Shown in pieces: positions 1 to 64,000 of a DNA stretch of 64,000 nucleotides. Every line of letters begins with the position of its first letter. The stretch's first letter is position 1. Both the position numbers and the translations under genes were made by a program. Location: assembly GCA_902784465.1 (NCBI GenBank), contig CACZUZ010000001.1, positions 43,769-107,768 on the forward strand. Direction: 5' to 3'. Under the pieces are notes generated by a model that had not been told where the DNA came from, did no database searches, and saw nothing but the letters and a program-made list of their open reading frames with translations. The DNA comes from an uncultured Bacteroidota bacterium (GTDB lineage Bacteria; Bacteroidota; Bacteroidia; Bacteroidales; P3).

Positions 1-135
1 AGACAGACGCACAACGGCATGTTCTGGTCACCCAGTGGCATCGCCGCCCTCGCTGTCATCTCTGCCGTCAATAGCAACGAAGAACTCTCCCAATGGCTAA
101 ATGAAAGGACTTTGAACTTCAGAATGGTGGCTTAG
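1..135 (+). CDS. C-terminal fragment, possibly of a transposase
   Basis: Frame 1 is open from the window edge to a TAG stop at 133-135, giving 44 residues that contain MFWSPSGIAALAVI and end NERTLNFRMVA. The short Trp-Ser-x-x-Gly context followed by an Ala-rich helix recalls the tails of some DDE transposases, but the piece is too short to place in a family. The three 23-24 bp repeats that follow at 243-312 would fit the end of a mobile element. It is on the opposite strand to the next gene. It could equally be the end of an ordinary gene. Confidence 0.35.
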   Translation, partial: RQTHNGMFWSPSGIAALAVISAVNSNEELSQWLNERTLNFRMVA

Positions 136-242
136 CAACTTTACAGGTCGAGCTTTTTTAAGAGCAAGGTGTCGCTAATCCTTGGAAGATAGTTTGATAC
201 ATTCATAGATTTTGTATTTAATCAAGTGCAAAGATATCACTA

Positions 243-312
243 TTTTAAGAAATGGCCAAAAATAGTTTTAAGAAATGGCCAAAAATAACTTTAAGAAATG
301 GCTAAAAATAAT
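243..312. repeat. Three tandem 23-24 bp repeats
   Basis: The unit TTTTAAGAAATGGCCAAAAA plus 3-4 bases occurs at 243-265, 266-289 and 290-312 (the last with GGCT for GGCC). The period is 23-24 bp, about two helix turns, so a protein could bind all copies on one face. It lies 108 bases after the partial gene at the left edge. Multiple short repeats of this kind occur at the ends of some insertion sequences; no matching inverted copy was found in the window. Confidence 0.7.
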
Positions 313-384
313 TCGCCCCTCAATTTATACAAAAATGCGGTCAACTGCATATACTATGCTTACTACTTGTTAAATTACAATACG

Positions 385-828
385 TTACCAGTAACGATGT
401 TGCCATGAAATCGTTTCGCCATCTCCTTCAATTATAAAGCGAAAGTGTATGTTGTTCTCATCACTCCCTTCGCTCCAGCGGACCAGGTATTCGACAGTGT
501 CCTTGACAATAAACTCCGGATAAACGAGAAGTGTGTCGTATGGAAGCACCACCACCTTTTGCTGGGCAGTTCTGACATCGAGCAAGGTTACATTATCCAC
601 GACAGGAGAAACTATTTCAAACAATAGCGAGAAGACTGTATCTCCTGTTCGAAAAAGAATGGAGTCCCGAACAGTCACTCCATTAAGAATTTTGAAAGCA
701 GAATAATCTGACGCGCTGGCAATAGATTCTGATGATGAAGAAGAGGAGATGACAAATCCATCATCATCACACGATGCAAACAGTGAAATTAAAATTACTG
801 CTGAAAGGAAAAGTTTAGTTTTTTTCAT
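385..828 (-). CDS. Small putative lipoprotein, unknown function
   Basis: A 147-residue protein starting MKKTKLFLSAVILISLFASC: a hydrophobic signal peptide with a lipobox (F-A-S-C, Cys20) followed by Asp residues, so probably a lipid-anchored periplasmic or outer-membrane protein. A Ser-rich linker (residues about 27-38) leads into a beta-rich domain with no recognised motif. It is the last gene of the leftward run that begins at 16204, 45 bases after the WG/Sel1 protein. Role unknown; its place suggests it is an exported part of the same signalling locus. Confidence 0.7.
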   Translation of the reverse strand: MKKTKLFLSAVILISLFASCDDDGFVISSSSSSESIASASDYSAFKILNGVTVRDSILFRTGDTVFSLLFEIVSPVVDNVTLLDVRTAQQKVVVLPYDTLLVYPEFIVKDTVEYLVRWSEGSDENNIHFRFIIEGDGETISWQHRYW

Positions 829-873
829 AAAGATAAGATTATTAAGTTTTACAAATTGTTTATATTGACAGTC

Positions 874-2784
874 TTAATAAGGCTTTAATTCAGAGATGTT
901 CACACCTTGTGTTTTAAGGAACTTGAGTGACCATTTGTCGTAACCAGCAAGAGCCCCAAGATACATGAAAACCACTGCTTTATCACGGTCTTTCTGGCAA
1001 CCATTTCCATGCCAAAGGGCATAACCGCAATAATTAATAGCTTGAGAATTAAAATTTAATCTTGCGGCTATCAGGTTCAAACGAATTGCCATATCATAAT
1101 CTATTTTACAGCCCTTTCCATTAAAATACATGTAAGCCAATGCTGCAATGGCATCGGGATTGCCACCTTGTGCCGCACGATGACACCATTCGAATGCTTT
1201 GGCATAATTTTTATTACTATAGTAGTGCCGATACAAAGCATATTGGCAAGCATCTATACCTTTTTCTGCTGCTTTAACAAGACCATCGAAATCATTATTA
1301 AAATCAAATTCTGAGTTGTATTCTTTTCCATAATTACCAATAATAACAGTGTCACGCCCTGTTTTCGACACCAAATAGCCTGAGCCCAATACCCAAGGCT
1401 TCCCTCCATAGAATAATTTTCTATAACCGTTTTTTGTGATGACATTCCCTGCGGTATCAATAAGATTCCATAGTCCATCCTCTTTCACCCATGCAGATCC
1501 TTCTCTGAACTTTTTTGCATCGTCGTATTTGCAAGGTATTACTATCTCACCAACGGAATTGATAAAGCCACTTTTCCCATTCTTTATAACTTTTGCTCGA
1601 TTATTATCTCCAAAACAATAAGCATCTTCAAATTGCGGTGTTATAACCTCTTTGCCCACCAAGTTTACATATCCATATTTATTGACTGTGTTATCACCTT
1701 CAACCTTTTTGATTGCAACTCTGCACAAACTTGTGTAGCCTGGGAAGCCGCAATTACAGACCCAATCATATTTGAATTCGGTTAATTGCTCCACCGCTAT
1801 TTTCCCTTCATTCCATGAACCAATGCCAAACAATGCCCATTTGTTGTTTTTTTTGAATAAAACAGGATATGAATCGTTGTAATTACTGACAAAACCATCA
1901 TAAATACAGGGTAATACTTCCTCTCCTTTTCCGTTGAGCAGTCCATATTTACCATCTTTTCTAACAACAGTGGTAGAAATACCATAGCGCAACGAAGATC
2001 TCACTACAGTATCGTAAACAATAGGAACCACCTCTATACCTTTTTTGCTAACAAACCCATACTTCCCTTCTTGATAGACGCGTTCAAGCATTACGTTATC
2101 GTCCCAATGCATATCATCGTATGTCGTTTTTTCTGAATAGGTATATTTCAGAGGGGTTATAGCTACCCCATTGGAATCGATAAATCCATACTTTCCATGA
2201 TACAAAACGAAAGATATGCCGCTTGATCCTTTTGCAACGGAATCGTACTTTGCTCCAAGAGGAATTGTCACGATGTTGTCTTGCCATCCTTTCTGATAGA
2301 TATTAACTGTAGCAGTGACATATTCAATGCCATAACCATATATCCCAAAAGACATTTTTCTGCCTTCAGTTGTCAAGTTTTTATTCCATCTTACAGTAAT
2401 CGAATTGTTTTGCTTGTCTACATTAACAATCTCACAATTGGTTATGGTTGTGTTTGCAACGCTCCACCCGTCAGAATCCATTATTGAACTTGAAACCCTG
2501 AAAGTCATATCTGTTACATCTGGTTCAACAGTCAATTCCAATTCCCTCTGACCATTTATTTTCAATACTGGCTTGCAATTATTCATTCCTTCTTTGGCTT
2601 TCCTGCCATTTTCGAAACGATTTGCATCAGGGCACTGTGAAGCCTTCTTATAGTAATCGTATGCCGAGTTCCATTTGCCACGAGCGTAGGCAGCATCGGC
2701 TTTTTGTATGTTTGGCTCATAACACTGAGCCATTGACATATTGACAATAACTAATGCCGTTATAAAAAACAAGAGATTTTTCAT
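874..2784 (-). CDS. Exported WG-repeat protein with Sel1-like C-terminus
   Basis: The frame is open from 2847, but the signal peptide begins at the ATG at 2784 (MKNLLFFITALVIVNMSMAQC), so that start is chosen; 636 residues. After cleavage comes the module C-Y-E-P-N-I-x-K-A-D-A-A-Y-A-R-G, a TPR-like helix pair ending in CPD, also found in the proteins at 2844-5303 and 7927-8463. Then a beta-sandwich region and at least six WG-type repeats (GKYGFIDSNG, GKYGFVSKKG, GKYGLLNGKG, NKYGYVNLVG, GKSGFINSVG), and two or three Sel1-like repeats near the C-terminus (YMYFNGKGCKIDY, ALWHGNGCQKD). WG and Sel1 repeats mediate protein contacts; this is likely an extracytoplasmic scaffold. Substrate or partner unknown. 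Confidence 0.8.
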   Translation of the reverse strand: MKNLLFFITALVIVNMSMAQCYEPNIQKADAAYARGKWNSAYDYYKKASQCPDANRFENGRKAKEGMNNCKPVLKINGQRELELTVEPDVTDMTFRVSSSIMDSDGWSVANTTITNCEIVNVDKQNNSITVRWNKNLTTEGRKMSFGIYGYGIEYVTATVNIYQKGWQDNIVTIPLGAKYDSVAKGSSGISFVLYHGKYGFIDSNGVAITPLKYTYSEKTTYDDMHWDDNVMLERVYQEGKYGFVSKKGIEVVPIVYDTVVRSSLRYGISTTVVRKDGKYGLLNGKGEEVLPCIYDGFVSNYNDSYPVLFKKNNKWALFGIGSWNEGKIAVEQLTEFKYDWVCNCGFPGYTSLCRVAIKKVEGDNTVNKYGYVNLVGKEVITPQFEDAYCFGDNNRAKVIKNGKSGFINSVGEIVIPCKYDDAKKFREGSAWVKEDGLWNLIDTAGNVITKNGYRKLFYGGKPWVLGSGYLVSKTGRDTVIIGNYGKEYNSEFDFNNDFDGLVKAAEKGIDACQYALYRHYYSNKNYAKAFEWCHRAAQGGNPDAIAALAYMYFNGKGCKIDYDMAIRLNLIAARLNFNSQAINYCGYALWHGNGCQKDRDKAVVFMYLGALAGYDKWSLKFLKTQGVNISELKPY

Positions 2785-2843
2785 GGTTCTATTATTATAG
2801 CAATTAGAAATTTGCATCATTTTAATTAACAATCGTTTATACC

Positions 2844-5303
2844 TCATAGCTCGTCAATAATATGAAATCTCTTGTCGATATAATAGTTCTTTCCATCTAT
2901 AACTACTTTTGCACGTCCGCCTGTAAATTGACCAGCACTATCGAAAATTGTAGGTATCACAATCTTGCCTGTTTTATCAATATAGCCCCATTTCGCACCA
3001 ATCTTCACAGCTGCCAGCTCCTCCGAAAAAGGCTGAGCCTGATTGAATTGAGGCTGTATTGTCACGATGCCGAGCGTATCATTGAAAAACCCATAAATGT
3101 CATTGACAGAAAAGATTGATGGCGAAAAAGATGTATTACCAATATTAATCTTCTTATGGTTCATTCCGTTTATATAATTACCGTTGGAATCAATTGTCAT
3201 ACAATAGTATTTGCCAAAAAGTGTTAATGTTCCATCTGAATTGAACGAAATATCCGGCCATTCAAGACGTGGAATATCATATATTTCACCTTTCCTATTG
3301 ATTAGACTCGTTGAGTGCTTACCTCGTGCTACTGCTAAACCATTTATCATAGGAGTCAATTGACTGAATGCACTGTCAACAATTTTCACTCCGTTCTTGT
3401 CAATAAGGCTGTAGCCCTCTTCCCCTTCGGTAACTGCAATGGCATTTTTAAACAAATAAGTAAGGCAATTATGATCCTGACTATAACAACCATCATGAAT
3501 ATGCCCTATAATACAGAATTGTGTCTTTCCTTTTTTGTCAATAAAACAAATTGTCTTTTGGCTATTTTCGCCACTATTGCTTGTTGTTACAGCCGCCAAG
3601 CCCTCTGAAAATATTCTCGGAATAACTTCAGAAAAACCCTCATTAAACACGTTTCCTTTTGTATCAATTATATACCACCGCATACTATTTTCATCATAGA
3701 CTTTGGCGAATCCATCTGAAAAAGGGAGTATGAATCTATATGATGGTTTTATCAATATTGTTCCATCAAGATTACAGTATCCAGACGAACTATTTTCTTT
3801 TCTAAAACCAATAATACCATCTGCAATAAAATACACATCATAAACATCTTTAGGTAACTGTATTTTCGTACCATCTCTCTTAATTACAAACCATTGCCAA
3901 TATATCTTTTTCCCTGTCCATATACTATACTTTATTGCGATACCGTCTTCTGAAAAAAAACGAGACATTTCATAGTCCATGTCTGTATAATCTTTTTGTA
4001 TTAATGAACCATTGTTATTCCATAATTCTATACAACGCTTAACATGGGCTTCTCTATTGTTATAAGGAAAATTAGTATAATCATTTGTATCGTAAAAAAT
4101 TGCATAATCATCGTTATCAAATCTGTGAAACCCAAGATGCTTTTTATCGTTCAATTCGTATTTTTTCAATGCATGTATTCCATTTTTGCCAACAGAATAA
4201 AGGGTAACAGTTCGATTCTTATTGTCAATATCATCATCACTTTTTTCAACCTTCAAAAAGCAGTTATTGTTGATTGGATATAATCCAAATGACCAAACAT
4301 AATGTTCTCTACCCGAATTTTCGGTATTGTTGATTGAAAGTTTCCATAAATTAAATCTGTTTTTATAGAAAAGTGTTGAGGAAATGAATACAATCTCTCC
4401 TTTATGACTTATAAAACCGCTAACATTACCTTTCTTAAACGGTATGGCCGAATTTGGATTGACATTCAGATTTCCGATATCTATACGGGCTTTGGCTTTA
4501 AGATCTTCTTTGTTGCTGCAATCAGACTGAGTTACATGTATTGTTGCTGACTGGTTGTTGTAAGAAACTGTAATTGATTTGTCTCGACTGATGATTTTAC
4601 TTTCGTTTGTATTCACAATCAGAAAGAACTGGTCTGACTCTTTCTGGACTGACATCCACGATGCATCGATGCCGGAAATGGTATAGTCCAGTCCTGAGGG
4701 TATGCCGCCGACATCGAAACGTGTCACGCCCCCCTCCCAAGAGAAAGAGCGTTCTAAATGTGTTCTGCCATTCACGGTCAGGCAACCATTAGCTTGAATT
4801 ATTTGTATTTTTGCCACGGCATCGTATCTCATATCAATACATTGAGGACGAAATCCACCTTCGCCACTTATAGTAATCAACCACTCTCGAGGGGCTGTTG
4901 AAGTATTTTCATTCCATGACACTGTCAGTTTGCCGTCTGAAACATCAGGTGTAACAGACAATCCATTATTCGTGTTTGAAATCACAGACCACGAGGAGAG
5001 CCTTAAACTCTTTATGTCGAAGGACTGTTTGCCGGCATCTGATGATACTTTGACAATGATATCCTTCTCGCCATTGACAGTCAAGACAGGCAAACATTTG
5101 TATAACCCTTCTTTGGCTCTACTGCCATTATCGTGGCTTCTCGAATCAGGACAACACAGGGCACTGTCGTAGTGAGCAGCTGCCGTTTTGTAATTTCCTC
5201 TTGCATAAGCGGCATCAGCCTTCTTCAAATGAGGCTCATAACATTGGGCGCATAAATGTATAGATGCCATTATGCAAAGAAAAAGGATGATTTGATTTTT
5301 CAT
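2844..5303 (-). CDS. Exported BACON and WG-repeat protein
   Basis: 819 residues with signal peptide MKNQIILFLCIMASIHLCAQC. The mature N-terminus repeats the C-Y-E-P-x-L-K-K-A-D-A-A-Y-A-R-G module with CPD. Residues about 60-260 contain two BACON-like beta-sandwiches; the second has the typical ASWMSV and final HVTQS strand. The rest is a chain of WG-like repeats (GFISHKGEIVF, GYCNLDGTILI, CFIDKKGKTQF, SLIDKNGVKIV, KWGYIDKTGKIVIPTIF). The stop overlaps an ATG of the next frame (ATGA), a sign of one operon. BACON domains bind carbohydrate or protein surfaces in Bacteroidetes exported proteins. Function here is inferred to be binding or scaffolding outside the inner membrane. Confidence 0.8.
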   Translation of the reverse strand: MKNQIILFLCIMASIHLCAQCYEPHLKKADAAYARGNYKTAAAHYDSALCCPDSRSHDNGSRAKEGLYKCLPVLTVNGEKDIIVKVSSDAGKQSFDIKSLRLSSWSVISNTNNGLSVTPDVSDGKLTVSWNENTSTAPREWLITISGEGGFRPQCIDMRYDAVAKIQIIQANGCLTVNGRTHLERSFSWEGGVTRFDVGGIPSGLDYTISGIDASWMSVQKESDQFFLIVNTNESKIISRDKSITVSYNNQSATIHVTQSDCSNKEDLKAKARIDIGNLNVNPNSAIPFKKGNVSGFISHKGEIVFISSTLFYKNRFNLWKLSINNTENSGREHYVWSFGLYPINNNCFLKVEKSDDDIDNKNRTVTLYSVGKNGIHALKKYELNDKKHLGFHRFDNDDYAIFYDTNDYTNFPYNNREAHVKRCIELWNNNGSLIQKDYTDMDYEMSRFFSEDGIAIKYSIWTGKKIYWQWFVIKRDGTKIQLPKDVYDVYFIADGIIGFRKENSSSGYCNLDGTILIKPSYRFILPFSDGFAKVYDENSMRWYIIDTKGNVFNEGFSEVIPRIFSEGLAAVTTSNSGENSQKTICFIDKKGKTQFCIIGHIHDGCYSQDHNCLTYLFKNAIAVTEGEEGYSLIDKNGVKIVDSAFSQLTPMINGLAVARGKHSTSLINRKGEIYDIPRLEWPDISFNSDGTLTLFGKYYCMTIDSNGNYINGMNHKKINIGNTSFSPSIFSVNDIYGFFNDTLGIVTIQPQFNQAQPFSEELAAVKIGAKWGYIDKTGKIVIPTIFDSAGQFTGGRAKVVIDGKNYYIDKRFHIIDEL

Positions 5304-5367
5304 TAGTAGTTATAATAATATACTGTTAAATAAATACTTAGAATAATAATCTTTGAGAGAGCATGAT

Positions 5368-6062
5368 CTACCCCACACGTCTGTACATACCATTCAGTAT
5401 ACTTTCTTCACATTTATCATTAAGGAAGTTGTGAAGAGGCATCATAAATCTTATGCCGAAGCTTTGTCTGTAAGAGTAACGCCACGACAGTGCATAATCT
5501 AATTCAAGACCGGATGACAGCATACTCTTTATTGCGTTTTTCAGACTACCAGAAGCACCAACAACAAAATCATAAAAGACACCTGATTCTATCATGATTT
5601 TTCTCCAATAACAACTCCAGCGCGTGGTTGAAAGTAGAATCCCCTTAGATTATTGTCATTTTTTTTGAAAGTAATCCCTTGACTCTTGAAATGGACCCCA
5701 ACATACACTCCAAAGCGGTTCCATTTATACGTACCGTCTAAGCCAATGCTGTAATCGCCAAGGTGTTTGAACGGATTGCTAAAAGCACTGTGATAAGGTC
5801 CATAGATTTCATTTGACTCGAAGCCGTTTTTTTCTATGCCAACAGGAAAAGCATCGGAAGGGTTTGGCATAAGAAATAGATAAATATCTTTAGCATTTGG
5901 ATCCTCAATTAGGAAATAGAGTGCACGATAAAAAGATGTATAAATCAGCAGTGAATAGTAATTGGTAGTCCATGCCTTAGCGTTGAGGGGAAAACCCGTC
6001 TGAGCATTGGAACGAACTACAAACAAGATAAAAATGAATAGAAAGAGAACTACTTTCTTCAT
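5368..6062 (-). pseudogene. Outer-membrane beta-barrel-like protein, frameshifted
   Basis: Two overlapping frames form one protein. 5592-6062 encodes a signal peptide (MKKVVLFLFIFILFVVRSNAQ) and aromatic, Gly-rich beta strands, ending GVVIGEKS-stop; 5368-5595 resumes at MIESGVFYDFVVGASGSL and ends near the C-terminus. Adding one base to the five-T run at 5598-5602 (A5 on the coding strand) would read GVVIGEKIMIESGVF without a break. Total about 230 residues, typical of a small eight-stranded barrel or porin-family protein. It sits between kinase and WG genes and would supply the outer-membrane part of the locus. Whether the shift is real or a homopolymer sequencing error cannot be told from the sequence. 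Confidence 0.65.
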
Positions 6063-6112
6063 GATAATGTGTTTGTTTGAAGTTGGATTACAACTGTTTA
6101 AAAAGCCTTATA

Positions 6113-7897
6113 TTAGTTTGTTCGTCTGGATGAAAAATATTGATTTACAATGGCAATTGCCGAATCATAGTAAGGTACGTATTCTGCTGTGGTGCTGCTT
6201 CTCCATTCATAAAGGATGCTCTTTCCATTACAGAACACGCTGTCTACTTCCTTTAGTACAGGTATCAATATTTCGTTATAATAACGATTTATATCTGGCT
6301 GCTTGAAATCACAGCCTGAATATTCAATGCCACAACTACCAGTTGTGACGATATTACTAGGATTTCCCGAAAAATAGGTTTTCATTTGTTCGGACATAAT
6401 CTCAAGACTTAACGCAAAAGGTACCAGCTGTTTCAACTTTCCCATTTCTTCGGACTTAGAATAGTAGTAGTTAAATGTGTACGATGAAAGTGTATTAACT
6501 ATTCTTGTTGATAATTCTGAGCATCTTGAAAGGTAAGCCTGAATCGTGTCGGTTGTTTCATTGTGAATTGATGAATAGTCACCTATGGAAGCATTGCTCG
6601 AAGGGTCTGAATAGTTCCATGCATAGTTCAGTGCTGCTAAATTATGCTCTGCATTGTCATACCGAACCATACAAATCAACGCATCATCAACATGCTCACC
6701 CTGTGGATAGTTATCAATATATGATTCGTATGAAGAAATATTATTTTCTTTTTTAGTTGCATGCCAGGCTTTACGTTCCTCATTTCCAAATCGAGTTAAT
6801 AACAATGAGCCAAGGACAATACCAGCCATCACCCATAATAATATATTTGTTATTGTTTTGTTGTATTTGTGCCAAAACTCCGACATTTTTTTCCATATAG
6901 AAGTGTGCGGAATGGAGTCTGGTTCCGGTGTCGGAGGGGTAGGGGATGATGAACCTGAGAATGACTTCCTTCTTTTTAATTTATCCTCTTTTATCTCTTT
7001 AGGAGCGCCCGGCCATTCCACTTTTCTTTGTTCGCTTTTCAATACATTTTGGGCGTAAACAAGTAGTTGGTCTGCGTGGGGGCGCTGAGATGGCTCTTTG
7101 GCCATGCAGTCGTAGATAAGTTGTTTCAACTCATCAGAAAATCCCCTGCGCGTTATTTCGGGTATTTTCTGACCTATTGTCGGATTCAAACAATCACCCC
7201 CACACTCGACAAATGGTCGCCGTCCCTCCACTATCTCAAATAACATAGCTCCAAACGACCAGATGTCGCTTGCTAACACAGAAAATCCTTTTCCTCTTGG
7301 AAAACGTTCCGGGGCTGCATAGTCTACAGTCATGGCACTGTCTACAGTATGCTCTGAATCATCATTCGTGGAAGAAAGCGAGCTTAATCTTCTTTTGCTT
7401 ATTCCAAAGTCCGATATGGCATACATGCCATTTGTACGGATTAGAATATTTGCAGGTTTTATGTCTTGATGAACAATAGGATCTGCAACTTCCGACGAAG
7501 AGCCGTCAAGACGTTCTTTGGGTCTCTTGTTTTCAGCCAGACGCTTCAAGCCTGAAGACACGTCACGAATCAAATGCCAAACTTCGATTTCAGTCAGATC
7601 CTTGTCTGCAAGGTCGGCGTTGCATAACTCCATTACAAGGTAAGGAACAGTGCCTTCAGTAATGTCGACATAAGAAGGTGTCAACAAATTATCGTGATGA
7701 ATATGCATCACACGAGTATATTCTTTGACAATATCCTGAGCTGCTTTTTTACTGTCTCCTTTCAAATGGATTTTAATAGCGAAGTATTTGTGCGTTACCT
7801 TGTCAAATGCTTTCCACACCTCACCAAATCCTCCTGCGCCAAGCCTCTCTTCTAAACGATAGCGTCCTGCAAAGATGTCATTTTTATGTAAATTCAT
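6113..7897 (-). CDS. Membrane-anchored Ser/Thr protein kinase
   Basis: 594 residues. Kinase domain about 12-285: glycine loop GAGGFGEV (20-27), Lys42 in AIKIH, catalytic loop HQDIKPANIL (Asp145), DFG at 163-165, APERF and SDIWSFG. The HRD arginine is Gln, so activation-loop control may be relaxed, but all catalytic residues are present. A Pro/Ser-rich linker precedes one transmembrane helix (about 349-370, NILLWVMAGIVLGSLLL), and the C-terminal 220 residues are predicted to be extracytoplasmic. The layout matches PknB-like receptor kinases. It shares an operon with a PP2C phosphatase and three FHA proteins, its likely antagonist and readers. Confidence 0.9.
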   Translation of the reverse strand: MNLHKNDIFAGRYRLEERLGAGGFGEVWKAFDKVTHKYFAIKIHLKGDSKKAAQDIVKEYTRVMHIHHDNLLTPSYVDITEGTVPYLVMELCNADLADKDLTEIEVWHLIRDVSSGLKRLAENKRPKERLDGSSSEVADPIVHQDIKPANILIRTNGMYAISDFGISKRRLSSLSSTNDDSEHTVDSAMTVDYAAPERFPRGKGFSVLASDIWSFGAMLFEIVEGRRPFVECGGDCLNPTIGQKIPEITRRGFSDELKQLIYDCMAKEPSQRPHADQLLVYAQNVLKSEQRKVEWPGAPKEIKEDKLKRRKSFSGSSSPTPPTPEPDSIPHTSIWKKMSEFWHKYNKTITNILLWVMAGIVLGSLLLTRFGNEERKAWHATKKENNISSYESYIDNYPQGEHVDDALICMVRYDNAEHNLAALNYAWNYSDPSSNASIGDYSSIHNETTDTIQAYLSRCSELSTRIVNTLSSYTFNYYYSKSEEMGKLKQLVPFALSLEIMSEQMKTYFSGNPSNIVTTGSCGIEYSGCDFKQPDINRYYNEILIPVLKEVDSVFCNGKSILYEWRSSTTAEYVPYYDSAIAIVNQYFSSRRTN

Positions 7898-7926
7898 TAG
7901 TACTAGTAATATTTATCATTTGTAAA

Positions 7927-8463
7927 TTACCATTCTTTAATTACTATATTCCCCTCTGATATCAAATCATCATTTTCGCGGCACCAATATTTCATATAAT
8001 CATACATCCCTTGAATTCCAGCTCTATTATCAGAACCTCCCATGCTTACGTAATAGACGTCACTCCTTTTTATAATATATACATTATGTAACCCTCTGTC
8101 AAATAATTTTTTCGCAAATTGGGATGCAGATGCGAGATTTACAGAGAAACCTGCAATAATATCATATTTATATCTACTATTTGGTTCGACATTGACCATA
8201 TCTGTAGGATTTGGTAACGTCGAAGTTCTTTTTGGTTTTTGCAGCCTCTTATCACATTTTCTAATACCATTTTTTGCAGTTTGTCCTTCATTGAAATTCT
8301 TGGCATCTGGACATCTTAGGGCCTTTTGATACAATGATTTTGCTTCCTTGAATTTGCCTGCATCAAATGCTTTATCAGCTTCTTTAATATTAGGTTGATA
8401 GCATTGTGACCATGCATTCGCAGAAAGAAATATGAGAGCGAGAAAAAGCGAGCTATATTTCAT
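7927..8463 (-). CDS. Exported protein with SPOR-like C-terminal domain
   Basis: 178 residues with signal peptide MKYSSLFLALIFLSANAWSQC. The mature start C-Y-Q-P-N-I-x-E-A-D-x-A-F-D-A-G with CPD repeats the module of the two WG proteins downstream. After a basic linker, residues about 98-178 (YDIIAGFSV, A-x-x-F-A-K-K-L, VYIIKRSDVYYVSMG) resemble a SPOR domain, a fold that binds denuded peptidoglycan. That would place the protein at the cell wall. It lies 29 bases after kinase 6113-7897 in transcription order upstream, within the same operon. The SPOR call is by pattern only. Confidence 0.65.
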   Translation of the reverse strand: MKYSSLFLALIFLSANAWSQCYQPNIKEADKAFDAGKFKEAKSLYQKALRCPDAKNFNEGQTAKNGIRKCDKRLQKPKRTSTLPNPTDMVNVEPNSRYKYDIIAGFSVNLASASQFAKKLFDRGLHNVYIIKRSDVYYVSMGGSDNRAGIQGMYDYMKYWCRENDDLISEGNIVIKEW

Positions 8464-8621
8464 GCAATTACAAGGATTAGATTAACTGTTTAGTCTTTTT
8501 GTTGGTGTCTGTTTATGTGTTGATTGATAGGTGCTTTGTTGTTTTGATTACTCACGATTTACTTGGGTAAAAAAACAGGACGTAATGACCTTGAAACAAA
8601 GAAGGAAGGACATTCGGGCGA

Positions 8622-9932
8622 TTAAGTGGTAGGGGTCAGGTCTTTATTGGCGTTACCACTTTTAGTCTCTGCTGTATCGACTGGCTCTTTTTTCGTGACG
8701 GGTTTTGATGCTCTTGAATTAGCATCAGCACCCTGATCTTCAGTATCAACGCCTTGATCTTCAGCATTGACATCCTGCTCTTCGACAGTATCAGAAACCG
8801 TGTCAGCATACAACATAGTATCTTGTCCGGGATGCGTAAGTCTATGGTTTTGTACCATCATGCCAGAAATGAATACCAACACTACGACAATCACACCAAC
8901 AATTATTGAAAGCTGCTTTCGATGACAGTGATAAAAATCAAGCAAACCATGGAATACATTTTTCTTCTGTTTGATCTGGCTATTTTCTGGATTTTCATTT
9001 TGGGAAGTTTCTTCTATTACGATGTCTTTAGACTCCTCATTTTTATTTTCATTAATCTGTAAGAGGATTGCAGTCACATTGTCATACCAGTCGCAACGTC
9101 GGGCGGCATCGAAGAGACAGGTGAGGGTGTCCTTTAATGAATCCCTATTTCGAGACAGAATATCTTGGATGTTTTCATCCGAATATGGCTCGCCATTTGA
9201 TCGGAGGCGTCCGTCGTCAAACAGCACACCGCTCAAGCCATCGCTGCAAAGCATGATTAAGTCTCCATCTTCCAAATCGAACTGTCGAGACTCGGGCCCG
9301 GCATTACCCTTGCTTCCACCGCCAAGGCAGTGGGTGATGATATTGCCCTGTGGATGAGAGAAAGTCTCTTCATATTTGAGCTGTTTCTTGCGAACCATAT
9401 CCTGTACCATAGAATGGTCTTCAGAAAGCATTTCCAGCCCTTTGCTCGGATGGTAACGGTAGGCTCGACTGTCTCCGCACCATGTAACCGTCAATTCATT
9501 TCCCACAATCCATGCCATAATGATTGTGCTTCCCATACCATGGCGGTTGGGGTTGGCTTCGGCATCGTTACGTATGTTTTGGTCTGCTGATTTAACAATC
9601 TTCTCGAGATGTTTTGCACGGGATTCCCTTGAAGGAAAATCTTTTTCAGATACAATTGCTGAGGCTATCATTTCCTTAACCGTGCTTACAGCTATTTGAG
9701 ATGCGACTTCGCCGGCATTGTGTCCTCCCATACCATCCGCCACTACCATCAAAACACCCTTTTCTGGTAAAGATGTGGTGGTGTCGAAGGAAACGGATGC
9801 TCCTATATCGCCCACATTAGGAATGATAGCGAAACTATCCTCATTGCCCTCGCGAGGTGCACAGGGGTCATACTTACCAGCTGCTTCGGTTCGTGCGGCT
9901 ATCCTGTAACTGAATGATTCTACTTGTTCCAT
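8622..9932 (-). CDS. PP2C-type Ser/Thr phosphatase with membrane anchor
   Basis: 436 residues. PP2C/Stp1-like domain about 8-290 with metal-binding motifs VVADGMGGHNAG, GMGSTIIMA, WCGDSRAY, CSDGLSG and DNVTAIL, so catalytically complete. A transmembrane helix follows (about 338-360, LSIIVGVIVVVLVFISGMM), then an acidic tail with three short repeats of the type D-Q-G-V-D-T-E. Its start codon shares one base with the stop of the 9932-10795 gene (TAATG), so the two are translationally linked. It should dephosphorylate substrates of the two kinases in the locus. Confidence 0.9.
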   Translation of the reverse strand: MEQVESFSYRIAARTEAAGKYDPCAPREGNEDSFAIIPNVGDIGASVSFDTTTSLPEKGVLMVVADGMGGHNAGEVASQIAVSTVKEMIASAIVSEKDFPSRESRAKHLEKIVKSADQNIRNDAEANPNRHGMGSTIIMAWIVGNELTVTWCGDSRAYRYHPSKGLEMLSEDHSMVQDMVRKKQLKYEETFSHPQGNIITHCLGGGSKGNAGPESRQFDLEDGDLIMLCSDGLSGVLFDDGRLRSNGEPYSDENIQDILSRNRDSLKDTLTCLFDAARRCDWYDNVTAILLQINENKNEESKDIVIEETSQNENPENSQIKQKKNVFHGLLDFYHCHRKQLSIIVGVIVVVLVFISGMMVQNHRLTHPGQDTMLYADTVSDTVEEQDVNAEDQGVDTEDQGADANSRASKPVTKKEPVDTAETKSGNANKDLTPTT

Positions 9933-10795
9933 TAGTTTTTCTTGTTTCTTTTATTCTTTTTACCCTGATTATGTTGTGAGTGAGGTGATGGAGTCAGTTC
10001 GTTGACAGGTTCCTCATCAGGGCTTGAACCAACTTGATTGTTAGCAATGTTACGGTGAATTGGTACCAGCAACCATCCAGCACTATCCTTAATTGCTATG
10101 CCAGCCACCCTTAATTGTATCATGCCGGCCTTTGGATATGTGGGTACAACCCATACAGCACCGACAGGTTTAGGTGCGGCAACGCTGTCGCGAACCATAC
10201 TTGGCATTGCTGGAACTACAACGGGTTGGGCTGTTATTGAGCCATTTAATTCCGAGGAACATACAATAGCCGACGTTGAAACTGCACCTGCTTTGCCAAG
10301 TGTATCCGATGCGAAACACCAAAGCAACCAACCATTCCTGTAAGAAGTGTCGCTATGTATCGACAAAGCGGGGATGTTGACTAAAGAATCTGAACGCACA
10401 CTCATTATTAAGGATGATGAAGAATCTATGCTTATTGGCAAAGAACTGTACGAACTATCCCCAATTGGTCGAAAGGACATTTCACTCAGTACGGGTTTGT
10501 GAGATTGACTATACCGCGTGTAGTCTGTGTCGTACAACCATGGTTTAATGGATGACGAGGCTGTAATAAGACCAGAGTCGGTTACAATGCCCAAAGTATA
10601 TCCTTGACTGAATTCTGTCCGGTTGTTTCTTCCATAATGTTGCCCTGAACTATCTTGTAATTTGTATGCGCTGCATACTACAACAAGCGAAGGTTCAATA
10701 GACTGCTTCACCATTGCTTGATTGGGAGTTATGCCCCATTGAGCCGACACGGCTATCGGCAACAATACAAAAGTCGTTATGAGTATTCTTTTCAT
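9932..10795 (-). CDS. Exported protein, possibly a degenerate trypsin-like fold
   Basis: 287 residues with signal peptide MKRILITTFVLLPIAVSAQ. The body has strands such as SLVVVCSAY, GYTLGIVTDSGLITAS and WVVPTYPKAGMIQLRVAGI that resemble the first half of a trypsin-like barrel next to a real trypsin-like gene upstream (10800-12425), but no catalytic His, Asp or GNSGG motif is visible. The tail is basic (KNKRNKKN). It could be an inactive protease paralogue that binds rather than cuts. It lies 4 bases after the protease gene and overlaps the phosphatase start. The fold suggestion is weak. Confidence 0.5.
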   Translation of the reverse strand: MKRILITTFVLLPIAVSAQWGITPNQAMVKQSIEPSLVVVCSAYKLQDSSGQHYGRNNRTEFSQGYTLGIVTDSGLITASSSIKPWLYDTDYTRYSQSHKPVLSEMSFRPIGDSSYSSLPISIDSSSSLIMSVRSDSLVNIPALSIHSDTSYRNGWLLWCFASDTLGKAGAVSTSAIVCSSELNGSITAQPVVVPAMPSMVRDSVAAPKPVGAVWVVPTYPKAGMIQLRVAGIAIKDSAGWLLVPIHRNIANNQVGSSPDEEPVNELTPSPHSQHNQGKKNKRNKKN

Positions 10796-10799
10796 GGTT

Positions 10800-12425
10800 T
10801 TATCTGTTTCCGATTCTACTTATTGGCACAGCCCAATTATACAGTGAAGACCTACTATCCCCACGTGAAACTATTCCGACGACCACTAATTTACCATTTT
10901 TAACTGCAAAAATGGGTCCACCAGAATTACCATGGTCTGTTCCTGTTGAATGCATTATACATCCATTACTGGAAATGCCAGATTGGGTCACATTCATTTG
11001 ATATGAAATAGGTTCTATCCTGCTTGCACTTTCGACCCCCAGTCCCATTGGGAAACCCATAACAAGCAATTGTTGCTGACTTGAAAGGTTCGTGCTCAAT
11101 GTGGCATCAGCCTCCAGCGTACCTGTATATTGAGTTTGTGCCCATGCCCAATCCGTGGCAAACATTGTAGGATCCCAACCCTCTATTAATGGGAATACGA
11201 AACGCCACTTTATGGCCGTACCGTCCTCTGCGGTTGCGACAGTTTCGACATGATCTCTGCTTCTGTCTATGTGGAATTGGTCGGAAGTAAGAGAGATACG
11301 ACGTCCGCTTTTGCTTGAATAGGCCGTTATGTACGATTTCATCTTCAAGTCAGACCTCGTTAATGTTGATCTTGCCCATTGAGCATAAGAGTTTGTGTCG
11401 TTATAGGAATTATACCACCAGCCTTCGACACAATGACGTGCCGTGACAAAGCGGCCATCGTTTAGCAGAAAACCCGTTGCGGTCCAACCATATTGTGACG
11501 TGCGAACCTCACCACTTTCATTTCTATAGTAATATGGGATTTCTACCTCTTCACCATTAATTACCACTACGGTTTTTGCAACAATAAAGAATACATCGGC
11601 TGCAAGATTTTGGTTGTTCATCATCTCATCAATGCCGGGTTCTCTAGTCGGAGGTGTCACAGATTCTAGTCGTCTACGTTCTTGGGCTGATATTCGATTT
11701 TCTTGCTCTTCTATTTTCTGCTGAAGACCCGCAACCTCTTCAGCTCTTTCAATATTATTTCTGTCAAGTTCTTCTTGAAGGGCCTCTATTACTCTCTGGT
11801 GATGTATATGCTCATAAACAGCATAAGCAACCCATAATACAGCTAAAGCAACAATAATTCCGATAAGAGTTTTTATGGTTTTCTTATAGGGTGCAATGGC
11901 TTGGCTTACAACATTCCTTACAAATGTTGTTCCTCGAGATTTGCTGCGCAAGTTCTGTATGCTGTTCTCTTTTGGAACTACAAAGCGGATTGTCGGACCG
12001 CCTTTTGCGAGCTGAATAGTGTCACCGTTTTGCAGCACATATTTCTTGAAGGAATCTTCTGGTCTTATGATGCGGCTACCACCATTGACTATGGTGCTGT
12101 TTGTCTTAGAAAGATGCTCCAAAGTCCATTCACCGCCGTTGCGGGAGATTGAGATGTGCTTGCCACTCACTTTACCTTCGATGCCCTCATCCCGATACCT
12201 TACAGCGCAACTGCTACTGCGACCAATCTCAACATAGTCGACAAGTATTTGTTTCTTCTCACCAACATGATGTGATGACGTGTCGCTTAAGAATTCTATT
12301 TCGAAATAATAGCCATCTTTTTTCCCGAATGCTGCACCGATGCTTTGACCAATGCTGCGTGAGAACGATGGTTTACGTCCTGGCATAGAGGACGTTTGAT
12401 TTCGGGTTTCTCCGTGTGTAGCCAT
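10800..12425 (-). CDS. FHA domain, membrane helix and trypsin-like protease
   Basis: The ATG at 12425 (MATHGETRNQTSS) is preferred over the upstream frame start at 12476, which lies in the preceding gene; 541 residues. FHA domain about 40-150 (VEIGRSSSCAVRY, GKVSGKHISI, NSTIVNGG), one transmembrane helix (about 186-207), a Glu/Arg coiled coil, then an extracytoplasmic trypsin-like domain with His in VTARHCVEG, a candidate Asp in ATDWAW, and Ser in DHGNSGGPIF. The order FHA-inside, protease-outside suggests that cytoplasmic phosphothreonine binding controls proteolysis across the membrane (as in HtrA-like sensing), which is inference. Confidence 0.85.
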   Translation of the reverse strand: MATHGETRNQTSSMPGRKPSFSRSIGQSIGAAFGKKDGYYFEIEFLSDTSSHHVGEKKQILVDYVEIGRSSSCAVRYRDEGIEGKVSGKHISISRNGGEWTLEHLSKTNSTIVNGGSRIIRPEDSFKKYVLQNGDTIQLAKGGPTIRFVVPKENSIQNLRSKSRGTTFVRNVVSQAIAPYKKTIKTLIGIIVALAVLWVAYAVYEHIHHQRVIEALQEELDRNNIERAEEVAGLQQKIEEQENRISAQERRRLESVTPPTREPGIDEMMNNQNLAADVFFIVAKTVVVINGEEVEIPYYYRNESGEVRTSQYGWTATGFLLNDGRFVTARHCVEGWWYNSYNDTNSYAQWARSTLTRSDLKMKSYITAYSSKSGRRISLTSDQFHIDRSRDHVETVATAEDGTAIKWRFVFPLIEGWDPTMFATDWAWAQTQYTGTLEADATLSTNLSSQQQLLVMGFPMGLGVESASRIEPISYQMNVTQSGISSNGCIMHSTGTDHGNSGGPIFAVKNGKLVVVGIVSRGDSRSSLYNWAVPISRIGNR

Positions 12426-12438
12426 ATTATTGTTTTTT

Positions 12439-13182
12439 TTATTTGTATAGACGATTGATAAGGTTGTGAAGCACATACGTCCTCATCCGTGTGTAAAGGT
12501 CGTCCTGTCGTTTTTGGAGAGCATGGATGGCCAGCATGAGGATAATGCTTAAAAAGAGTGCGACAAGTGTGGTGTCGAAAGCCACCGCAAGTGCGCTGGT
12601 GACTTTCTCAATTCCTTCGGGTGATGAAGCCTCGTTGGCATAGCCTAAAGATGATGCAATTCCGAGTACGGTTCCAATAAAACCCACGGATGGAATGGCC
12701 CACGAAATATAGCGAATAAACGACTGGTCGCTTTCCACTTCGGCATTCAAATTGGCCGATTCACTTTCGAGCACACTCAAAGCCTCGGATGATGATTTGC
12801 TTATGCGGTACTTCAAACATACCATTATGGCAAGGTCTACCAACTGGAAATGCGTTTGCTTGTTTTTCTCCTCCAGTTTCTGTTTCAGCTGATAAGCATC
12901 GTCGGCACTATATAGCCACTCTTTATCCTCGACCAAAAAATGTCTGTCGAAAGCCTGCTCTTCATAACGCAATTTGTTGCTTATGGCAGCAACTTCCAAG
13001 ATGCCCCAGAAGAATAGGAAATAGGTGGCACCTTGTATTAGTCCTGCAGGTAGGTCGCCACCAAGCATAACAATAATCCTTGCAGGTTTTTCTCCTAAGT
13101 TGCCAATCATTACAAGAATGGCCATCAAAATAGCAGCCAACAGGATGCTGATAACTACTCTGCTTGTTCTTGTCTTTATCAT
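12439..13182 (-). CDS. MotA/TolQ/ExbB-type proton channel subunit
   Basis: 247 residues with four predicted membrane helices: two near the N-terminus (about 8-28 and 40-65), then after a cytoplasmic loop the family pair SWAIPSVGFIGTVLGIASSL and SALAVAFDTTLVALFLSIIL. The second pair is the signature of MotA/TolQ/ExbB pores, which couple proton flow to a partner anchored by one helix. The partner is encoded just upstream; its stop and this start overlap by four bases (ATGA). No flagellar or Tol genes are nearby, so this is a dedicated energiser for the kinase locus. Confidence 0.85.
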   Translation of the reverse strand: MIKTRTSRVVISILLAAILMAILVMIGNLGEKPARIIVMLGGDLPAGLIQGATYFLFFWGILEVAAISNKLRYEEQAFDRHFLVEDKEWLYSADDAYQLKQKLEEKNKQTHFQLVDLAIMVCLKYRISKSSSEALSVLESESANLNAEVESDQSFIRYISWAIPSVGFIGTVLGIASSLGYANEASSPEGIEKVTSALAVAFDTTLVALFLSIILMLAIHALQKRQDDLYTRMRTYVLHNLINRLYK

Positions 13183-14045
13183 TGTTGTTGTAAATTAATA
13201 TTGTTTTCTGTTACTGTTAAGACACCAATCGTAACCATTTGGCCTGGAGTGGTAAGCGTGATTCTTCGGTATGGGATTTTTATTTCATTTGCTTTGCCAG
13301 GGTGTAATGTCACATAACCTTCGACGTGTGCTGATGATGCATTACTCATGGATGCTTGGCTATAGATGTTAACTGCAATGCGATACCTGCCAGGTTTGAT
13401 ATGTCTTTGATAGAACAATTCATACCTGTCATCATCAGAATTCTCTCGTGAGGTTATATCCTCATTCAACTGGCCAAAAGCAGTTATTTTTTTATGGTAA
13501 AAACAAGTTTCATTGGTGTTCAAATCCGTAACATACAAATCAACATCAATGTTCTCTCGCCACAAACAGACCACGCCGAGTTCTGCGTCCACGCCAAAAA
13601 TTCGGCCAACTTGGCTGGCTTGTCTTTGCCTGTTCAGTTGTTCCTCCAACTCGGCAATACGTTGCCGCTGTTGTTCCGCTTGTTCTGCTTGCTGTCGCAA
13701 CTGTTCAATTTCTTGCCTCAACCTCTCGTTTTCCTGTCTGGACTGAGCCAACTGCTGTTGCATTGTGTTTACCTGTTCTGAAAGTCGCTCGATCGTGTTT
13801 TGGAGTTCTTCTATCTGTTGCATGATTGCATCAAACTGCTCTTGTGGAACAGAATTCTCCAATTGTTGCATCATTTCTGCAAGTTCTGTTACTTGAATTC
13901 CAGCCTGTGTAATTTCTTCCATCGCCTGCTGGTCTGCGGATGACATCTTGGGTACAATAACGAACAGAATGATGACTGCGGCCAAAGCACCTGAAAGTAG
14001 GTCAAGGAATGAAGTACCAAATACATTTATCTCTTTGCGTTCCAT
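13179..14045 (-). CDS. MotB-like anchor with coiled coil and DUF2135-like domain
   Basis: 288 residues. The N-terminal helix (about 8-31, FGTSFLDLLSGALAAVIILF) has the Asp15 expected of MotB/TolR/ExbD partners. Residues about 37-145 form a long Gln/Glu-rich coiled coil (QQAEQAEQQRQRIAELEEQL). The C-terminal part, from VVCLWRENIDVDLYVTD to the end, resembles DUF2135, a beta domain known from VWA/YfaP-like proteins. There is no OmpA peptidoglycan-binding domain, unlike MotB or ZorB. With 12439-13182 it should form a proton-driven stator whose outer part is this beta domain. Partner of the DUF2135-like domain unknown. Confidence 0.75.
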   Translation of the reverse strand: MERKEINVFGTSFLDLLSGALAAVIILFVIVPKMSSADQQAMEEITQAGIQVTELAEMMQQLENSVPQEQFDAIMQQIEELQNTIERLSEQVNTMQQQLAQSRQENERLRQEIEQLRQQAEQAEQQRQRIAELEEQLNRQRQASQVGRIFGVDAELGVVCLWRENIDVDLYVTDLNTNETCFYHKKITAFGQLNEDITSRENSDDDRYELFYQRHIKPGRYRIAVNIYSQASMSNASSAHVEGYVTLHPGKANEIKIPYRRITLTTPGQMVTIGVLTVTENNINLQQQ

Positions 14046-14055
14046 AATTCATTTA

Positions 14056-15474
14056 TTAAGTCCAACGTGGGTTCTTATGCCTCTCTCCACCATAATATAA
14101 CCATCCATCTGAATCATAGCCATAAACTCGGATGCGTATTTCCCCAATATAAATGATATCGTCTACCTCAAGGCGAACACCATTCAATCCATCGACTTCA
14201 CGAGAATTGACGTATGTGCCATTTTTTGAACGCTGCCAAGAATGTGTTTCTTTGAGGTATTGTCCATCTCGAATATACCAATGATGGCCAGTCTCATCCC
14301 ATTCTAATGTTGCATGATGACGTGAAATAAATCGGTTTTCGTCGTCATATAGTTCGATATCATTAATCACTCCGTCGTAGTGACGCCCAATTGTCAATAT
14401 ACATTTGCCTTTATCACGTAATCCTGTGTGCGGCATTCCCCTTTTATCCCCATATAAAACCACTAAACCATAATCGGATATTTGTGGATAGTTGTGAATT
14501 ATTCCCCTACTTTTACTATGGGTATAATTATTATCACTTGTCTGAGTATTACATATTTGTGGAAATTGCATTTCGATCTGGGCAATTAATTCTTTGACGT
14601 CACCCTGTCGCTTTTGATAGTTTCCTTTCAAACATGGCTCCAAAAAATTCATCCAAAACCTCGCATTATTAGTATTAGCTAAAGCATTGCGATTCCATTC
14701 ATCATTGTTTGCATGGGCATAGTAGACTGCCATATCGGAATCGGTACGGATTGAGCCAAAGGGGAATGCACCAGTTAGTAACATGTAATTCATCACAGCG
14801 AAGGCGAAAACGTCTATCGTAGGCATAACCATTACCTCCTTTTTTCCACGGATAGGATTGACCTGTTCTGGGGGGGCAAAAGCTTTGGTATAGAACGATT
14901 GCTTAGGAACACCCATTACATATTGTGTGGTGTATCGGTTGTTTTCATCACCAGCCAAATCAAAATCATTCAGAGCAATTGTCCCATCAGTACGAAGCAT
15001 GACATTTTCTGGTTTGATATCACGATGCACCATTCCTTTGCTATGCAGTTCATATAGTCCAAGAAGAACCTGATGCATGCATCGTATAACCTCTTGTTCT
15101 CGGCGGCTATTCTCGACTTTTTCAAAATAGTCAAGCAAATCACCATTAGGACAAAACTCCATCACGTAAAAGGGATTGCCTTCGACTTCGCCGCAATCAA
15201 CAGAATGAACCAGATGTTTACTTGGAGCGTTCATTACTTGGTAGGCTCTTTCAAACCGCTTCCTGTAATTATCTTGTTCCTTCTTATTTAGAGTCCATAA
15301 TTTCAACACCTTCAGTGCAAACGATTTTTCATCGGTACATGATTTTACAAGATACACTATACCAAAGCCGCCCTCGCCAAGTTTGCGGATAACCTCATAA
15401 TTCTTGGCAGTGTCAGTATTGTTTTTCCCCTTGATGATATCACCAGATTTCAATATACATTCTTGAGGCATCAT
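14056..15474 (-). CDS. Ser/Thr protein kinase with C-terminal FHA domain
   Basis: The frame is open from a TTG at 15501, but the first ATG is 15474 (MMPQECILKSG), giving 472 residues. Kinase domain about 17-285: GEGGFGIV loop, Lys in FALKVLK, HRDIKPENV, NDFD in place of DFG, then a long insert in the activation segment and APPEQV. The FHA domain is about 340-460 (LTIGRHYDG, FISRHHATL, NGTYVNS). It is soluble, unlike the kinase at 6113-7897. The fused FHA would bind its own phosphothreonine or that of the adjacent FHA proteins. It starts 10 bases after the zinc-ribbon/FHA gene. Confidence 0.9.
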   Translation of the reverse strand: MMPQECILKSGDIIKGKNNTDTAKNYEVIRKLGEGGFGIVYLVKSCTDEKSFALKVLKLWTLNKKEQDNYRKRFERAYQVMNAPSKHLVHSVDCGEVEGNPFYVMEFCPNGDLLDYFEKVENSRREQEVIRCMHQVLLGLYELHSKGMVHRDIKPENVMLRTDGTIALNDFDLAGDENNRYTTQYVMGVPKQSFYTKAFAPPEQVNPIRGKKEVMVMPTIDVFAFAVMNYMLLTGAFPFGSIRTDSDMAVYYAHANNDEWNRNALANTNNARFWMNFLEPCLKGNYQKRQGDVKELIAQIEMQFPQICNTQTSDNNYTHSKSRGIIHNYPQISDYGLVVLYGDKRGMPHTGLRDKGKCILTIGRHYDGVINDIELYDDENRFISRHHATLEWDETGHHWYIRDGQYLKETHSWQRSKNGTYVNSREVDGLNGVRLEVDDIIYIGEIRIRVYGYDSDGWLYYGGERHKNPRWT

Positions 15475-15484
15475 AATAAAATAC

Positions 15485-16204
15485 CTATTGTCCTGTTTCA
15501 AAACGGAAATACTTATTCCCTAATACTATGACATCACCATTGTCGATTGGGGTCTTCCCCTTGACAACAAGATATGTCTGATGCGTAGAACTGACATCTT
15601 CAATATACCATTGTCCTCCCTCGTTTGTCACATGGATGTGTTTTCGGGAAATATGGTTGTCGTTTGGCGCAAGTTCTTCCCTGCCTAAAATGACATCGTC
15701 GACTGTATATGTCTTAGATTCACCAAGATTTCCGTTTTTGTCACATAATCCGATCTTGAATTCCGGATTAGCCATATTCCAGACTGGTTCAGATTGATTC
15801 CGGCTGAAAGAAGCAGATTGCCTGCTTCCTTTTTCATTTTCATCTTTCTGTTCAAGATTATTCTGACAATTTGGACATACTTTGACTCCTGGACGAAGCA
15901 CATATCCACAAACAGGGCAACTGCTGTTTCTCTCCTCATAGTCTTCTCCCACCGTGGGCTGTCTCATCTCTGAACTGCTGAAACGATGACTATCGTGATT
16001 TGGCGGCAAACTGTTTATCCTTTCCCTTACAATTGAGCCTTCCAGTGATGCGTTACAACTGCAACACTTTTTTGCCCCAGCAGGGTTCATTGTACCACAA
16101 AAATTGCAACGGATCTCACCTCCGTGATTTTTGGTCTCTTTGCTACTATTAGGGCAACCGTCGGCGTGACCGTTTATCTGGCCACAGATTTCACATCTTC
16201 CCAT
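15485..16204 (-). CDS. Zinc-ribbon protein with FHA domain
   Basis: 239 residues. Three Cys-rich knuckles (CEICGQ..., CNFCGTMNPAGAKKCCSC, CPVCGYVLRPGVKVCPNC) make one or two zinc ribbons in the first 120 residues. The C-terminal FHA domain (about 145-237) has ILGREE, HISRKHIHV and STHQTYL; FHA domains bind phosphothreonine. It is the first gene of the leftward kinase operon, about 300 bases downstream of the promoter-like site at 16508-16515. It probably acts as a cytoplasmic adaptor for the kinases. Confidence 0.85.
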   Translation of the reverse strand: MGRCEICGQINGHADGCPNSSKETKNHGGEIRCNFCGTMNPAGAKKCCSCNASLEGSIVRERINSLPPNHDSHRFSSSEMRQPTVGEDYEERNSSCPVCGYVLRPGVKVCPNCQNNLEQKDENEKGSRQSASFSRNQSEPVWNMANPEFKIGLCDKNGNLGESKTYTVDDVILGREELAPNDNHISRKHIHVTNEGGQWYIEDVSSTHQTYLVVKGKTPIDNGDVIVLGNKYFRFETGQ

Positions 16205-16507
16205 TGTCGTTATTTTTCAATATGCCGACCTGATTCCCGATGACGGCTAAATAAAAACAAGCATGGAATCAATGTTGTCTAGTTTCTTACTATAGAGGTT
16301 TTGCCCGACCTGTCAGAAAAGAAACCTTTGAACCTTATCCATGCTCAAAATATGCAGAGGCCATGAGCCAAAACATATCCAAAACGAGCAAAGGCATCAG
16401 TATCGAAGATTCTTCTGACATATAGTAATTTGGGCAAATTTCTATAGTGAATCCATACAAATGCTTTTCTTTGCAGCATATGACATGACTCTCGTCAAAT
16501 TGCGCTG

Positions 16508-16515
16508 CAAATGTA
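16508..16515 (-). promoter_or_regulatory. Bacteroidetes-type -7 element of the kinase operon
   Basis: The minus strand reads TACATTTG, matching TAnnTTTG. A TTG on the same strand (16538-16540) lies 22 bases upstream, near the usual 19-21 for the -33 element. The leader to the first start codon at 16204 would be about 290 bases, which is long and may carry regulation. Confidence 0.5.
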
Positions 16516-16721
16516 CGCATTTTTTCCGATACTGATGCAATTTTAGATAAGGTTCTCTGTAAATATAATGATAATCAAATGATTTAATAATGTCTTCTAG
16601 GGCTGAATAGAGGCAATAGTGGTGTTTTTTATCGCAGGAATATTGTTTTTTCAAAGAATAATGAAAATTACAATATTAAGTTGATACTGAAAAAACATTT
16701 CATCATTACGCAGATGATTAG

Positions 16722-16729
16722 TACCTTTG
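16722..16729 (+). promoter_or_regulatory. Rightward TAnnTTTG motif without a downstream gene
   Basis: The plus strand reads TACCTTTG, an exact TAnnTTTG match. No clear -33 TTTG is seen at the right distance. It points into 16730-17054, which has hairpins but no gene. Confidence 0.35.
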
Positions 16730-16827
16730 CATTTCGAAACATGTTTTTTGGGGGGATAGAAAAAGCTTAACATCGAAACAGAATGCTACCACAGTTGACC
16801 CTAAAATTTCACAAGATCACATCGTGG

Positions 16828-16849
16828 CGCTTTGCGTCCCCGCAAAGCG
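16828..16849. terminator. Perfect 9-bp GC-rich hairpin
   Basis: CGCTTTGCG (16828-16836) and CGCAAAGCG (16841-16849) pair around the loop TCCC. No T-run follows directly on either strand, so it may be a structural element of an RNA rather than an intrinsic terminator. Confidence 0.4.
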
Positions 16850-16938
16850 AGACTATCTATGTGGAGTGAATGCCTAATCTCTCATTGAGTACAATACTCG
16901 CTATAACGTATGACTTTTCTATCAATATGGTTGTGGTG

Positions 16939-16955
16939 GCGTCTCTTCGAGACGC
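16939..16955. terminator. 7-bp hairpin near convergent gene end
   Basis: GCGTCTC (16939-16945) and GAGACGC (16949-16955) pair around TTC. It lies 100 bases beyond the 3' end of the leftward gene that stops at 17055 and downstream of the rightward promoter motif at 16722. The role is uncertain; no poly-T follows. Confidence 0.35.
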
Positions 16956-17054
16956 AGGGAGGGTTGTTGTGTCTGTCACCGCACTGCGCTCCGCTTGTAC
17001 GGTGTTATTGAGATTAAGCCTCTCCGAGACTATCCCGCTCTCAGTTTTCCGTTT

Positions 17055-19733
17055 TTATAGCATGAGGCGGACGCCGAAGCGGATTGCGCCGCACTGGCTG
17101 GGGGTGAGGCCGTCGGTGTAGGTGAGGCGGCGGACATAGTCGATGCGTAACACTCGCAAGATGTTCTCTATGCCTATGCTGAACTCCATGTAGGGGGTGT
17201 TGCCCAGAGCCTGGGTGCCGGTTGGGAATTGGTAGAGGCCGGCATTATTAGCCTTAAAGGGGTTGTTTTTATCGGATAGCGCGCCGTAGAGTGCGTTGAA
17301 GCCTACCACTTCGCGGAGCTTTAGGCGGCGTATTAGCGGCACATGGTTGAGGATGAGGCCTTTGGCGTGATAGGTGGCATGGAGCGACACGTAGCGGTCG
17401 ACGATGAACTCCATGGGGTACATGGTGTTGAATGCTGAGGACTCAAGGAAGATGCCGATGTTGCCGTCGGGGATGATGAGCCGCGGCAGTGGCACACGGT
17501 TCCAGATGATGCCCGCCTTGAGGCTCAGGTCGGCAAAGCCCATGATGTCGAGCCAGAAGCGTTTTTCGGCACTGAGGTCGGTGCGTTGGTAGAGGAACCC
17601 GTTGCCGTCGCCGTTGCCTGACAGATGGAATCCGTCGCTGCTCATATAGGCTATCCGGTGGCTAAGGACTATGGTGGGTATGTCTTTTTTCAGCCGCATC
17701 AGCGAGGCATTGCCAGGCCGTCCGAAATCCTCTACCATGTAGGGGTAGTAGGCCAGTCGTGCCGTCCATTCGGCTTCGGCAAAATGAGCCACCTCGGTGA
17801 GCGAGCCGTCCTCGTGGTATCGGCGATAGTGGAGTCCGCTGGTGGGGGTATAGTGGCGTGCTGCCAGCCATGTGTCGAAGTTGAGATGGCTGGGGAACTC
17901 CTTGCGTAGCCGCAGCTGAGCTTCGGCTACATACTGCATGTTGTATTCCAAGTCATTGGACGATGAAATGTTGTCGCGGTCCAGCTTCTCGTATTTCTGT
18001 CCTGGCACCTCCAGGTCGTAGGAGGCCTTGAGGCTTACCAGGCTCATGGGGTTTTCGTGCGAGTTGTGCTCTTTCTCGTCGAAGGTGTGAATCAGCGTGG
18101 TGCTGAATTTCGGACGCCGGTCGCGGAAACCGTAGGCGGCATAGCCTTCGATGAAGTTGCGGCGGCTGAGCCGTGCCGTGGTCATGCCTCCTACGCGTAG
18201 TCGCCATCCCTCGTGCTGGTTGTGGCTCACGAAATTGTAGACAGGCCCTATGTCGAAACGACTCGAGTCGCGCTCACTGCGTGTGTTGATATGGCCTGTG
18301 ACGACGGCGAGGGAGAATTTCTTCAGGAACCGTATCTCGGGTAGCTGCTTGATGTCGTGACGCATGCTGTCGACGCCACGCTCACCTTTGGTGAGGGGTA
18401 TGCTGCGTATGGTGTCCCATTTGACGGCGCGCAGCTGCTTGCGAGGCAGGGCCGCCGTCGAGGTGAGGGGCTTGAAGAGGCTGTCGGGCAGCACGACGGC
18501 AGAGTCGCCGAAACGATAGTCGTCGTGGCAGGTGGTTTGCTGGAAATAGAGCTCCTGCAGACCACGGCTAACGTATATTCGGCCATAGATGTCGCTACGT
18601 TCGGGCAGGTAGCTGGGCAATGCGGAAATGTGGGAATTCGTTAATGTGTCAGTTGGGGAGAGGGAATTCTTCACGAACAATGAGTCGCGTTCGGTGGCCT
18701 GGCGGAAAGTCTGCCTTATCGTGAGGCCGTGTACGTAGTTGATGTTGACAGTGCGCGACACTGTCATGACGCAGGCCACCACGGCATAGCTGCTGTCGAG
18801 GGCCACGAGCATCTGGCCGGTGAAGCCGTAGGTGCTTGTGTTGGCTGGCGCAAACGAGAGCTCGACGCAGGGCGTGCCGTCATATTCCAGCGTGTCGGTA
18901 ATGTAATAGTGGTAGAAGGTTGTGGCAAGCAGCGTATGGAGCGGGCCTGTGAAGTGTGTGAGCATGATTTCGATGTCGTTGTCGTAGATGTCGACTGGGA
19001 CAAACATGGCGCTGAAGGTGGAGTCCATGCCGTCTTGCCCCATCATCTCGTTCATGCCGGTGAGGTGGCGGGCTGTTATGAGCGACCGGCTGTTGTCGCC
19101 ATGTTGCTCCGTGCGTTTGGTTTCGCGGATTGAGATGTAGAGTGCCGGAACCTCGTCGAAGGGGGTGCGGCCTATGTACTTCTCGATGGCTTTTAGTCGC
19201 CGCCACGGCCATTTGCGGTCGAAATCGTGTACGAAGTCGTCGAGGGCAAGTACCTCTTTCTCGTAGGTGCAGCGCGAGAAACGGGTGTCGGAGGCGAGGC
19301 GGTTGCGCTCCTTGTTGGCGATGACGTTGCGTACAAGGTCGACGGCTGGGTTGTTGCGCCGACGATAGCGGGCTCTGTGCCGTGAAGCGGTCACTTCGGT
19401 CGGCTTCAGGGTGTTGGTGTGAGGGTTAAGCTCGATTTTGACACCGCGTTTCATTGTGCCGTGGCGTATGGCGATGACTTTGGGTGTGTAGCCGAGCATC
19501 TTGAAGAGGACAGAATCGTGGCCGGGTTGCAAATCTTTCTGGACGAGTTTGAAACGACCGTCGCCGTCGGTGACGGTGCCAATGGTGGTGCCGACGAAAC
19601 CGACCTGGACGAAGGGAAGGCTCTCGCCGGATTGGGCGTCGACAACGCGACCCTGTATGCCGGTCTGTTGGGCATGGGAAACAGAAAGAAAGAGGTTGAA
19701 GAGTGCTAATAATATGAGTGGAAGCTGTTTCAA
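17055..19733 (-). CDS. DUF5686-type outer-membrane protein with carboxypeptidase-like domain
   Basis: The frame is open from 19889, but the first 50 codons lie in the upstream gene and look non-coding (His/Pro/Arg-rich). A TTG at 19733, overlapping the TGA of the fucosidase gene, gives a clean signal peptide (LKQLPLILLALFNLFLSVSHAQ); 892 residues. Residues about 24-110 form a CarboxypepD_reg-like domain (GIQGRVVDAQSGESLPFVQV, GTVTDGDGRFKL). The remainder matches the DUF5686 layout: a soluble region and a large C-terminal beta-barrel ending in GAIRFGVRLML. Such proteins are outer-membrane proteins of unknown substrate in Bacteroidetes. GC-rich compared with the kinase operon. Confidence 0.8.
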   Translation of the reverse strand: MKQLPLILLALFNLFLSVSHAQQTGIQGRVVDAQSGESLPFVQVGFVGTTIGTVTDGDGRFKLVQKDLQPGHDSVLFKMLGYTPKVIAIRHGTMKRGVKIELNPHTNTLKPTEVTASRHRARYRRRNNPAVDLVRNVIANKERNRLASDTRFSRCTYEKEVLALDDFVHDFDRKWPWRRLKAIEKYIGRTPFDEVPALYISIRETKRTEQHGDNSRSLITARHLTGMNEMMGQDGMDSTFSAMFVPVDIYDNDIEIMLTHFTGPLHTLLATTFYHYYITDTLEYDGTPCVELSFAPANTSTYGFTGQMLVALDSSYAVVACVMTVSRTVNINYVHGLTIRQTFRQATERDSLFVKNSLSPTDTLTNSHISALPSYLPERSDIYGRIYVSRGLQELYFQQTTCHDDYRFGDSAVVLPDSLFKPLTSTAALPRKQLRAVKWDTIRSIPLTKGERGVDSMRHDIKQLPEIRFLKKFSLAVVTGHINTRSERDSSRFDIGPVYNFVSHNQHEGWRLRVGGMTTARLSRRNFIEGYAAYGFRDRRPKFSTTLIHTFDEKEHNSHENPMSLVSLKASYDLEVPGQKYEKLDRDNISSSNDLEYNMQYVAEAQLRLRKEFPSHLNFDTWLAARHYTPTSGLHYRRYHEDGSLTEVAHFAEAEWTARLAYYPYMVEDFGRPGNASLMRLKKDIPTIVLSHRIAYMSSDGFHLSGNGDGNGFLYQRTDLSAEKRFWLDIMGFADLSLKAGIIWNRVPLPRLIIPDGNIGIFLESSAFNTMYPMEFIVDRYVSLHATYHAKGLILNHVPLIRRLKLREVVGFNALYGALSDKNNPFKANNAGLYQFPTGTQALGNTPYMEFSIGIENILRVLRIDYVRRLTYTDGLTPSQCGAIRFGVRLML

Positions 19734-21334
19734 TTGTCGTAAATCTTGTCCATGTACAGGCCGATGTTGTTGATGACGGGGCAGGCAAGGGCGGAGTCGA
19801 AGGTTATGCGGACGACATGAGTGGTGACCGTAGGGATGAGGAGGATGCGTTTGTATCCTATGGTTGTGCCTTCGGCGACGGTTTCCCAAAATGTGTAGAA
19901 TGTGTCGTCCGTCCCTTCGGGGAATACAACTTCACGTACTTCGACATGGTATTTCTGAACTCTCTGTCCGAGAGGGATATACTCCTGGAGCATGATGCGG
20001 TTGAAGGTCACGTTGGCATCGAAAAAGAGAGTCAGGGTAGGGGAAAGGACGCTGTCGTCGACTGTCCAGTAGCTGTCGTAGTCATCGTCGATGACGTTCA
20101 AGGGACTGTAGTGTTGGCATTTAACCTCTTTTGCATTTGTCCGTTGTCTGGGATTAGCAATCCAAGACTTCTGTTTGTATCCTCCTCTCACATGGGTGGC
20201 ATCCACATGGGCTTTACTGGCCAGGTTGTTGGAGAAGATGTCGTCGAGGGCATGGCGCAATTCAACTACCCGTGAGGAGTCTGCTGCGGGGATAAGGCCT
20301 CTCCTGTCGGGTGGAATGTTGAGGAGCAGCAACGAATTGCGACCCACACTGTTGTAGTATATTTCAAGGAGCTGTTGCAGACTTTTGGGTTGCTCATTTT
20401 CGTGATAGAACCATCCGGGACGGATGCTTACATCGGTCTCCGCAGGCACCCAGTGGCTTCCTCCCCGCTCGCCGTGATTCAACACCTCTGTCCCGGGCGA
20501 GCCGGCACCGGGTGTGAAGCCTTCGATATTCAGTGTCGACCAGCATGTCTCGCCGGCCTTGCCCTCCTCGTTGCCAACCCAGCGGCAGCCGGGGCCTACA
20601 TCGCTGAAGATGACTGCGTGAGGCTGCAGCTGAGCCACGGTGCTGTTGAACAACGGCCAGTCGTACACCTGCTTCTTGCCGTTGGGCCCTTCACCGTTGG
20701 CTCCGTCGAACCATTGCTCGTAGATGTCGCCGTAATTTGACAGGACCTCTTCGAGGGTTGATCGGAATGTCTCGTTGTATGCGGCTGTACCGTATGTCGG
20801 GGCGTTGCGGTCCCAGGGTGATACATATATGCCCATCTTTATTCCGACGGCGTCGCATGCTTCGCGCAGCTCGCGGAGAACGTCTCCTTTCCCGTTGCGC
20901 AAGGGCGACTCTCTTACGGTATGGCTGCTCTGCAATGAAGGCCACAGACAGAAGCCGTCGTGATGCTTGGCGGTGACGATGATGCCGCCCATGCCGGCGT
21001 GGCGGGCCACTTCCGCCCACTGGCGGCAGTCGAGTGCCGTGGGGTTGAAGAGCTCTTCGGACTCCGTTCCGTCGCCCCATTCGGCATCGGTGAAGGTGTT
21101 GGGACCAAAGTGACAGAACATATTCATCTCCATGCGTTGCCATTCCAGCTGTTCCGCTGTGGGACAAGCTCCATAGGGTTCGGGAGGCGGCACTTTTTTG
21201 CATCCCGTAAGGATGCTGGCAAAGGCGGTAAGGACAATGACGACGGTGGCTGTCAGCATTGTGGCTGCAACGGAGGACTTGCGGTTGTGTCTGTCGGTCT
21301 CGCTGTCTGTAAGGGTGGGAGGGAGGACTGTCAT
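19730..21334 (-). CDS. Alpha-L-fucosidase (GH29) lipoprotein
   Basis: 534 residues; a later ATG at 21259 (MLTATVVIVLTAF) may be the true start because it begins the lipoprotein signal with lipobox L-T-G-C. The catalytic domain has the GH29 hallmarks MFCHFGPNTF, TAKHHDGFCLW, GIYVSPWDRN and QWFDGANGEG, whose Asp is the expected nucleophile. The C-terminal ~130 residues look like an F5/8-type beta-sandwich. It would remove terminal fucose from host or plant glycans at the cell surface. Eight bases separate it from the PAP2 gene; its stop overlaps the start of the DUF5686 gene. Confidence 0.88.
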   Translation of the reverse strand: MTVLPPTLTDSETDRHNRKSSVAATMLTATVVIVLTAFASILTGCKKVPPPEPYGACPTAEQLEWQRMEMNMFCHFGPNTFTDAEWGDGTESEELFNPTALDCRQWAEVARHAGMGGIIVTAKHHDGFCLWPSLQSSHTVRESPLRNGKGDVLRELREACDAVGIKMGIYVSPWDRNAPTYGTAAYNETFRSTLEEVLSNYGDIYEQWFDGANGEGPNGKKQVYDWPLFNSTVAQLQPHAVIFSDVGPGCRWVGNEEGKAGETCWSTLNIEGFTPGAGSPGTEVLNHGERGGSHWVPAETDVSIRPGWFYHENEQPKSLQQLLEIYYNSVGRNSLLLLNIPPDRRGLIPAADSSRVVELRHALDDIFSNNLASKAHVDATHVRGGYKQKSWIANPRQRTNAKEVKCQHYSPLNVIDDDYDSYWTVDDSVLSPTLTLFFDANVTFNRIMLQEYIPLGQRVQKYHVEVREVVFPEGTDDTFYTFWETVAEGTTIGYKRILLIPTVTTHVVRITFDSALACPVINNIGLYMDKIYDN

Positions 21335-21342
21335 TCTACAGG

Positions 21343-22062
21343 TTACTTCTTATTCTTCTTTTTGAATTCTTTGCATGCTTTTTTCATCTGCTTCTGGAAC
21401 CTTTTGTCGGCATGGAGACGGGCCACGGCGGCGCTGGCCACCAGGCGTCCGGCATCGACATCGCTCTGCCAGTGGAAGCCGGCAATCACGCGGCTCTGGC
21501 CGTAGATGTATCCGCGAGCCATGATGGTGTCGGCGGCTGCCGGGTTTATCTCGGTCAGCAGTAGTGCGGCACTCCAGCCCAGGATGGTGTGGCCTGAGGG
21601 GTAGGAGCCGTTGTGGCTCAGCTCCTCTTCGTCGGACGGCGCTATGGTGGGCTCGCCATAGAAGACGTAAGGGCGTTTGCGCATGTAGTAGTTCTTTGGT
21701 ATCTTGCCCGCCTGGTCGGTGGTCATGAGTGCCATGCAGAGTAGTTTGTGTATTTCAGGCGTGTTCTCTTTCGTTATGGTGATGCCGAAGGGGATGGAGA
21801 ATTCGCGGCAGATGGTTTCGACGCTCCATACGGCGTCGCGCACGGCTATGGCGAGGCGCGCGGTGTCGAGACGCTGTTCCTTGCCCCATTGGTACTGTGA
21901 CTGGTCGTAGGAGAAGGCTGCCGAGGCCGGTGCCGGCGGTGGAGGCAGGAAGTGGACGGCGTTGGGCATCTGTGACGAGTCGAGCCATGGCTCCTGAGCC
22001 GTGGCACACCCCAACGCGAGGAGTATCAATGTGAGTGATAGTGTTTTTTTAAGACTGTTCAT
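21343..22062 (-). CDS. PAP2-family (class A-type) acid phosphatase
   Basis: The ATG at 22062 (MNSLKKTLSLTLILLALGCATAQ) starts a signal peptide and is preferred to the upstream ATG at 22092; 239 residues. The three PAP2 motifs are intact: K-N-Y-Y-M-R-K-R-P, S-Y-P-S-G-H and S-R-V-I-A-G-F-H-W-Q-S-D. The length and exported location fit periplasmic non-specific acid phosphatases of the PhoN type. The L-G-C in the signal might be a lipobox. The start overlaps the end of the symporter gene by 14 bases, so they are co-transcribed. Confidence 0.88.
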   Translation of the reverse strand: MNSLKKTLSLTLILLALGCATAQEPWLDSSQMPNAVHFLPPPPAPASAAFSYDQSQYQWGKEQRLDTARLAIAVRDAVWSVETICREFSIPFGITITKENTPEIHKLLCMALMTTDQAGKIPKNYYMRKRPYVFYGEPTIAPSDEEELSHNGSYPSGHTILGWSAALLLTEINPAAADTIMARGYIYGQSRVIAGFHWQSDVDAGRLVASAAVARLHADKRFQKQMKKACKEFKKKNKK

Positions 22063-23686
22063 TGCTGTTGTTTTTATCCCAATATTTTGCATTATTGATT
22101 TTGTGTCGGCGTGGATGGAACTGTGGTTCTAAGCCGTTGTCTTTCTGCTCTTCGTAGTCCTTCAGGGCTCGCAGTGCCTTGGGCGAGAGGATGAGGATGG
22201 CTATGATGTTGATCCATGCCATGGCTCCGACACCGATGTCGCCGAGGGTCCACACGATGCCGCTGCCCACCAGCGAGCCGGCGAATACGGCAATGATGGT
22301 GCCAATGCGGAGAATCCAGATGACGACCTTTTCTCCACGGTCGTCGCCAAAATGTTCGTCTTCGCGTTCCAGCTGCTCGAGTTGGTCGGGATGTTTCATG
22401 AAAACGCGCCTGCGGTGGCGGTTGAAGAGGTAGACAAGGTTGGTCTCGGCATAGTAGTAGTAGGCCATGATGGTGGTGAAGGCGAAGAAGAAAAGGGCTA
22501 TGGAGATAACCATGTCGCCGGCGCGGTTGCCGATGACGGTGCCGAGAGCGCCGGAGGTGTAGAACACTCCTGGCTCGCCGAGAGGTGCGCCGTCGTTCTG
22601 CTGAAGATAGGTGACCACAGCGTCGCCGCCGATGACGGGCGTGACGGTGTCGATGATGTTGTAGGTCTTGCAGGCCAGAATCATCATGGCGGTGGCGGTG
22701 CATACCAGCAGGGTGTCGATGTAGACAGAGAAGGCCTGGACGAGGCCTTGCTTGACGGGATGGCTCACCTTGGCGGCGGCAGCCACAATGGGGCCGGTGC
22801 CTTGGCCGGCTTCGTTGCTGTAGATGCCGCGTTTCACTCCCCAGGCCACGGTGCTGCCCAGGAGGGCTCCGCCAACCTCGTTGATGCCCACGGCTCCACG
22901 AAGCATCTGCATGAAGACGTCGGGGACAATCTGCCAGTGGACTATCAAAACGATGATGGACAATATGATGTAGATGAGCGCCATGACGGGCGCGACGATT
23001 TGCGCCACATTGGCGATGCGTTTCACGCCGCCGATGATGACCAGGCCGATGAGGATTGCCACCGCGGTGCCGACAAGCCAGGGCTCGATGCCGAAAGAAC
23101 GGGCACACGACAGGGCTATGCCGTTGCATTGCACCGGCGGCAGGAAGATGCCGCAGGCTGTGGCTGCCAGCACGGCAAAGACGGCTCCCAGCAGGGGGCT
23201 GTGAAGCCCCTTCTCGATGTAGTAGGAGGGACCGCCGCGGAACTGCCCGTTGTGGTCCTCCTTGTATATCTGTGCCAGCGTGGCCTCGACGAAAGCACTG
23301 CCGGCACCGAAGAAGGCGATGACCCACATCCAGACGATGGCCCCTGGCCCGCCAAAGCCTATGGCAGTGGCTACGCCAACGATGTTGCCGGTGCCTACAC
23401 GTCCCGACAGTGCCATGGCGAAAGCCTGAAACGAGGAGATGCCCACCTTCTTTTTGTCGCCTTTCCTCTTGTCGCTACCCGTCTTGTCGTTTTTGTCACC
23501 GGCACTGCCAAAAAGCAGTCTTACCATCTCGCCGAAACGGCGTACCTGCACGAAGCGGGTTCGTATCGAGAAATATAGTCCCGCAACGAGACACAAACCC
23601 ACCAGTGCAGGACTCCATACCCAGCTATTGATGGTCTCGATGGCTGTTGCCAGCCATTCCGTAAAAGCGATAAATGTTTTTTCCAC
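22049..23686 (-). CDS. Sodium/alanine symporter (AGCS family)
   Basis: 545 residues with a GTG start, about ten membrane helices, and family motifs FQAFAMALSGRVGTGNIVGVATAI, GGPGAIVWMW, GPSYYIEKGL and GIYSNEAGQGTGPI. The AGCS family imports alanine or glycine with sodium. Length is slightly above the usual 450-500 because of a charged loop after the first helix (GDKNDKTGSDKRKGDKK). Three bases separate it from the superoxide dismutase gene upstream. Confidence 0.93.
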   Translation of the reverse strand: MEKTFIAFTEWLATAIETINSWVWSPALVGLCLVAGLYFSIRTRFVQVRRFGEMVRLLFGSAGDKNDKTGSDKRKGDKKKVGISSFQAFAMALSGRVGTGNIVGVATAIGFGGPGAIVWMWVIAFFGAGSAFVEATLAQIYKEDHNGQFRGGPSYYIEKGLHSPLLGAVFAVLAATACGIFLPPVQCNGIALSCARSFGIEPWLVGTAVAILIGLVIIGGVKRIANVAQIVAPVMALIYIILSIIVLIVHWQIVPDVFMQMLRGAVGINEVGGALLGSTVAWGVKRGIYSNEAGQGTGPIVAAAAKVSHPVKQGLVQAFSVYIDTLLVCTATAMMILACKTYNIIDTVTPVIGGDAVVTYLQQNDGAPLGEPGVFYTSGALGTVIGNRAGDMVISIALFFFAFTTIMAYYYYAETNLVYLFNRHRRRVFMKHPDQLEQLEREDEHFGDDRGEKVVIWILRIGTIIAVFAGSLVGSGIVWTLGDIGVGAMAWINIIAILILSPKALRALKDYEEQKDNGLEPQFHPRRHKINNAKYWDKNNSNEQS

Positions 23687-23689
23687 AGT

Positions 23690-24280
23690 TTAGTATCTCT
23701 CCTCGATGACGGGCCAGTCGATATGTTGCCAAAGGGCGGCCAGATGGTCGGCACGTCGGTTCTGATAGTCGAGATAATAGGCATGCTCCCATACGTCGAA
23801 TGTCATCAGCGGACGCAGGTCGTGGCATACCGGGTTGTCGGCATTGGTGTTCTGTGTGATGACCAGCTTGCCCTCTTTGTCGGCGCTGAGCCACACCCAT
23901 CCCGAGCCGAACAGCGTGACGCCTTTCTGGTTGAACTCTTTCTGGAAGGCTTCCATGCTGCCGAAATCACGAGCAATGACGGCCTCGAATTTGGCACTTA
24001 TAGCTCTGGGAGTGTTCGAGAACTGCTCGAAATACATGGTGTGGTTCAGCACCTGGCCGGCGTTGTTGAACATCCCGCCTTCAGCCTTCTTTACTATTTC
24101 GGCAAGAGTCATGCCTTCCATGCCGCTGCCAGGCAGCAATTTGTTGAGATTGTCGATATAGGCTTTAAGGTGTTTGCCGTGATGGAAAGATAGGGTCTCT
24201 TTGCTGATGACGTTGCCCAGAGCCTCGTATGCTAATGCAGGCATTGCGAATTGTCCGTTGACAGGTTGAATTTTGTTCAT
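23690..24280 (-). CDS. sodB: Iron/manganese superoxide dismutase
   Basis: 196 residues, full family length. Metal ligands are visible: His in LSFHHGKHLKAY, His in QVLNHTMYFEQF, and Asp and His in TFDVWEHAYYLDYQNRR. The G-S-G-W-V-W-L segment is typical of the Fe/Mn family. It is cytoplasmic and converts superoxide to oxygen and peroxide. It is first in a leftward run with a TAnnTTTG promoter at 24370-24377. Metal choice between Fe and Mn (or cambialistic) cannot be decided here. Confidence 0.95.
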   Translation of the reverse strand: MNKIQPVNGQFAMPALAYEALGNVISKETLSFHHGKHLKAYIDNLNKLLPGSGMEGMTLAEIVKKAEGGMFNNAGQVLNHTMYFEQFSNTPRAISAKFEAVIARDFGSMEAFQKEFNQKGVTLFGSGWVWLSADKEGKLVITQNTNADNPVCHDLRPLMTFDVWEHAYYLDYQNRRADHLAALWQHIDWPVIEERY

Positions 24281-24369
24281 GGCTTTGTGTTGTTTATTGA
24301 TTGTTTTTTATTTGTTTGCTCGTTTTTGATCTTGCTTTTCCCCAGGGGTCGCCCCCCTGTTTCAAAATG

Positions 24370-24377
24370 CAAAATTA
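24370..24377 (-). promoter_or_regulatory. Promoter -7 element for sodB
   Basis: The minus strand reads TAATTTTG (TAnnTTTG), about 90 bases before the start codon at 24280. No clear -33 element. Confidence 0.45.
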
Positions 24378-24527
24378 CACTTTTTTTTCTTTATCTGACA
24401 TTTTTTTTTGAAGCCTCAATGGGGATAAGGATGGAATGCTTTGGCGGTTATGGCGTCCGTAAATGCCATTTATGACGGGAGGGGATAGCCGTAGAGGTTT
24501 TTTTTCGAACAAAAGAGAAAAACCATT

Positions 24528-24559
24528 TTTGTACATATTGACATTTTTATGTATCTTTG
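24528..24559 (+). promoter_or_regulatory. Promoter of the sensory hydrogenase operon
   Basis: TTTG at 24528-24531, a 20-base spacer, and TATCTTTG at 24552-24559: a full Bacteroidetes vegetative promoter. The transcript would have a leader of about 100 bases before 24669. Confidence 0.75.
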
Positions 24560-24668
24560 CAAAAATCTTCTGGATGTTAATTAACTGTAAAAAAACAGAT
24601 AATCGTTGGTATAGAGAGGATTGTAGTAGTTCTGCCCGATGCCGGCGATTAGCAAAAAATAATATAAA

Positions 24669-24968
24669 ATGACAATAAAAGTTTGCGTAGGAAGTTCCTG
24701 CCACCTGAAAGGTTCTTATGAAGTCATCGAGGCTTTCAAGGCCGTGTTGAAAAAATACGACGTAGAAGATGTCGTGGAGTTACAAGCCAGTTTCTGCTTG
24801 GGGCATTGTTCCAAGGGCGTGACAGTGAGCTGCGAGGACATGAAGGCAGCCGAGAATGGTCCGCAGGTGGAAGAGACCGCCGACGGCTTTATCCTCCACA
24901 GCATGAATGCAGACAATGTTGAAGAAGTGTTTGCCAAAGAGGTGTATCCCAAGATATTTAGTGAATAG
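24669..24968 (+). CDS. Thioredoxin-like [2Fe-2S] ferredoxin
   Basis: 99 residues with four cysteines in the NuoE/TRX-ferredoxin arrangement: Cys6 and Cys11 (CVGSSC), Cys43 and Cys47 (CLGHC). This small domain passes electrons in NADH-linked hydrogenases. It heads the operon with a HydS-like hydrogenase, a SpoIIE phosphatase and a second hydrogenase, the same company known for sensory [FeFe] hydrogenases. It likely delivers or receives electrons for the putative sensor. Confidence 0.88.
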   Translation: MTIKVCVGSSCHLKGSYEVIEAFKAVLKKYDVEDVVELQASFCLGHCSKGVTVSCEDMKAAENGPQVEETADGFILHSMNADNVEEVFAKEVYPKIFSE

Positions 24969-25035
24969 TGAGATGTGAGATGTGAATGGTGGGTGGTGAA
25001 TTCGCTTTTTTCAGAAAAACAAATATTATATTTCC

Positions 25036-26793
25036 ATGTCTGAATATCTGGAATTTAAACCGGTGCAGTGCAAAGACTGCTACCGTTGTTTGCGTGAATG
25101 TCCTGTGAAGGCTATCAACATCAAGGACCATCATGCCCAAATCATAGAAGAACACTGCATACTCTGCGGACACTGCACAAAGGTGTGCCCCCAGAAAGCC
25201 AAGATAGAGCATAGTGAACTGCCGTTGGTGCGCGAGTTGCTGAAAAGCGGAAAGCGTGTTGCCGCGACAGTGGCCCCCTCGTTCATCAGTTGTCTCGGTC
25301 AGGAGGATTTCTCCATCCTGCGCATTGCGTTGGCCAAGCTGGGCTTCGCCGTAGCCGAAGAGACCGCCGTGGGAGCGCAGGCCGTTACGGAGGAGTACAA
25401 ACGTCTGCTGGCCAAGGGCGAGATGAAGAATTTCATCACTTCGGCTTGTCCTGCCGCCTGCCGTCTCATACAGATGTACTACCCCAAGGCGTTGCCCTAC
25501 CTGGCCCCCGTCGACTCGCCGATGGTGGCTCACGCCAAGATGCTGCGCCGCAACGACCCCGATTTGAAGGTTGTTTTCGTAGGACCCTGCATCGCCAAGA
25601 AGCGCGAGGCCGACGAGCATGGCATCGACGCCGTGCTGACTTTCGAGGAGCTGTTGCAACTCTTCGAAGAGAACAGCATCGACCTGCAGACCATCAACCG
25701 TCTTGCCGTTACTGCCGACACTTGCGGTGCCAATCTGGCTAAGGCCTATCCCGCCACACAGGGCATCATCCGCTCCTTCGACGCTTTGCCCGAGGGCTAT
25801 CGCTACCTGGCTGTCGATGGCGTGGACCGGCTGGTGGATGTGCTTGAGAATATAGAGGCACTCGACCACACCTTCATCGAGATGAACGTATGCCCGGGAG
25901 GCTGCATCAACGGTCCCTGCGCCATAGCCCAGGAGGGAGGCATGATGAAGGCTGAAGCCGACATCAACGCATACGTGGAGCACGAGATGGCCACCCGCAA
26001 GCACACCCCCGCCCACGACGCCGGAGTGTCGCTGGCCTACGCCCATCCACGCCTTCGCGCCAAGAGCCGTCCTGCAACAGAGAAAGAGATAGAAGAGGTG
26101 ATGCACCGCACAGGCAAGTTCACCAAGGCCGACGAGCTGAACTGCGGAGCGTGCGGCTACCCCACCTGCCGCGAGAAAGCATGGGCCGTAGTCAACGGCT
26201 ACGCCGACATCGACATCTGTCTGCCCTATATGCGCAAACGCGCCGAGAGCCTTGCCGTCGACATAGTACACAACTCGCCGGAGGGTGTGATACTCGTCAA
26301 TCCCGACATGAACATTGTGGACATCAACGCTTCAGCTATGAGCATGCTCGGTCTGGGAGGAACACCCGAGAGCGTGCAGGGCCGTCCCGTTTCCGACTGC
26401 TTCCCGCCCATCGAGTTCTACAACGCCTACACACAGAAACGCCGTACCGAGAACCCCTGTCTGCGAATAGCCTCTACAGGCCGGTATGTAAGCCTCACTG
26501 TCAGCCTTTTGAATGAGCAAGACCTGCTCTTCGGACTGATGAAAGACATATCGGAAGAGGTGAACTACGAGAAAAAGCTCGACAAGGTGAAGATGGACAC
26601 CATAGCCACGACCGACAGTCTCATCATGAAGCAGATGCGTGTGGCACAGGAGATAGCTTCGCTGCTGGGAGAGACGACAGCCGAAACCAAGGTGGCATTG
26701 CTCAAGCTGAAGAAGATGCTCTCCGACGGCAAGGGCGACTTGGGAGTCGACGGGCGTCCTACAGATTGGAAAACCGCGAAAGTGAAAGAATAA
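25036..26793 (+). CDS. hydS: HydS-like sensory [FeFe] hydrogenase with PAS domain
   Basis: 585 residues. Two [4Fe-4S] motifs (CKDCYRCLRECP, CILCGHCTKVCP) lead into the H-cluster domain, with L1 TSACP (135-139), L2 FVGPCIAKK (181-189) and L3 CPGGCINGPC (286-295). The cysteine used for proton transfer in catalytic enzymes (first C of TSCCP) is Ala here and the L2 Met is Gly, changes known in group C (HydS) enzymes, which turn over slowly and are thought to sense hydrogen. A Cys-rich Fe-S motif follows (Cys370, 373, 378, 395), then a PAS domain (about 405-510) and a helical end. The adjacent SpoIIE phosphatase is a likely output. Confidence 0.88.
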   Translation: MSEYLEFKPVQCKDCYRCLRECPVKAINIKDHHAQIIEEHCILCGHCTKVCPQKAKIEHSELPLVRELLKSGKRVAATVAPSFISCLGQEDFSILRIALAKLGFAVAEETAVGAQAVTEEYKRLLAKGEMKNFITSACPAACRLIQMYYPKALPYLAPVDSPMVAHAKMLRRNDPDLKVVFVGPCIAKKREADEHGIDAVLTFEELLQLFEENSIDLQTINRLAVTADTCGANLAKAYPATQGIIRSFDALPEGYRYLAVDGVDRLVDVLENIEALDHTFIEMNVCPGGCINGPCAIAQEGGMMKAEADINAYVEHEMATRKHTPAHDAGVSLAYAHPRLRAKSRPATEKEIEEVMHRTGKFTKADELNCGACGYPTCREKAWAVVNGYADIDICLPYMRKRAESLAVDIVHNSPEGVILVNPDMNIVDINASAMSMLGLGGTPESVQGRPVSDCFPPIEFYNAYTQKRRTENPCLRIASTGRYVSLTVSLLNEQDLLFGLMKDISEEVNYEKKLDKVKMDTIATTDSLIMKQMRVAQEIASLLGETTAETKVALLKLKKMLSDGKGDLGVDGRPTDWKTAKVKE

Positions 26794-26828
26794 GGTGTTG
26801 GTTATAAGTATTGTGAATAGAAATAGTT

Positions 26829-27992
26829 ATGAAACAACTTTGCGTTGAATATGGCTACACATCGCTGAACCACTATGGTGAGGAGCTCTGTGGCGACAAT
26901 GTGGAGATGACCACCGACGGAGACTGGACGACACTGGTTCTCGCCGACGGGTTGGGAAGCGGTGTGAAAGCCAACATACTCTCCACCCTCACAAGCAAGA
27001 TACTCTGCACTATGGTGGCCGGAGGAGCTGACATAGAAGACTGTGTGGGTACAATCATCCAGACGCTTCCCGTCTGCAAGGAACGCGGTGTTGCCTACAG
27101 CACTTTTTCCATCATACATGTCAACAACGAGGGTCGCGGACACCTCTTCGAGTTCGACAACCCGGAGGCTATATGGTATCATAAGGGGCACACGTGCGAC
27201 TTTCCTCGCACAGAGCTTAATGTTTTCGACAAGCGCGTCTATGTCACCGAGTTGGAGCTCGACGAGGGCGACATGGTCTTCGTGATGAGCGACGGCACCA
27301 TACATGCGGGCATCGGACAGATGCTCAATTTCGGCTGGCAGCGCAAGGACATCATGGAGCACCTCGACAACAGCATTGACGCCCACATGTCGGCTCGTGC
27401 CGCTGCCTGCCTGCTGGCATCGGCCTGCAACGACCTCTACCTCGACCGTCCTGGCGACGACACCACCGTTGCCGCTATCCGTATGCGGCCGCGCACTATG
27501 GTACATGTCATGGTGGGTCCGCCCGTCGACAAGGAGAAAGACGAGGAATATGTGCACCGCTTCATGATGGACACCGACAAGCGTATCGTCTGCGGCGGAA
27601 CAACGTCGCAGGTCGTGGCGCGCTGCATAGGCCGCAAACTCAAGACCTCGTTCGACTTCCCCGACAAAGAGGTGCCTCCCATCGGGTTCATCGATGGCAT
27701 CGACCTTGTCACCGAAGGTGTCATCACCTTACGCAGACTGCTTGCCCTGTCGGATAAATATGTGTCGGTCAAAGACCTCAGTCCTAAGACCTATGCCAAG
27801 AAAGACGGTGGTTCGCTGCTGGCCAACATCATTTTCGAGGAGGCGACTCATCTGGTGTTCTTCGTCGGACAGAACGTCAACGCAGCGCATCAGGGGTTGG
27901 ATATAGACATCACGATGAAGCTTAAACTCGTCGAACACCTGGCTGACAACCTGCGAAAGATGGGAAAACAGGTCACGGTCAATTATGATTAG
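26829..27992 (+). CDS. SpoIIE-type PP2C phosphatase
   Basis: 387 residues. The N-terminal 230 residues carry SpoIIE/PP2C motifs: GDNVEMT, VLADGLGSGVKAN, FVMSDGTIHAG and GDDTTVAAI, with the metal-binding Asp residues present. The C-terminal part (about 235-387) is a separate alpha/beta domain starting VMVGPPVDKEKD, with CGGTTSQVVAR. It sits 35 bases after the HydS-like gene and 46 before the second hydrogenase. In sensory hydrogenase clusters such phosphatases are taken as the signalling output. The target is unknown; no anti-sigma-antagonist gene is nearby. Confidence 0.85.
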   Translation: MKQLCVEYGYTSLNHYGEELCGDNVEMTTDGDWTTLVLADGLGSGVKANILSTLTSKILCTMVAGGADIEDCVGTIIQTLPVCKERGVAYSTFSIIHVNNEGRGHLFEFDNPEAIWYHKGHTCDFPRTELNVFDKRVYVTELELDEGDMVFVMSDGTIHAGIGQMLNFGWQRKDIMEHLDNSIDAHMSARAAACLLASACNDLYLDRPGDDTTVAAIRMRPRTMVHVMVGPPVDKEKDEEYVHRFMMDTDKRIVCGGTTSQVVARCIGRKLKTSFDFPDKEVPPIGFIDGIDLVTEGVITLRRLLALSDKYVSVKDLSPKTYAKKDGGSLLANIIFEEATHLVFFVGQNVNAAHQGLDIDITMKLKLVEHLADNLRKMGKQVTVNYD

Positions 27993-28038
27993 GAATGGTG
28001 AAGCTTGTAATTGTAAACAATGATTTTTGAACTATTAT

Positions 28039-29502
28039 ATGGAACAGAAACTGTTTGATACCAACGTACAATGGATAAAGTATAAAGTCCTCAAAGAGGT
28101 AATCCGCCGCGCCTACGAAGGCGGGCTTGAAGAGGCCTACCTTGAGATACCCAAAATCATCAGTCCGGGTCCCAAGTCGGAGCTGAACTGCTGTATATAC
28201 AAGGAGAGGGCCATCGTACAGGAGCGCATCCACATGGCAATGGGGGGCGACCGGGAGAATCCCAACCCTGTGCAGGTGATGGAGACAGCTTGCGACGAGT
28301 GCCCCGCAGCCGGCATGCTGGTCACAGAGGCTTGCCGCGGATGCATGATGCACTCGTGCAAAGAGGTGTGCCCCAAGGGGGCGATTTCCATCATCAACCA
28401 CCGCTGCCACATCGACAAAGAGAAGTGCATCGAGTGCGGCAAGTGCGCTGCCGCCTGTCCCTACAGTGCCATAATAGTCCAAAAACGCCCCTGCATCAAG
28501 AGCTGTAAAGTGAAGGCGCTCAGCATACGCCCCGAGGACGACAAGGCTGTCATCGACAACCAGAAGTGCATCTCGTGCGGAGCCTGTGTCGTCAGCTGCC
28601 CCTTTGGTGCCATCACCGACCGTTCGCTGGTGCTCGACATCATCGACATGCTCAAGCAGTCGGAGGACAACACCAAGTACAGGGTCTATGCTGTCATCGC
28701 TCCCGCCATCGTGGGGCAGTGCCGCTTCGGACGCATCGAACAGGTGGTTACGGCAATCAAGAAGCTGGGGTTCCATCAGGTGGTCGAAGCCGCCCTTGGC
28801 GCCGACATTACTCTCTACACCGAGGCGCGCGAGTTCCAGCACAAGGCTGCCGAGAGCGACCATCCGGTGATGACAACCAGCTGCTGCCCTGCATTCGTGC
28901 GTTTTGTCGAAACCAACTTCCCCGAGTTCAAGGATGCCATCTCTACATCCCCCTCGCCAATGATCACCACCGCACGCCTCATCAAGCATAGCGACCCCAC
29001 AGCCAAGATAGTCTTCATAGGCCCCTGCGCCGCCAAGAAGTTCGAATACACTCTCGAGAAGACCCACGGAATGATTGACAGCGTGATGTCGTTCGAAGAG
29101 CTTCAGGCATTCCTCGATGCCAGAGGTATAGACACCACACAGTGCGAGGACACATTCCTCGACAATGCCTCCTTCTTCGGACGCATCTTTGCCAAGAGCG
29201 GCGGCATAGCGCAAGGTGTGGCTCATGTCGCCGGCAAGCTGGGTCTTGAGGGGGTGAATCCCGTGGTTATGAACGGCATCGACCAATGTCGCCAGCACCT
29301 CACGTTGCTGCGTGCCAAGAAAGAGACGGCCAACTTCTTCGAAGGCATGGCCTGCGACGGCGGCTGCGTAGGTGGACCGCTGAGCATCACGCGCTCGCCA
29401 AAGAACGTGTTCGATGTCGACAAATATGGAAACTCCGCCAAAGAGAAAGACATCGACGGTTCAGTGACACTGTTCAAGATGACGCTGGGAGAAAAAGAAT
29501 AG
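28039..29502 (+). CDS. Monomeric [FeFe] hydrogenase, group B-like
   Basis: The ATG at 28039 (MEQKLFDTN) is preferred over a TTG at 28027; 487 residues. An unusual N-terminal Cys region (CDECPAAGMLVTEACRGC) and ferredoxin motifs (CIECGKCAAACP, CISCGACVVSCP) precede the H-cluster domain: TSCCPAF (L1), FIGPCAAKK (L2), MACDGGCVGG (L3). The proton-transfer cysteine is kept, unlike in the HydS-like protein in the same operon. The motifs and length fit group B monomeric hydrogenases of anaerobes, probably ferredoxin-linked. It may be the catalytic partner controlled by the sensor. Confidence 0.88.
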   Translation: MEQKLFDTNVQWIKYKVLKEVIRRAYEGGLEEAYLEIPKIISPGPKSELNCCIYKERAIVQERIHMAMGGDRENPNPVQVMETACDECPAAGMLVTEACRGCMMHSCKEVCPKGAISIINHRCHIDKEKCIECGKCAAACPYSAIIVQKRPCIKSCKVKALSIRPEDDKAVIDNQKCISCGACVVSCPFGAITDRSLVLDIIDMLKQSEDNTKYRVYAVIAPAIVGQCRFGRIEQVVTAIKKLGFHQVVEAALGADITLYTEAREFQHKAAESDHPVMTTSCCPAFVRFVETNFPEFKDAISTSPSPMITTARLIKHSDPTAKIVFIGPCAAKKFEYTLEKTHGMIDSVMSFEELQAFLDARGIDTTQCEDTFLDNASFFGRIFAKSGGIAQGVAHVAGKLGLEGVNPVVMNGIDQCRQHLTLLRAKKETANFFEGMACDGGCVGGPLSITRSPKNVFDVDKYGNSAKEKDIDGSVTLFKMTLGEKE

Positions 29503-29507
29503 AAGTA

Positions 29508-29553
29508 ACGGAGTGTGTGGCTGAGATTCAGGCGGCTGTCACGCACAACCTGG
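29508..29553 (+). pseudogene. Tiny remnant of an ADP-ribosylglycohydrolase gene
   Basis: Directly after the hydrogenase stop, the frame reads T-E-C-V-A-E-I-Q-A-A-V-T-H-N, nearly identical to T-E-R-V-A-E-I-Q-A-S-V-T-H-N in the ADP-ribosylglycohydrolase fragment at 55174-55668. The DNA also aligns over about 40 bases (shared GCTGAGATTCAGGC). Both ends are cut. It is too short to function and suggests a past insertion/deletion or gene conversion. Confidence 0.6.
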
Positions 29554-29585
29554 CATGAAATCAAGTAAACACTATACCCTGCAAT

Positions 29586-30041
29586 ATGTTACAGAAAGGA
29601 ATAAAAGCCCCTTATTTCGAGGGCGTTGATGAAAACGGAAACACTGTAAAGCTGACCGATTTTGCCGGCAAGAAGCTGGTTCTTTATTTTTATCCCAAGG
29701 ACAGCACTCCTGGCTGCACCTCCGAAGCCTGCGACCTGCGCGACAACTATGAGCGCTTTTTGGCTCTTGGCTATAATGTGCTGGGTGTGAGCAAGGACAC
29801 TGCGGCTTCTCATCAGCGTTTCATCGAGAAGTACCAGCTGCCTTTCCATCTCATCGCCGACACCGACATGACAATCCTCAAGGCCTACGAGGCTTGGGGC
29901 GAGAAGAAGAACTACGGAAAAGTGTCGATGGGTACGCTCCGCACCACCTACGTCATCGACGAGCAAGGCATCATTATCGACGCCATTGGAAAGGTCAACA
30001 CCAAGGCTCACGCGCAGCAGATTATTAAAGACGAGAATTGA
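29586..30041 (+). CDS. bcp: Bcp-type thiol peroxidase (peroxiredoxin)
   Basis: 151 residues, standard length. The active site is YFYPKDSTPGCTSEACDLRD, with peroxidatic Cys in PGCT and resolving Cys five residues later (C-T-S-E-A-C). Bcp reduces peroxides using thioredoxin. The neighbouring hydrogenases are oxygen sensitive, so co-location with peroxide defence is sensible. It is followed closely by the DUF3089 gene. Confidence 0.95.
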   Translation: MLQKGIKAPYFEGVDENGNTVKLTDFAGKKLVLYFYPKDSTPGCTSEACDLRDNYERFLALGYNVLGVSKDTAASHQRFIEKYQLPFHLIADTDMTILKAYEAWGEKKNYGKVSMGTLRTTYVIDEQGIIIDAIGKVNTKAHAQQIIKDEN

Positions 30042-30056
30042 AAATTGAGAATTAAA

Positions 30057-31034
30057 ATGCGGAAAAACAGTAGTATCGAGAAATCTTTATTTGTACTGTT
30101 CGCCTTCTGCCTGGTGTTCGTTTGTTGCCGGCATTCGCAGAAAGAAGCTGGGATTCCTGCGGCTCCCGACTATGCCGACAGCACACAGTGGTACATCTCC
30201 GACCGTGGGGCAGGAGTGGATATCTTCTATATCACATCCACCGAGACGGGCGACTACATTGTCGACGGTGTAACTCAACATTTCGTTGATACATATAATG
30301 ATGACCTCCGCGCCAAACTGCTTGGCGAGATGGAAGGTGTCGACCACCTGCTTGCCGGCGAACTGAATTTCTTCTCGCCCTACTATCGCCAATGCTCTAT
30401 GGAGACTTTCGCTGACACGGCACTTGTCGCTGAGCGTTCCCCTCTGGCTATGGGCGACGTGAAGGAGGCTTTCGACTACTACCTCGAGCATTACAACTCT
30501 GGCCGTCCCTTCATCCTTGCCGGATTTAGCCAGGGCGGCATGGCTGTTGTCGAGCTGCTGAAAGGCATGAGCGACGAGGTCCACAGCCGTATGGTGGCGG
30601 CATACGTCATAGGCTGGAAGGTGACCGATGCCGACATGGCGGCTAACGCCAACATCGTAGGCGCACGCGACAGCGTCGACCTCGGCGTTACGGTCTGCTA
30701 CAACAGCGCCCGCTCGCCCGAGTGTGCCATCCCGCTGCTGAGCGATGGCAACCGCATGGCTATCAATCCCCTCAACTGGCGTACCGATGCCACTCCCGCC
30801 ATGCTGGTGTTCCGCGGCGACACCCTTTCCGTGGCTCTCGACACTGCCTCGCTGCTGCTCTGTGTCGACGGCTACATGCGCGACGACTACATGCTGCCCC
30901 TCATCGGTGTCGAAGGCAACTACCATTGCCTAGAGATTTCCCTCTACGCCGACGCCCTGCGTCACAACATCTCCCTCCGTTCCCAAAATATAGGCTACAA
31001 TCAGCGGAGCCAGATACAGCCTAGCCAACAATAA
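30057..31034 (+). CDS. DUF3089-family alpha/beta hydrolase, lipoprotein-like
   Basis: The ATG at 30057 is used; the open frame also has a TTG at 30045. 325 residues with an N-terminal hydrophobic segment (LFVLFAFCLVFVCC) ending in cysteines, likely a lipoprotein or signal anchor. The core has the nucleophile elbow LAGFSQGGMA and strands typical of DUF3089 (WYISDRGAGVDIFYI, YNDDLRAKL). DUF3089 enzymes are presumed esterases; the substrate is unknown. Sixteen bases follow the Bcp gene, so probably the same transcript. Confidence 0.8.
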   Translation: MRKNSSIEKSLFVLFAFCLVFVCCRHSQKEAGIPAAPDYADSTQWYISDRGAGVDIFYITSTETGDYIVDGVTQHFVDTYNDDLRAKLLGEMEGVDHLLAGELNFFSPYYRQCSMETFADTALVAERSPLAMGDVKEAFDYYLEHYNSGRPFILAGFSQGGMAVVELLKGMSDEVHSRMVAAYVIGWKVTDADMAANANIVGARDSVDLGVTVCYNSARSPECAIPLLSDGNRMAINPLNWRTDATPAMLVFRGDTLSVALDTASLLLCVDGYMRDDYMLPLIGVEGNYHCLEISLYADALRHNISLRSQNIGYNQRSQIQPSQQ

Positions 31035-31143
31035 GAGAAATCGCCGTTTTCGTTGAGACGGACATGGAATTTTGCACTATCATTGAAACCAATCAGGAAT
31101 GCATTTTTATCATTTTTTCTTTCTGTATATCAAATATTTTATA

Positions 31144-31151
31144 TAATTTTG
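31144..31151 (+). promoter_or_regulatory. TAnnTTTG motif overlapping a palindrome
   Basis: TAATTTTG fits the Bacteroidetes -7 element and its last six bases are the start of the 21-bp inverted repeat at 31146-31188. The transcription start would fall inside the left arm, so the palindrome may be an operator. Confidence 0.5.
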
Positions 31152-31188
31152 TACCGATTTGGAGTTCAACTCCAAATCGGTACAAAAT
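31146..31188. repeat. Perfect 21-bp inverted repeat before ATPase-family gene
   Basis: ATTTTGTACCGATTTGGAGTT (in parts: 31146-31155, 31156-31166) is followed by one C at 31167 and its exact reverse complement at 31168-31188. It ends immediately before the ATG at 31189. Such a long perfect palindrome over the promoter and leader could be a repressor site on DNA or a strong hairpin on RNA. Similar, sequence-unrelated palindromes precede the two other ATPase genes in this island (48284-48318 and 56837-56879). Confidence 0.9.
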
Positions 31189-32019
31189 ATGTTTAAAAGA
31201 ATGATTGATAGAAATATAACATCTCTAACACTACTTCCACTATCTGTTTCGGAAATTAACTCAAACGTTAGTTCCGATGAGCTGATGTTCAACGGATTCT
31301 ATCCGGCCGTATGGGGCGATGGACGTCTGCCCTACGATGTTTACTCCAATTACTATAACACATACATAGAACGTGATTTGCGACAGCTGATAAATATCAA
31401 GGATTTAGAGCTTTTCCGTCAGTTTATGCGGCTGATGGCGAGCAGAGTGGCAAACGAATTCAACGCCTCGCGAATCAGCAACGAAATAGGCATCGATGTC
31501 AAGACTGTGCAGAATTGGCTAAGCATATTATCCACATCTTACATTGCCTTCACTCTGCCTCCCTACTATCGTAATATCGGCAAACGTATTGTGAAGGCTT
31601 CAAAACTCTACTTCTACGACATAGGATTAGTATGCTATCTGCTTGGTTTGGAGTCTCCCACGCAGGTTGCAACCCATCCGCTGCGAGGAGCCATATTCGA
31701 AAACATGGTGGTGGCGGAATTCTACAAACGAAGTCTCAATCAGGGCAAAACACCACATTTGTTTTATTATCGTGACAATACACAAAAGGTGGTTGACCTC
31801 ATTGAGGAGGAGAGCTTCGGACAGCTTCATGCATACGAGATTAAGTCAGCAAAACGATTTAACACCCAGTTCTGTGCCGGCATAGATTATTTGAAGAAAC
31901 TGTATAAAGAAAGTGTTATAGGAGGCACTGTCTTATATGACGGTGAGGAAGCACTCCACCTGAACCAGATTGACTACAGGCCTTGGAGAAGTCTTTTCCA
32001 GGGGACAATGTGTTCTTAA
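31189..32019 (+). CDS. DUF4143 protein lacking its AAA ATPase domain
   Basis: 276 residues from ATG 31189, just after the palindrome. The start MFKRMIDRNI looks like the normal N-terminus of AAA_14/DUF4143 ATPases, but it runs straight into LTLLPLSVSEI, which normally follows the ATPase core. Walker A and B are missing, apparently by an in-frame deletion of about 100 codons. The rest is intact: YIERDLRQLINI, a winged-helix segment (SNEIGIDVKTVQNWL), and a PD-(D/E)xK-like end (VVDLIEE...AYEIKSAKRF). It may be a decaying gene or a stand-alone DNA-binding remnant. Confidence 0.7.
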   Translation: MFKRMIDRNITSLTLLPLSVSEINSNVSSDELMFNGFYPAVWGDGRLPYDVYSNYYNTYIERDLRQLINIKDLELFRQFMRLMASRVANEFNASRISNEIGIDVKTVQNWLSILSTSYIAFTLPPYYRNIGKRIVKASKLYFYDIGLVCYLLGLESPTQVATHPLRGAIFENMVVAEFYKRSLNQGKTPHLFYYRDNTQKVVDLIEEESFGQLHAYEIKSAKRFNTQFCAGIDYLKKLYKESVIGGTVLYDGEEALHLNQIDYRPWRSLFQGTMCS

Positions 32020-32132
32020 CCCACATTGCATCAGACGGTATGTCTGAGAAAAAAAGATCAACTGACTTGAAACGATGCCATTTTCTGTTTATCAGCATGT
32101 TGCATTTGATAAGACTAAAACACTGCTAAAGT

Positions 32133-32200
32133 GAATGGGTATCGCCGGAATTACTGAATGGGTATCATCGGAATATGCACCGTCACGGATACCCATTGCC
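32133..32200. repeat. Two direct 23-bp repeats and an inverted arm
   Basis: GAATGGGTATC plus CGGAAT occurs at 32134-32152 and 32157-32175, and GATACCCATT at 32189-32198 is the reverse complement of AATGGGTATC. Either direct copy can form a 10-bp stem with the inverted arm, so two alternative hairpins are possible. Confidence 0.6.
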
Positions 32201-32221
32201 TTTTGTGACGGGTCTGCCACT

Positions 32222-32374
32222 GGCCGGGTTTGCTCCGTTTTTCCCCCTGTCTCGATCCGTATAACATCAGTTTTGGCAGGTCTTGCTCCGTTTTTTTAAC
32301 ATTTCGAAGCTCTTTTGCAGTGTCCTGCACTCTCCTTTTTCACCCGTTTTTTGGCTGGTCTTGCTCCGTTTTTT
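32222..32374. repeat. Three dispersed T-rich repeats
   Basis: The unit TTTGGC-A/T-GGTCTTGCTCCG followed by a T-run occurs at about 32272-32297 and 32350-32374, with a shorter version (GGGTTTGCTCCGTTTTT) at 32226-32242. Spacing is irregular, so it is not a CRISPR array. The T-runs could end rightward transcription after the DUF4143 gene. Confidence 0.5.
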
Positions 32375-32425
32375 CCAACTCAGAATTTATAGTATATGTG
32401 ATTAGAACACGTCATATAGTATTTA

Positions 32426-33154
32426 TCATAATCCCCACAACCTTGTGTTAAAAGTGCTTTCGATTGTAGATTCAATTTGGTCGGGGAGATAGGAATAGAC
32501 GTCGATTTTGGACATCTTTTCTACTTCGTCAACCGTACAGGCGGCTTCTTTCATGGTGAGTGGTTTGTCGTCGTTGGGGCAGAGGAAAGCTATTGCGTGG
32601 TAGCCGGTAGCGTCCTTTATCAGCAAGGTTTTAAAGAAGTAGTCGGGGACCGGCAGGCGGTTGGGGCCGATGTTGCCGTTGGCGTGGTTGGTGAAGATGG
32701 GGCCGCAAATCACGTGGACGGAGTCGTAGCGAGTGGCGATACGGCGCACAAGGTTCTCAATCTGATGCCATACGCCGTTGTTCATCACGTCGTTCTGAGG
32801 ACAGATGTTGGTAAAGTAGTCGCTCTCCTTAATTGCCTGTTCGGACCATTTCATATCCTGGCGGCGAGCCATGTGACCACGCACCCAACCGGATTTGCTG
32901 TAGTCAGCTGGAGTTGCCTGCGGAAGCGATAGATTTGGATCAGGCATAAAGTAACGGGACACCTTCGGGGTGTTGTTGCTCATCTCCACATGTTCCGCTG
33001 TCAGCGTATATTCAGCCCAATCGGGTTGTCGTGTATTGGGATTGTATTTAACGGTAAAACCCGTGTATTTGATGATTACTGAGTTTTTCTTCTGCCCGTA
33101 GGAAACTCCAAAAGACAGCAGCAACATCATCACTATCAACAGCCCTCGTTTCAT
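32426..33154 (-). CDS. Exported DNA/RNA non-specific endonuclease
   Basis: The ATG at 33154 (MKRGLLIVMMLLLSFGVSYGQ) starts a signal peptide; the open frame begins at a TTG at 33163. 242 residues. The NUC-type active site is GWVRGHMARRQDM, where Val replaces the usual Asp of DRGH, and the metal-binding Asn lies in CPQNDVMNNGVWHQIE. The essential His and Asn are kept. It would degrade nucleic acid outside the cytoplasm. It follows the zinc-finger/PH-like gene by five bases; a truncated second copy lies at 37022-37132. Confidence 0.82.
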   Translation of the reverse strand: MKRGLLIVMMLLLSFGVSYGQKKNSVIIKYTGFTVKYNPNTRQPDWAEYTLTAEHVEMSNNTPKVSRYFMPDPNLSLPQATPADYSKSGWVRGHMARRQDMKWSEQAIKESDYFTNICPQNDVMNNGVWHQIENLVRRIATRYDSVHVICGPIFTNHANGNIGPNRLPVPDYFFKTLLIKDATGYHAIAFLCPNDDKPLTMKEAACTVDEVEKMSKIDVYSYLPDQIESTIESTFNTRLWGL

Positions 33155-33159
33155 ATCCG

Positions 33160-34257
33160 TCAACTATTTGCAACCACCGACAGCAGATTCATCACAAACC
33201 AACTATCGAAACCTTGGAGAATCATTCGTTTGGCGTTACCGTCGCGGTTGAGCTCAATACCATCGCTGTAGGGGGTAACACCGATGATTTTGGTATATGG
33301 AATCTTCACACCCTTGGTAGGACTGTTGAAGATGAGGTGCTTATTGGTGACATAGAGGTTGCCTGTTCCTTCGAGGTTCATATAGTTGTGCTCCACAGGC
33401 TTTGTGCGTCCGGTGCTCGGTCGATAATAAACGCCCTTTGCAATTTTTATCGATACACCGCCTCGATTGCTTATATACTCCCTTTTGACTTTCTCCTCAA
33501 AACACTTCACGTCGTCGTACACCCATAGTACCGACTCTCCCTTACCCAGCATAATGGGGTAACCCATCGTCTGTGGAGGAAGTTGTCCTTGTTGTAAGCC
33601 GCTGAGTATTCCTGCTTGTGAGATTTTGGCGATGTCGCTGCTCTGATATTTGGTAGGAAGACTTGCTGGCTGGATGCCGAAGGAGGTGGTATATTCGTTC
33701 ACCAGACGCTCCTCTTGTGGAGTGAGAAGTCCGTCTTTCAGGAAATTTGTTGCAGCTTTCTCCAACATATAGTAGCAAGTGTCGCCGACGGCATCGTTGG
33801 TGATGGGCAACGCCAGTGTCACACCATTTATAGCCGTCTGTGTGGCCGAGATGGATTGTTTTCCCGTGAAATATTCGGCGATATGGCCTTTGATGAGCTT
33901 CTGGGCGAAGCGTGTGATTGCGCCATTGCGGTCGAGAAGAGAATAGGGTTCCCCCACTGCCGACACCAGGGAAGTGACCACCTGAGGCATCTGAGGAGAG
34001 AAGGGGCGGTGGATGGCGGCGGTGTAGTTGTCCAGCGCATTAGAGAACTCCGAAGCGATGTCGTCAGCGTTCAAGAAATTCTCCTTCCTCAATTGCGACA
34101 CTTCGTGCTGGACAGTAGCACCTTGTGCGACTCCATGAAAGTAGTCATCTAGCAGTTTGCGGAGCTTCTCTACTCCTATGGCGTGCTTCTCTTCGCACTC
34201 CTTGTGAGCCGAAGAGAACAGACCAGCGCTTTTATTGCAGTATTTACAGGTTGACAT
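33160..34257 (-). CDS. Zinc-finger and PH-like domain protein, copy 1
   Basis: 365 residues. The N-terminus has a treble-clef-like knuckle, C-K-Y-C-x10-H-K-E-C, next to EEKH. The middle is helical. The C-terminal 75 residues (GNLYVTNKHLIFNSPTKGVK, then IPYTKIIGVTPYSDGIEL) resemble bacterial PH/GRAM-like domains. Nearly every residue is shared with the copy at 37132-38244, so a recent duplication. In both places it precedes a nuclease gene or its remnant. No signal peptide, so cytoplasmic. The function is unknown. Confidence 0.75.
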   Translation of the reverse strand: MSTCKYCNKSAGLFSSAHKECEEKHAIGVEKLRKLLDDYFHGVAQGATVQHEVSQLRKENFLNADDIASEFSNALDNYTAAIHRPFSPQMPQVVTSLVSAVGEPYSLLDRNGAITRFAQKLIKGHIAEYFTGKQSISATQTAINGVTLALPITNDAVGDTCYYMLEKAATNFLKDGLLTPQEERLVNEYTTSFGIQPASLPTKYQSSDIAKISQAGILSGLQQGQLPPQTMGYPIMLGKGESVLWVYDDVKCFEEKVKREYISNRGGVSIKIAKGVYYRPSTGRTKPVEHNYMNLEGTGNLYVTNKHLIFNSPTKGVKIPYTKIIGVTPYSDGIELNRDGNAKRMILQGFDSWFVMNLLSVVANS

Positions 34258-34258
34258 A

Positions 34259-35430
34259 TTAGTATGGTATTAGGTTCATAGTTTGCCAGAAACGGTCGTT
34301 ATTATAATGATTCAAAAAAACTTGTGGTACTAAAACATCTTTTTGCACAAATCCTCCAAGAATAAATGGACATTCTTCTATTTGGGGAGGCTTTCCCATC
34401 ATCCTTAAAGTCAATTTACCATACTGTTCCCTCCTACAAAAAAACTTATTTTCAATAACTGCTACACTATCAGGTATTATCAATTCATTAATCTTGGTAT
34501 CTGTCAATAGATGGTGTCTAAGCAACGTTATTTTTGTTGGTAATTGTATTGAATGCAACTTACTGCACATATGGAATGCAAGGGGAGCTATTTCTATCAC
34601 TGAATCAGGAAGAATTACAACCTCTATGTTTGTACCGCAAAAAGCACCTTCACCTATTTTCTTTATGGTTTGAGGTAGTTCAACTTTTGTGAAATCACCG
34701 CTTAGACAAAAAGCATTTTTCCCAACAGATGTCACCAAATAATCTTCACCTCCAATCCTGATACTAGATGGAATTACCAGCCTCCCAGAAGGCCCCTTAA
34801 ATCCATCCCAGTTAGTAGAAATATGGCCACAATAATCCTTTTCCATGTTAGGGGGAACTAATTCGCATTCCTGTCCAATGGTTCTAACATAGAACCTATT
34901 GCCAGATTGTTGTTCCACCATCCAGTATTTGGAGCCATTTTGAGAGGGAGGGAGTACATTAATAATAGGATCATAAGGTACAGAAGAATACGAAACGGAA
35001 GGTTGCGATATGGTGACGTTCGCGTTTTGTTGTTTGACTGATTGTATTTTGTAGAAAGCAGAACGCTTAGATATTTTGTTTTGTTCTATCTCCAGAGAAA
35101 CGTCTGCTTGTTTTGTTTTTATGGCCATGCAGGATTGTATCTCTGCAAGCGCCTCTTTGTGATTAGGATTGATGGCGAGTAGCGCAAACGGGTTTTCTTT
35201 GCCAAGTCTTCTTTCCCCATCTTAATATACGTTTCTGCCAGTTTCATGTAGGCTGATTCTCGTGCTGGTTGATAATCTATTGCAGCTTGGAAATACTCCA
35301 TCGCCCGGGTATATTGACCGGCATTGAACTGTTTTTTGCCCTCGGCATAATAATCCACCGCAGAGACAGATTCTATCTTTGTAGTTTTACTGGAGTCTTT
35401 ATCTTTCTTGAACAGCTTATCGAATATCAT
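34259..35430 (-). pseudogene. TPR and leucine-rich-repeat protein, frameshifted
   Basis: 35119-35430 encodes the TPR part (MIFDKLFKKDKD, YTRAMEYFQAAIDYQP) and 34259-35128 the rest. A missing base at about 35190-35196 (coding AAAACCC) breaks the frame: the second frame continues PFALLAINPNHKEALAEI, which matches LFTLLSINPNNSNALSKI of the paralogue at 41542-42551. With the base restored the protein has about 390 residues: TPR, a beta domain (YWMVEQQSGNRFYV), and BspA-like repeats (GEGAFCGTNIEVVILPDSV), ending WQTMNLIPY. No signal peptide. One of five paralogues in the island. Confidence 0.75.
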
Positions 35431-35452
35431 AATACTATATTCTGCGTATACG

Positions 35453-36319
35453 TCATTTTAACGTTTCCCAATATGGCAACAACCTACCTCTAATAATTGT
35501 TCCCACTTCATCGAACGGCAAAGAATCAGCATATTTAATCCTCTTAAGAAAACCTTTCCAATACATTGTGCGAGTGGTATCAGCAAAGAACTCCTCTGAA
35601 AACAGAGGATGGTTCTCCACATATTTTGTGTCACGGTTGGCGAATGTAGCTTTGATGGCTTCTCCCAGAATGTCAGGATCAACATCTTGTCTTGTCAATA
35701 TCTGATACACGTCGAAAAAATCTTTCATACGGCTGTTGCCCAAGGACAACGAAATCATTGCCTGAAATTTTTCGGCCACGACGGTTTCCAATGAATAGGC
35801 CAAGATGTTTGCGCCTGGCACAGTATCAATCAAAACAGGGAACTCCAACTGTTGTGGGAAAGGTGTAATCACATCCCCAAATCCTACATCCATAGAAATA
35901 CGCTGTTGTGCCGTATCGAGGTGGGCAACCAATGAAACATTTACGCCACGGTATTCTTTTGTAACGGCGATTTCTCCCGTTTCTATCGAATCGCCATCAA
36001 AGGTGACACCATCCTCTTCACATGCAATGTTACTTATCTTTTGGAACACCGCCTTGATGTTTTCTGCATCGTTGCTGATATGCCTCGCCATGAAGTCGAT
36101 GTCCAAAGTGGGACGAGACTGAAATCCATCATGTGCATAGAGCAATGCACCGCCTTTCAAGATAAACCTATCCTTGTATTCGCTGACAGACAGTCTATAT
36201 AATAGGCGTTCTTGGAAATAACGAGACAAAAGCAGCTGTGAGCTGTAGTGCTCATCCCGCGAGATGTTGAGCAGACGTTCTTTGACTGACTTGCCGTAGT
36301 TTTTTATAGTCTTTGTCAT
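35453..36319 (-). CDS. abiEii: AbiEii-type nucleotidyltransferase toxin
   Basis: 288 residues. The nucleotidyltransferase core is FILKGGALLYAHDGFQSRPTLDIDF (KGG and D-x-D) followed by EKFQAMISLSLGNSRMKDFFDVY, the second family motif. AbiEii toxins transfer nucleotides to cellular RNA and act as the toxin of type IV toxin-antitoxin and phage abortive infection systems. It begins right after the stop of the AbiEi-like antitoxin gene, the usual operon order. Confidence 0.9.
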   Translation of the reverse strand: MTKTIKNYGKSVKERLLNISRDEHYSSQLLLSRYFQERLLYRLSVSEYKDRFILKGGALLYAHDGFQSRPTLDIDFMARHISNDAENIKAVFQKISNIACEEDGVTFDGDSIETGEIAVTKEYRGVNVSLVAHLDTAQQRISMDVGFGDVITPFPQQLEFPVLIDTVPGANILAYSLETVVAEKFQAMISLSLGNSRMKDFFDVYQILTRQDVDPDILGEAIKATFANRDTKYVENHPLFSEEFFADTTRTMYWKGFLKRIKYADSLPFDEVGTIIRGRLLPYWETLK

Positions 36320-36895
36320 CTATATCATATATTTAACAAGTTCATCCATCCGCTTGCCGATACGCATAGCGTTTGCGTATGAATAAAGCTTGGCAATATT
36401 ACAATCTTTCCGTTTGAGATAGTTGCGAAGTATCTCCGAACTTACATCTATCCCTATCTTGTTCCGGTATTTGATGGCATCGCAAACCGACTTCTCCATG
36501 TCATAGATTTTGACTTTGAAGCCCTCTATGACTGTTTCTGACACTCCTATCTTAAAAACATTGTTACTGAGGAAGAAAAGCTCTATTGGAGGGTATTCGG
36601 GCAAAACCACCTTGCGGCTACGCTCGATGGCAACGCAATACGATTGTGGTATCTGAGTTGTCAGCGAATAATATGACCATGCAGAATACATACACAGCAC
36701 ACCACCAGGAACAAGCCGTTCCACGTCAACCATTGGTTTGGCCAATCCCTCATTCAGAGCGTAAACACCCCTGCGTACCCGAATGATTGTCCCTTTCTCG
36801 ACTTCATAGAGAAGCTGGTTATAGAGAGACCTCTCTTTCGCCTCTGCCGAGGAAATATACCCTCCATTCAGGTTCATGTATTCTCGAATGTTCAT
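36320..36895 (-). CDS. abiEi: AbiEi-like antitoxin/transcriptional regulator
   Basis: 191 residues. The N-terminal winged helix (GYISSAEAKERSLYNQLLYEVEKGTIIRVRRGVYAL) is the AbiEi_4-type DNA-binding domain; the rest is the AbiEi C-terminal domain (MYSAWSYYSLTTQIP, VKIYDMEKSVCDAIKYRNKIG). In known pairs it represses its own promoter and neutralises AbiEii. A TAnnTTTG element lies 25 bases before the ATG, where it could be controlled. Confidence 0.88.
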   Translation of the reverse strand: MNIREYMNLNGGYISSAEAKERSLYNQLLYEVEKGTIIRVRRGVYALNEGLAKPMVDVERLVPGGVLCMYSAWSYYSLTTQIPQSYCVAIERSRKVVLPEYPPIELFFLSNNVFKIGVSETVIEGFKVKIYDMEKSVCDAIKYRNKIGIDVSSEILRNYLKRKDCNIAKLYSYANAMRIGKRMDELVKYMI

Positions 36896-36919
36896 TTATC
36901 TGTGTTTATTTTTATTTTG

Positions 36920-36927
36920 CAAAAATA
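36920..36927 (-). promoter_or_regulatory. Promoter -7 element of the AbiE operon
   Basis: The minus strand reads TATTTTTG, a TAnnTTTG match 25 bases before the antitoxin ATG. Confidence 0.45.
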
Positions 36928-36960
36928 CTGCATTTTTTTGAATGTGCAGTAGTTTTAACA

Positions 36961-36993
36961 CATTTTTTCCCTGAATAGTTTATCGAATATCAT
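36961..36993 (-). pseudogene. Remnant start of a TPR/LRR gene
   Basis: The minus strand reads M-I-F-D-K-L-F from an ATG at 36993, the same start as the TPR/LRR gene at 35430 and, nearly, 42551, then loses similarity. With the nuclease remnant next to it, it marks a deletion inside a duplicated module. Confidence 0.5.
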
Positions 36994-37021
36994 CTCCAAT
37001 TCCGTTATACGGTTTTTATTT

Positions 37022-37132
37022 TCACCCGGTCTCCAAATCTTTCTGCTCGTCCGGGTTGTTCTTCCGCCCGTGGGAGATGCCCACAGACAGAAGCAACAGC
37101 GTTAGTATCAGCAGTTTGTGTTTTATATACAT
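37022..37132 (-). pseudogene. Truncated start of a second nuclease gene
   Basis: From the ATG at 37132, overlapping the stop of the zinc-finger/PH-like copy 2 (TGATG), 36 codons read MYIKHKLLILTLLLLSVGIS then HGRKNNPDEQ and stop. The signal peptide aligns with that of the nuclease at 32426-33154 (LLIVMMLLLSFGVSYGQKKN). The rest of the nuclease is missing. Confidence 0.65.
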
Positions 37133-38244
37133 CAACTAATAGCGACCACCGACAGGAGGTTCATCACGAACCAGCTGTCGAAACCTTGAAGAAGCAAACG
37201 TTTGGCGTTACCGTCGCGGTTGAGTTCGATGCCGTCGCTATAGGGGGTGACGCCGATGATTTTGGAATAGGGGATTTTCACGCCCTTGGTGGGGCTGTTG
37301 AAGATGAGGTGTTTGTTGGTGACATAGAGGTTGCCGGTACCTTCGAGGTTCAAATAGCTGTGTTCTACAGGTTTCATTCGGCCTGTACTGGGGCGGTAGT
37401 AGACGCCCTTGCATATTCTCACGGATAAACCGCCTCGGTTGCTGTGATATTCACGCTGCACCTTCTCTTCGAAGAGTTTTACATCGTCGTATACCCAGAG
37501 TACCGACTCACCCTTACCCAGCATAACGGGGTAGCCCAATGTCTGAGGAGGGAGTTTGCCTTGCTGTAAGCCGCTGAGAATACCTGCCTGTGAGATTTTG
37601 GCGATGTCGCTGCTCTGGTATTTGGCGGGAAGAGCTGTTAGCTGGATAGCGAAGGAGGTGGTGTATTCGTTCACCAGACGCTCCTCTTGTGGAGTGAGAA
37701 GACCGTCTTTCAGGAAATTTGTTGCCGCTTTCTCCAACATATAGTAGCAAGCATCGCCGACAGCATCGTTGGCAATAGGCAACGCTCGTGTAACTCCGTT
37801 TATAGCCGTCCGGGTAGTTGCAATAGTTTGTTTCCCTGTAAAGTATTCCGCGATATGGCCTTTGATAATCTTCTGTGCGAATCGGGTGATTGCTCCGTCC
37901 CGGTCGAGAAAAGAATAGGGTTCCCCAACTGCTGACACCAGCGAAGTGACCACCTGCGGCATTTGTGGAGAGAATGGGCGATGGATAGCGGCGGTATATC
38001 CGTCCAGCGCCTTCGTGAATTCCGATGTGATATCGTCGGCGTTCAGGAAGTTCTCTTTCCTCAATTGCGATACTTCGCGCTGGATGGCTCCTCCACGCAC
38101 TCCACTGGAGCTTGTGACACCTCGGAAGTAGTCACCCAACAGTTTGCGGAGCTTCTCTACACCAGCGGAATGCTTCTCTTCGCACTCCTTGTGAACTGAA
38201 GAGAAAAGTCCGGCACTTTGATTACAGTATTTACAGGTTGACAT
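37132..38244 (-). CDS. Zinc-finger and PH-like domain protein, copy 2
   Basis: 370 residues, near-identical to the 33160-34257 protein apart from a five-residue insert (SSSGVRGGA region) and scattered substitutions. It keeps the C-K-Y-C...H-K-E-C knuckle and the C-terminal GNLYVTNKHLIFNSP PH-like part. Conservation of both copies while the second nuclease has decayed suggests that this protein works on its own. The function is unknown. Confidence 0.75.
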   Translation of the reverse strand: MSTCKYCNQSAGLFSSVHKECEEKHSAGVEKLRKLLGDYFRGVTSSSGVRGGAIQREVSQLRKENFLNADDITSEFTKALDGYTAAIHRPFSPQMPQVVTSLVSAVGEPYSFLDRDGAITRFAQKIIKGHIAEYFTGKQTIATTRTAINGVTRALPIANDAVGDACYYMLEKAATNFLKDGLLTPQEERLVNEYTTSFAIQLTALPAKYQSSDIAKISQAGILSGLQQGKLPPQTLGYPVMLGKGESVLWVYDDVKLFEEKVQREYHSNRGGLSVRICKGVYYRPSTGRMKPVEHSYLNLEGTGNLYVTNKHLIFNSPTKGVKIPYSKIIGVTPYSDGIELNRDGNAKRLLLQGFDSWFVMNLLSVVAIS

Positions 38245-38381
38245 TTCTATGTTTGTTCAAGAAAACAATAGTGATACATATAAAAACTTGGCTTTAACTA
38301 CAAAAAAATATTACTTAAAGCCACGTTTCTTGTCGACTATATTATGAATAATTGATTCATTTCTATTTATTTAGTGTATCA

Positions 38382-38516
38382 TTAGGATATTTGCTTTGTG
38401 TTAATCCAATTGTAGTAATCAGAGTCCGTCCTGTGCGCATAGTCAAAAACTAAATCAAAAGATAGGCCGAGGGTGGCTGCAATTTCTTGGTCTGATAATA
38501 TCCCTTCAAATAACAT
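38382..38516 (-). CDS. Possible small HTH-like protein
   Basis: A 44-codon frame (MLFEGILSDQEIAATLGLSF...) whose S-D-Q-E-I-A-A-T-L-G-L-S segment resembles a helix-turn-helix. It lies 45 bases after the stop of the TPR/LRR gene at 38562, in the same frame, so it could instead be a broken-off tail. Weak support. Confidence 0.3.
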   Translation of the reverse strand: MLFEGILSDQEIAATLGLSFDLVFDYAHRTDSDYYNWINTKQIS

Positions 38517-38561
38517 TTTGTTTAATTTTGATTTGTCTTCAGCTGTTAGTACTTCAAAATA

Positions 38562-39578
38562 CTAATAGGTAATCAGCTCCATTTTATACCATGGACTCTT
38601 TTTCTCATATAGATTCTGGTATTCTTCTGGTATATATATCCTTGAATAATGACAGTTCGCCGCTTTTATTTTGGGTGGTTTCCCAATAAGTCTTATCGTG
38701 GTATTATCTGGGAAAACATTTTCCCCTATATAAATAACACTGCTTGGAATATTTATTTCTTGAATTGGACATCCTTTGAAAGCATAGTCGTTGATTTTAG
38801 CAAGTCCTTCATTTAAAGAAACATCCGATAGATTTTCGCAGTACGAAAAAGCCCAACGTCCAATTGAGGTCAACGACAAAGGTGCGTGAAACTGTTTGAT
38901 GGATGTACCATTAAATGCAAAAGGTGAGATAATCTGTAGATTGTTTGAAAAAATCAAGTTTGATACTTTTGTACAGTTAAAACCACCCACTATTTGTAAA
39001 TGCTCTGGCAAAATAACATCTTTTATGTATTTGTTTCCACCAAATGCATTCTCGTCAATAGCATGTACTTTGACCTGTTTGCCATTGATGATAAATTCGG
39101 AGGGAATCTCTAGAATGCCTGTGGGTTTCCGATATCCATCCCATTCTCCAATATTATCAGGTGCTTCTATGATGCATCCGGTAGATTCGACCCTAAAGAA
39201 GATAGTATTCCCTGATTTTTGCTCTGCCACCCAGTGGTTTTCTCCTAAATGAGATTGTTTAATGCTAACAACAACATCCTTTGTTTGTAGACCTATGGAA
39301 ATAGCTTGATTCGGTGGTAGTATTGTTTTTTCCTCTGATAGACAATAGGTCTGAATCATAGACAAACCTTGTGGGTTGTTTGGATCTAAAGCCATTGCCT
39401 GAAAAAGAGACACCTTGCCTTTTTCGAATTTGCCTATCGCAAAGTAAGTTTCTGCCAGTCCCAAATGAGCATCTTTGGGCGATTCCATACTCTCAATGGC
39501 AGCTTGGAAAAATTCCAATGCTTTAGTGTATTCCTTCTTTTCAAGGAAGGACTTTCCTTGTTCTATGTAGTTTGACAC
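38562..39578 (-). CDS. TPR and leucine-rich-repeat protein
   Basis: 338 residues from a GTG start (MSNYIEQGKSFLEKKEYTKA). TPR region about 1-85, then a beta domain with WVAEQKSGNTIFFRVESTGC (about 125-150), and four or five BspA-like LRR_5 repeats (FNGTSIKQFHAPLSLTSIGRWAFSYC, YAFKGCPIQEINIPSSV), ending WYKMELITY. No signal peptide, whereas BspA-like proteins are usually exported, so a cytoplasmic recognition role is inferred. Paralogues at 34259, 40491, 41542 and 43402. Overlaps the AbiGi-like gene by 17 bases. Confidence 0.78.
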   Translation of the reverse strand: MSNYIEQGKSFLEKKEYTKALEFFQAAIESMESPKDAHLGLAETYFAIGKFEKGKVSLFQAMALDPNNPQGLSMIQTYCLSEEKTILPPNQAISIGLQTKDVVVSIKQSHLGENHWVAEQKSGNTIFFRVESTGCIIEAPDNIGEWDGYRKPTGILEIPSEFIINGKQVKVHAIDENAFGGNKYIKDVILPEHLQIVGGFNCTKVSNLIFSNNLQIISPFAFNGTSIKQFHAPLSLTSIGRWAFSYCENLSDVSLNEGLAKINDYAFKGCPIQEINIPSSVIYIGENVFPDNTTIRLIGKPPKIKAANCHYSRIYIPEEYQNLYEKKSPWYKMELITY

Positions 39579-40451
39579 GATTTATATTGTTTATTATGTT
39601 TTCCAATATTGGAATAATCTTCGCTGATCTTTTGAAAAGATGTTACATTCTTTATTAACTTACATTTCTCGCGACACGATATTTCCGCTCCCATAAAAAT
39701 GTTGAATCCATTTATTGCATCAACAATTTCTGGGATATCCTTTTCTTCTGGAACAATGATGTGAGAGACAACATTTTTGGCAGTTCCATTGTTAAGCACC
39801 AAGTAATTGGACAATCCTATCTCTTTGCGTTCTTTTTTTCTTTTGAAATCATCTAATTGCAGGCCATAGATTAAACTAGGAACATTCCCATCAGTATCTT
39901 GATTGAAGGTGATTCTCCATTCCCTTTTATTATAGAAACGCTTAAATCTACCTTCTGTATCATAGCCAGAATATGGCTTTGCCAAAGAGATTATCTCTTT
40001 AGCGTAGAACTGCAAATCATAATATTCATTACTATGAATTTCACCCCCTTCTTTCTTTCCAATTCGTTTCTTTAGGCGTACTAATTCAAGCATAATATCT
40101 TTCTTCCACGAGTCCTCATAATAATAAAAAACAGGATTGATTACTGCGCGATATTGTTCAAAAAAAGCTTCTTTGTCTAATCCTATACAATAACTGCCAT
40201 AGTATTCACGATGTTCTCTTGTTTGATGAATCGGTATATCACAAAAGCAAATCATTGGAATTGCAATTCCATACCGCGGTTCCTTGCTCCCAATGATTCT
40301 TGCCATTGGGGCATAACCGTCATCGTCAAAATGAGAAGTCTCTTCATCAAAAACCTCAAAACTATACGACATACGGAATCCATTCTTCGGTATTCTCAAT
40401 AGATATTCTTTCTTCAAAGTGGGACAACGATTCTGAACTAACTTCTGACAT
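39563..40451 (-). pseudogene. AbiGi-like abortive infection protein, probably frameshifted
   Basis: 39563-40417 encodes 284 residues but starts only at a TTG (LKKEYLLRIPKNGFRMSYS). Family features: IPMICFCDIP, EYYGSYCIGLDKEAF, NPVFYYY, FYNKREWRI, HIIVPEE. AbiGi proteins normally start with a short lead ending H-F-T-K; the other frame from ATG 40451 gives MSEVSSESLSHF just before, so a two-base loss near 40408-40418 would restore MSEVSSESLSHF-x-KKEYLL. AbiGi is the antitoxin half of the AbiG phage-resistance pair; no AbiGii is adjacent. Frameshift is inference. Confidence 0.6.
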
Positions 40452-40490
40452 AAAATGGTCTTTCCAATTAATAAGTTATATATGGATCAC

Positions 40491-41540
40491 TTAGTAGGTA
40501 TTAACCTTTACATACTCCCAATCGTTATCTTCTTCATACAAATATTCCTTATTATGTGGCACAAATACAATATAACGATTCTCATCTATACTGCTAAGTT
40601 TGGGAGGATTGCCATGAAGTCGAATAATAGTGCTCGAGGGGAATGCTGCGTATCCAATTTCTCTTACACTCTCTGGAATATCAATCTCACGAATTCCACT
40701 ATTATCAAAAGCGTGATCGTCGATTTTCACAAGGCCATCGTTTAAATGAACATCAGAAAGCCTTGAGCATTCCGAAAAGCAGCCGTTCCCTATGGTTTTA
40801 CAATCTGCGGGTATAGTTATTTCTTCTACAAGTGTTTCAGAGAAAGCATAGTCATCGATGTGTTGCAATGCTGAAGGAAGTATTATTTCCGTTATTGCAG
40901 TGCCGCAAAAAGCGGAAATACCAATTTTCTGTATACCTTTAGGCAGGTGGACAGATGTAATTGTTTTCTCCTCTCCAGCACTCTCATCAAAAACAAAATC
41001 ATCAATAGCTACAACATTGAGGATTGTATTATTGACAGTTATTTTTTCTGGAATATAAATATCTCCTTTGGGTTTTACGTACCCTTCCCAAAGGTCTTCA
41101 TACTCATCTGGACTTAAAGGGCTAACAATAGTACATCCCTTAGGACCTACCCTAAAATGTAATGTGTTGCCAGATTGTTGTTCTGCCACATAATGGTTTC
41201 TCCCCAAATTGCTTAGTGGACTAATAGTCACAACAGGATCTTGGCAGTGTTGAGTATTCTGCACTAAGAATCCGGGTATTCCATTCCCTGACCAAGAAGG
41301 AAGACAATACTTTTGAATCATTGAGATTCCTTGGGAATTATTTGGATCTAAAGCCATCGCCTTGAATAAAGCGACCTTCCCTTGCTCATCTTTTTGTATG
41401 GCAAAGTATGCTTCAGCTAAACCAAGATTAGCCTCTTTTACTGATTCGAGGCTTTCAATCGAAGCTTGAAAAAACTCAATCGCCTTGATGTATTCCTTAT
41501 TTTCCAGAAGGGTTTTGCCCTTTTCTATATAGTTAGCCAT
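40491..41540 (-). CDS. TPR and leucine-rich-repeat protein
   Basis: 349 residues, start MANYIEKGKTLLENKEYIKA. TPR part about 1-85 (FFQASIES, LGLAEAYFAIQKDEQGKVALF), beta domain with HYVAEQQSGNTLHFRVGPKGC, then LRR_5 repeats (FCGTAITEIILPSALQHIDDYAF, CSRLSDVHLNDGLVKI). Ends WEYVKVNTY. No signal peptide. It starts one base after the stop-side frame of the next paralogue (41542), forming a tandem array. Ligand unknown. Confidence 0.78.
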   Translation of the reverse strand: MANYIEKGKTLLENKEYIKAIEFFQASIESLESVKEANLGLAEAYFAIQKDEQGKVALFKAMALDPNNSQGISMIQKYCLPSWSGNGIPGFLVQNTQHCQDPVVTISPLSNLGRNHYVAEQQSGNTLHFRVGPKGCTIVSPLSPDEYEDLWEGYVKPKGDIYIPEKITVNNTILNVVAIDDFVFDESAGEEKTITSVHLPKGIQKIGISAFCGTAITEIILPSALQHIDDYAFSETLVEEITIPADCKTIGNGCFSECSRLSDVHLNDGLVKIDDHAFDNSGIREIDIPESVREIGYAAFPSSTIIRLHGNPPKLSSIDENRYIVFVPHNKEYLYEEDNDWEYVKVNTY

Positions 41541-41541
41541 A

Positions 41542-42551
41542 TTAATAGGTTGTTAATCTCATCGTCTGCCAATATGGTGCATTTTCATATAGTTCCTTTT
41601 TACCACGAGGAATCATTACATATGAAGCAAAATGGACAGAGCCATTTATCACATCTATTTTTGGTGGATTTCCACGAAGTTTTATAGTATTAAGTGTTGA
41701 CGGAAACGAGTCAGACGCCATTTTGAAAACAGTTTCTGGTATTTCTATGATTTGAATATGAGTGCCTGTTAGAGCAAGGTAATCTATTTTCAACAAACCG
41801 TTAGGTAATATTATTTCACTTATAGAAGAGCACCCATAGAAACAGTATCGGTCTAATAGTGTTGTTTTATATACCTTTCCTTCTATCTCTATTTTGTCTG
41901 GAATAACCAGCTTTTTGCATGTCGGTTTGACAAATCCATTCCACGATGGTGTTTCTATTCTTTGATTCCGATAGTATGATATTTCTACTCCTGGAGCGAC
42001 AATTGAACACTGACTTGTCCATTTGTTGACATACATTCTGCCTCCATCTGGGAAATCTATTCTCCAATATTTTTCCCATTATTTTTAGGTGGTGATAAGG
42101 TGAACGCATCTGCCTGTATTGACCCTGACATTTCATTTAATGATGGCGTGGATTTTTTAGGTAGCGTTGGAATCGTAAGGTTGATGGCATCATTTGAAGT
42201 AGTCTTTTTTGATGACATTTTCAAATCATCGTGATGAGTGACATCTAACAAAGCGCTGATTTTTGATAAGGCATTGCTGTTATTTGGGTTTATTGAAAGC
42301 AAAGTGAAAAGGGTTTTCTTTGCTGTTTCCGATTTCCCCATTTTAAGGTAAACTTCAGCCAACTTCAGATAGGCATTCTCTCTCTCGGGATGTTCTGCAA
42401 TAGCCGCCTGGAAATACTCCATTGCCTGAGTGTAATGACCGGCATTGAGCTGGGCTTCCCCCTCAGTATAATAATCCATCGTAGAGACAGATTTTGTCTC
42501 TGTAGTTTTAGTGGACTCCTTGTCTTTCTTGAATAGTTTATCAAACATCAT
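41542..42551 (-). pseudogene. TPR and leucine-rich-repeat protein, frameshifted
   Basis: 42057-42551 encodes the TPR part (MMFDKLFKKDKES, YTQAMEYFQAAIAEHPE) and ends NNGKNIGE-stop; 41542-42036 encodes the LRR part. Restoring one base in the G3A5 run at 42070-42077 gives NNGEKYWRIDFPDGGRMYVNKW, which aligns with NGSKYWMVEQQSGNRFYV of the paralogue at 34259. The intact protein would have about 336 residues, ending YWQTMRLTTY. The single-base loss in a homopolymer could be a sequencing error. Confidence 0.75.
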
Positions 42552-42593
42552 GTTTTTCCTTTCTCTTCTTTTATTGAACGACCGACCTTAATC

Positions 42594-43373
42594 TTATTCT
42601 CTTTTGTAGAATTTACCTGTCACATAATCCTCAAGAATTAATTTCCCCCATTCAGTTGATCCATTCTTTTTACCTAAAAAATCATACCAATGCTTCAATA
42701 CCATCTCCGTGTTTGATATGTAATAATAACCCCCTCCAGCATCCTTATATTTCTCATATAGGTTCCTTACATACTTCCTCATTGGTGATATTTGATCTTG
42801 GTATGGATTATCTCGTCCTATTTTGTCACCAATAAACTCAAACCAATTCACACATGGTAATTCCACCCACCCTTCTTTTTGGAGAGGCACAATCATCTCG
42901 GTTACCAAATCTGGAATTGTTAAATTGACCGCAATTGGCAGAATAAATTCCTTTGCTTTTTCATAAGCCTTATTATCTAATACAACACCATAAAAAAACA
43001 GCTTATTCTGTAGTTCATATACCCATGCTAATGGTTCTCCCAGCCATATGTTTCTTTCCACATCAACAGTTACGCATCCGAAAGATAAGGCCCCGTTTAC
43101 GGCATACCCTTTCTTGATACAATAAGACTCCATCCGAGCACAAAACAATACCAATGATTGATAACTATCAATGGAGTCATCAATGGTTGCTGCCATAATT
43201 GAATCAGAATAGTAGTTGATAATTAAATAGTGTCCACTAAATACTTTTGAAATGTCATCAATCTCAGAATACAAGGAATGTATTACAGCTAGACCTTCTG
43301 TTTCCAAAAGTTTTTTCATGCCCATAATATCCAAGAAGGCAATATAACGATTCTTTGTAAAATCATTTGACAT
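42594..43373 (-). CDS. Class III nucleotide cyclase-like protein
   Basis: 259 residues. YIAFLDIMGMKKLL matches the F-x-D-I-x-G motif of class III cyclases (Asp15), YYSDSIMAA supplies a second metal Asp (Asp57), and NGALSFG...IWLGEPLAWVYELQ fits the following strand and G-x-x-L-x-x-A-x-x-L motif. Substrate-specifying residues could not be placed, so activity is uncertain. Such proteins occur in anti-phage signalling (Pycsar) and in unknown contexts; no clear effector gene is adjacent, the neighbours being TPR/LRR genes. Confidence 0.5.
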   Translation of the reverse strand: MSNDFTKNRYIAFLDIMGMKKLLETEGLAVIHSLYSEIDDISKVFSGHYLIINYYSDSIMAATIDDSIDSYQSLVLFCARMESYCIKKGYAVNGALSFGCVTVDVERNIWLGEPLAWVYELQNKLFFYGVVLDNKAYEKAKEFILPIAVNLTIPDLVTEMIVPLQKEGWVELPCVNWFEFIGDKIGRDNPYQDQISPMRKYVRNLYEKYKDAGGGYYYISNTEMVLKHWYDFLGKKNGSTEWGKLILEDYVTGKFYKRE

Positions 43374-43401
43374 ATCATTTACTTTTCAAGTTTGTATAAT
43401 C

Positions 43402-44451
43402 TTAATATGGTATCAGCTTCATTTCTTGCCAAAAACGAGTGTATTTATATTGCTGCAAGAATGCCTTCGGGACGTATGCGATCGTTTTTTCACACCAAAA
43501 CCGTTCAATACTAGTCTTACCTATTGCGGGCGGCGCTCCATGAAGTATGATTTTTATAATTCTGTTTGCAGGGAGAGCACTACATGATATTTCCCTTATT
43601 GAGACTGGAATGTCAATACAAGAAATGGATGTTTTTTCAAATGATTTGAATCCAAAACCATCCATCCTTTCAGACAAATGTACTTTTTCTAGTTTAACAC
43701 AACCCGAAAAGGCAAAATCTTCAATTGTGGTTACATTATTGGGAATATATATTTCTTTTATTTCTCTATTATTTTCAAATGCACGGAATCCTATTCTCGT
43801 AAGCGAGTCTGGAAAAACCATACTACTTAAATTACAATTTGCAAACGCACGAGAAGCTATCTCAATAATGGTATTGGGAATTATGATCTTCGAAATACCA
43901 CACCAAGCAAAAGCGCTTGGCCCAATTTCTGTAACTGGTTTTTTTTCACCATCAACAATAATATATCCAGGAATATTCAGACTTCCTATAGGCTTTTTAA
44001 AACCATCCCAAAGGCTACCAGGTTGAACCACAGAAAAACCATCCGACCCTTTCTTTAGATAGATAATATTACCATCTGAAAAATTAATTGCATAATAAGG
44101 GGTGCCATTAACACTTGGTGGTATTACTGAATAGTGTATATTGGTTGATGCATTTTGGGGCGGTTTAGGTGGTAACATTTCTATGCTGGGAACGCTATCG
44201 TTTTCTTTTCGAAGACACCTTTGTTGGACCATCTTTAGCCCTTGTTCGTCATAAGGGTCCAAGGCTAGAGCCTTAAACAGAGCTTCTCTACCTCGATTGT
44301 CCTTTTGAAGAGAAAAATAAACCTCTGCAAGCCCCAAATAAGCATCCTTCGGCGTTTCTTCACTTTCAATTGCGGCTTGAAAAAACTCAATCGCCTTGAG
44401 GTATTCCTTATTTTTCAGAAGTGATTTGCCCTTTTCTATATAGTTTGCCAT
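43402..44451 (-). CDS. TPR and leucine-rich-repeat protein
   Basis: The ATG at 44451 (MANYIEKGKSLLKNKEYLKA) matches the start of the 40491 paralogue and is preferred to the upstream frame start at 44535. 349 residues: TPR about 1-85, beta domain YYAINFSDGNIIYLKKGSDG, then LRR_5 repeats (FAWCGISKIIIPNTIIEIASRAFANC, FSGCVKLEKVHLSERM), ending WQEMKLIPY. No signal peptide. It is the first gene of the leftward paralogue array; the 72-bp tandem repeat lies upstream in its promoter region. Confidence 0.78.
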   Translation of the reverse strand: MANYIEKGKSLLKNKEYLKAIEFFQAAIESEETPKDAYLGLAEVYFSLQKDNRGREALFKALALDPYDEQGLKMVQQRCLRKENDSVPSIEMLPPKPPQNASTNIHYSVIPPSVNGTPYYAINFSDGNIIYLKKGSDGFSVVQPGSLWDGFKKPIGSLNIPGYIIVDGEKKPVTEIGPSAFAWCGISKIIIPNTIIEIASRAFANCNLSSMVFPDSLTRIGFRAFENNREIKEIYIPNNVTTIEDFAFSGCVKLEKVHLSERMDGFGFKSFEKTSISCIDIPVSIREISCSALPANRIIKIILHGAPPAIGKTSIERFWCEKTIAYVPKAFLQQYKYTRFWQEMKLIPY

Positions 44452-44595
44452 TTTATTCTCCTTTCTTTTCTTTCTTCTCTCAGTTCCTCCAGATAGCTGG
44501 CGGTGATTACGCCAAAGGGTAATGCAATTCCCCATTCCTCAATGCGTTTACTTGTTTATTTTTGAAAATATAACTTACTTTATTTTCATTTTTTT

Positions 44596-44750
44596 GAATT
44601 TATTACATATTAACGAAAATAAACAATGGTTATTTTTTCAAAAAATTGAATGTTATACATATTTTATGAATTTATTACATATTAACGAAAATAAACAATG
44701 GTAATTTTTTCAAAAAATTGAATATTATACATATTTTATGAATTTATTAT
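44596..44750. repeat. 72-bp tandem repeat, 2.15 copies
   Basis: The unit starts GAATTTATTACATATTAACG and runs 72 bases; copies at 44596-44667 and 44668-44739 differ at two or three positions, and a third begins at 44740 (GAATTTATTAT). It is very AT-rich and lies between the PP2C gene, whose stop is in the third copy, and the TPR/LRR array. It may be a regulatory region duplicated by slippage. Confidence 0.85.
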
Positions 44751-45800
44751 TATATTTTGTCTTCTTTTCAATTCGTTCTTTTCTTTTACTAATCTAGACA
44801 GGTCAATGTATGCCATCTCCCTATCGGTAGTGTTAAAGAGTCCCTTGACGATGATATGCCATATTTGGGCTATCTTTGCGGACACTGCAGTAATTTTTGA
44901 CTCAATTCTGTTCACTTGCCACTTAAGCAGTTGTGGCATCAAGTTCAGGCAACGTGCATCATAGATGCCAGCAACAGACATATCATCCTGACTACCTCTA
45001 AGACTCAATATCGGCAATGTGCGTTCCAAGTCAGAAACGGTGGCTTCATGACCATCTTTCGAAAAACCCTTTGCCAACTGGATATAGAAATTGTAGAGGT
45101 TCTCCTCCTCGCCGAAAGAGTCATCGATGCCGTCGCTGCCCAAGAAGATGGCAACAGGAGCGGTGTCGATACCGCCATAACAGCAACGGAAACAAGAGAG
45201 AGCATCGGTGTCGCAAATGGAGGTGGTCTTGTTGAGGAAGCAACGGTCGTCCCAAGGAATAGGCTCGAAGGGCGTTCCATCGGCTTGGAGGGCGACGCAT
45301 TTGCCGTCACCCACTTGGAATGCCAGCCAGAAGGTTGGAGTACGAAGGGCTGCTATAAGGGTGCAGCCGTATGTCTTCTCCCATTCGTGTTCATTCTGTG
45401 GGGATGCAATTGCCTGCTCCGTCTCGGTGAGCGGATGATGGTCGGCGTGTTCCATTACAGCCTTACGCCAACCAACCACGATGGCGCCAAACAGCTGCTG
45501 CAAGACGGCCGGCATAGATTCTCCAATACCAACAGTTGTATAGGGCTTGTCCGAAAAGGTCATCGAAGGTATTCCCTCGACAAACTCGGAAAGACACCGT
45601 TCGGTTACTTCACACAATAGACGAGACCCCACATCGCTACGAAAATAGCGAGTGCCTCCATGACCATCGCTGATGATGGCTATGGTGTGAGATGATGACT
45701 GCTTGCTGAAAGAAAAATCCTGACAAGGTTTGTCGGTAGCCTTGTGGCTTTCTCCTTGACAACGGCGGTCAAAACAGCACAGATTAATCCCAGTCGTCAT
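44736..45800 (-). CDS. PP2C-type phosphatase of a TerY-like triad
   Basis: The ATG at 45800 (MTTGINLCCFDRRCQG) is used; the upstream frame has only a TTG at 45854. 354 residues. PP2C motifs: KPCQDFSF, AIISDGHGG, VGDGKCVAL, GSDGIDDSF and GSQDDMSVA. It overlaps the end of the VWA gene by 17 bases, and a kinase precedes that gene. VWA (TerY), PP2C and kinase together form the TerY-P triad described in tellurite-resistance-linked and other stress systems. The last three codons use the 72-bp repeat, so the C-terminus may have been altered. Confidence 0.85.
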   Translation of the reverse strand: MTTGINLCCFDRRCQGESHKATDKPCQDFSFSKQSSSHTIAIISDGHGGTRYFRSDVGSRLLCEVTERCLSEFVEGIPSMTFSDKPYTTVGIGESMPAVLQQLFGAIVVGWRKAVMEHADHHPLTETEQAIASPQNEHEWEKTYGCTLIAALRTPTFWLAFQVGDGKCVALQADGTPFEPIPWDDRCFLNKTTSICDTDALSCFRCCYGGIDTAPVAIFLGSDGIDDSFGEEENLYNFYIQLAKGFSKDGHEATVSDLERTLPILSLRGSQDDMSVAGIYDARCLNLMPQLLKWQVNRIESKITAVSAKIAQIWHIIVKGLFNTTDREMAYIDLSRLVKEKNELKRRQNIIINS

Positions 45801-46524
45801 AAGATGCAGTTGTGGCTGGGGCGGAAGCCACTTCGGCACCGCCAATGTTATCAACTGCCGATTTAACTTCGGCTATTACCTGTTCCTGCTTAGTGGTGTC
45901 GCCAGCAGTGCTGCTCTTGCTGCCAATTTGTGAGGAGGTGACAGCGACTACACGGATAATCTGTTTGAGAGCATCGATGTTGTGGACAGTGAAGACAGCC
46001 TCATTGGTGCCAGTGAATTTTGTAAGCACATCCTTGTCGGCATCGTCACCGATGGCAATGGCCACCTTGATGGCAGCTTTGAACCAGTTGTTCTGCTTCA
46101 ACGTTGCGAGACCCGACTCGAAGTCGTCGGTGGGAGCACCGTCGGAGAGGAGGATGATGGCTGGGGCGAAGGAGCCGCTGGCCGACTTCATAAAGCCACT
46201 ACGCGACAATTTGCTTGCTAACTCTTTACAAGCGGCACCCATCGAAGTGAGAGCATTAGCCTGCACATCCTGCCACACGAACTCGTTGGCGGGTTTGGGT
46301 TCGCTGTAGAGCCAACTGCAAGTGGTTGAGAACTCCAAAGCGGCCACCTTGATTTCTGCGTCGGGGTTTTCTGCCGAAATCTCCTCCAGCATGGGGAGAA
46401 CGTTGACAACGGCATCGTTTACAGCACCAATCTTACTTCCAGCCATACTGCCGGAAGTGTCGATTACGAAGAACAGCGTCATTGTGCGACGCGGGATTTC
46501 TACGGTTTCGTCTAAAAGTGACAT
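45784..46524 (-). CDS. VWA-domain protein, TerY-like
   Basis: 246 residues. MIDAS motif DTSGSMAG near residue 23, with TSMGAA and LLSDGAPTDD completing the metal site, so a metal-dependent VWA domain about 14-210. The tail is Ala/Thr-rich and ends YDDWD. TerY proteins act with an adjacent kinase and PP2C in phosphorylation-controlled complexes. It lies 12 bases after the kinase gene. Confidence 0.88.
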   Translation of the reverse strand: MSLLDETVEIPRRTMTLFFVIDTSGSMAGSKIGAVNDAVVNVLPMLEEISAENPDAEIKVAALEFSTTCSWLYSEPKPANEFVWQDVQANALTSMGAACKELASKLSRSGFMKSASGSFAPAIILLSDGAPTDDFESGLATLKQNNWFKAAIKVAIAIGDDADKDVLTKFTGTNEAVFTVHNIDALKQIIRVVAVTSSQIGSKSSTAGDTTKQEQVIAEVKSAVDNIGGAEVASAPATTASYDDWD

Positions 46525-46536
46525 AGTATTGAGTAT

Positions 46537-47823
46537 TTATGCGTTTATTATTTCACCTTTGGTGTTCTGGTTGAACGAAATTTTGATACCAGCCTTTACG
46601 GGCATTACATCACCAGGAACAACGGTTTTCAGTTTTCCGCTTGGTGTTTCTGCCGCCCAAGTACCGGATGAGAGGTTCTTCAACAGGAGAAGTCCTGCTT
46701 TGGGGTCACTCAGCACCTGCACGTCGGCGGTGTTGTCGTGGTCGATGTATAGTTTAGTACCGTCGGTGAGGTAGAGGTTTCTCGCACCGAGTTTTAACTG
46801 AAGGGAGGTATCTATGGGTTTGCCGCAATCCATGCATGTGTTCTTTCCCTCCTCAATGAAAGTCTCTTCGTGGCAATGGGGACAGATAACGAGGCTGTCG
46901 CGAAGGGTGGCGATAAGTTTCTCCCAGTTCTGCTCAATCATTCGCTTCTGCGGATTGCGGAGCATCTCCTCGCTGAACTCGCGTGTGAAAGTGTCGCGTA
47001 GAACGGCGGGCAATGCCGGCCAGCGGCGGATTACGTTCTGGTGGATACCGCGGACGGGAAGATTGCTTTTGTCGTTGGGGTTGTAGATGAAGACAGCTTC
47101 GCTACCGTAGAACTTCTTCTCGTAGGCTTCCGTCATACAGGGGCATGCAACCACCTTTGCACCTTCGAGCGGATGATTGGCATAGAAGAGCATGAAGAGA
47201 ATGACGGAGAGGGAGTAACGGTCGCTGTACTTGTCGGGAATACCGCCAGCCACCACTTCGGGAGCCATATAGCGGGCTTTACCCATGATGCCCGACTTCT
47301 CACCCTGCGGCATCACGTTGTCATTGTCGCAGATGAGTACATCGCCCGTTTGTGGGTCGATGAAGAAGTTTCCGTCGTTGAGGTCCTGATAGCTGTAACC
47401 GAAACGGTGGAGCATCATGAACCCGTTGCAGATTTTCATAGCGGCAGCCAGCATCGCGTTGAAACTCTTGAATTTAGCTTTAGCCATTAGGAAGTTGCCG
47501 AACTCGAAGTAGTTTTTCGGTCGGAGATCCATCACATAACCATAGCTACCGTTCTGACGCTCGGTAAGAGCTTTTGGCCAGAGGAATGCATCGCTCGGAG
47601 CTCCGTTGAGAATGTTGTTGTTGAGATTGGGATAAAAATAGTTGTCGGGGGCGTTGAGATACCACTTCAAAGCCATATCTTTACCGTCGAAGTTGACAAG
47701 ATAAACGATACCTTGTCCACCGCGACCCAGTTCTTTCTTGATGGTGACGCTCTGTCCACGACCCACTGGGTCTTGGATCCTACCCACGAGGGAAACCCTA
47801 TCTCCTGTCTTCAGTTCTGCCAT
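46537..47823 (-). CDS. Atypical protein kinase with zinc ribbon, TerY-P type
   Basis: The ATG at 47823 (MAELKTGDRVSL) is chosen over the upstream frame. 428 residues. Kinase fold about 20-290: GRGGQGIVY, Lys in MALKWYL, then YQDLNDGNFF in place of HRDxKxxN and CDNDNV in place of DFG. The catalytic Asp and Asn remain, so activity is possible. After this come a zinc ribbon (CPHCHEE...CMDCG) and a C-terminal beta domain of FHA-like appearance (YIDHDNTADVQVLSDPKAGLL). It is the first gene of the triad, with a promoter motif 57 bases upstream. Confidence 0.82.
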   Translation of the reverse strand: MAELKTGDRVSLVGRIQDPVGRGQSVTIKKELGRGGQGIVYLVNFDGKDMALKWYLNAPDNYFYPNLNNNILNGAPSDAFLWPKALTERQNGSYGYVMDLRPKNYFEFGNFLMAKAKFKSFNAMLAAAMKICNGFMMLHRFGYSYQDLNDGNFFIDPQTGDVLICDNDNVMPQGEKSGIMGKARYMAPEVVAGGIPDKYSDRYSLSVILFMLFYANHPLEGAKVVACPCMTEAYEKKFYGSEAVFIYNPNDKSNLPVRGIHQNVIRRWPALPAVLRDTFTREFSEEMLRNPQKRMIEQNWEKLIATLRDSLVICPHCHEETFIEEGKNTCMDCGKPIDTSLQLKLGARNLYLTDGTKLYIDHDNTADVQVLSDPKAGLLLLKNLSSGTWAAETPSGKLKTVVPGDVMPVKAGIKISFNQNTKGEIINA

Positions 47824-47879
47824 TTCTATGTTTTTTATTGTTTTACAGCATCTCGGATACAATAGACCGAATTAATCTG

Positions 47880-47887
47880 CAAATATA
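47880..47887 (-). promoter_or_regulatory. Promoter -7 element of the TerY-P triad
   Basis: The minus strand reads TATATTTG (TAnnTTTG), 57 bases before the start codon at 47823. Confidence 0.5.
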
Positions 47888-48068
47888 CGCAAAAATTTCA
47901 ATACCAATGCCTTTTAAGATATGGCTCACTTTGTAAATATGCACAAATCAATGGATTATCGCATGATTTTTTTTTAAAAGATGCTAAATATCAGATAATT
48001 TGGCTGTATAATATATTGTCTTAACCTGAAAAAAGTTGACACTTTTGGGAGCAATACCGAAAGAATAA

Positions 48069-48251
48069 ATGAGACACAGAACAAGGACACGACAAGTGTA
48101 CAATGAAGAACTTGGATGTTACGAGTGGAAGGAAGTCGAGACAGACAGGTATGTTTTCGACGAGACAGACAAGATTGCGACAGCGCGGGAGTACCACGAG
48201 CGGCGCTGCCCGGCATCGGAGATTGTATCTCAGGGAAAGTCAGATCAATGA
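48069..48251 (+). CDS. Doubtful 60-residue protein
   Basis: ATG 48069 opens a basic, polar frame (MRHRTRTRQVYNEELGCYEW...) with a plausible amphipathic composition and higher GC than its surroundings. No known motif and no clear promoter. It could be a real small gene, a remnant, or chance. Confidence 0.25.
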   Translation: MRHRTRTRQVYNEELGCYEWKEVETDRYVFDETDKIATAREYHERRCPASEIVSQGKSDQ

Positions 48252-48283
48252 AATGCTGTTGCCAACAGTAATTATGTAAAACG

Positions 48284-48318
48284 CATTATGCATTTTTCAT
48301 AATTTATTTTGCATAATG
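48284..48318. repeat. Palindrome upstream of DUF234 ATPase gene
   Basis: CATTATGCA (48284-48292) and TGCATAATG (48310-48318) form a 9-bp inverted repeat with a 17-base centre. The right arm overlaps the -33 element (TTTG at 48308-48311). The core CATTATGC...GCATAATG also forms the heart of the palindrome at 56837-56879 before another ATPase fragment. Confidence 0.75.
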
Positions 48319-48338
48319 AGAAAAAAGTTGTAATTTTG
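48308..48338 (+). promoter_or_regulatory. Promoter of the DUF234 ATPase gene
   Basis: TTTG at 48308-48311, 19-base spacer, TAATTTTG at 48331-48338. The -33 element lies in a palindrome arm, so a protein bound there would block transcription. Confidence 0.7.
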
Positions 48339-48381
48339 CAATCGAAATTAACTTAATGCACATTAAATTAATCGACGTTAT

Positions 48382-49698
48382 ATGAGATTCTACGACAGGG
48401 ATAAAGAGTTGAATATACTCAATACAAATTGGAATCAGACAACAGAACGGGGTCGATTGTCGGTAGTCATAGGACGACGTCGAATCGGCAAAACCACCAT
48501 GCTGAGGAAGAGTGCCGAAGAGGGCAATCAGCCGCTCCTCTACCTCTATGTTTCGAAAGACAACGAGCGTGTACTGACAGGCAAGTTTCAGGAGGCTGCC
48601 GAGCAGGCACTGGGACTTCAGATTTTCGGTCGGTTGGAGACATTTGCCCAGTTCTTTGAACTGTTGATGCGTTATGGCCAGCAGAATCATTTCACCCTGA
48701 TTTTTGACGAATTCCAGAATTTCATCAAAGTCAATCCCGCGATTCCCAGCCACATTCAGGACATTTGGGACAAAAACCACGAGAAGGTGAAAGTTAATAT
48801 GGTGGCTTGCGGAAGTATCTATAGTATGATGCACAAGATTTTCGACAATGAGGACGAGCCGCTCTATGGACGGCAGGATTGCCGCATCAACATGCAGCCC
48901 TTCCGCATAAGTGTGCTCAAGGAGGTACTGCACGACCACAACCCCAAGTATACCTCCGAGGATTTACTCTGTCTCTATATGCTTACCGGTGGTGTGGCCA
49001 AATACGTTGCCTGGCTGATGGACGCAAAAGCCGTCACAAAAGCCAAGATGCTCCGCTGGGTTACTCAGGCGGGTTCACCCTATCTCTCCGAAGGCACAGA
49101 ACTCATCATGTCGGAGTTCGGCAAAGACTATACCAACTACCTGAGTATTCTCCAGCTGATAGCTTCGGGGCTTACCACGCAGAGTGAGATTGACGGAGCC
49201 ATCGGCAAGAACACGGGAGCCTATCTCGACAACCTGGAGGTGGAGTACAGCTACATCCACCATCGTCAGCCGATGTTCAGCAAGCCAGGCGGGCGCAACT
49301 CACGCTGGCAACTCGACGACTGTTTCCTGCGCTTTTGGTTCCGCTTCATCCTGCGCAACCAGGCGCTTGTTGAGATGGAACGCAACGACCTGCTGCTCGA
49401 AATCGTCGAGCGGGACTATGAGCAATATTCGGGACTTGTGCTCGAGCAGTATTTCCGTCAGAAATGGATGGAAGAAGAGCGTGTGACGCTAGTGGGCAAC
49501 TATTGGGACCGGAAGGGTGTAAACGAGATAGACATGATAGCCATCAATGAGATTGACAAGAAGGCGGTAGTGGCCGAGGTCAAGCGTCAACGAAAGAAAC
49601 TCAATTCTTCGGAGCTGGCCGGTAAAGTGTCCACCATCATCAAAAAGTTGGCAAAATATGAAATCCGCCAGATAGGATTGACAATGGAAGATATGTAA
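48382..49698 (+). CDS. DUF234-type AAA ATPase
   Basis: 438 residues. Walker A is GRRRIGKTT (about 31-39), Walker B LIFDEFQNF (about 108-116), and the DUF234 C-terminal region has DDCFLRFWFRF and EIDMIAINEIDKKAVVAEVK, a PD-(D/E)xK-like nuclease fold. A winged helix lies between (GLTTQSEIDGAIG). This archaeal/bacterial ATPase family is common in Bacteroidetes and is often mobile or linked to toxin-antitoxin genes; its role is unclear. It appears intact. Confidence 0.85.
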   Translation: MRFYDRDKELNILNTNWNQTTERGRLSVVIGRRRIGKTTMLRKSAEEGNQPLLYLYVSKDNERVLTGKFQEAAEQALGLQIFGRLETFAQFFELLMRYGQQNHFTLIFDEFQNFIKVNPAIPSHIQDIWDKNHEKVKVNMVACGSIYSMMHKIFDNEDEPLYGRQDCRINMQPFRISVLKEVLHDHNPKYTSEDLLCLYMLTGGVAKYVAWLMDAKAVTKAKMLRWVTQAGSPYLSEGTELIMSEFGKDYTNYLSILQLIASGLTTQSEIDGAIGKNTGAYLDNLEVEYSYIHHRQPMFSKPGGRNSRWQLDDCFLRFWFRFILRNQALVEMERNDLLLEIVERDYEQYSGLVLEQYFRQKWMEEERVTLVGNYWDRKGVNEIDMIAINEIDKKAVVAEVKRQRKKLNSSELAGKVSTIIKKLAKYEIRQIGLTMEDM

Positions 49699-49707
49699 TT
49701 ATGGAGT

Positions 49708-49743
49708 CGCGCAGATAAGTTGCGCGGGGTAATTGTACTTTTG
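49708..49743 (+). promoter_or_regulatory. Promoter with small palindrome before the WYL pseudogene
   Basis: CGCGCA (49708-49713) and TGCGCG (49721-49726) form an inverted repeat upstream of TACTTTTG (49736-49743, TAnnTTTG). WYL regulators often control their own promoter, so this may be a relic operator. Confidence 0.5.
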
Positions 49744-49775
49744 CAAACGAAAACGAGAGAGGAAATATTGGAGGC

Positions 49776-50465
49776 TTGGAGAAATTACGTGTAGGACTTA
49801 ATATTAAGCCAAAACGCCAGATAATATCTTTTACCAAGAACCCACTGGAAAATTCCAATCTTCTTGGTGAGTTGTTCACGTTTATTTCTCAGAGACGGGT
49901 TTTGGAGTTACATTTCCATAAGTTTGATTCCACGGCAGTTGACCGTACCGTAATAGTTCACCCTTACCTTCTCAAAGAATACAATCGCCGTTGGTATCTA
50001 AAAGCTGCTGCTGAGGAAACGCGCAAAATACTAACGTTGGCCCTCGATCGTATAGATTGTGTTATTCCTCTGCCAACACATCGCTATATTGAATACGACA
50101 GCGAGTTAAAAGAGCGTTTTGAAGATATAATAGGTGTTACTCTTTACGAAGAACTTCCACTGCAGACAATACTCTTTTGGGTAAGCGATTATTCCAAAGA
50201 CTATGTTTTCACGAAACCCATTCACGAATCTCAAACTCCATTCAGAGGAGAGAGGGAAAAGGACTTGCGTCAATAGTACCCAACGCTCAAAGGAGGGGCC
50301 TTTTTTACCATCCAGTGTGTAGAAAATTATGAACTCCGTCGTGAACTATGTTCATTCGGCAAAGATCTTCTTGTCCTTTCCCCAGACAATATTAAGTAGA
50401 AAATATATAACCGCGTGGCAGAACAAGAAAAAGCATATCAGGCATTAATTGATATCGAAAAATAA
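49776..50465 (+). pseudogene. WYL-domain regulator, truncated and with two in-frame TAG codons
   Basis: The frame from 49776 (TTG) lacks the N-terminal winged helix of WYL regulators and begins in the linker; the WYL core is recognisable (VHPYLLKEYNRRWYLKAAAEE, LALDRIDCV). It stops at TAG 50274-50276, but the same frame continues with the normal family end YPTLKGGAFFTIQC and ELCSFGKDLLVLSPDNIK, meets a second TAG at 50397-50399, and runs on as KIYNRVAEQEKAYQ to TAA at 50463. The 5' deletion makes a pseudogene most likely. Confidence 0.75.
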
Positions 50466-50469
50466 TTAT

Positions 50470-50501
50470 TTTGTTATTTTTTAAAAAAATATGTATTTTT
50501 G
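50470..50501 (+). promoter_or_regulatory. Promoter of the DUF4062 gene
   Basis: TTTG at 50470-50473, 20-base spacer, TATTTTTG at 50494-50501. It shows that translation starts at ATG 50547, not at the upstream TTG frame start at 50499, which lies in the -7 element. Confidence 0.75.
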
Positions 50502-50546
50502 CAATCTTCAATAAAAGCATCTTACAAACAGAATTATAAGTTTTTC

Positions 50547-52151
50547 ATGTCAAAGTATAAGGTATTTATAAGCAGTGTTCAATCAGAATTTGCAAAAGAG
50601 CGGAAACTTGTTTTTGACTTTATTCGTAATGACGAGCTGATGGGACAGTATTTTGAGCCGTTCATTTTTGAGCAGATTGCGGCTCAAAATATTAATCCTC
50701 GTCAGCTTTATCTGGATGAGGCTTCTTCTTGCCAAGTATATCTTTTGTTGGTGGGAAAGACATACGGCAATGCAGCACCTGGAGATAATTCACCGACAGA
50801 AAAGGAATATCAGGCCGCTGGCGAAAGTAATGCTTATCGGGTGGCTTTTATCAAAGATTTGGACGACCAAAAACGTGAAGAACAGGAGGAACTTTTCTTT
50901 CGCAAAGTGCAGAATGAACTCTCTTATCGTGTTTTTTCCAATCCGTCAGTGCTTGTGTCGTTGGTAAAGCAATCGCTTTATGCATATCTGAAATACAAGG
51001 GAGTTATTCAAGCTTTGAGCTTTGACGAGATGACCCACGAAGATGCATCTATGGATGACATCGATGCACGTAAGATTAAAGATTTCTTACACCAATCAAG
51101 GCAAAAACGTGGATTCCCTTTGTCTGAGGACACCGATTCAGAGACGGTGCTTAAACATTTGCGGTTGATGCGACAAGGCAGGCCTTGCAATGGTGCTTTG
51201 CTCATGTTTGCCAACGACCCGCAATATTTCTTCCCTACAGCAGTGGTGAAATGTGCTTGGTTTCTTGGAACAGAGACAGTAAAGCCCATAGAAGACTATA
51301 AGACTTTTGAAGGCGGTGTGGCTGAGCAGATAAGTCAAGCGACGAGTTGGGTGATGTCGAAACTGTCGTTTCGTTATGGGAGGCGTGACAAGGAAGTGCA
51401 GACAGAAATAGAGTATGAGATTCCCCGTTCGGTTATTTTCGAGACCATCGTGAATTCCGTCGTGCATCGAGACTATAACAGCACTGGAAGTGTGCAGGTT
51501 TCTGTCTTTCGTAACCGTATAGTTGTACGCAACCCAGGTACTCTCCCCGTCGAGTTGACTAAGGCCGACTTGATGAAAGAACACGGTTCCTACCCGCACA
51601 ACCCCTACTTGGCGGAAGTGATGTACCAGATGGGCTATATTGAAAAATACGGTACTGGCATAACAGAAAACATCCGACGGATGCAAAAAGCCCGTCTCCT
51701 GGCTCCAGAAATAGACTTGAGCGCCGAGTTTATCACCACCATTTGGCGTGATAATATTGGAACTAATATTGGAACTAATGTTGCAACTAATACTGATGTT
51801 AATAAGCTGATAGACAATACAACTATCGGGGTTAATATTGGAACTAATATTGGAACTTCCGACCATAATGTTGATACTGACCATTTGGCTGAAAATAAGC
51901 GAATCGTCGACAGAATAGTTAAGAAGAAAGTCAAGCCGAGAATGTCCAAAGAACAGTTGCGGGAGTGCATCATTGAAGTATGTATTGTAGATCATTCTAT
52001 TGATGAATTAGCAACGCTTCTGAGAAAGAGTCCGGATTACTTGCTTAATTTTGTCATCCCCGATTTGGTAGCCGACGGAATACTCCTACGCACCAAACCA
52101 AGCCATTCGCCTGGACAAACCTATATGACAAATCCCAAACTTGACAAATAA
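50547..52151 (+). CDS. DUF4062 and ATP-binding (HATPase-like) protein
   Basis: 534 residues from ATG 50547. N-terminal DUF4062 domain (KYKVFISSVQSEFAKERKLVFDFI, about 1-105), a middle region with FLHQSRQKRGFPL, then a divergent GHKL ATPase-like part (IFETIVNSVVHRDYN, VVRNPGTLPVEL, GTGITENIRRM) as in AlbA/RecG-like ATP-binding proteins. A low-complexity stretch with the repeat N-I-G-T-N follows (about 402-430), then a C-terminal winged helix. Regulatory or defence roles are proposed for relatives. It carries its own full promoter. Confidence 0.78.
   Translation: MSKYKVFISSVQSEFAKERKLVFDFIRNDELMGQYFEPFIFEQIAAQNINPRQLYLDEASSCQVYLLLVGKTYGNAAPGDNSPTEKEYQAAGESNAYRVAFIKDLDDQKREEQEELFFRKVQNELSYRVFSNPSVLVSLVKQSLYAYLKYKGVIQALSFDEMTHEDASMDDIDARKIKDFLHQSRQKRGFPLSEDTDSETVLKHLRLMRQGRPCNGALLMFANDPQYFFPTAVVKCAWFLGTETVKPIEDYKTFEGGVAEQISQATSWVMSKLSFRYGRRDKEVQTEIEYEIPRSVIFETIVNSVVHRDYNSTGSVQVSVFRNRIVVRNPGTLPVELTKADLMKEHGSYPHNPYLAEVMYQMGYIEKYGTGITENIRRMQKARLLAPEIDLSAEFITTIWRDNIGTNIGTNVATNTDVNKLIDNTTIGVNIGTNIGTSDHNVDTDHLAENKRIVDRIVKKKVKPRMSKEQLRECIIEVCIVDHSIDELATLLRKSPDYLLNFVIPDLVADGILLRTKPSHSPGQTYMTNPKLDK
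51753..51860 (+). repeat. AT-rich in-gene repeat encoding N-I-G-T-N
   Basis: The 15-base unit AATATTGGAACTAAT occurs twice at about 51753-51779 and again near 51832-51858, with variants between (AATGTTGCAACTAAT). It lies in the DUF4062 gene and keeps the reading frame. Such units can change copy number by slippage. Confidence 0.7.
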
Positions 52152-52183
52152 AAAACACGCAAATAGATTGCACGTTGATATGT

Positions 52184-52191
52184 TATTTTTG
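52184..52191 (+). promoter_or_regulatory. Promoter -7 element of small gene cluster
   Basis: TATTTTTG (TAnnTTTG), 45 bases before ATG 52236. No -33 at the normal distance. Confidence 0.45.
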
Positions 52192-52235
52192 CACCCGAAA
52201 ACAACAAGATAATAATAGTAAAGATTAATTAACAA

Positions 52236-52481
52236 ATGGGAGTAACAACTAAGATACGCTGTCATAATTGTGGACACGTCTTCACCCGCGAGTACGGTGT
52301 GGGAATCGATGGCCACGCTATTCTCTACTGCAATCGATGTGGTAAGCCATTGAATGTTGACTTTAGCGGAGGATGGGTATCGTTGCCTGTGTGCGAATGC
52401 GGAGGTCAATATGATGCAGAATCGTTGGGGTGCTGTCCGAAGTGTAACGCAAAACTAGAAAACGATGATAATATTGAATGA
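52236..52481 (+). CDS. Small zinc-ribbon protein
   Basis: 81 residues with three Cys pairs: CHNCGH, CNRCGK, then CECGG and CPKC near the end, consistent with two zinc ribbons. No other domain. It is followed after 34 bases by an exported protein and then a CoiA-like gene, which may form one transcript. A nucleic-acid or protein-binding role is possible. Confidence 0.7.
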   Translation: MGVTTKIRCHNCGHVFTREYGVGIDGHAILYCNRCGKPLNVDFSGGWVSLPVCECGGQYDAESLGCCPKCNAKLENDDNIE

Positions 52482-52515
52482 AAGATAATTATTGAACATC
52501 TAAAACTGAAAACAA

Positions 52516-52980
52516 ATGAAAAAAATTGTTTTATTCATGTGCTTTGTTGCGCCAATAGCAATTCAGGCGCAGACTAAAGTTTCCATAGATTCCCTCTTGC
52601 GTGAAGTTAAGGAGTTGCGTAGGGAATTACATAAGTCGGATTCATTGAACAAACTTTATCTTGATGGGATATACAACAACATTGACAAGCCGAGATACAA
52701 GATGTATCAGACAGAGAACACCTATAATCTTTTAAAACTTGACTCAAGAACAGGAAGGGTTTGGCAGGTTCAGTATCGCATGAAGGATGTTGATCCATCT
52801 GTAGTCAGCATTAATTTTATTGGAGTTGTTTTGGAAATAGATGGATGGGATGGCAGGTTTGAGTTGTATCCGACCAAGAACATGTACACGTTTATAATGA
52901 TTGATACCGGAACAGGTGATACGTACCAGGTTCAATGGGGAACGTCGTATGACTACCGTTTTGTAGAAAAACTGAAATAA
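52516..52980 (+). CDS. Exported protein with duplicated beta motif
   Basis: 154 residues with signal peptide MKKIVLFMCFVAPIAIQAQ, a short helix (LLREVKELRRELHKSD), and two repeats of the pattern Y-x-T-x-N-x-Y-x-x-x-x-x-D-x-x-T-G-x-x-x-Q-V-Q-Y/W (about 59-91 and 116-144). The family is unknown. The repeats suggest a small beta-propeller-like or sandwich protein. Role unknown. Confidence 0.7.
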   Translation: MKKIVLFMCFVAPIAIQAQTKVSIDSLLREVKELRRELHKSDSLNKLYLDGIYNNIDKPRYKMYQTENTYNLLKLDSRTGRVWQVQYRMKDVDPSVVSINFIGVVLEIDGWDGRFELYPTKNMYTFIMIDTGTGDTYQVQWGTSYDYRFVEKLK

Positions 52981-53011
52981 TACCGTGTGTATTTCAACAA
53001 ATTGAAGATAA

Positions 53012-54208
53012 ATGATTGCCAGTGATAGTTTCTATAGGTATGCCTTGAATGATGAAGAAAGGCTGGTATCTGTTTCGGACGTCAACGAGTCAAACCGTTA
53101 CAACGGATACAAATGTGTTTCCTGTGGATGTGAATTGACTCCGGCTTTAGGAAAGAAGAACGCCCATCATTTTCGGCACAAGACCGATACCTGTAGCTAC
53201 GAAAGCTACATACACAAGCTGTGGAAGCAATATGTCTACGAACAGTGGCATAAGCAACCGCATTTTTATGTTTCATACATTGTAGAACGGTTCTGCGATA
53301 AAGTTTCGGAGTGCAAACTGAGAGGTAACGACACAAAGAAGTGCGAAAATGGTTTTTTTTTTGAAACTGTAGATTTGAAAGAAAAGTACGACACCTGCGA
53401 GATTGAGGGAGTGTATGGAAACTATCGAGCTGACCTGTTGCTGACCAACTCAAATAATCAAGACATCGTACCAACATTCTTGGAAATATGCTACAAACAT
53501 CCGTGCGATGAAGATAAACAGAAATCAGGCATTCCCATTGTGGAGTTGAAAGTGGATGATGACAATCTGCACTGGCCGCAAACATTTTTGGATTGCAGGG
53601 TCAAAAGAACAGGAAATGTGGGGAATCTACAAACGACTATGGACATTTCGATATTCGGTTATGAACTAAAGAAGCAGATAGAACACAATGTTAGACGTTT
53701 CTGTGTCTATCAAGATGTGAACGGAATAATACATGGGAGAGTTGATGATACAGTCTTGTCATGCCACAATCTCAACGAACATGCTTCGGATTCAATGATG
53801 GAAATATTCGTGATAGAAAATGATGTGCCTAAAGAAGTGTCATTGTTTGATTCCGGGATAAAAGCAGCGGCTAGACACGGAGTAAAGATTCAAAACTGCG
53901 CCATCTGTAGACACAAGGGGACAAGAGGAAATCAATGTCTAATAACGATGAATAATGATACAGATTCTTGGGTGGTCAATATCAATGATTTTTCCAACAA
54001 GGAATTGGATAAGACCAATTATACCTATTTTTGTCGTAATTATTTTGAATGGCTATCGTTTAGTGATAGCCTGAGCCGTATTCCCATTATTGTATGGGTC
54101 AATAAAACATACAATATTAAGCCAATAAACAAATCGGAAATAACAATATCATTTGATCAAAAAAGAATGAAGGAAATTGCCATAAGACATCAAACCATTC
54201 AGAAGTAG
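53012..54208 (+). CDS. CoiA-like protein with nuclease-type domain
   Basis: 398 residues. N-terminal Cys motif YKCVSCGCELTPALGKKNAHHFRHK is typical of CoiA/competence-like proteins. Next a PD-(D/E)xK-like core: GVYGNYRADLLLTN...FLEICYKHPC...IPIVELKVDD. A second Cys cluster lies at CAICRHKGTRGNQC. CoiA works in natural transformation, but stand-alone relatives occur in mobile and defence islands. The active-site lysine of the nuclease fold cannot be placed with confidence. It lies 31 bases after the exported small gene. Confidence 0.6.
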   Translation: MIASDSFYRYALNDEERLVSVSDVNESNRYNGYKCVSCGCELTPALGKKNAHHFRHKTDTCSYESYIHKLWKQYVYEQWHKQPHFYVSYIVERFCDKVSECKLRGNDTKKCENGFFFETVDLKEKYDTCEIEGVYGNYRADLLLTNSNNQDIVPTFLEICYKHPCDEDKQKSGIPIVELKVDDDNLHWPQTFLDCRVKRTGNVGNLQTTMDISIFGYELKKQIEHNVRRFCVYQDVNGIIHGRVDDTVLSCHNLNEHASDSMMEIFVIENDVPKEVSLFDSGIKAAARHGVKIQNCAICRHKGTRGNQCLITMNNDTDSWVVNINDFSNKELDKTNYTYFCRNYFEWLSFSDSLSRIPIIVWVNKTYNIKPINKSEITISFDQKRMKEIAIRHQTIQK

Positions 54209-54321
54209 AAGAATAATCCCATCGAATCTTAGCTTTATTCCAATCATCTCGACTACACCTCTTACCTGATTTCACCTTACTAATCTCTGATGGAGGTTTA
54301 TTATATAGGGTGTATAATTTG

Positions 54322-55163
54322 TTATCCGGTTTTTCTAAAGGTTGTTAATCTTAACGACAGATTGGATTCACCGATGGTTTCTTTTCTCCAACGAGCAACA
54401 GTGTTCACCGTTTCTGTTGGGAAGTTGTCCATGATTTTGTCGTCCAGTTGACTGTCCTGGGTGCCAATCACGGTTCTCAAGGGGATGACAAGTGCGGAAC
54501 AAGTTATTCCGGCCTGCTTATCGGGCGACTTTCTCCCCTTGTAGTAGCCGAACAAAGATTCTATGATGTCAGACGATATTACGTGGCTTTTGTCAATAGG
54601 CTTGAGAATTTTCATTTCCGTGTCGAAATAGGCAAGCATCTTTTTTCCGAGTTCTATCATCCTCTGGTTGCCGGAGACAACAAGCTTTCTTTTAATGATT
54701 TCGCGGCATGTGTCCGCAGTTTCTGTAGAGAGTCCGCGCCTCTTGCATGTCTCCATGACGCTTTCCATGCAGTCCTTCACCTCAAGCAGTTCGTCCACCA
54801 GGCTCGCATGCCGTGGTACGAACCCGACAATTAGCTTTTCGTCCTTCTTGAGCATGCCGTATACGTTCAGGATATTCCCCGCCCATTCTATCCAGTCGTA
54901 CACGTTCATGTATCTCGCCAGAGACCTCATGTTCGGCGGCATCAGCACGGCGTAGTCCGTCAGCGCCCACTTCCTCGCCTTCCCTATCTGCTCCACGAGT
55001 TCCTTGAAGTCCGTGGCATCGTCGTATACGCTCTTGAGTATCGAGCCGAAGGTGTGGCTGATGTCGCGGTGTCGCGGTATGCCTGCAAGCTCGAAGCCCT
55101 TGTTCAGGTTTGGTCCGTTGTCGCTCAATCCGTACACGGGCGTACACCCCGTTTTTTCGACAA
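54322..55163 (-). pseudogene. DDE transposase-like gene, N-terminus lost
   Basis: The reading frame continues to 55239, but the first 25 codons are the reverse strand of an ADP-ribosylglycohydrolase gene, so the real fragment begins near 55163 (KTGCTPVYGLSDNG). Features of a DDE transposase: LSDNGPN, H-R-D-I-S-H-T-F and DIIESLFGYYKGR. The start and the element's upstream end are missing. It joins directly to the glycohydrolase fragment on the other strand. Confidence 0.6.
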
Positions 55164-55173
55164 TCTTATCCGG

Positions 55174-55668
55174 ATGTTTGACTCTCTGGAGGAGACGGAG
55201 CGCGTTGCTGAGATTCAGGCATCTGTCACTCATAACCACCCTGAGGGCATAAAGGGAGCGCAGGCAACTTCGGCTGCAATCTTTATGGCGAGGAACGAGA
55301 AGTCAAAGGATGAAATCAAACGCTACATTGAGACAAGGTTCGGATATGACCTCTCCCGCAGCTGTGATGAGATAAGACCTGGATACTCTTTCGATGAGTC
55401 ATGCCAGGGGACTGTGCCGCAGGCGATAACGGCATTCCTTGAAAGCACGGATTTCGAGAACTGCATAAGGCTCGGGGTCTCGTTAGGTAGCGACAGCGAC
55501 ACGCTGACATGCATCGCCTACGGCATCGCTGAGGCTTACTACAAGGAGATACCCAAGTGGATTGTCGACGAGGTGTGGAAACGGCTTCCCTATGAGTTTG
55601 GGAGGATATTGGTCGACTTGAACAGGAGCAGTTTTTACCGTGAGGTCGGTTATATTCCGCAACTGTAG
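55174..55668 (+). pseudogene. ADP-ribosylglycohydrolase, C-terminal half
   Basis: 164 codons from MFDSLEETERVAEIQASVTH to the TAG at 55668. The second half of the ADP-ribosyl-(dinitrogen reductase) hydrolase fold is present (THNHPEGIKGAQAT, LGSDSDTLTCIAYGIAEAYY), including the Asp pair of the metal site. The first half, with the other Asp residues, is missing at the junction with the transposase fragment (between 55163 and 55174). These enzymes remove ADP-ribose from proteins or DNA; this one should be inactive. Confidence 0.75.
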
Positions 55669-55696
55669 AAGAACGGACTGGTTTTTTTTCTTGCTG

Positions 55697-56674
55697 TCAA
55701 TCGCCGGCAGGGTGCAAAAGGGGACTCGCTGTCTCGCGGTAGCGGGGGAGGGTGGTGGCTTTAAGGATGGCTTTCTTCAGTTTGCGGTCGATGTCGGCGT
55801 ACTCCCAGAAGGCGTGTAGCCGTGCCAATATCTGGCTGTCGCCGCACAGGTTCTTCATGGCATGGTTGAAGACTGCCGAGTGCATCTCTCTCAGCACTTC
55901 CATCGGCTCCTTGTCGCTTAGCATCCAGGGTCTTGCCAATAGGCCGCGTCCAATCATGAGCCCTTTGACCTTTGCGGGTAGTGCGATTACCTCATCGTGA
56001 TAGGCAATTCTCAGTTTCCCGTTCTCGATTCCGGTAATGTCTCCATTGTAGAGCATGGGCTGTCGGCATTCCTCTACAAAATGAATGAATGCTTCGATGT
56101 CGACGACCCCTTTATACTGCTGTCTCCCTAGTCGTGGATGCAGAGTTATGTGCAGCAGGTTCACGTCGTTGAAGATTGGCAACAGCCGTAGTCCCTCGTC
56201 GGGGTTCTCCTGTCCGAGTCGCATCTTGATGGAAAATGCAACGTCTGTGCGGCATTGCATCTCGCCGACAATTGCCTCTACACGTTCGGGATGCTGCAAC
56301 AATCCGCTGCCGCGACCGGCATTCACCTGCATCTGGAAGGGGCATCCCATGTTGAGGTCGATACGTGTCCAGCCTTGCTGTTGCAGGGTGTCGCACAGAC
56401 GGGCGAATTCTTCCCTGTCGCGTGCTATCACCTGTGGCACAGTGGGTACGCCATCGTTGCGTGTTGGGTCGGTGTCGCGCAGCTCTTTGTGTCGCGCCTC
56501 GCCTTTTTCAATCCTCACAAAAGGAGTGTAGTACTCGTCAACGCCGCCGACACAATTCCAGTGTGCCCGACGGTAGACGGCATCGGTATAGCCCTGCAAC
56601 GGGGCAAAGGCGATAAATGGTCTTCTGTTGGTTCCGTTATCCACGTTTCTATAATACAAATATGTATTTGTCAC
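55697..56674 (-). CDS. dus: tRNA-dihydrouridine synthase
   Basis: 325 residues with a GTG start at 56674 and a TAnnTTTG element about 45 bases upstream. FMN-binding and catalytic motifs: FAPLQGYTDAVYRR, DLNMGCPFQMQV (active-site Cys), SIKMRLG, ITLHPRLGRQQYKG, YNGDI and MIGRGLLARPW. The Bacteroidetes Dus reduces uridine in tRNA D-loops. It is GC-rich like the flanking core genes. Confidence 0.92.
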   Translation of the reverse strand: MTNTYLYYRNVDNGTNRRPFIAFAPLQGYTDAVYRRAHWNCVGGVDEYYTPFVRIEKGEARHKELRDTDPTRNDGVPTVPQVIARDREEFARLCDTLQQQGWTRIDLNMGCPFQMQVNAGRGSGLLQHPERVEAIVGEMQCRTDVAFSIKMRLGQENPDEGLRLLPIFNDVNLLHITLHPRLGRQQYKGVVDIEAFIHFVEECRQPMLYNGDITGIENGKLRIAYHDEVIALPAKVKGLMIGRGLLARPWMLSDKEPMEVLREMHSAVFNHAMKNLCGDSQILARLHAFWEYADIDRKLKKAILKATTLPRYRETASPLLHPAGD

Positions 56675-56718
56675 GTTTTGTTTGAGTTATGGCGGTGTCC
56701 AAAACTCAATAATCGCTG

Positions 56719-56726
56719 CAAAATTA
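56719..56726 (-). promoter_or_regulatory. Promoter -7 element of dus
   Basis: The minus strand reads TAATTTTG (TAnnTTTG), 45 bases before the GTG start at 56674. Confidence 0.5.
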
Positions 56727-56836
56727 CGATTATTTGGCGAAATGGCAAAAATGCACAAACCTAATTCGGCATCATGATGGTGGATGGATTTATCCGCGAA
56801 AATGGTTGGTGTGTGAAAAAGTTGCAATAATCCACA

Positions 56837-56879
56837 ATAATAATACACATTATGCGTTTCGCATAATGTGTATTATTAT
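56837..56879. repeat. Perfect 20-bp inverted repeat before ATPase remnant
   Basis: ATAATAATACACATTATGCG (56837-56856), loop TTT, and its exact reverse complement (56860-56879). The next ATG, of an ATPase fragment, is at 56891. The core CATTATGC/GCATAATG is shared with the palindrome at 48284-48318. Confidence 0.9.
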
Positions 56880-56890
56880 AATTGATAGTA

Positions 56891-57225
56891 ATGGTAAAAA
56901 ATCCCTTTGTTACAATAGGTTATTCGGGACCTGAGTATTTTTGTGACCGTAAAAACGAAACAGAAAAGATACTCCAGCATCTTGAAAATGGTTGGAATAT
57001 CACTCTTTTTTCTCCAAGAAAGATGGGTAAAACCGGATTAATCCATCATGTCTTCCATCCGACCCATAATCACGTTGGATGAAATGACAGGAAAACCCAT
57101 CATATCCATAGATTTCGCGCCATCCCAGACAGAGCAGGCCTTGGGCGAGATATTCAAGTATATCGCTTCAATCGTCGGGCAGCAGTGCCACTCGTGCCAT
57201 CAGTTCATTGCTTGAGAATGAATAC
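56891..57225 (+). pseudogene. AAA ATPase gene, fragmented
   Basis: ATG 56891 opens MVKNPFVTIGYSGPEYFCDRKNE, then LFSPRKMGKTGLIHHVF with Walker A, the standard start of a Bacteroidetes ATP-binding family. The frame ends at 57082. Another frame continues ITLDEMTGKP, then DFAPSQTEQALGEIFKYI, a later part of the same family, and stops near 57225. The middle and the end are missing, so it is a decayed gene behind an intact palindrome. Confidence 0.7.
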
Positions 57226-57328
57226 CTTTATAGGGATGAGCGAGGTCTGATAGTCTATGATCATTTCTTTGGCATCTGGCTATCTAGACAATGATTTTTT
57301 CTTCTGCTTCAGGCAGAGAATGAGTCGT

Positions 57329-58306
57329 TTAGATGAAGAACAGGCAGACACCCGTGACGCTGATAATGGCACCGAGGACCTCGCGGGGGGTGACTTTCTG
57401 GTGGAACAGCATTGCGGCAGGCGCGATGATGAGGACAGGCGTCAGCGAGAAGAGCGTTTGAGCGATACCTGTTGAGGTGTACTGCGTAGCCATAAGCGAC
57501 AGGCTGACCCCGAGGAAAGGCCCGAAAAGCATAGAGCTGAGGGCGCACAATACTGCTTTGCGGTCACCAACAGCGTCGCGCAGTTTTTGAGCACCGTTCT
57601 TAGAAAGCAACAGGAGCAGCATAAAGCCTGCAAACCCCATCGTGCCGCGTATCATTGTAGATGCAAAGGGAATGGTGACACCCAGAGGGATTGGCAGAAC
57701 AGCACCGTCGGCAACGGCGTCGATGTCAACGTTGTTGGCAATGAGTGCGGCATCGTAATGTTCCAGGCCTATCTTGCTCAAAACCAAACCCGCGCCCTGG
57801 CATATACCTGCCATGGCGGCAAACATCACACCTCTGGCAGGGAGTTTTAGCCGTATGGAAGAATGGTGTTCGCTGTCTTGTTTCGACAGTACGGATGTGG
57901 CAATTCCCGCCAGGGTGATGAACATGCCCGCTATCGCCAGTCCTCCCATCTGCTCACCTATGAAGAGGCGGCCGAGGATGGCTGCGGTGGGTGCCGAAAG
58001 GGTCATGAAGAGTTGTCCGAAGCGCGAACCTATGATGATGTAGCCCTGCATAAGACAGTAGTCTCCAACTACATAACCCACCACGCCCGAAAGCAGTAGC
58101 CATAGACATGTGCTTGTGTCGGCAAAGCGTGGCCAGGGTACTCCCATGGTCAGCCACAGAGTCAGTGCCAAAAAGCATAGCGAGAAAGCCATGCGTACAG
58201 CGTTGAATGGCAACGAGCCCATACGCTTGGAACCTACCTCGGCAAAGAGTGCCGTGGCAGTCCACGAAAGGGCTACGATGATAGAAAGTATTTCTCCAAA
58301 GAACAT
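57329..58306 (-). CDS. EamA/DMT-family transporter
   Basis: 325 residues with ten predicted membrane helices in two EamA repeats (ILSIIVALSWTATALFAEVGS at the N-terminus, GVTIPFASTMIRGTMGFAGF in the second half) and a family end PREVLGAIISVTGVCLFFI. DMT transporters export or import amino acids and metabolites; the substrate cannot be named. The gene stands alone, followed by the EFR1-type gene upstream on the same strand (34 bases). Confidence 0.9.
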   Translation of the reverse strand: MFFGEILSIIVALSWTATALFAEVGSKRMGSLPFNAVRMAFSLCFLALTLWLTMGVPWPRFADTSTCLWLLLSGVVGYVVGDYCLMQGYIIIGSRFGQLFMTLSAPTAAILGRLFIGEQMGGLAIAGMFITLAGIATSVLSKQDSEHHSSIRLKLPARGVMFAAMAGICQGAGLVLSKIGLEHYDAALIANNVDIDAVADGAVLPIPLGVTIPFASTMIRGTMGFAGFMLLLLLSKNGAQKLRDAVGDRKAVLCALSSMLFGPFLGVSLSLMATQYTSTGIAQTLFSLTPVLIIAPAAMLFHQKVTPREVLGAIISVTGVCLFFI

Positions 58307-58340
58307 GGTTGTTCCGTGATTAGAGAATGGTGGATAGTGA

Positions 58341-59474
58341 TTAGCGAGCAGCTATAATTCTGCCTTGGAGTTCGTGCATGGTTTCTTTGACCGATGCCAG
58401 CTGGGCTTCGGCTTTGCTCTTGAAGCCTTGTCCGTCGGCCAGGTTATAATCTCTGCCGTCGATTCTGTACCAACATCCGAAAAAATCAATCTCCTCGGTA
58501 CCCTCTTTAGTCACAGGGTCTGTCCCCCTGTCCATATTGAATCGGGGCAATAGTGCATCGTAGGCGTTTATCATGGAGTTGTAGCCTGTGGCTTTCAGTT
58601 CCTCTATTATCTCGGGACAGCCGTCGAGTACCTCAAGCAGTTCCTCGTTTGTACAGTTGCGCCAGATGTTGTCGTTTGGCTCTTTGCTGCTTTTGTCAGC
58701 TCCGTTTTGTTGGCTTTTGTCCTTGTTTTGTAGGTTTTTGATGTCTGGATGTCGGTATTGGCGTTCCTTTTCGACGGGTTTGTTGGCGACGAGGATTGCT
58801 TGCTGGGGGCATACGTGTAGGCATCCGAGGCAGCAGGTGCAGCGGTCGCCAATCACGGCCTTCTGATGGTCGTTGATGATGATGTTACCTATGGGACAGG
58901 TATTCTTGCACAGGCCGCAACCTATGCAGCGGTCGTTATTCACTGCTGGACGGAAGGCCCCGAACATCTTACGTTCAATGGCGGGGAGTCCCATCAGCCA
59001 TCCTATTATGCTGGGAGTGCCGAAGTGGTTGCCGTGGCGGCGGGCCTTGATGTCGCCGATGATGTGTTGAAGACGCGGGGCATATTTCTCAAGTTTCCAC
59101 AGCTGGTCGTTGGGATTTCGGCCGAAGATGGTTGCGCTGTTGTCGGGCATTCGCACTTTGTGGCAGTAGGCGACTTCGATGCCTTGTCGTTTCAGGAGAC
59201 GGCGTACAGTCCATATAGAGTTGCCCACCTGAGCGCCGCAAGTGATGACGATGAAGAGGTAGGCCTCCATGCCCAGCTGCAGCTGAGGTATGAGGTCGCG
59301 CACCGCCGGTGGCGTGTTGAAGTCATAGCTTGGATAGACAAGGCCGACGATTTTCTCTGCTCTAAGGTCGCATTTAGCCGCTTCCGCCATTGCCATTGTC
59401 CTGTCGCCTGTTGCCTCTGCTATTTTCTGTGCCACGGCGAGGCTGTTCCCTGTTCCGGTGAAATATAATATCAT
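58341..59474 (-). CDS. EFR1-type flavodoxin-like protein with two [4Fe-4S] clusters
   Basis: The ATG at 59474 (MILYFTGTGNSLAVAQKI) is the proper flavodoxin start; the open frame reaches 59537. 377 residues. Flavodoxin-like domain about 1-175 (FTGTGNS, VYPSYDFNTPP, VITCGAQVGNS), then ferredoxin motifs CIGCGLCKNTCP and CTCCLGCLHVCP, then a charged tail. EFR1 proteins move low-potential electrons in anaerobes; the partner is unknown, but the hydrogenase operon lies next to it on the same strand. Confidence 0.9.
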   Translation of the reverse strand: MILYFTGTGNSLAVAQKIAEATGDRTMAMAEAAKCDLRAEKIVGLVYPSYDFNTPPAVRDLIPQLQLGMEAYLFIVITCGAQVGNSIWTVRRLLKRQGIEVAYCHKVRMPDNSATIFGRNPNDQLWKLEKYAPRLQHIIGDIKARRHGNHFGTPSIIGWLMGLPAIERKMFGAFRPAVNNDRCIGCGLCKNTCPIGNIIINDHQKAVIGDRCTCCLGCLHVCPQQAILVANKPVEKERQYRHPDIKNLQNKDKSQQNGADKSSKEPNDNIWRNCTNEELLEVLDGCPEIIEELKATGYNSMINAYDALLPRFNMDRGTDPVTKEGTEEIDFFGCWYRIDGRDYNLADGQGFKSKAEAQLASVKETMHELQGRIIAAR

Positions 59475-59495
59475 TGGAGGTTCTTTTATTGGAAA

Positions 59496-59550
59496 CAGGA
59501 AGCTTTTAATGGTCCTGTCAGCATGGCTGACAACCATTAAAAACTTCCTG
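59496..59550. terminator. Large hairpin after the hydrogenase operon
   Basis: Arms at 59496-59521 and 59525-59550 pair over most of their length: CAGGAAG with CTTCCTG, TTTTAATGGT with ACCATTAAAA, GTCAGC with GCTGAC, around the loop ATG. It follows the stop of the leftward hydrogenase operon (59580) by 30 bases and precedes the EFR1 start. It is likely a transcription terminator. Confidence 0.75.
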
Positions 59551-59579
59551 CTTGAGAATTAACCGATTCTTATTCCCTA

Positions 59580-60056
59580 TTATTTGTACTCGGCAATGAT
59601 AGCGGGAACCTGGTCGGGGGTCAGACGGCCGTAGACCTTCTCGCCAATCATGGCGACAGGGGCGAGGCCGCAAGCACCGACGCAACGGAGGGTGTTAAGA
59701 GAGAATTTGCCATCGGCAGTGCATTTGCCAATCTGGACGTTCAGCTCGCGGGCGAAAGCGTCGAGAACCTTCTCAGCACCACGCACATAGCAGGCCGTGC
59801 CAAGGCAGACATCGATAGGATGCTCGCCCTTGGGCTCCATGGTGAAGAAGCTGTAGAAAGAGACGATGCCGTAAACGCGCGACACGGGGATGTTCAGTTC
59901 GTGGGCAACGACTTCCTGCACCTCTGCGGGCAGGTAGCCAAACTTGCCCTGCACCTGGTGGAGGACATTGATGACCTCACCGGCACGGTTACCAAAGGAT
60001 TTGGCGATCTCCTTGATGATGTTGACTTTATCTTCAGATAACTTGATATTTGCCAT
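59580..60056 (-). CDS. hydC: NADH-linked hydrogenase subunit, NuoE-like (HydC)
   Basis: 158 residues, typical of NuoE/HydC. The thioredoxin-like [2Fe-2S] site is CLGTACYVRG...RCVGACGLAP with all four cysteines. In trimeric NADH-ferredoxin hydrogenases HydC works with HydB and HydA. It is the last gene of the leftward operon with HydA (60154-61920) and the HydB fragment, preceded by a hairpin-bearing gap of 97 bases. Confidence 0.92.
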   Translation of the reverse strand: MANIKLSEDKVNIIKEIAKSFGNRAGEVINVLHQVQGKFGYLPAEVQEVVAHELNIPVSRVYGIVSFYSFFTMEPKGEHPIDVCLGTACYVRGAEKVLDAFARELNVQIGKCTADGKFSLNTLRCVGACGLAPVAMIGEKVYGRLTPDQVPAIIAEYK

Positions 60057-60086
60057 AATTATTTGATTTTCGGATTTTAGGACTTT

Positions 60087-60141
60087 CGGATTTTCGGATA
60101 TTTGCGCTCTATATCTGAACGTCTGAACATCCGAAAATCCG
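60087..60141. repeat. 13-bp inverted repeat between hydA and hydC
   Basis: CGGATTTTCGGAT (60087-60099) and ATCCGAAAATCCG (60129-60141), loop of 29 bases. As RNA it forms a stable stem between the two cistrons and may adjust their relative expression. Confidence 0.75.
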
Positions 60142-60153
60142 TTTATCCATTAT

Positions 60154-61920
60154 TTACTTTGTTGCTTCGAGTTTGTCGGATTTGTCGAAGTAGTGGGTAT
60201 GGAGCTGTTCGTGGCTGAGGTGGCCGCAAGGCTCGCCGTAGTACTCCTTGTAGATGGCAAGGATCTCGGGGTTCTCGTGGCTCTTGCGGATGGGCTTGCC
60301 GGCATCTTCGCGGTAGATGGCCTCCATACGTTTGCGGATGATGTCGCTGTTGCCGTGGTGGTAGGGCTGGCCGGCACCGCCGATGCAGCCACCGGGGCAT
60401 GCCATAACCTCGATGAAATGGTAGCCGTTGGGGTTGCCCTGGCGTACCTGCTCCATCATCTTGCGGGCGTTGCCGAGGCTGTAGACAACGGCAATCTTCA
60501 GCGGGAAGCCGTCGAAATCGATGGTGGCTTCCTTGACACCGTCGAAACCACGGGTCTCCATGAAGTCGATCTTTGGAAGGGTCTTGCCGGTATGCACCTC
60601 GTAGGCGGTACGGAGGGCAGCCTCCATGACACCACCGGTGGCACCGAAGATGACAGCGGCACCTGTAGACTGGCCGAGCGGGCTGTCGAAGTCCTCTTCG
60701 GGCATGTCGTTGAGGTCGAGGTTGCACTGGCGTATCATGTGAGCCAGCTCGCGGGTGCTGAGGGTGTAGTTGACATCGCTGTCGCCGTTGACGGCCAGTT
60801 CCTCACGTGCGCGTTCGCTCTTCTTGGCGAGGCAGGGCATGATGGAGACTACGACGAGGTCCTCGCGCTTGACACCCAGCTTGGGAGCCAGGTAGTTCTT
60901 GGCGACGGCGCCGAACATTCCCTGGGGCGACTTGGCGGTCGAGGGGTACTCGAGCAGGTCGGGGAAGTTCTTCTCGTAGAAGGTGACCCATGCGGGGCAG
61001 CAGCTGGTGAACATAGGCAGCTTGACAGGCTCGCCGGCGAGGGCTTTCTTCAGGCGGCCAAGGAGTTCGGTGCCTTCCTCCATGATGGTGAGGTCAGCGC
61101 TCCAGTCGGTGTCGTACACCTGGTCGAAGCCGAGGCGGCGGAGGGCAGCAGCCATCTTGCCGGTGACGATCTCGCCGGGCTTCATGCCGAACTCTTCACC
61201 GAGGGCGACGCGGACGGCGGGAGCGGTCTGGACGACAACCTTCTTGGTGGGGTCGGCGATGGCATTCATAACCTTGGCGATGTCATCGACAAGGGTGAGT
61301 GCTCCGACGGGGCAAACCTGGACGCACTGGCCGCAGTTGACGCAGCTGCTGTCGCCGAGGTTCTGCTCGAATGCGGGGGCAACGACGGCCTGGAAGCCGC
61401 GGTTGACGCCGCTCAGGGCGCCGGCGGTCATGAACTTGTTGCACATGGTCTCGCAGCGGCGGCACATGACGCACTTGTCCATATCGCGGTAGACGCTGAG
61501 GGTGCTGTCTTTGCGGTAGGTAGAGGTCTCGCCCTTGAAGGGGATCTCCTTGATGCCGAGGCGTTTGGTCAGGCTCTGCAGTTCGCAGTCGCCGTTCTTC
61601 TCGCACTGGAGGCAGTCGTTGGGGTGGTCGCTGAGGATGAGCTCAACAACGGTTTTGCGGGCGTTGATGACACGGGCGCTGTGGGTGAGTACTTCCATGC
61701 CTTCCATAACGTCGGTGGCACAGGCGGGAGCCAGGTTGCGGCGACCCTTGACCTCGACAACACAGACACGGCATCCGCCGGGTTTGTTTTCAAAATTCAT
61801 CCCGTCCAGCTCGAAATGGCAGAGGGTGGGGATATCGATACCGTTCATGCGGGCAGCCTTGAGAATAGTGGTGCCTTCGGGAACCTGAATCGGTTTGTTA
61901 TCTATTGTGAGATTAATCAT
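60154..61920 (-). CDS. hydA: [FeFe] hydrogenase catalytic subunit (HydA)
   Basis: The ATG at 61920 (MINLTIDNKPIQVPEG) starts the plant-type ferredoxin domain; the open frame reaches 62001. 588 residues: [2Fe-2S] domain, His-ligated cluster motif HPNDCLQCEKNGDC, two [4Fe-4S] motifs (CVMCRRCETMC, CVNCGQCVQVCP), the H-cluster domain with TSCCPAW, MPCLAKK and MACPGGCIGGAGQP, and the small-subunit-like C-terminus. The layout is that of the NADH-linked trimeric enzyme (group A), which reversibly makes hydrogen from NADH and ferredoxin. All proton-transfer and cluster residues are present. Confidence 0.95.
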   Translation of the reverse strand: MINLTIDNKPIQVPEGTTILKAARMNGIDIPTLCHFELDGMNFENKPGGCRVCVVEVKGRRNLAPACATDVMEGMEVLTHSARVINARKTVVELILSDHPNDCLQCEKNGDCELQSLTKRLGIKEIPFKGETSTYRKDSTLSVYRDMDKCVMCRRCETMCNKFMTAGALSGVNRGFQAVVAPAFEQNLGDSSCVNCGQCVQVCPVGALTLVDDIAKVMNAIADPTKKVVVQTAPAVRVALGEEFGMKPGEIVTGKMAAALRRLGFDQVYDTDWSADLTIMEEGTELLGRLKKALAGEPVKLPMFTSCCPAWVTFYEKNFPDLLEYPSTAKSPQGMFGAVAKNYLAPKLGVKREDLVVVSIMPCLAKKSERAREELAVNGDSDVNYTLSTRELAHMIRQCNLDLNDMPEEDFDSPLGQSTGAAVIFGATGGVMEAALRTAYEVHTGKTLPKIDFMETRGFDGVKEATIDFDGFPLKIAVVYSLGNARKMMEQVRQGNPNGYHFIEVMACPGGCIGGAGQPYHHGNSDIIRKRMEAIYREDAGKPIRKSHENPEILAIYKEYYGEPCGHLSHEQLHTHYFDKSDKLEATK

Positions 61921-61955
61921 TTCTTTGTTATTTCTTGATTGTTTGATTGTTTGAT

Positions 61956-62000
61956 TGTTTGAGTGGCTTGCGCAGTCAATTTTACTCACGCACTCAAACA
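61956..62000. repeat. 10-bp inverted repeat in the hydB-hydA gap
   Basis: TGTTTGAGTG (61956-61965) and CACTCAAACA (61991-62000). Beside it the unit GATTGTTT occurs three times (61937-61960). It lies in the 103-base gap between the two hydrogenase genes. Confidence 0.6.
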
Positions 62001-62023
62001 TTCAAGCATTCACACATTATTAA

Positions 62024-62959
62024 TTATTGAATGGAGATTGCACCGAATTTACAGTTGTTGATGCAGGCACCGCACTTGATGCACTTGGTGCTGTCGATGA
62101 CCATGGAAGCCAGCTTGTGGCCGGGAGCGGTGTAGTCGGTACGGGAGATAGCCTCGACGGGGCAACCCTTGGCGCACTTTCCGCAGCCGATGCACTTCTC
62201 GCGGTCGATGACGTAGCTCATGAGCTTCTTGCAGACGCCGGCGCGGCACTTCTTGTCGACGACGTGCTCCACATACTCATCCCAGAAGTTGTCGAGGGTG
62301 CTGAGTACGGGGTTCGGCGAGGTCTGGCCGAGACCGCAGAGAGCGGTGTCCTTGATGACGGCAGCGAGGTTGCGGAGTTCCTGGAGGTCTTCCATGGTGC
62401 CGCGACCGTCGGTAATCTTCTCGAGGATTTCGCAGAGGCGCTTGTTGCCGATACGGCAGGGCGAGCATTTACCGCAGCTCTCCTCGCAGGTGAACTCGAG
62501 GTAGAACTTGGCGATGGCAGGCATGCAAGAGGTCTCGTCCATGACAACCATACCGCCCGAACCCATCATCGAGCCGGCAGCCACGAGGCTGTCGTAGTCG
62601 ATAGCGGTGTCGAGGTGCTTAGCGGTGAGGCAGCCGCCGGAAGGACCACCGGTCTGGACGGCCTTGAACTGACGGCCGTTCTTGATGCCACCACCAATCT
62701 CATATATAATCTCACGGAGGGTGATGCCCATGGGGACTTCGATGAGGCCGACGTTGTTAATCTGGCCTGCGAGAGCGAAGACCTTGGTGCCCTTCGATTT
62801 CTCAGTTCCGATGCTGCTGAACCATGCGGCGCCCTTGGTGATGATGACGGGGACGTTGGCGAAGGTCTCGACGTTGTTGACGTTCGAGGGCTTGCCCATG
62901 TAGCCGCTGACAGCGGGGAATGGAGGTTTCAGAGTGGGCTCGCCACGCTGGCCTTCCAA
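62024..62959 (-). pseudogene. hydB: NuoF-like hydrogenase subunit (HydB), 5' end missing
   Basis: From about 62959 to the stop, 311 codons match the later part of NuoF/Hyd[65 protein letters not shown] and two C-terminal ferredoxin motifs ([23 protein letters not shown]). The N-terminal 200-250 residues with the FMN/NADH site are absent; upstream DNA belongs to a reverse transcriptase. Both genes meet in about 19 shared bases, so an assembly misjoin is as likely as a real deletion. Confidence 0.85.
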
Positions 62960-63039
62960 CTCACGCCCCGGCGGCACTTCTCCATGGATGCCTCCAGGGC
63001 GTCATATCCGATGATTTCCTCTAAATCAAACTCGCTCAT
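62941..63039 (-). pseudogene. DGR reverse transcriptase, N-terminal fragment
   Basis: ATG 63039 opens [20 protein letters not shown] then [13 protein letters not shown], which fits the start of reverse transcriptases of Bacteroidetes diversity-generating retroelements (the K-C-x-x-G-V-x-W-K-x-S-V-A signature). After SVA the frame enters the NuoF-like gene and stops. It lies downstream of the template repeat on the same strand, the normal place for the retroelement's RT. The catalytic part is not in the window. Confidence 0.75.
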
Positions 63040-63163
63040 ATCAAATTGGGCGGGACGTGTATAGCGGCACCGGCTCGAAGGCCGGCCGCATCGCCCGCAA
63101 TTGTTCGCCCGCATGTCACGTGCGGGCGGGGATTTCGGCTCCCCGTGCCATCTAAGTCGGCGT

Positions 63164-63182
63164 CCCCGCACTACGTGCGGGG
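63164..63182. repeat. 8-bp GC-rich hairpin between template repeat and RT
   Basis: CCCCGCAC (63164-63171) and GTGCGGGG (63175-63182), loop TAC. The stretch between the template repeat and the RT is part of the structured RNA used for priming in retroelements of this kind; the hairpin fits that. Confidence 0.6.
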
Positions 63183-63208
63183 CGAGCGGCCGAAGTTATT
63201 GCACGGTC

Positions 63209-63327
63209 GGGCGCGCAGCGATTCGCGTTGGCTGCGTTGTTGTTGTTGTTCGAGTAGCCCGTCGATGTGAGATTCCAGGCGTTGTTCACATTGGAGCGGT
63301 TGGCGCTCCGCCAACGGACAGTCTGGG
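63209..63327 (-). repeat. DGR template repeat (TR)
   Basis: 119 bases that align without gaps to the variable repeat at 63880-63998. On the coding (minus) strand the TR is rich in AAC codons (four in a row near 63240), typical of templates. There are 13 differences; 12 fall on adenines of the TR (plus-strand T), changed to C, G or T in the variable copy. Both ends, including the GC-rich 3' part (plus-strand GGGCGCGCAGCGATTCGCG), are identical. Confidence 0.93.
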
Positions 63328-63351
63328 TTATAGCCTAGTCCCCTGTAGTTT

Positions 63352-63792
63352 TTAAGTGGCTTTCTTGGCGTCCCCTTCGAGGCCGCCGTATCGGCGCTGG
63401 TCGGCGTCCGCCCAGCGCCGGATGAGGTTTCTTGTTTCCACGGTCATGAGACCCCAGTATTTTTTACGCCTGCCCCGCAGGTGGAAAACCGGGGCGGCCA
63501 GGCCGATTAGGGCGAGCAAGGTATTGCAGTCGCCGATTGCCCGCCACTGCAGGCGCTTCCGCTCCATCCATTTCCTCGGATCATCGCCGACCATGATGTT
63601 GTTGGCCGTCCATACGGATACCCATACGTCAACGGCGGCCTCGATGATGCGGTCGGTCAAGGCCTGCTGGTATTGGGGCGGGAAGCTTTTCGGATTGGTA
63701 CAGATATGCACCGTATATGCCGCCAGCTCCCTCGCCCGCAAGCCGGCGTTAAGCGGCGGGTTTTCACCCCGTTTGCCTTCGGGTACGGACAT
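63352..63792 (-). CDS. avd: DGR accessory protein Avd
   Basis: 146 residues, mainly helical and basic: ARELAAYTVHICTNPKSFPP, LTDRIIEAAVDVWVSVWTANN, WMERKRLQWRAIGDCNTLLALI, and YWGLMTVETRNLIRRWADAD. The pattern of four long helices fits Avd, a pentameric four-helix-bundle protein that binds the RT and retroelement RNA and is required for mutagenic retrohoming. It lies between the variable-repeat gene and the TR, the usual order. Starting ATG 63792. Confidence 0.8.
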   Translation of the reverse strand: MSVPEGKRGENPPLNAGLRARELAAYTVHICTNPKSFPPQYQQALTDRIIEAAVDVWVSVWTANNIMVGDDPRKWMERKRLQWRAIGDCNTLLALIGLAAPVFHLRGRRKKYWGLMTVETRNLIRRWADADQRRYGGLEGDAKKAT

Positions 63793-63861
63793 TCCGCCCT
63801 CCTTCCTTGGTGCCTAGTAGCTTGCCCCGCCATCCGTGGGTGGCGGGGATTGTCCGGATGC

Positions 63862-64000
63862 TCAGCAGATGGCACAGGCGGGCGCGCAGCGATTCGCGGC
63901 GGCTGCGAGGCCGTTGCTGTACGAGTAGCCCGTCGATGTGAGACTCCAGGCGTAGTTCACATTGGAGCGGGTGGCGCTCCGCCAACGGGCAGCCTGGGAG
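63862..64000 (-). CDS. DGR target protein, C-terminal end
   Basis: The frame runs off the window at 64000; 45 residues up to TGA at 63862-63864. It reads RWRSATRSNVNYAWSLTSTG, YSYSNGLAAAANRCAPACAI: the C-type-lectin-like variable region of DGR-diversified proteins, with Trp and Asn-rich positions. The variable residues (Thr, Tyr, Ser, Tyr, Ser, Gly-Leu, Ala) match the adenines of the TR. The N-terminal part and location (surface or phage) cannot be seen. Confidence 0.85.
   Translation of the reverse strand, partial: SQAARWRSATRSNVNYAWSLTSTGYSYSNGLAAAANRCAPACAIC
63880..63998 (-). repeat. DGR variable repeat (VR)
   Basis: 119 bases at the 3' end of the target gene, aligned to the TR at 63209-63327. 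Twelve of 13 changes are at TR adenines; the exception is near the 5' border. This adenine-only pattern is the product of error-prone reverse transcription and shows that the element has been active. Confidence 0.92.

Follow-up and report, generated by a model that had tools for sequence, protein, structure and literature searches.

A probable gut-phage diversity-generating retroelement fragment with a covarying spacer RNA at the end of a bacterial contig

The right end of the window, by which we mean the whole stretch of 64,000 nucleotides that was analysed, carries a series of features on the minus strand: in that direction these are the end of a target gene with its variable repeat (VR), an avd gene, a template repeat (TR), a spacer RNA, and the start of a reverse transcriptase (RT) gene. 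Read from the sequence, the repeat pattern, the gene order, the Avd protein and the family of related cassettes identify the element as a diversity-generating retroelement (DGR). The initial annotation had described the full order of a DGR at this place; the target end with VR, avd, TR and the RT start do follow one another, but the locus is incomplete, with 45 codons of the target gene and 27 of the RT gene present.

The TR core (63327–63209) and the VR core (63998–63880) are both on the minus strand and are 119 bases long each, and their starts are 671 bases apart, leaving a gap of 552 bases. The cores differ at 13 sites, 12 of which are adenines in TR, where adenine makes up 32 of the 119 bases (hypergeometric p = 2.6e-7); the two 119-base copies first described here, with 12 of 13 differences at template adenines, therefore stand in both counts and coordinates, with the gap measured at 552 bases. 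The repeat pair can be extended to 130 bases, with TR at 63198–63327 (35 adenines in 130) and VR at 63869–63998, and 14 of the 16 differences over this length are at TR adenines (p = 8.8e-8). Of the two others, one is a T>C at 63318; the second, a C>T at 63205, is close to the 3′ edge of the repeat. All 12 of the adenine changes in the core affect the first or second base of a target codon. TR and VR have a GC-rich 3′ end in common, the place where DGRs have their IMH* and IMH sites. Within 58000–64000 this pair is the longest direct repeat, the runner-up being 68 nt long at 72% identity. An ordinary gene segment, duplicated and diverged without any DGR, would accommodate the two differences outside adenines among the 16, but has next to no chance of being the explanation in view of the adenine bias in the cores, the Avd, the spacer RNA and the 22 related cassettes described below. 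The cassette had been described as active-looking; what the adenine-biased differences show is past mutagenic homing.

The avd gene (accessory variability determinant; 63352–63792, minus strand) encodes a protein of 146 amino acids and occupies the space between the TR and VR copies. Avd is a usual though not universal component of DGRs. An Avd-like gene had been proposed between the repeats, and the assignment of the frame at 63792–63352 is now backed by a profile match and by a predicted fold. First, the product matches PHROG 3206, 'Avd protein of DGR', in a profile search (E = 1.1e-4), as do all 15 members of an alignment of the window Avd with 14 relatives. Secondly, the predicted structure is a four-helix bundle with a mean pLDDT of 90.1. 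A Foldseek search of this model against the PDB gives nothing at E<=0.001; the list is headed by the hypothetical protein 2gsc and by 2rld, annotated as S23 family (E 0.004–0.23), and the BPP-1 DGR chains 8ub7, 8ub8 and 4dwl come lower, from E 0.26 upward, their TM-scores to target being 0.69–0.83. Among viral structure models, three named Avd-like follow an unnamed top match. Searches of Pfam and NCBIfam with the window Avd, and of PDB sequences with the Avd alignment, gave no match, and the window Avd as sole query found no relative in the viral and genome collections. The gene is missing from all 60 relatives of the bin that were searched (36 of the same genus and 24 of the same order), and no other genome with the window element was seen among these 60, the viral and genome collections, and the viral contigs.

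The target gene is represented by its last 45 codons and stop (63862–63999, minus strand; stop at 63864–63862), and VR encodes the final residues of this open frame. The target end shares 49% identity over residues 360–402 with the 402-aa target of the IMG/VR contig L029, which is assigned to DUF6273 by Pfam; the 45-residue end itself has no domain match in Pfam or NCBIfam. Targets with DUF6273 are present in three relatives (L026, L027 and L029), through which we infer a C-type-lectin-like role for the window target. Of the earlier description of a variable copy that ends a lectin-like gene, the closing of an open frame by VR is thus seen directly, but its lectin-like character is drawn from the relatives. 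Position 64000 is the end of the contig (107768) and the 5′ part of the target falls beyond it, so the extension of the contig to the right that had been proposed for recovery of the whole target gene is impossible. The remainder of the gene was not found in the bin.

Relatives of the cassette were found through its avd product. A tblastn search identified three human-gut phage records, MT835491, MT835664 and MT837222, at 42, 39 and 37% identity, and a profile search added 18 IMG/VR contigs (L029–L046) and one chromosome, that of Ruminococcus bicirculans (L047); the highest avd identity, 48%, is in L029. The 22 related loci include near copies, with avd identical within L032/L034, L036–L038, and L040/L041. 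All 22 have avd flanked by a repeat pair, and 273 of the 285 differences between repeats are at template adenines. An RT start follows TR in 20 of the relatives; of the remaining two, L028 gave no RT match and L042 shows an RT C-terminus only. RVT_1 is matched by the RTs of L026 and L029. The L029 sequence (1–12469) is a phage contig containing a DGR with a full-length RT, tail- and lysin-like frames recognized by eye, and a serine recombinase related to the Ccr/XisF models at scores below their cut-offs.

A comparison of VR sequences between strains had been suggested as a check for adenine-specific changes, and this was done in the relatives, where the changes have that character. Between L027 and L047 there are 4 differences in the 414 bases of avd, a single one in the 114 of TR and 17 in the 114 of VR, and 16 of these 17 are at template adenines. 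L040 and L041 are identical in avd and TR and have five VR differences, four of them at template adenines, and L034 and L032 have a single VR difference, at a template adenine, across the 59 bases compared; the VRs of L036, L037 and L038 are identical. As far as the aligned repeats tell, cassettes of the window DGR's family have worked recently. L027 is MT835664, from human faeces in Mexico, and L047 is a stretch of the R. bicirculans chromosome, the sole relative with a named host. Because the DGRs of these two are almost the same, their VR differences falling nearly always on template adenines, the comparison suggests R. bicirculans as the host of phage L027.

Between TR and the RT start is a structured spacer RNA with covarying helices (63035–63204, minus strand), defined by a five-locus alignment and a covariance model. 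The five-locus alignment has 31 pairs in four helices, with pairing in 92.9% of cells and double-sided changes in 23 pairs, a count that leans towards structure as the structure was derived from the same five sequences; none of 500 shuffles reached this pairing, and slid controls paired in 30.5–48.7% of cells. The covariance model was then applied to a held-out set of 18 loci (L027, L028 and L032–L047), 17 of which it finds at E<=0.004, or 13 of 14 groups when near copies are counted once, and a sequence-only model finds 12 of the same 18. The held-out matches are placed between TR and the RT match, with an overlap of a few bases in some and a partial match in L043; the match in L028 is also partial (E = 0.42). 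In seven non-family loci, some of which overlap one another, the best value is E = 3.9, and the spacer is the model's sole match in the 64-kb window. A model-fitted alignment of 19 matches, which leaves out L028, L037, L038 and L041, has pairing in 88.6% of cells and double-sided changes in 30 of 36 pairs. Spacer RNA is thus present in 21 of the 22 related cassettes, four of them used for building the model and 17 from the 18 held out. A search of Rfam over 62900–64000 gave no credible match; its one snoRNA hit, at E = 0.43, falls well short of the cut-off.

How DGRs work has been established in Bordetella phage BPP-1; by analogy we infer a mechanism of mutagenic homing for the window element. 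An avd-TR-spacer transcript, containing TR and spacer, would be made in the intact element; RT and Avd would bind the spacer of this transcript, and TR would be copied into cDNA with errors at adenines. The mutated cDNA would then replace VR, rewriting the end of a putative C-type-lectin-like binding protein. In BPP-1 the spacer folds and recruits RT-Avd, and one spacer adenine primes cDNA synthesis (PMC12875486, in excerpt); given this published role, the kind of element is known. A description of the gut-phage spacer RNA is absent from the titles and abstract beginnings of the literature matches listed, and an excerpt of PMC10907252 holds nothing bearing on spacer RNA. We put at about even the chance that the gut-phage DGR lineage has a spacer RNA of its own architecture, made of two composite hairpins, that recruits Avd-RT and primes cDNA synthesis, as a second class beside that of BPP-1. 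With a covarying spacer in the related cassettes, the part that RNA plays in DGR priming can be put to the test in systems other than BPP-1.

The RT gene begins with an RT-like ATG at 63039, after TR, and its first 27 codons (62959–63039, minus strand) were recognized by tblastn to the relatives' RT genes. Identity is 56–66% over 28–32 residues, junction residues included, to the four closest relatives, and 33–45% to the remaining relatives found. After these 27 codons the sequence is that of the gene hydB, and the catalytic part of the RT is absent from the window. The RT start that had been reported after the template is therefore present as an RT-like ATG, but gives way to hydB after 27 codons. 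The RT, called missing in the initial annotation, is not truncated by the window edge; it faces the interior of the window and passes there into hydrogenase sequence. Its remainder was not found in a search of the bin, where the best match was an RT of 27% identity on contig C14 and the second the junction itself. An exact 31-base RT pattern had no match in the viral contigs, and a DNA-level search of phages gave no relative.

Beyond the junction, on the host side, the DNA (62024–62958, minus strand) belongs to the 3′ part of a NuoF-like gene, assigned by congener homology, which begins at 62958. The fragment adjoins a group A6 [FeFe] hydrogenase gene, whose match exceeds its cut-off, and we take the NuoF-like gene beside it to be hydB; the NuoF-like matches of the fragment are below curated cut-offs, as are those of the full-length congener gene. 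Twenty congeners were sampled. At least half of the fragment is matched in 16 of these, always without query residues 1–5, and in 13 of the 16 the match sits in a frame of 603–639 aa. The 5′ part of hydB (293 residues of the congener gene) is represented in the bin by just a 29%-identical stretch and a weak match of 57 residues. A 133-aa gene directly upstream of hydB in congener G017 was not found in the bin, in a search that had no positive control. Beyond that gene in G017 lies a helicase gene, which has a 62–67% match inside bin contig C28, with no hydB-like piece seen near the helicase start; because the helicase is matched inside C28 and not beside hydB pieces, the upstream neighbourhood may differ in this genome anyway.

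The junction coincides with an 18-base word of native hydB (62941–62958, minus strand) that reads WKASVA in the RT frame, close to the usual RT motif WK[DG]S[VTAI]A. The W, K and S are present at the motif places in all 20 RT starts of the relatives, and the full motif fits 16 of them (the exceptions are L035, L043, L044 and L045). On the hydB side the word 62958–62941 is identical in 3 of 11 congener loci (L013, L015 and L017), and the pattern WKxS[VTAI]A recurs at the junction place in 7 of the 10 congener loci that were scanned for it, three of them reading WKASVA. From codon frequencies this pattern has p of about 9e-7 per position, a rough value in that the window has three occurrences where 0.11 was expected, the other two being WKYSIA at 35288 and 42409. 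The 12 relatives examined agree with the 18-base hydB word at only 9–14 of 18 bases, which tells against a word shared over its full length. The word is probably common, or nearly common, to hydB and the phage RT, and an assembler following a shared or nearly shared word would be expected to make a join at that place. In congener G006 the contig (L016; G006:C104, end 7516) stops inside hydB, 43 bases past the end of the window hydB match.

We consider it highly probable that the window contains the middle of a phage DGR fragment that was misjoined, at this shared or near-shared word, to the 3′ part of hydB from a probable Bacteroidota genome. The assembler would have followed the word that hydB and the phage RT probably have in common, giving a chimeric join and not a DGR in the chromosome. 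For this reading speak the start of congener homology at 62958, the long hydB frames of the congeners, the failure to find the remainder of hydB, RT and target in the bin, the junction word, the absence of avd from the 60 genomes related to the bin, and the contrast between a probable Bacteroidota bin and R. bicirculans as the one named host among the cassettes. A short common sequence could also mediate illegitimate recombination, and since the contig reads so as given and TR and VR still look intact, the junction might be real, with a phage DGR fragment recombined into hydB, both hydB and RT cut, and the DGR left as a dead remnant. We think this unlikely, as a single point would break both genes, hydB is in long frames in 13 of the 20 sampled congeners, a search of the rest of the bin did not recover its 5′ part, and the contig breaks inside VR as well.

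An intact prophage DGR may alternatively reside in the bacterium, the assembler having lost its remainder and misjoined it to hydB. The relatives are phages, the L029 contig encodes its serine recombinase, L047 is within a bacterial chromosome, and assemblies often break at repeats, all of which would suit a prophage; but the bin yielded nothing more of the RT or target, avd is absent in 60 of 60 relatives, and the only named host among the cassette's relatives is R. bicirculans, so that we regard this as quite unlikely. The bin is 84% complete, with contamination given as 0.46%, and because of this completeness the absence of the missing pieces is weak evidence. At 62%, GC content is higher in the DGR part than in the rest of the window (46%), but we dropped this as a sign of foreign origin, since 60000–62999 is already at 55–63% in 1-kb windows. 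Under the preferred reading, a misjoined phage fragment, this bacterium should probably not be assigned the DGR, since the point of joining is a hydrogenase-gene word that resembles RT.

The bacterial contig is probably from Bacteroidota. Type IX sorting tails are a trait of this phylum, and the bin has 59 matches to them, 58 above the cut-off; the control matched Deinobacterium chartae and Bacteroides ihuae, and was above the cut-off in one. The sorting tails were used for the phylum because a search for SusD in the bin found none, though its control matched in Bacteroides ihuae. The closest phage relatives of the cassette (L026 and L029–L031) may have a host within the same phylum as the bin.

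Other reverse transcriptases are also encoded in the bin. Contig C14 carries a second, different DGR (L006:1228–3422 and L056:11949–15043; G000:C14, about 37948–41042) with an RT (RVT_1), a TR and a target gene, in which VR differs from TR at 15 sites, all 15 at template adenines. Only about 380 bases separate its RT from its target, so there is no avd there; the spacer model has no match in it, and the neighbouring frames are phage-like by eye. A further RT on contig C42 (G000:C42:21871–22491) resembles a group II intron RT by eye, and contig G000:C21 has two more. The C42 and C21 enzymes were set aside as the RT of the window DGR as they are not adjacent to it.

A known system close to the window element is that of Bordetella phage BPP-1, whose bbp7 gene we take to be avd. 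In BPP-1 (mtd, bbp7, TR and brt; AY029185) the order is the same, with target and VR, a small gene, TR, spacer, and RT, although the whole cassette is present there and the window holds part only. The fold of the predicted window Avd is like that of BPP-1, with the Avd chain 4dwl and the DGR complex chains 8ub7 and 8ub8 among its matches; despite this likeness, a profile comparison of the two Avd proteins fails (probability 0.1%). The spacers are 144 nt in BPP-1 and 158 nt here, and the BPP-1 spacer folds better than most shuffles but is not found by the spacer-RNA model of the window family.

Likenesses are also seen among gut phages. In Faecalibacterium prophage DGRs the VRs map to the DUF6273 C-terminus of the targets (PMC11792537, in excerpt), and in phages nd4 and nd12 DUF6273 is reported to have a C-type-lectin-like fold and the cassettes contain AVD genes (PMC10743442, in excerpt); DUF6273 targets are thus shared, on these excerpts, with the window relatives L026, L027 and L029. 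The word Avd is absent from the main text of PMC11792537. Compared with these prophages and with nd4 and nd12, the window has 45 target residues and no RT domain, and is likened to them by their excerpted descriptions. DGR clades 1, 4 and 6 are described as almost exclusively viral, mostly from phages with predicted gut hosts in the Firmicutes, Bacteroidetes or Proteobacteria (PMC8144416, in excerpt). The gut phage cassettes MT835491, MT835664, MT837222 and L029–L046, together with L047, have a repeat pair around avd as in the window, and the window DGR is one more fragment of this described gut-phage group.
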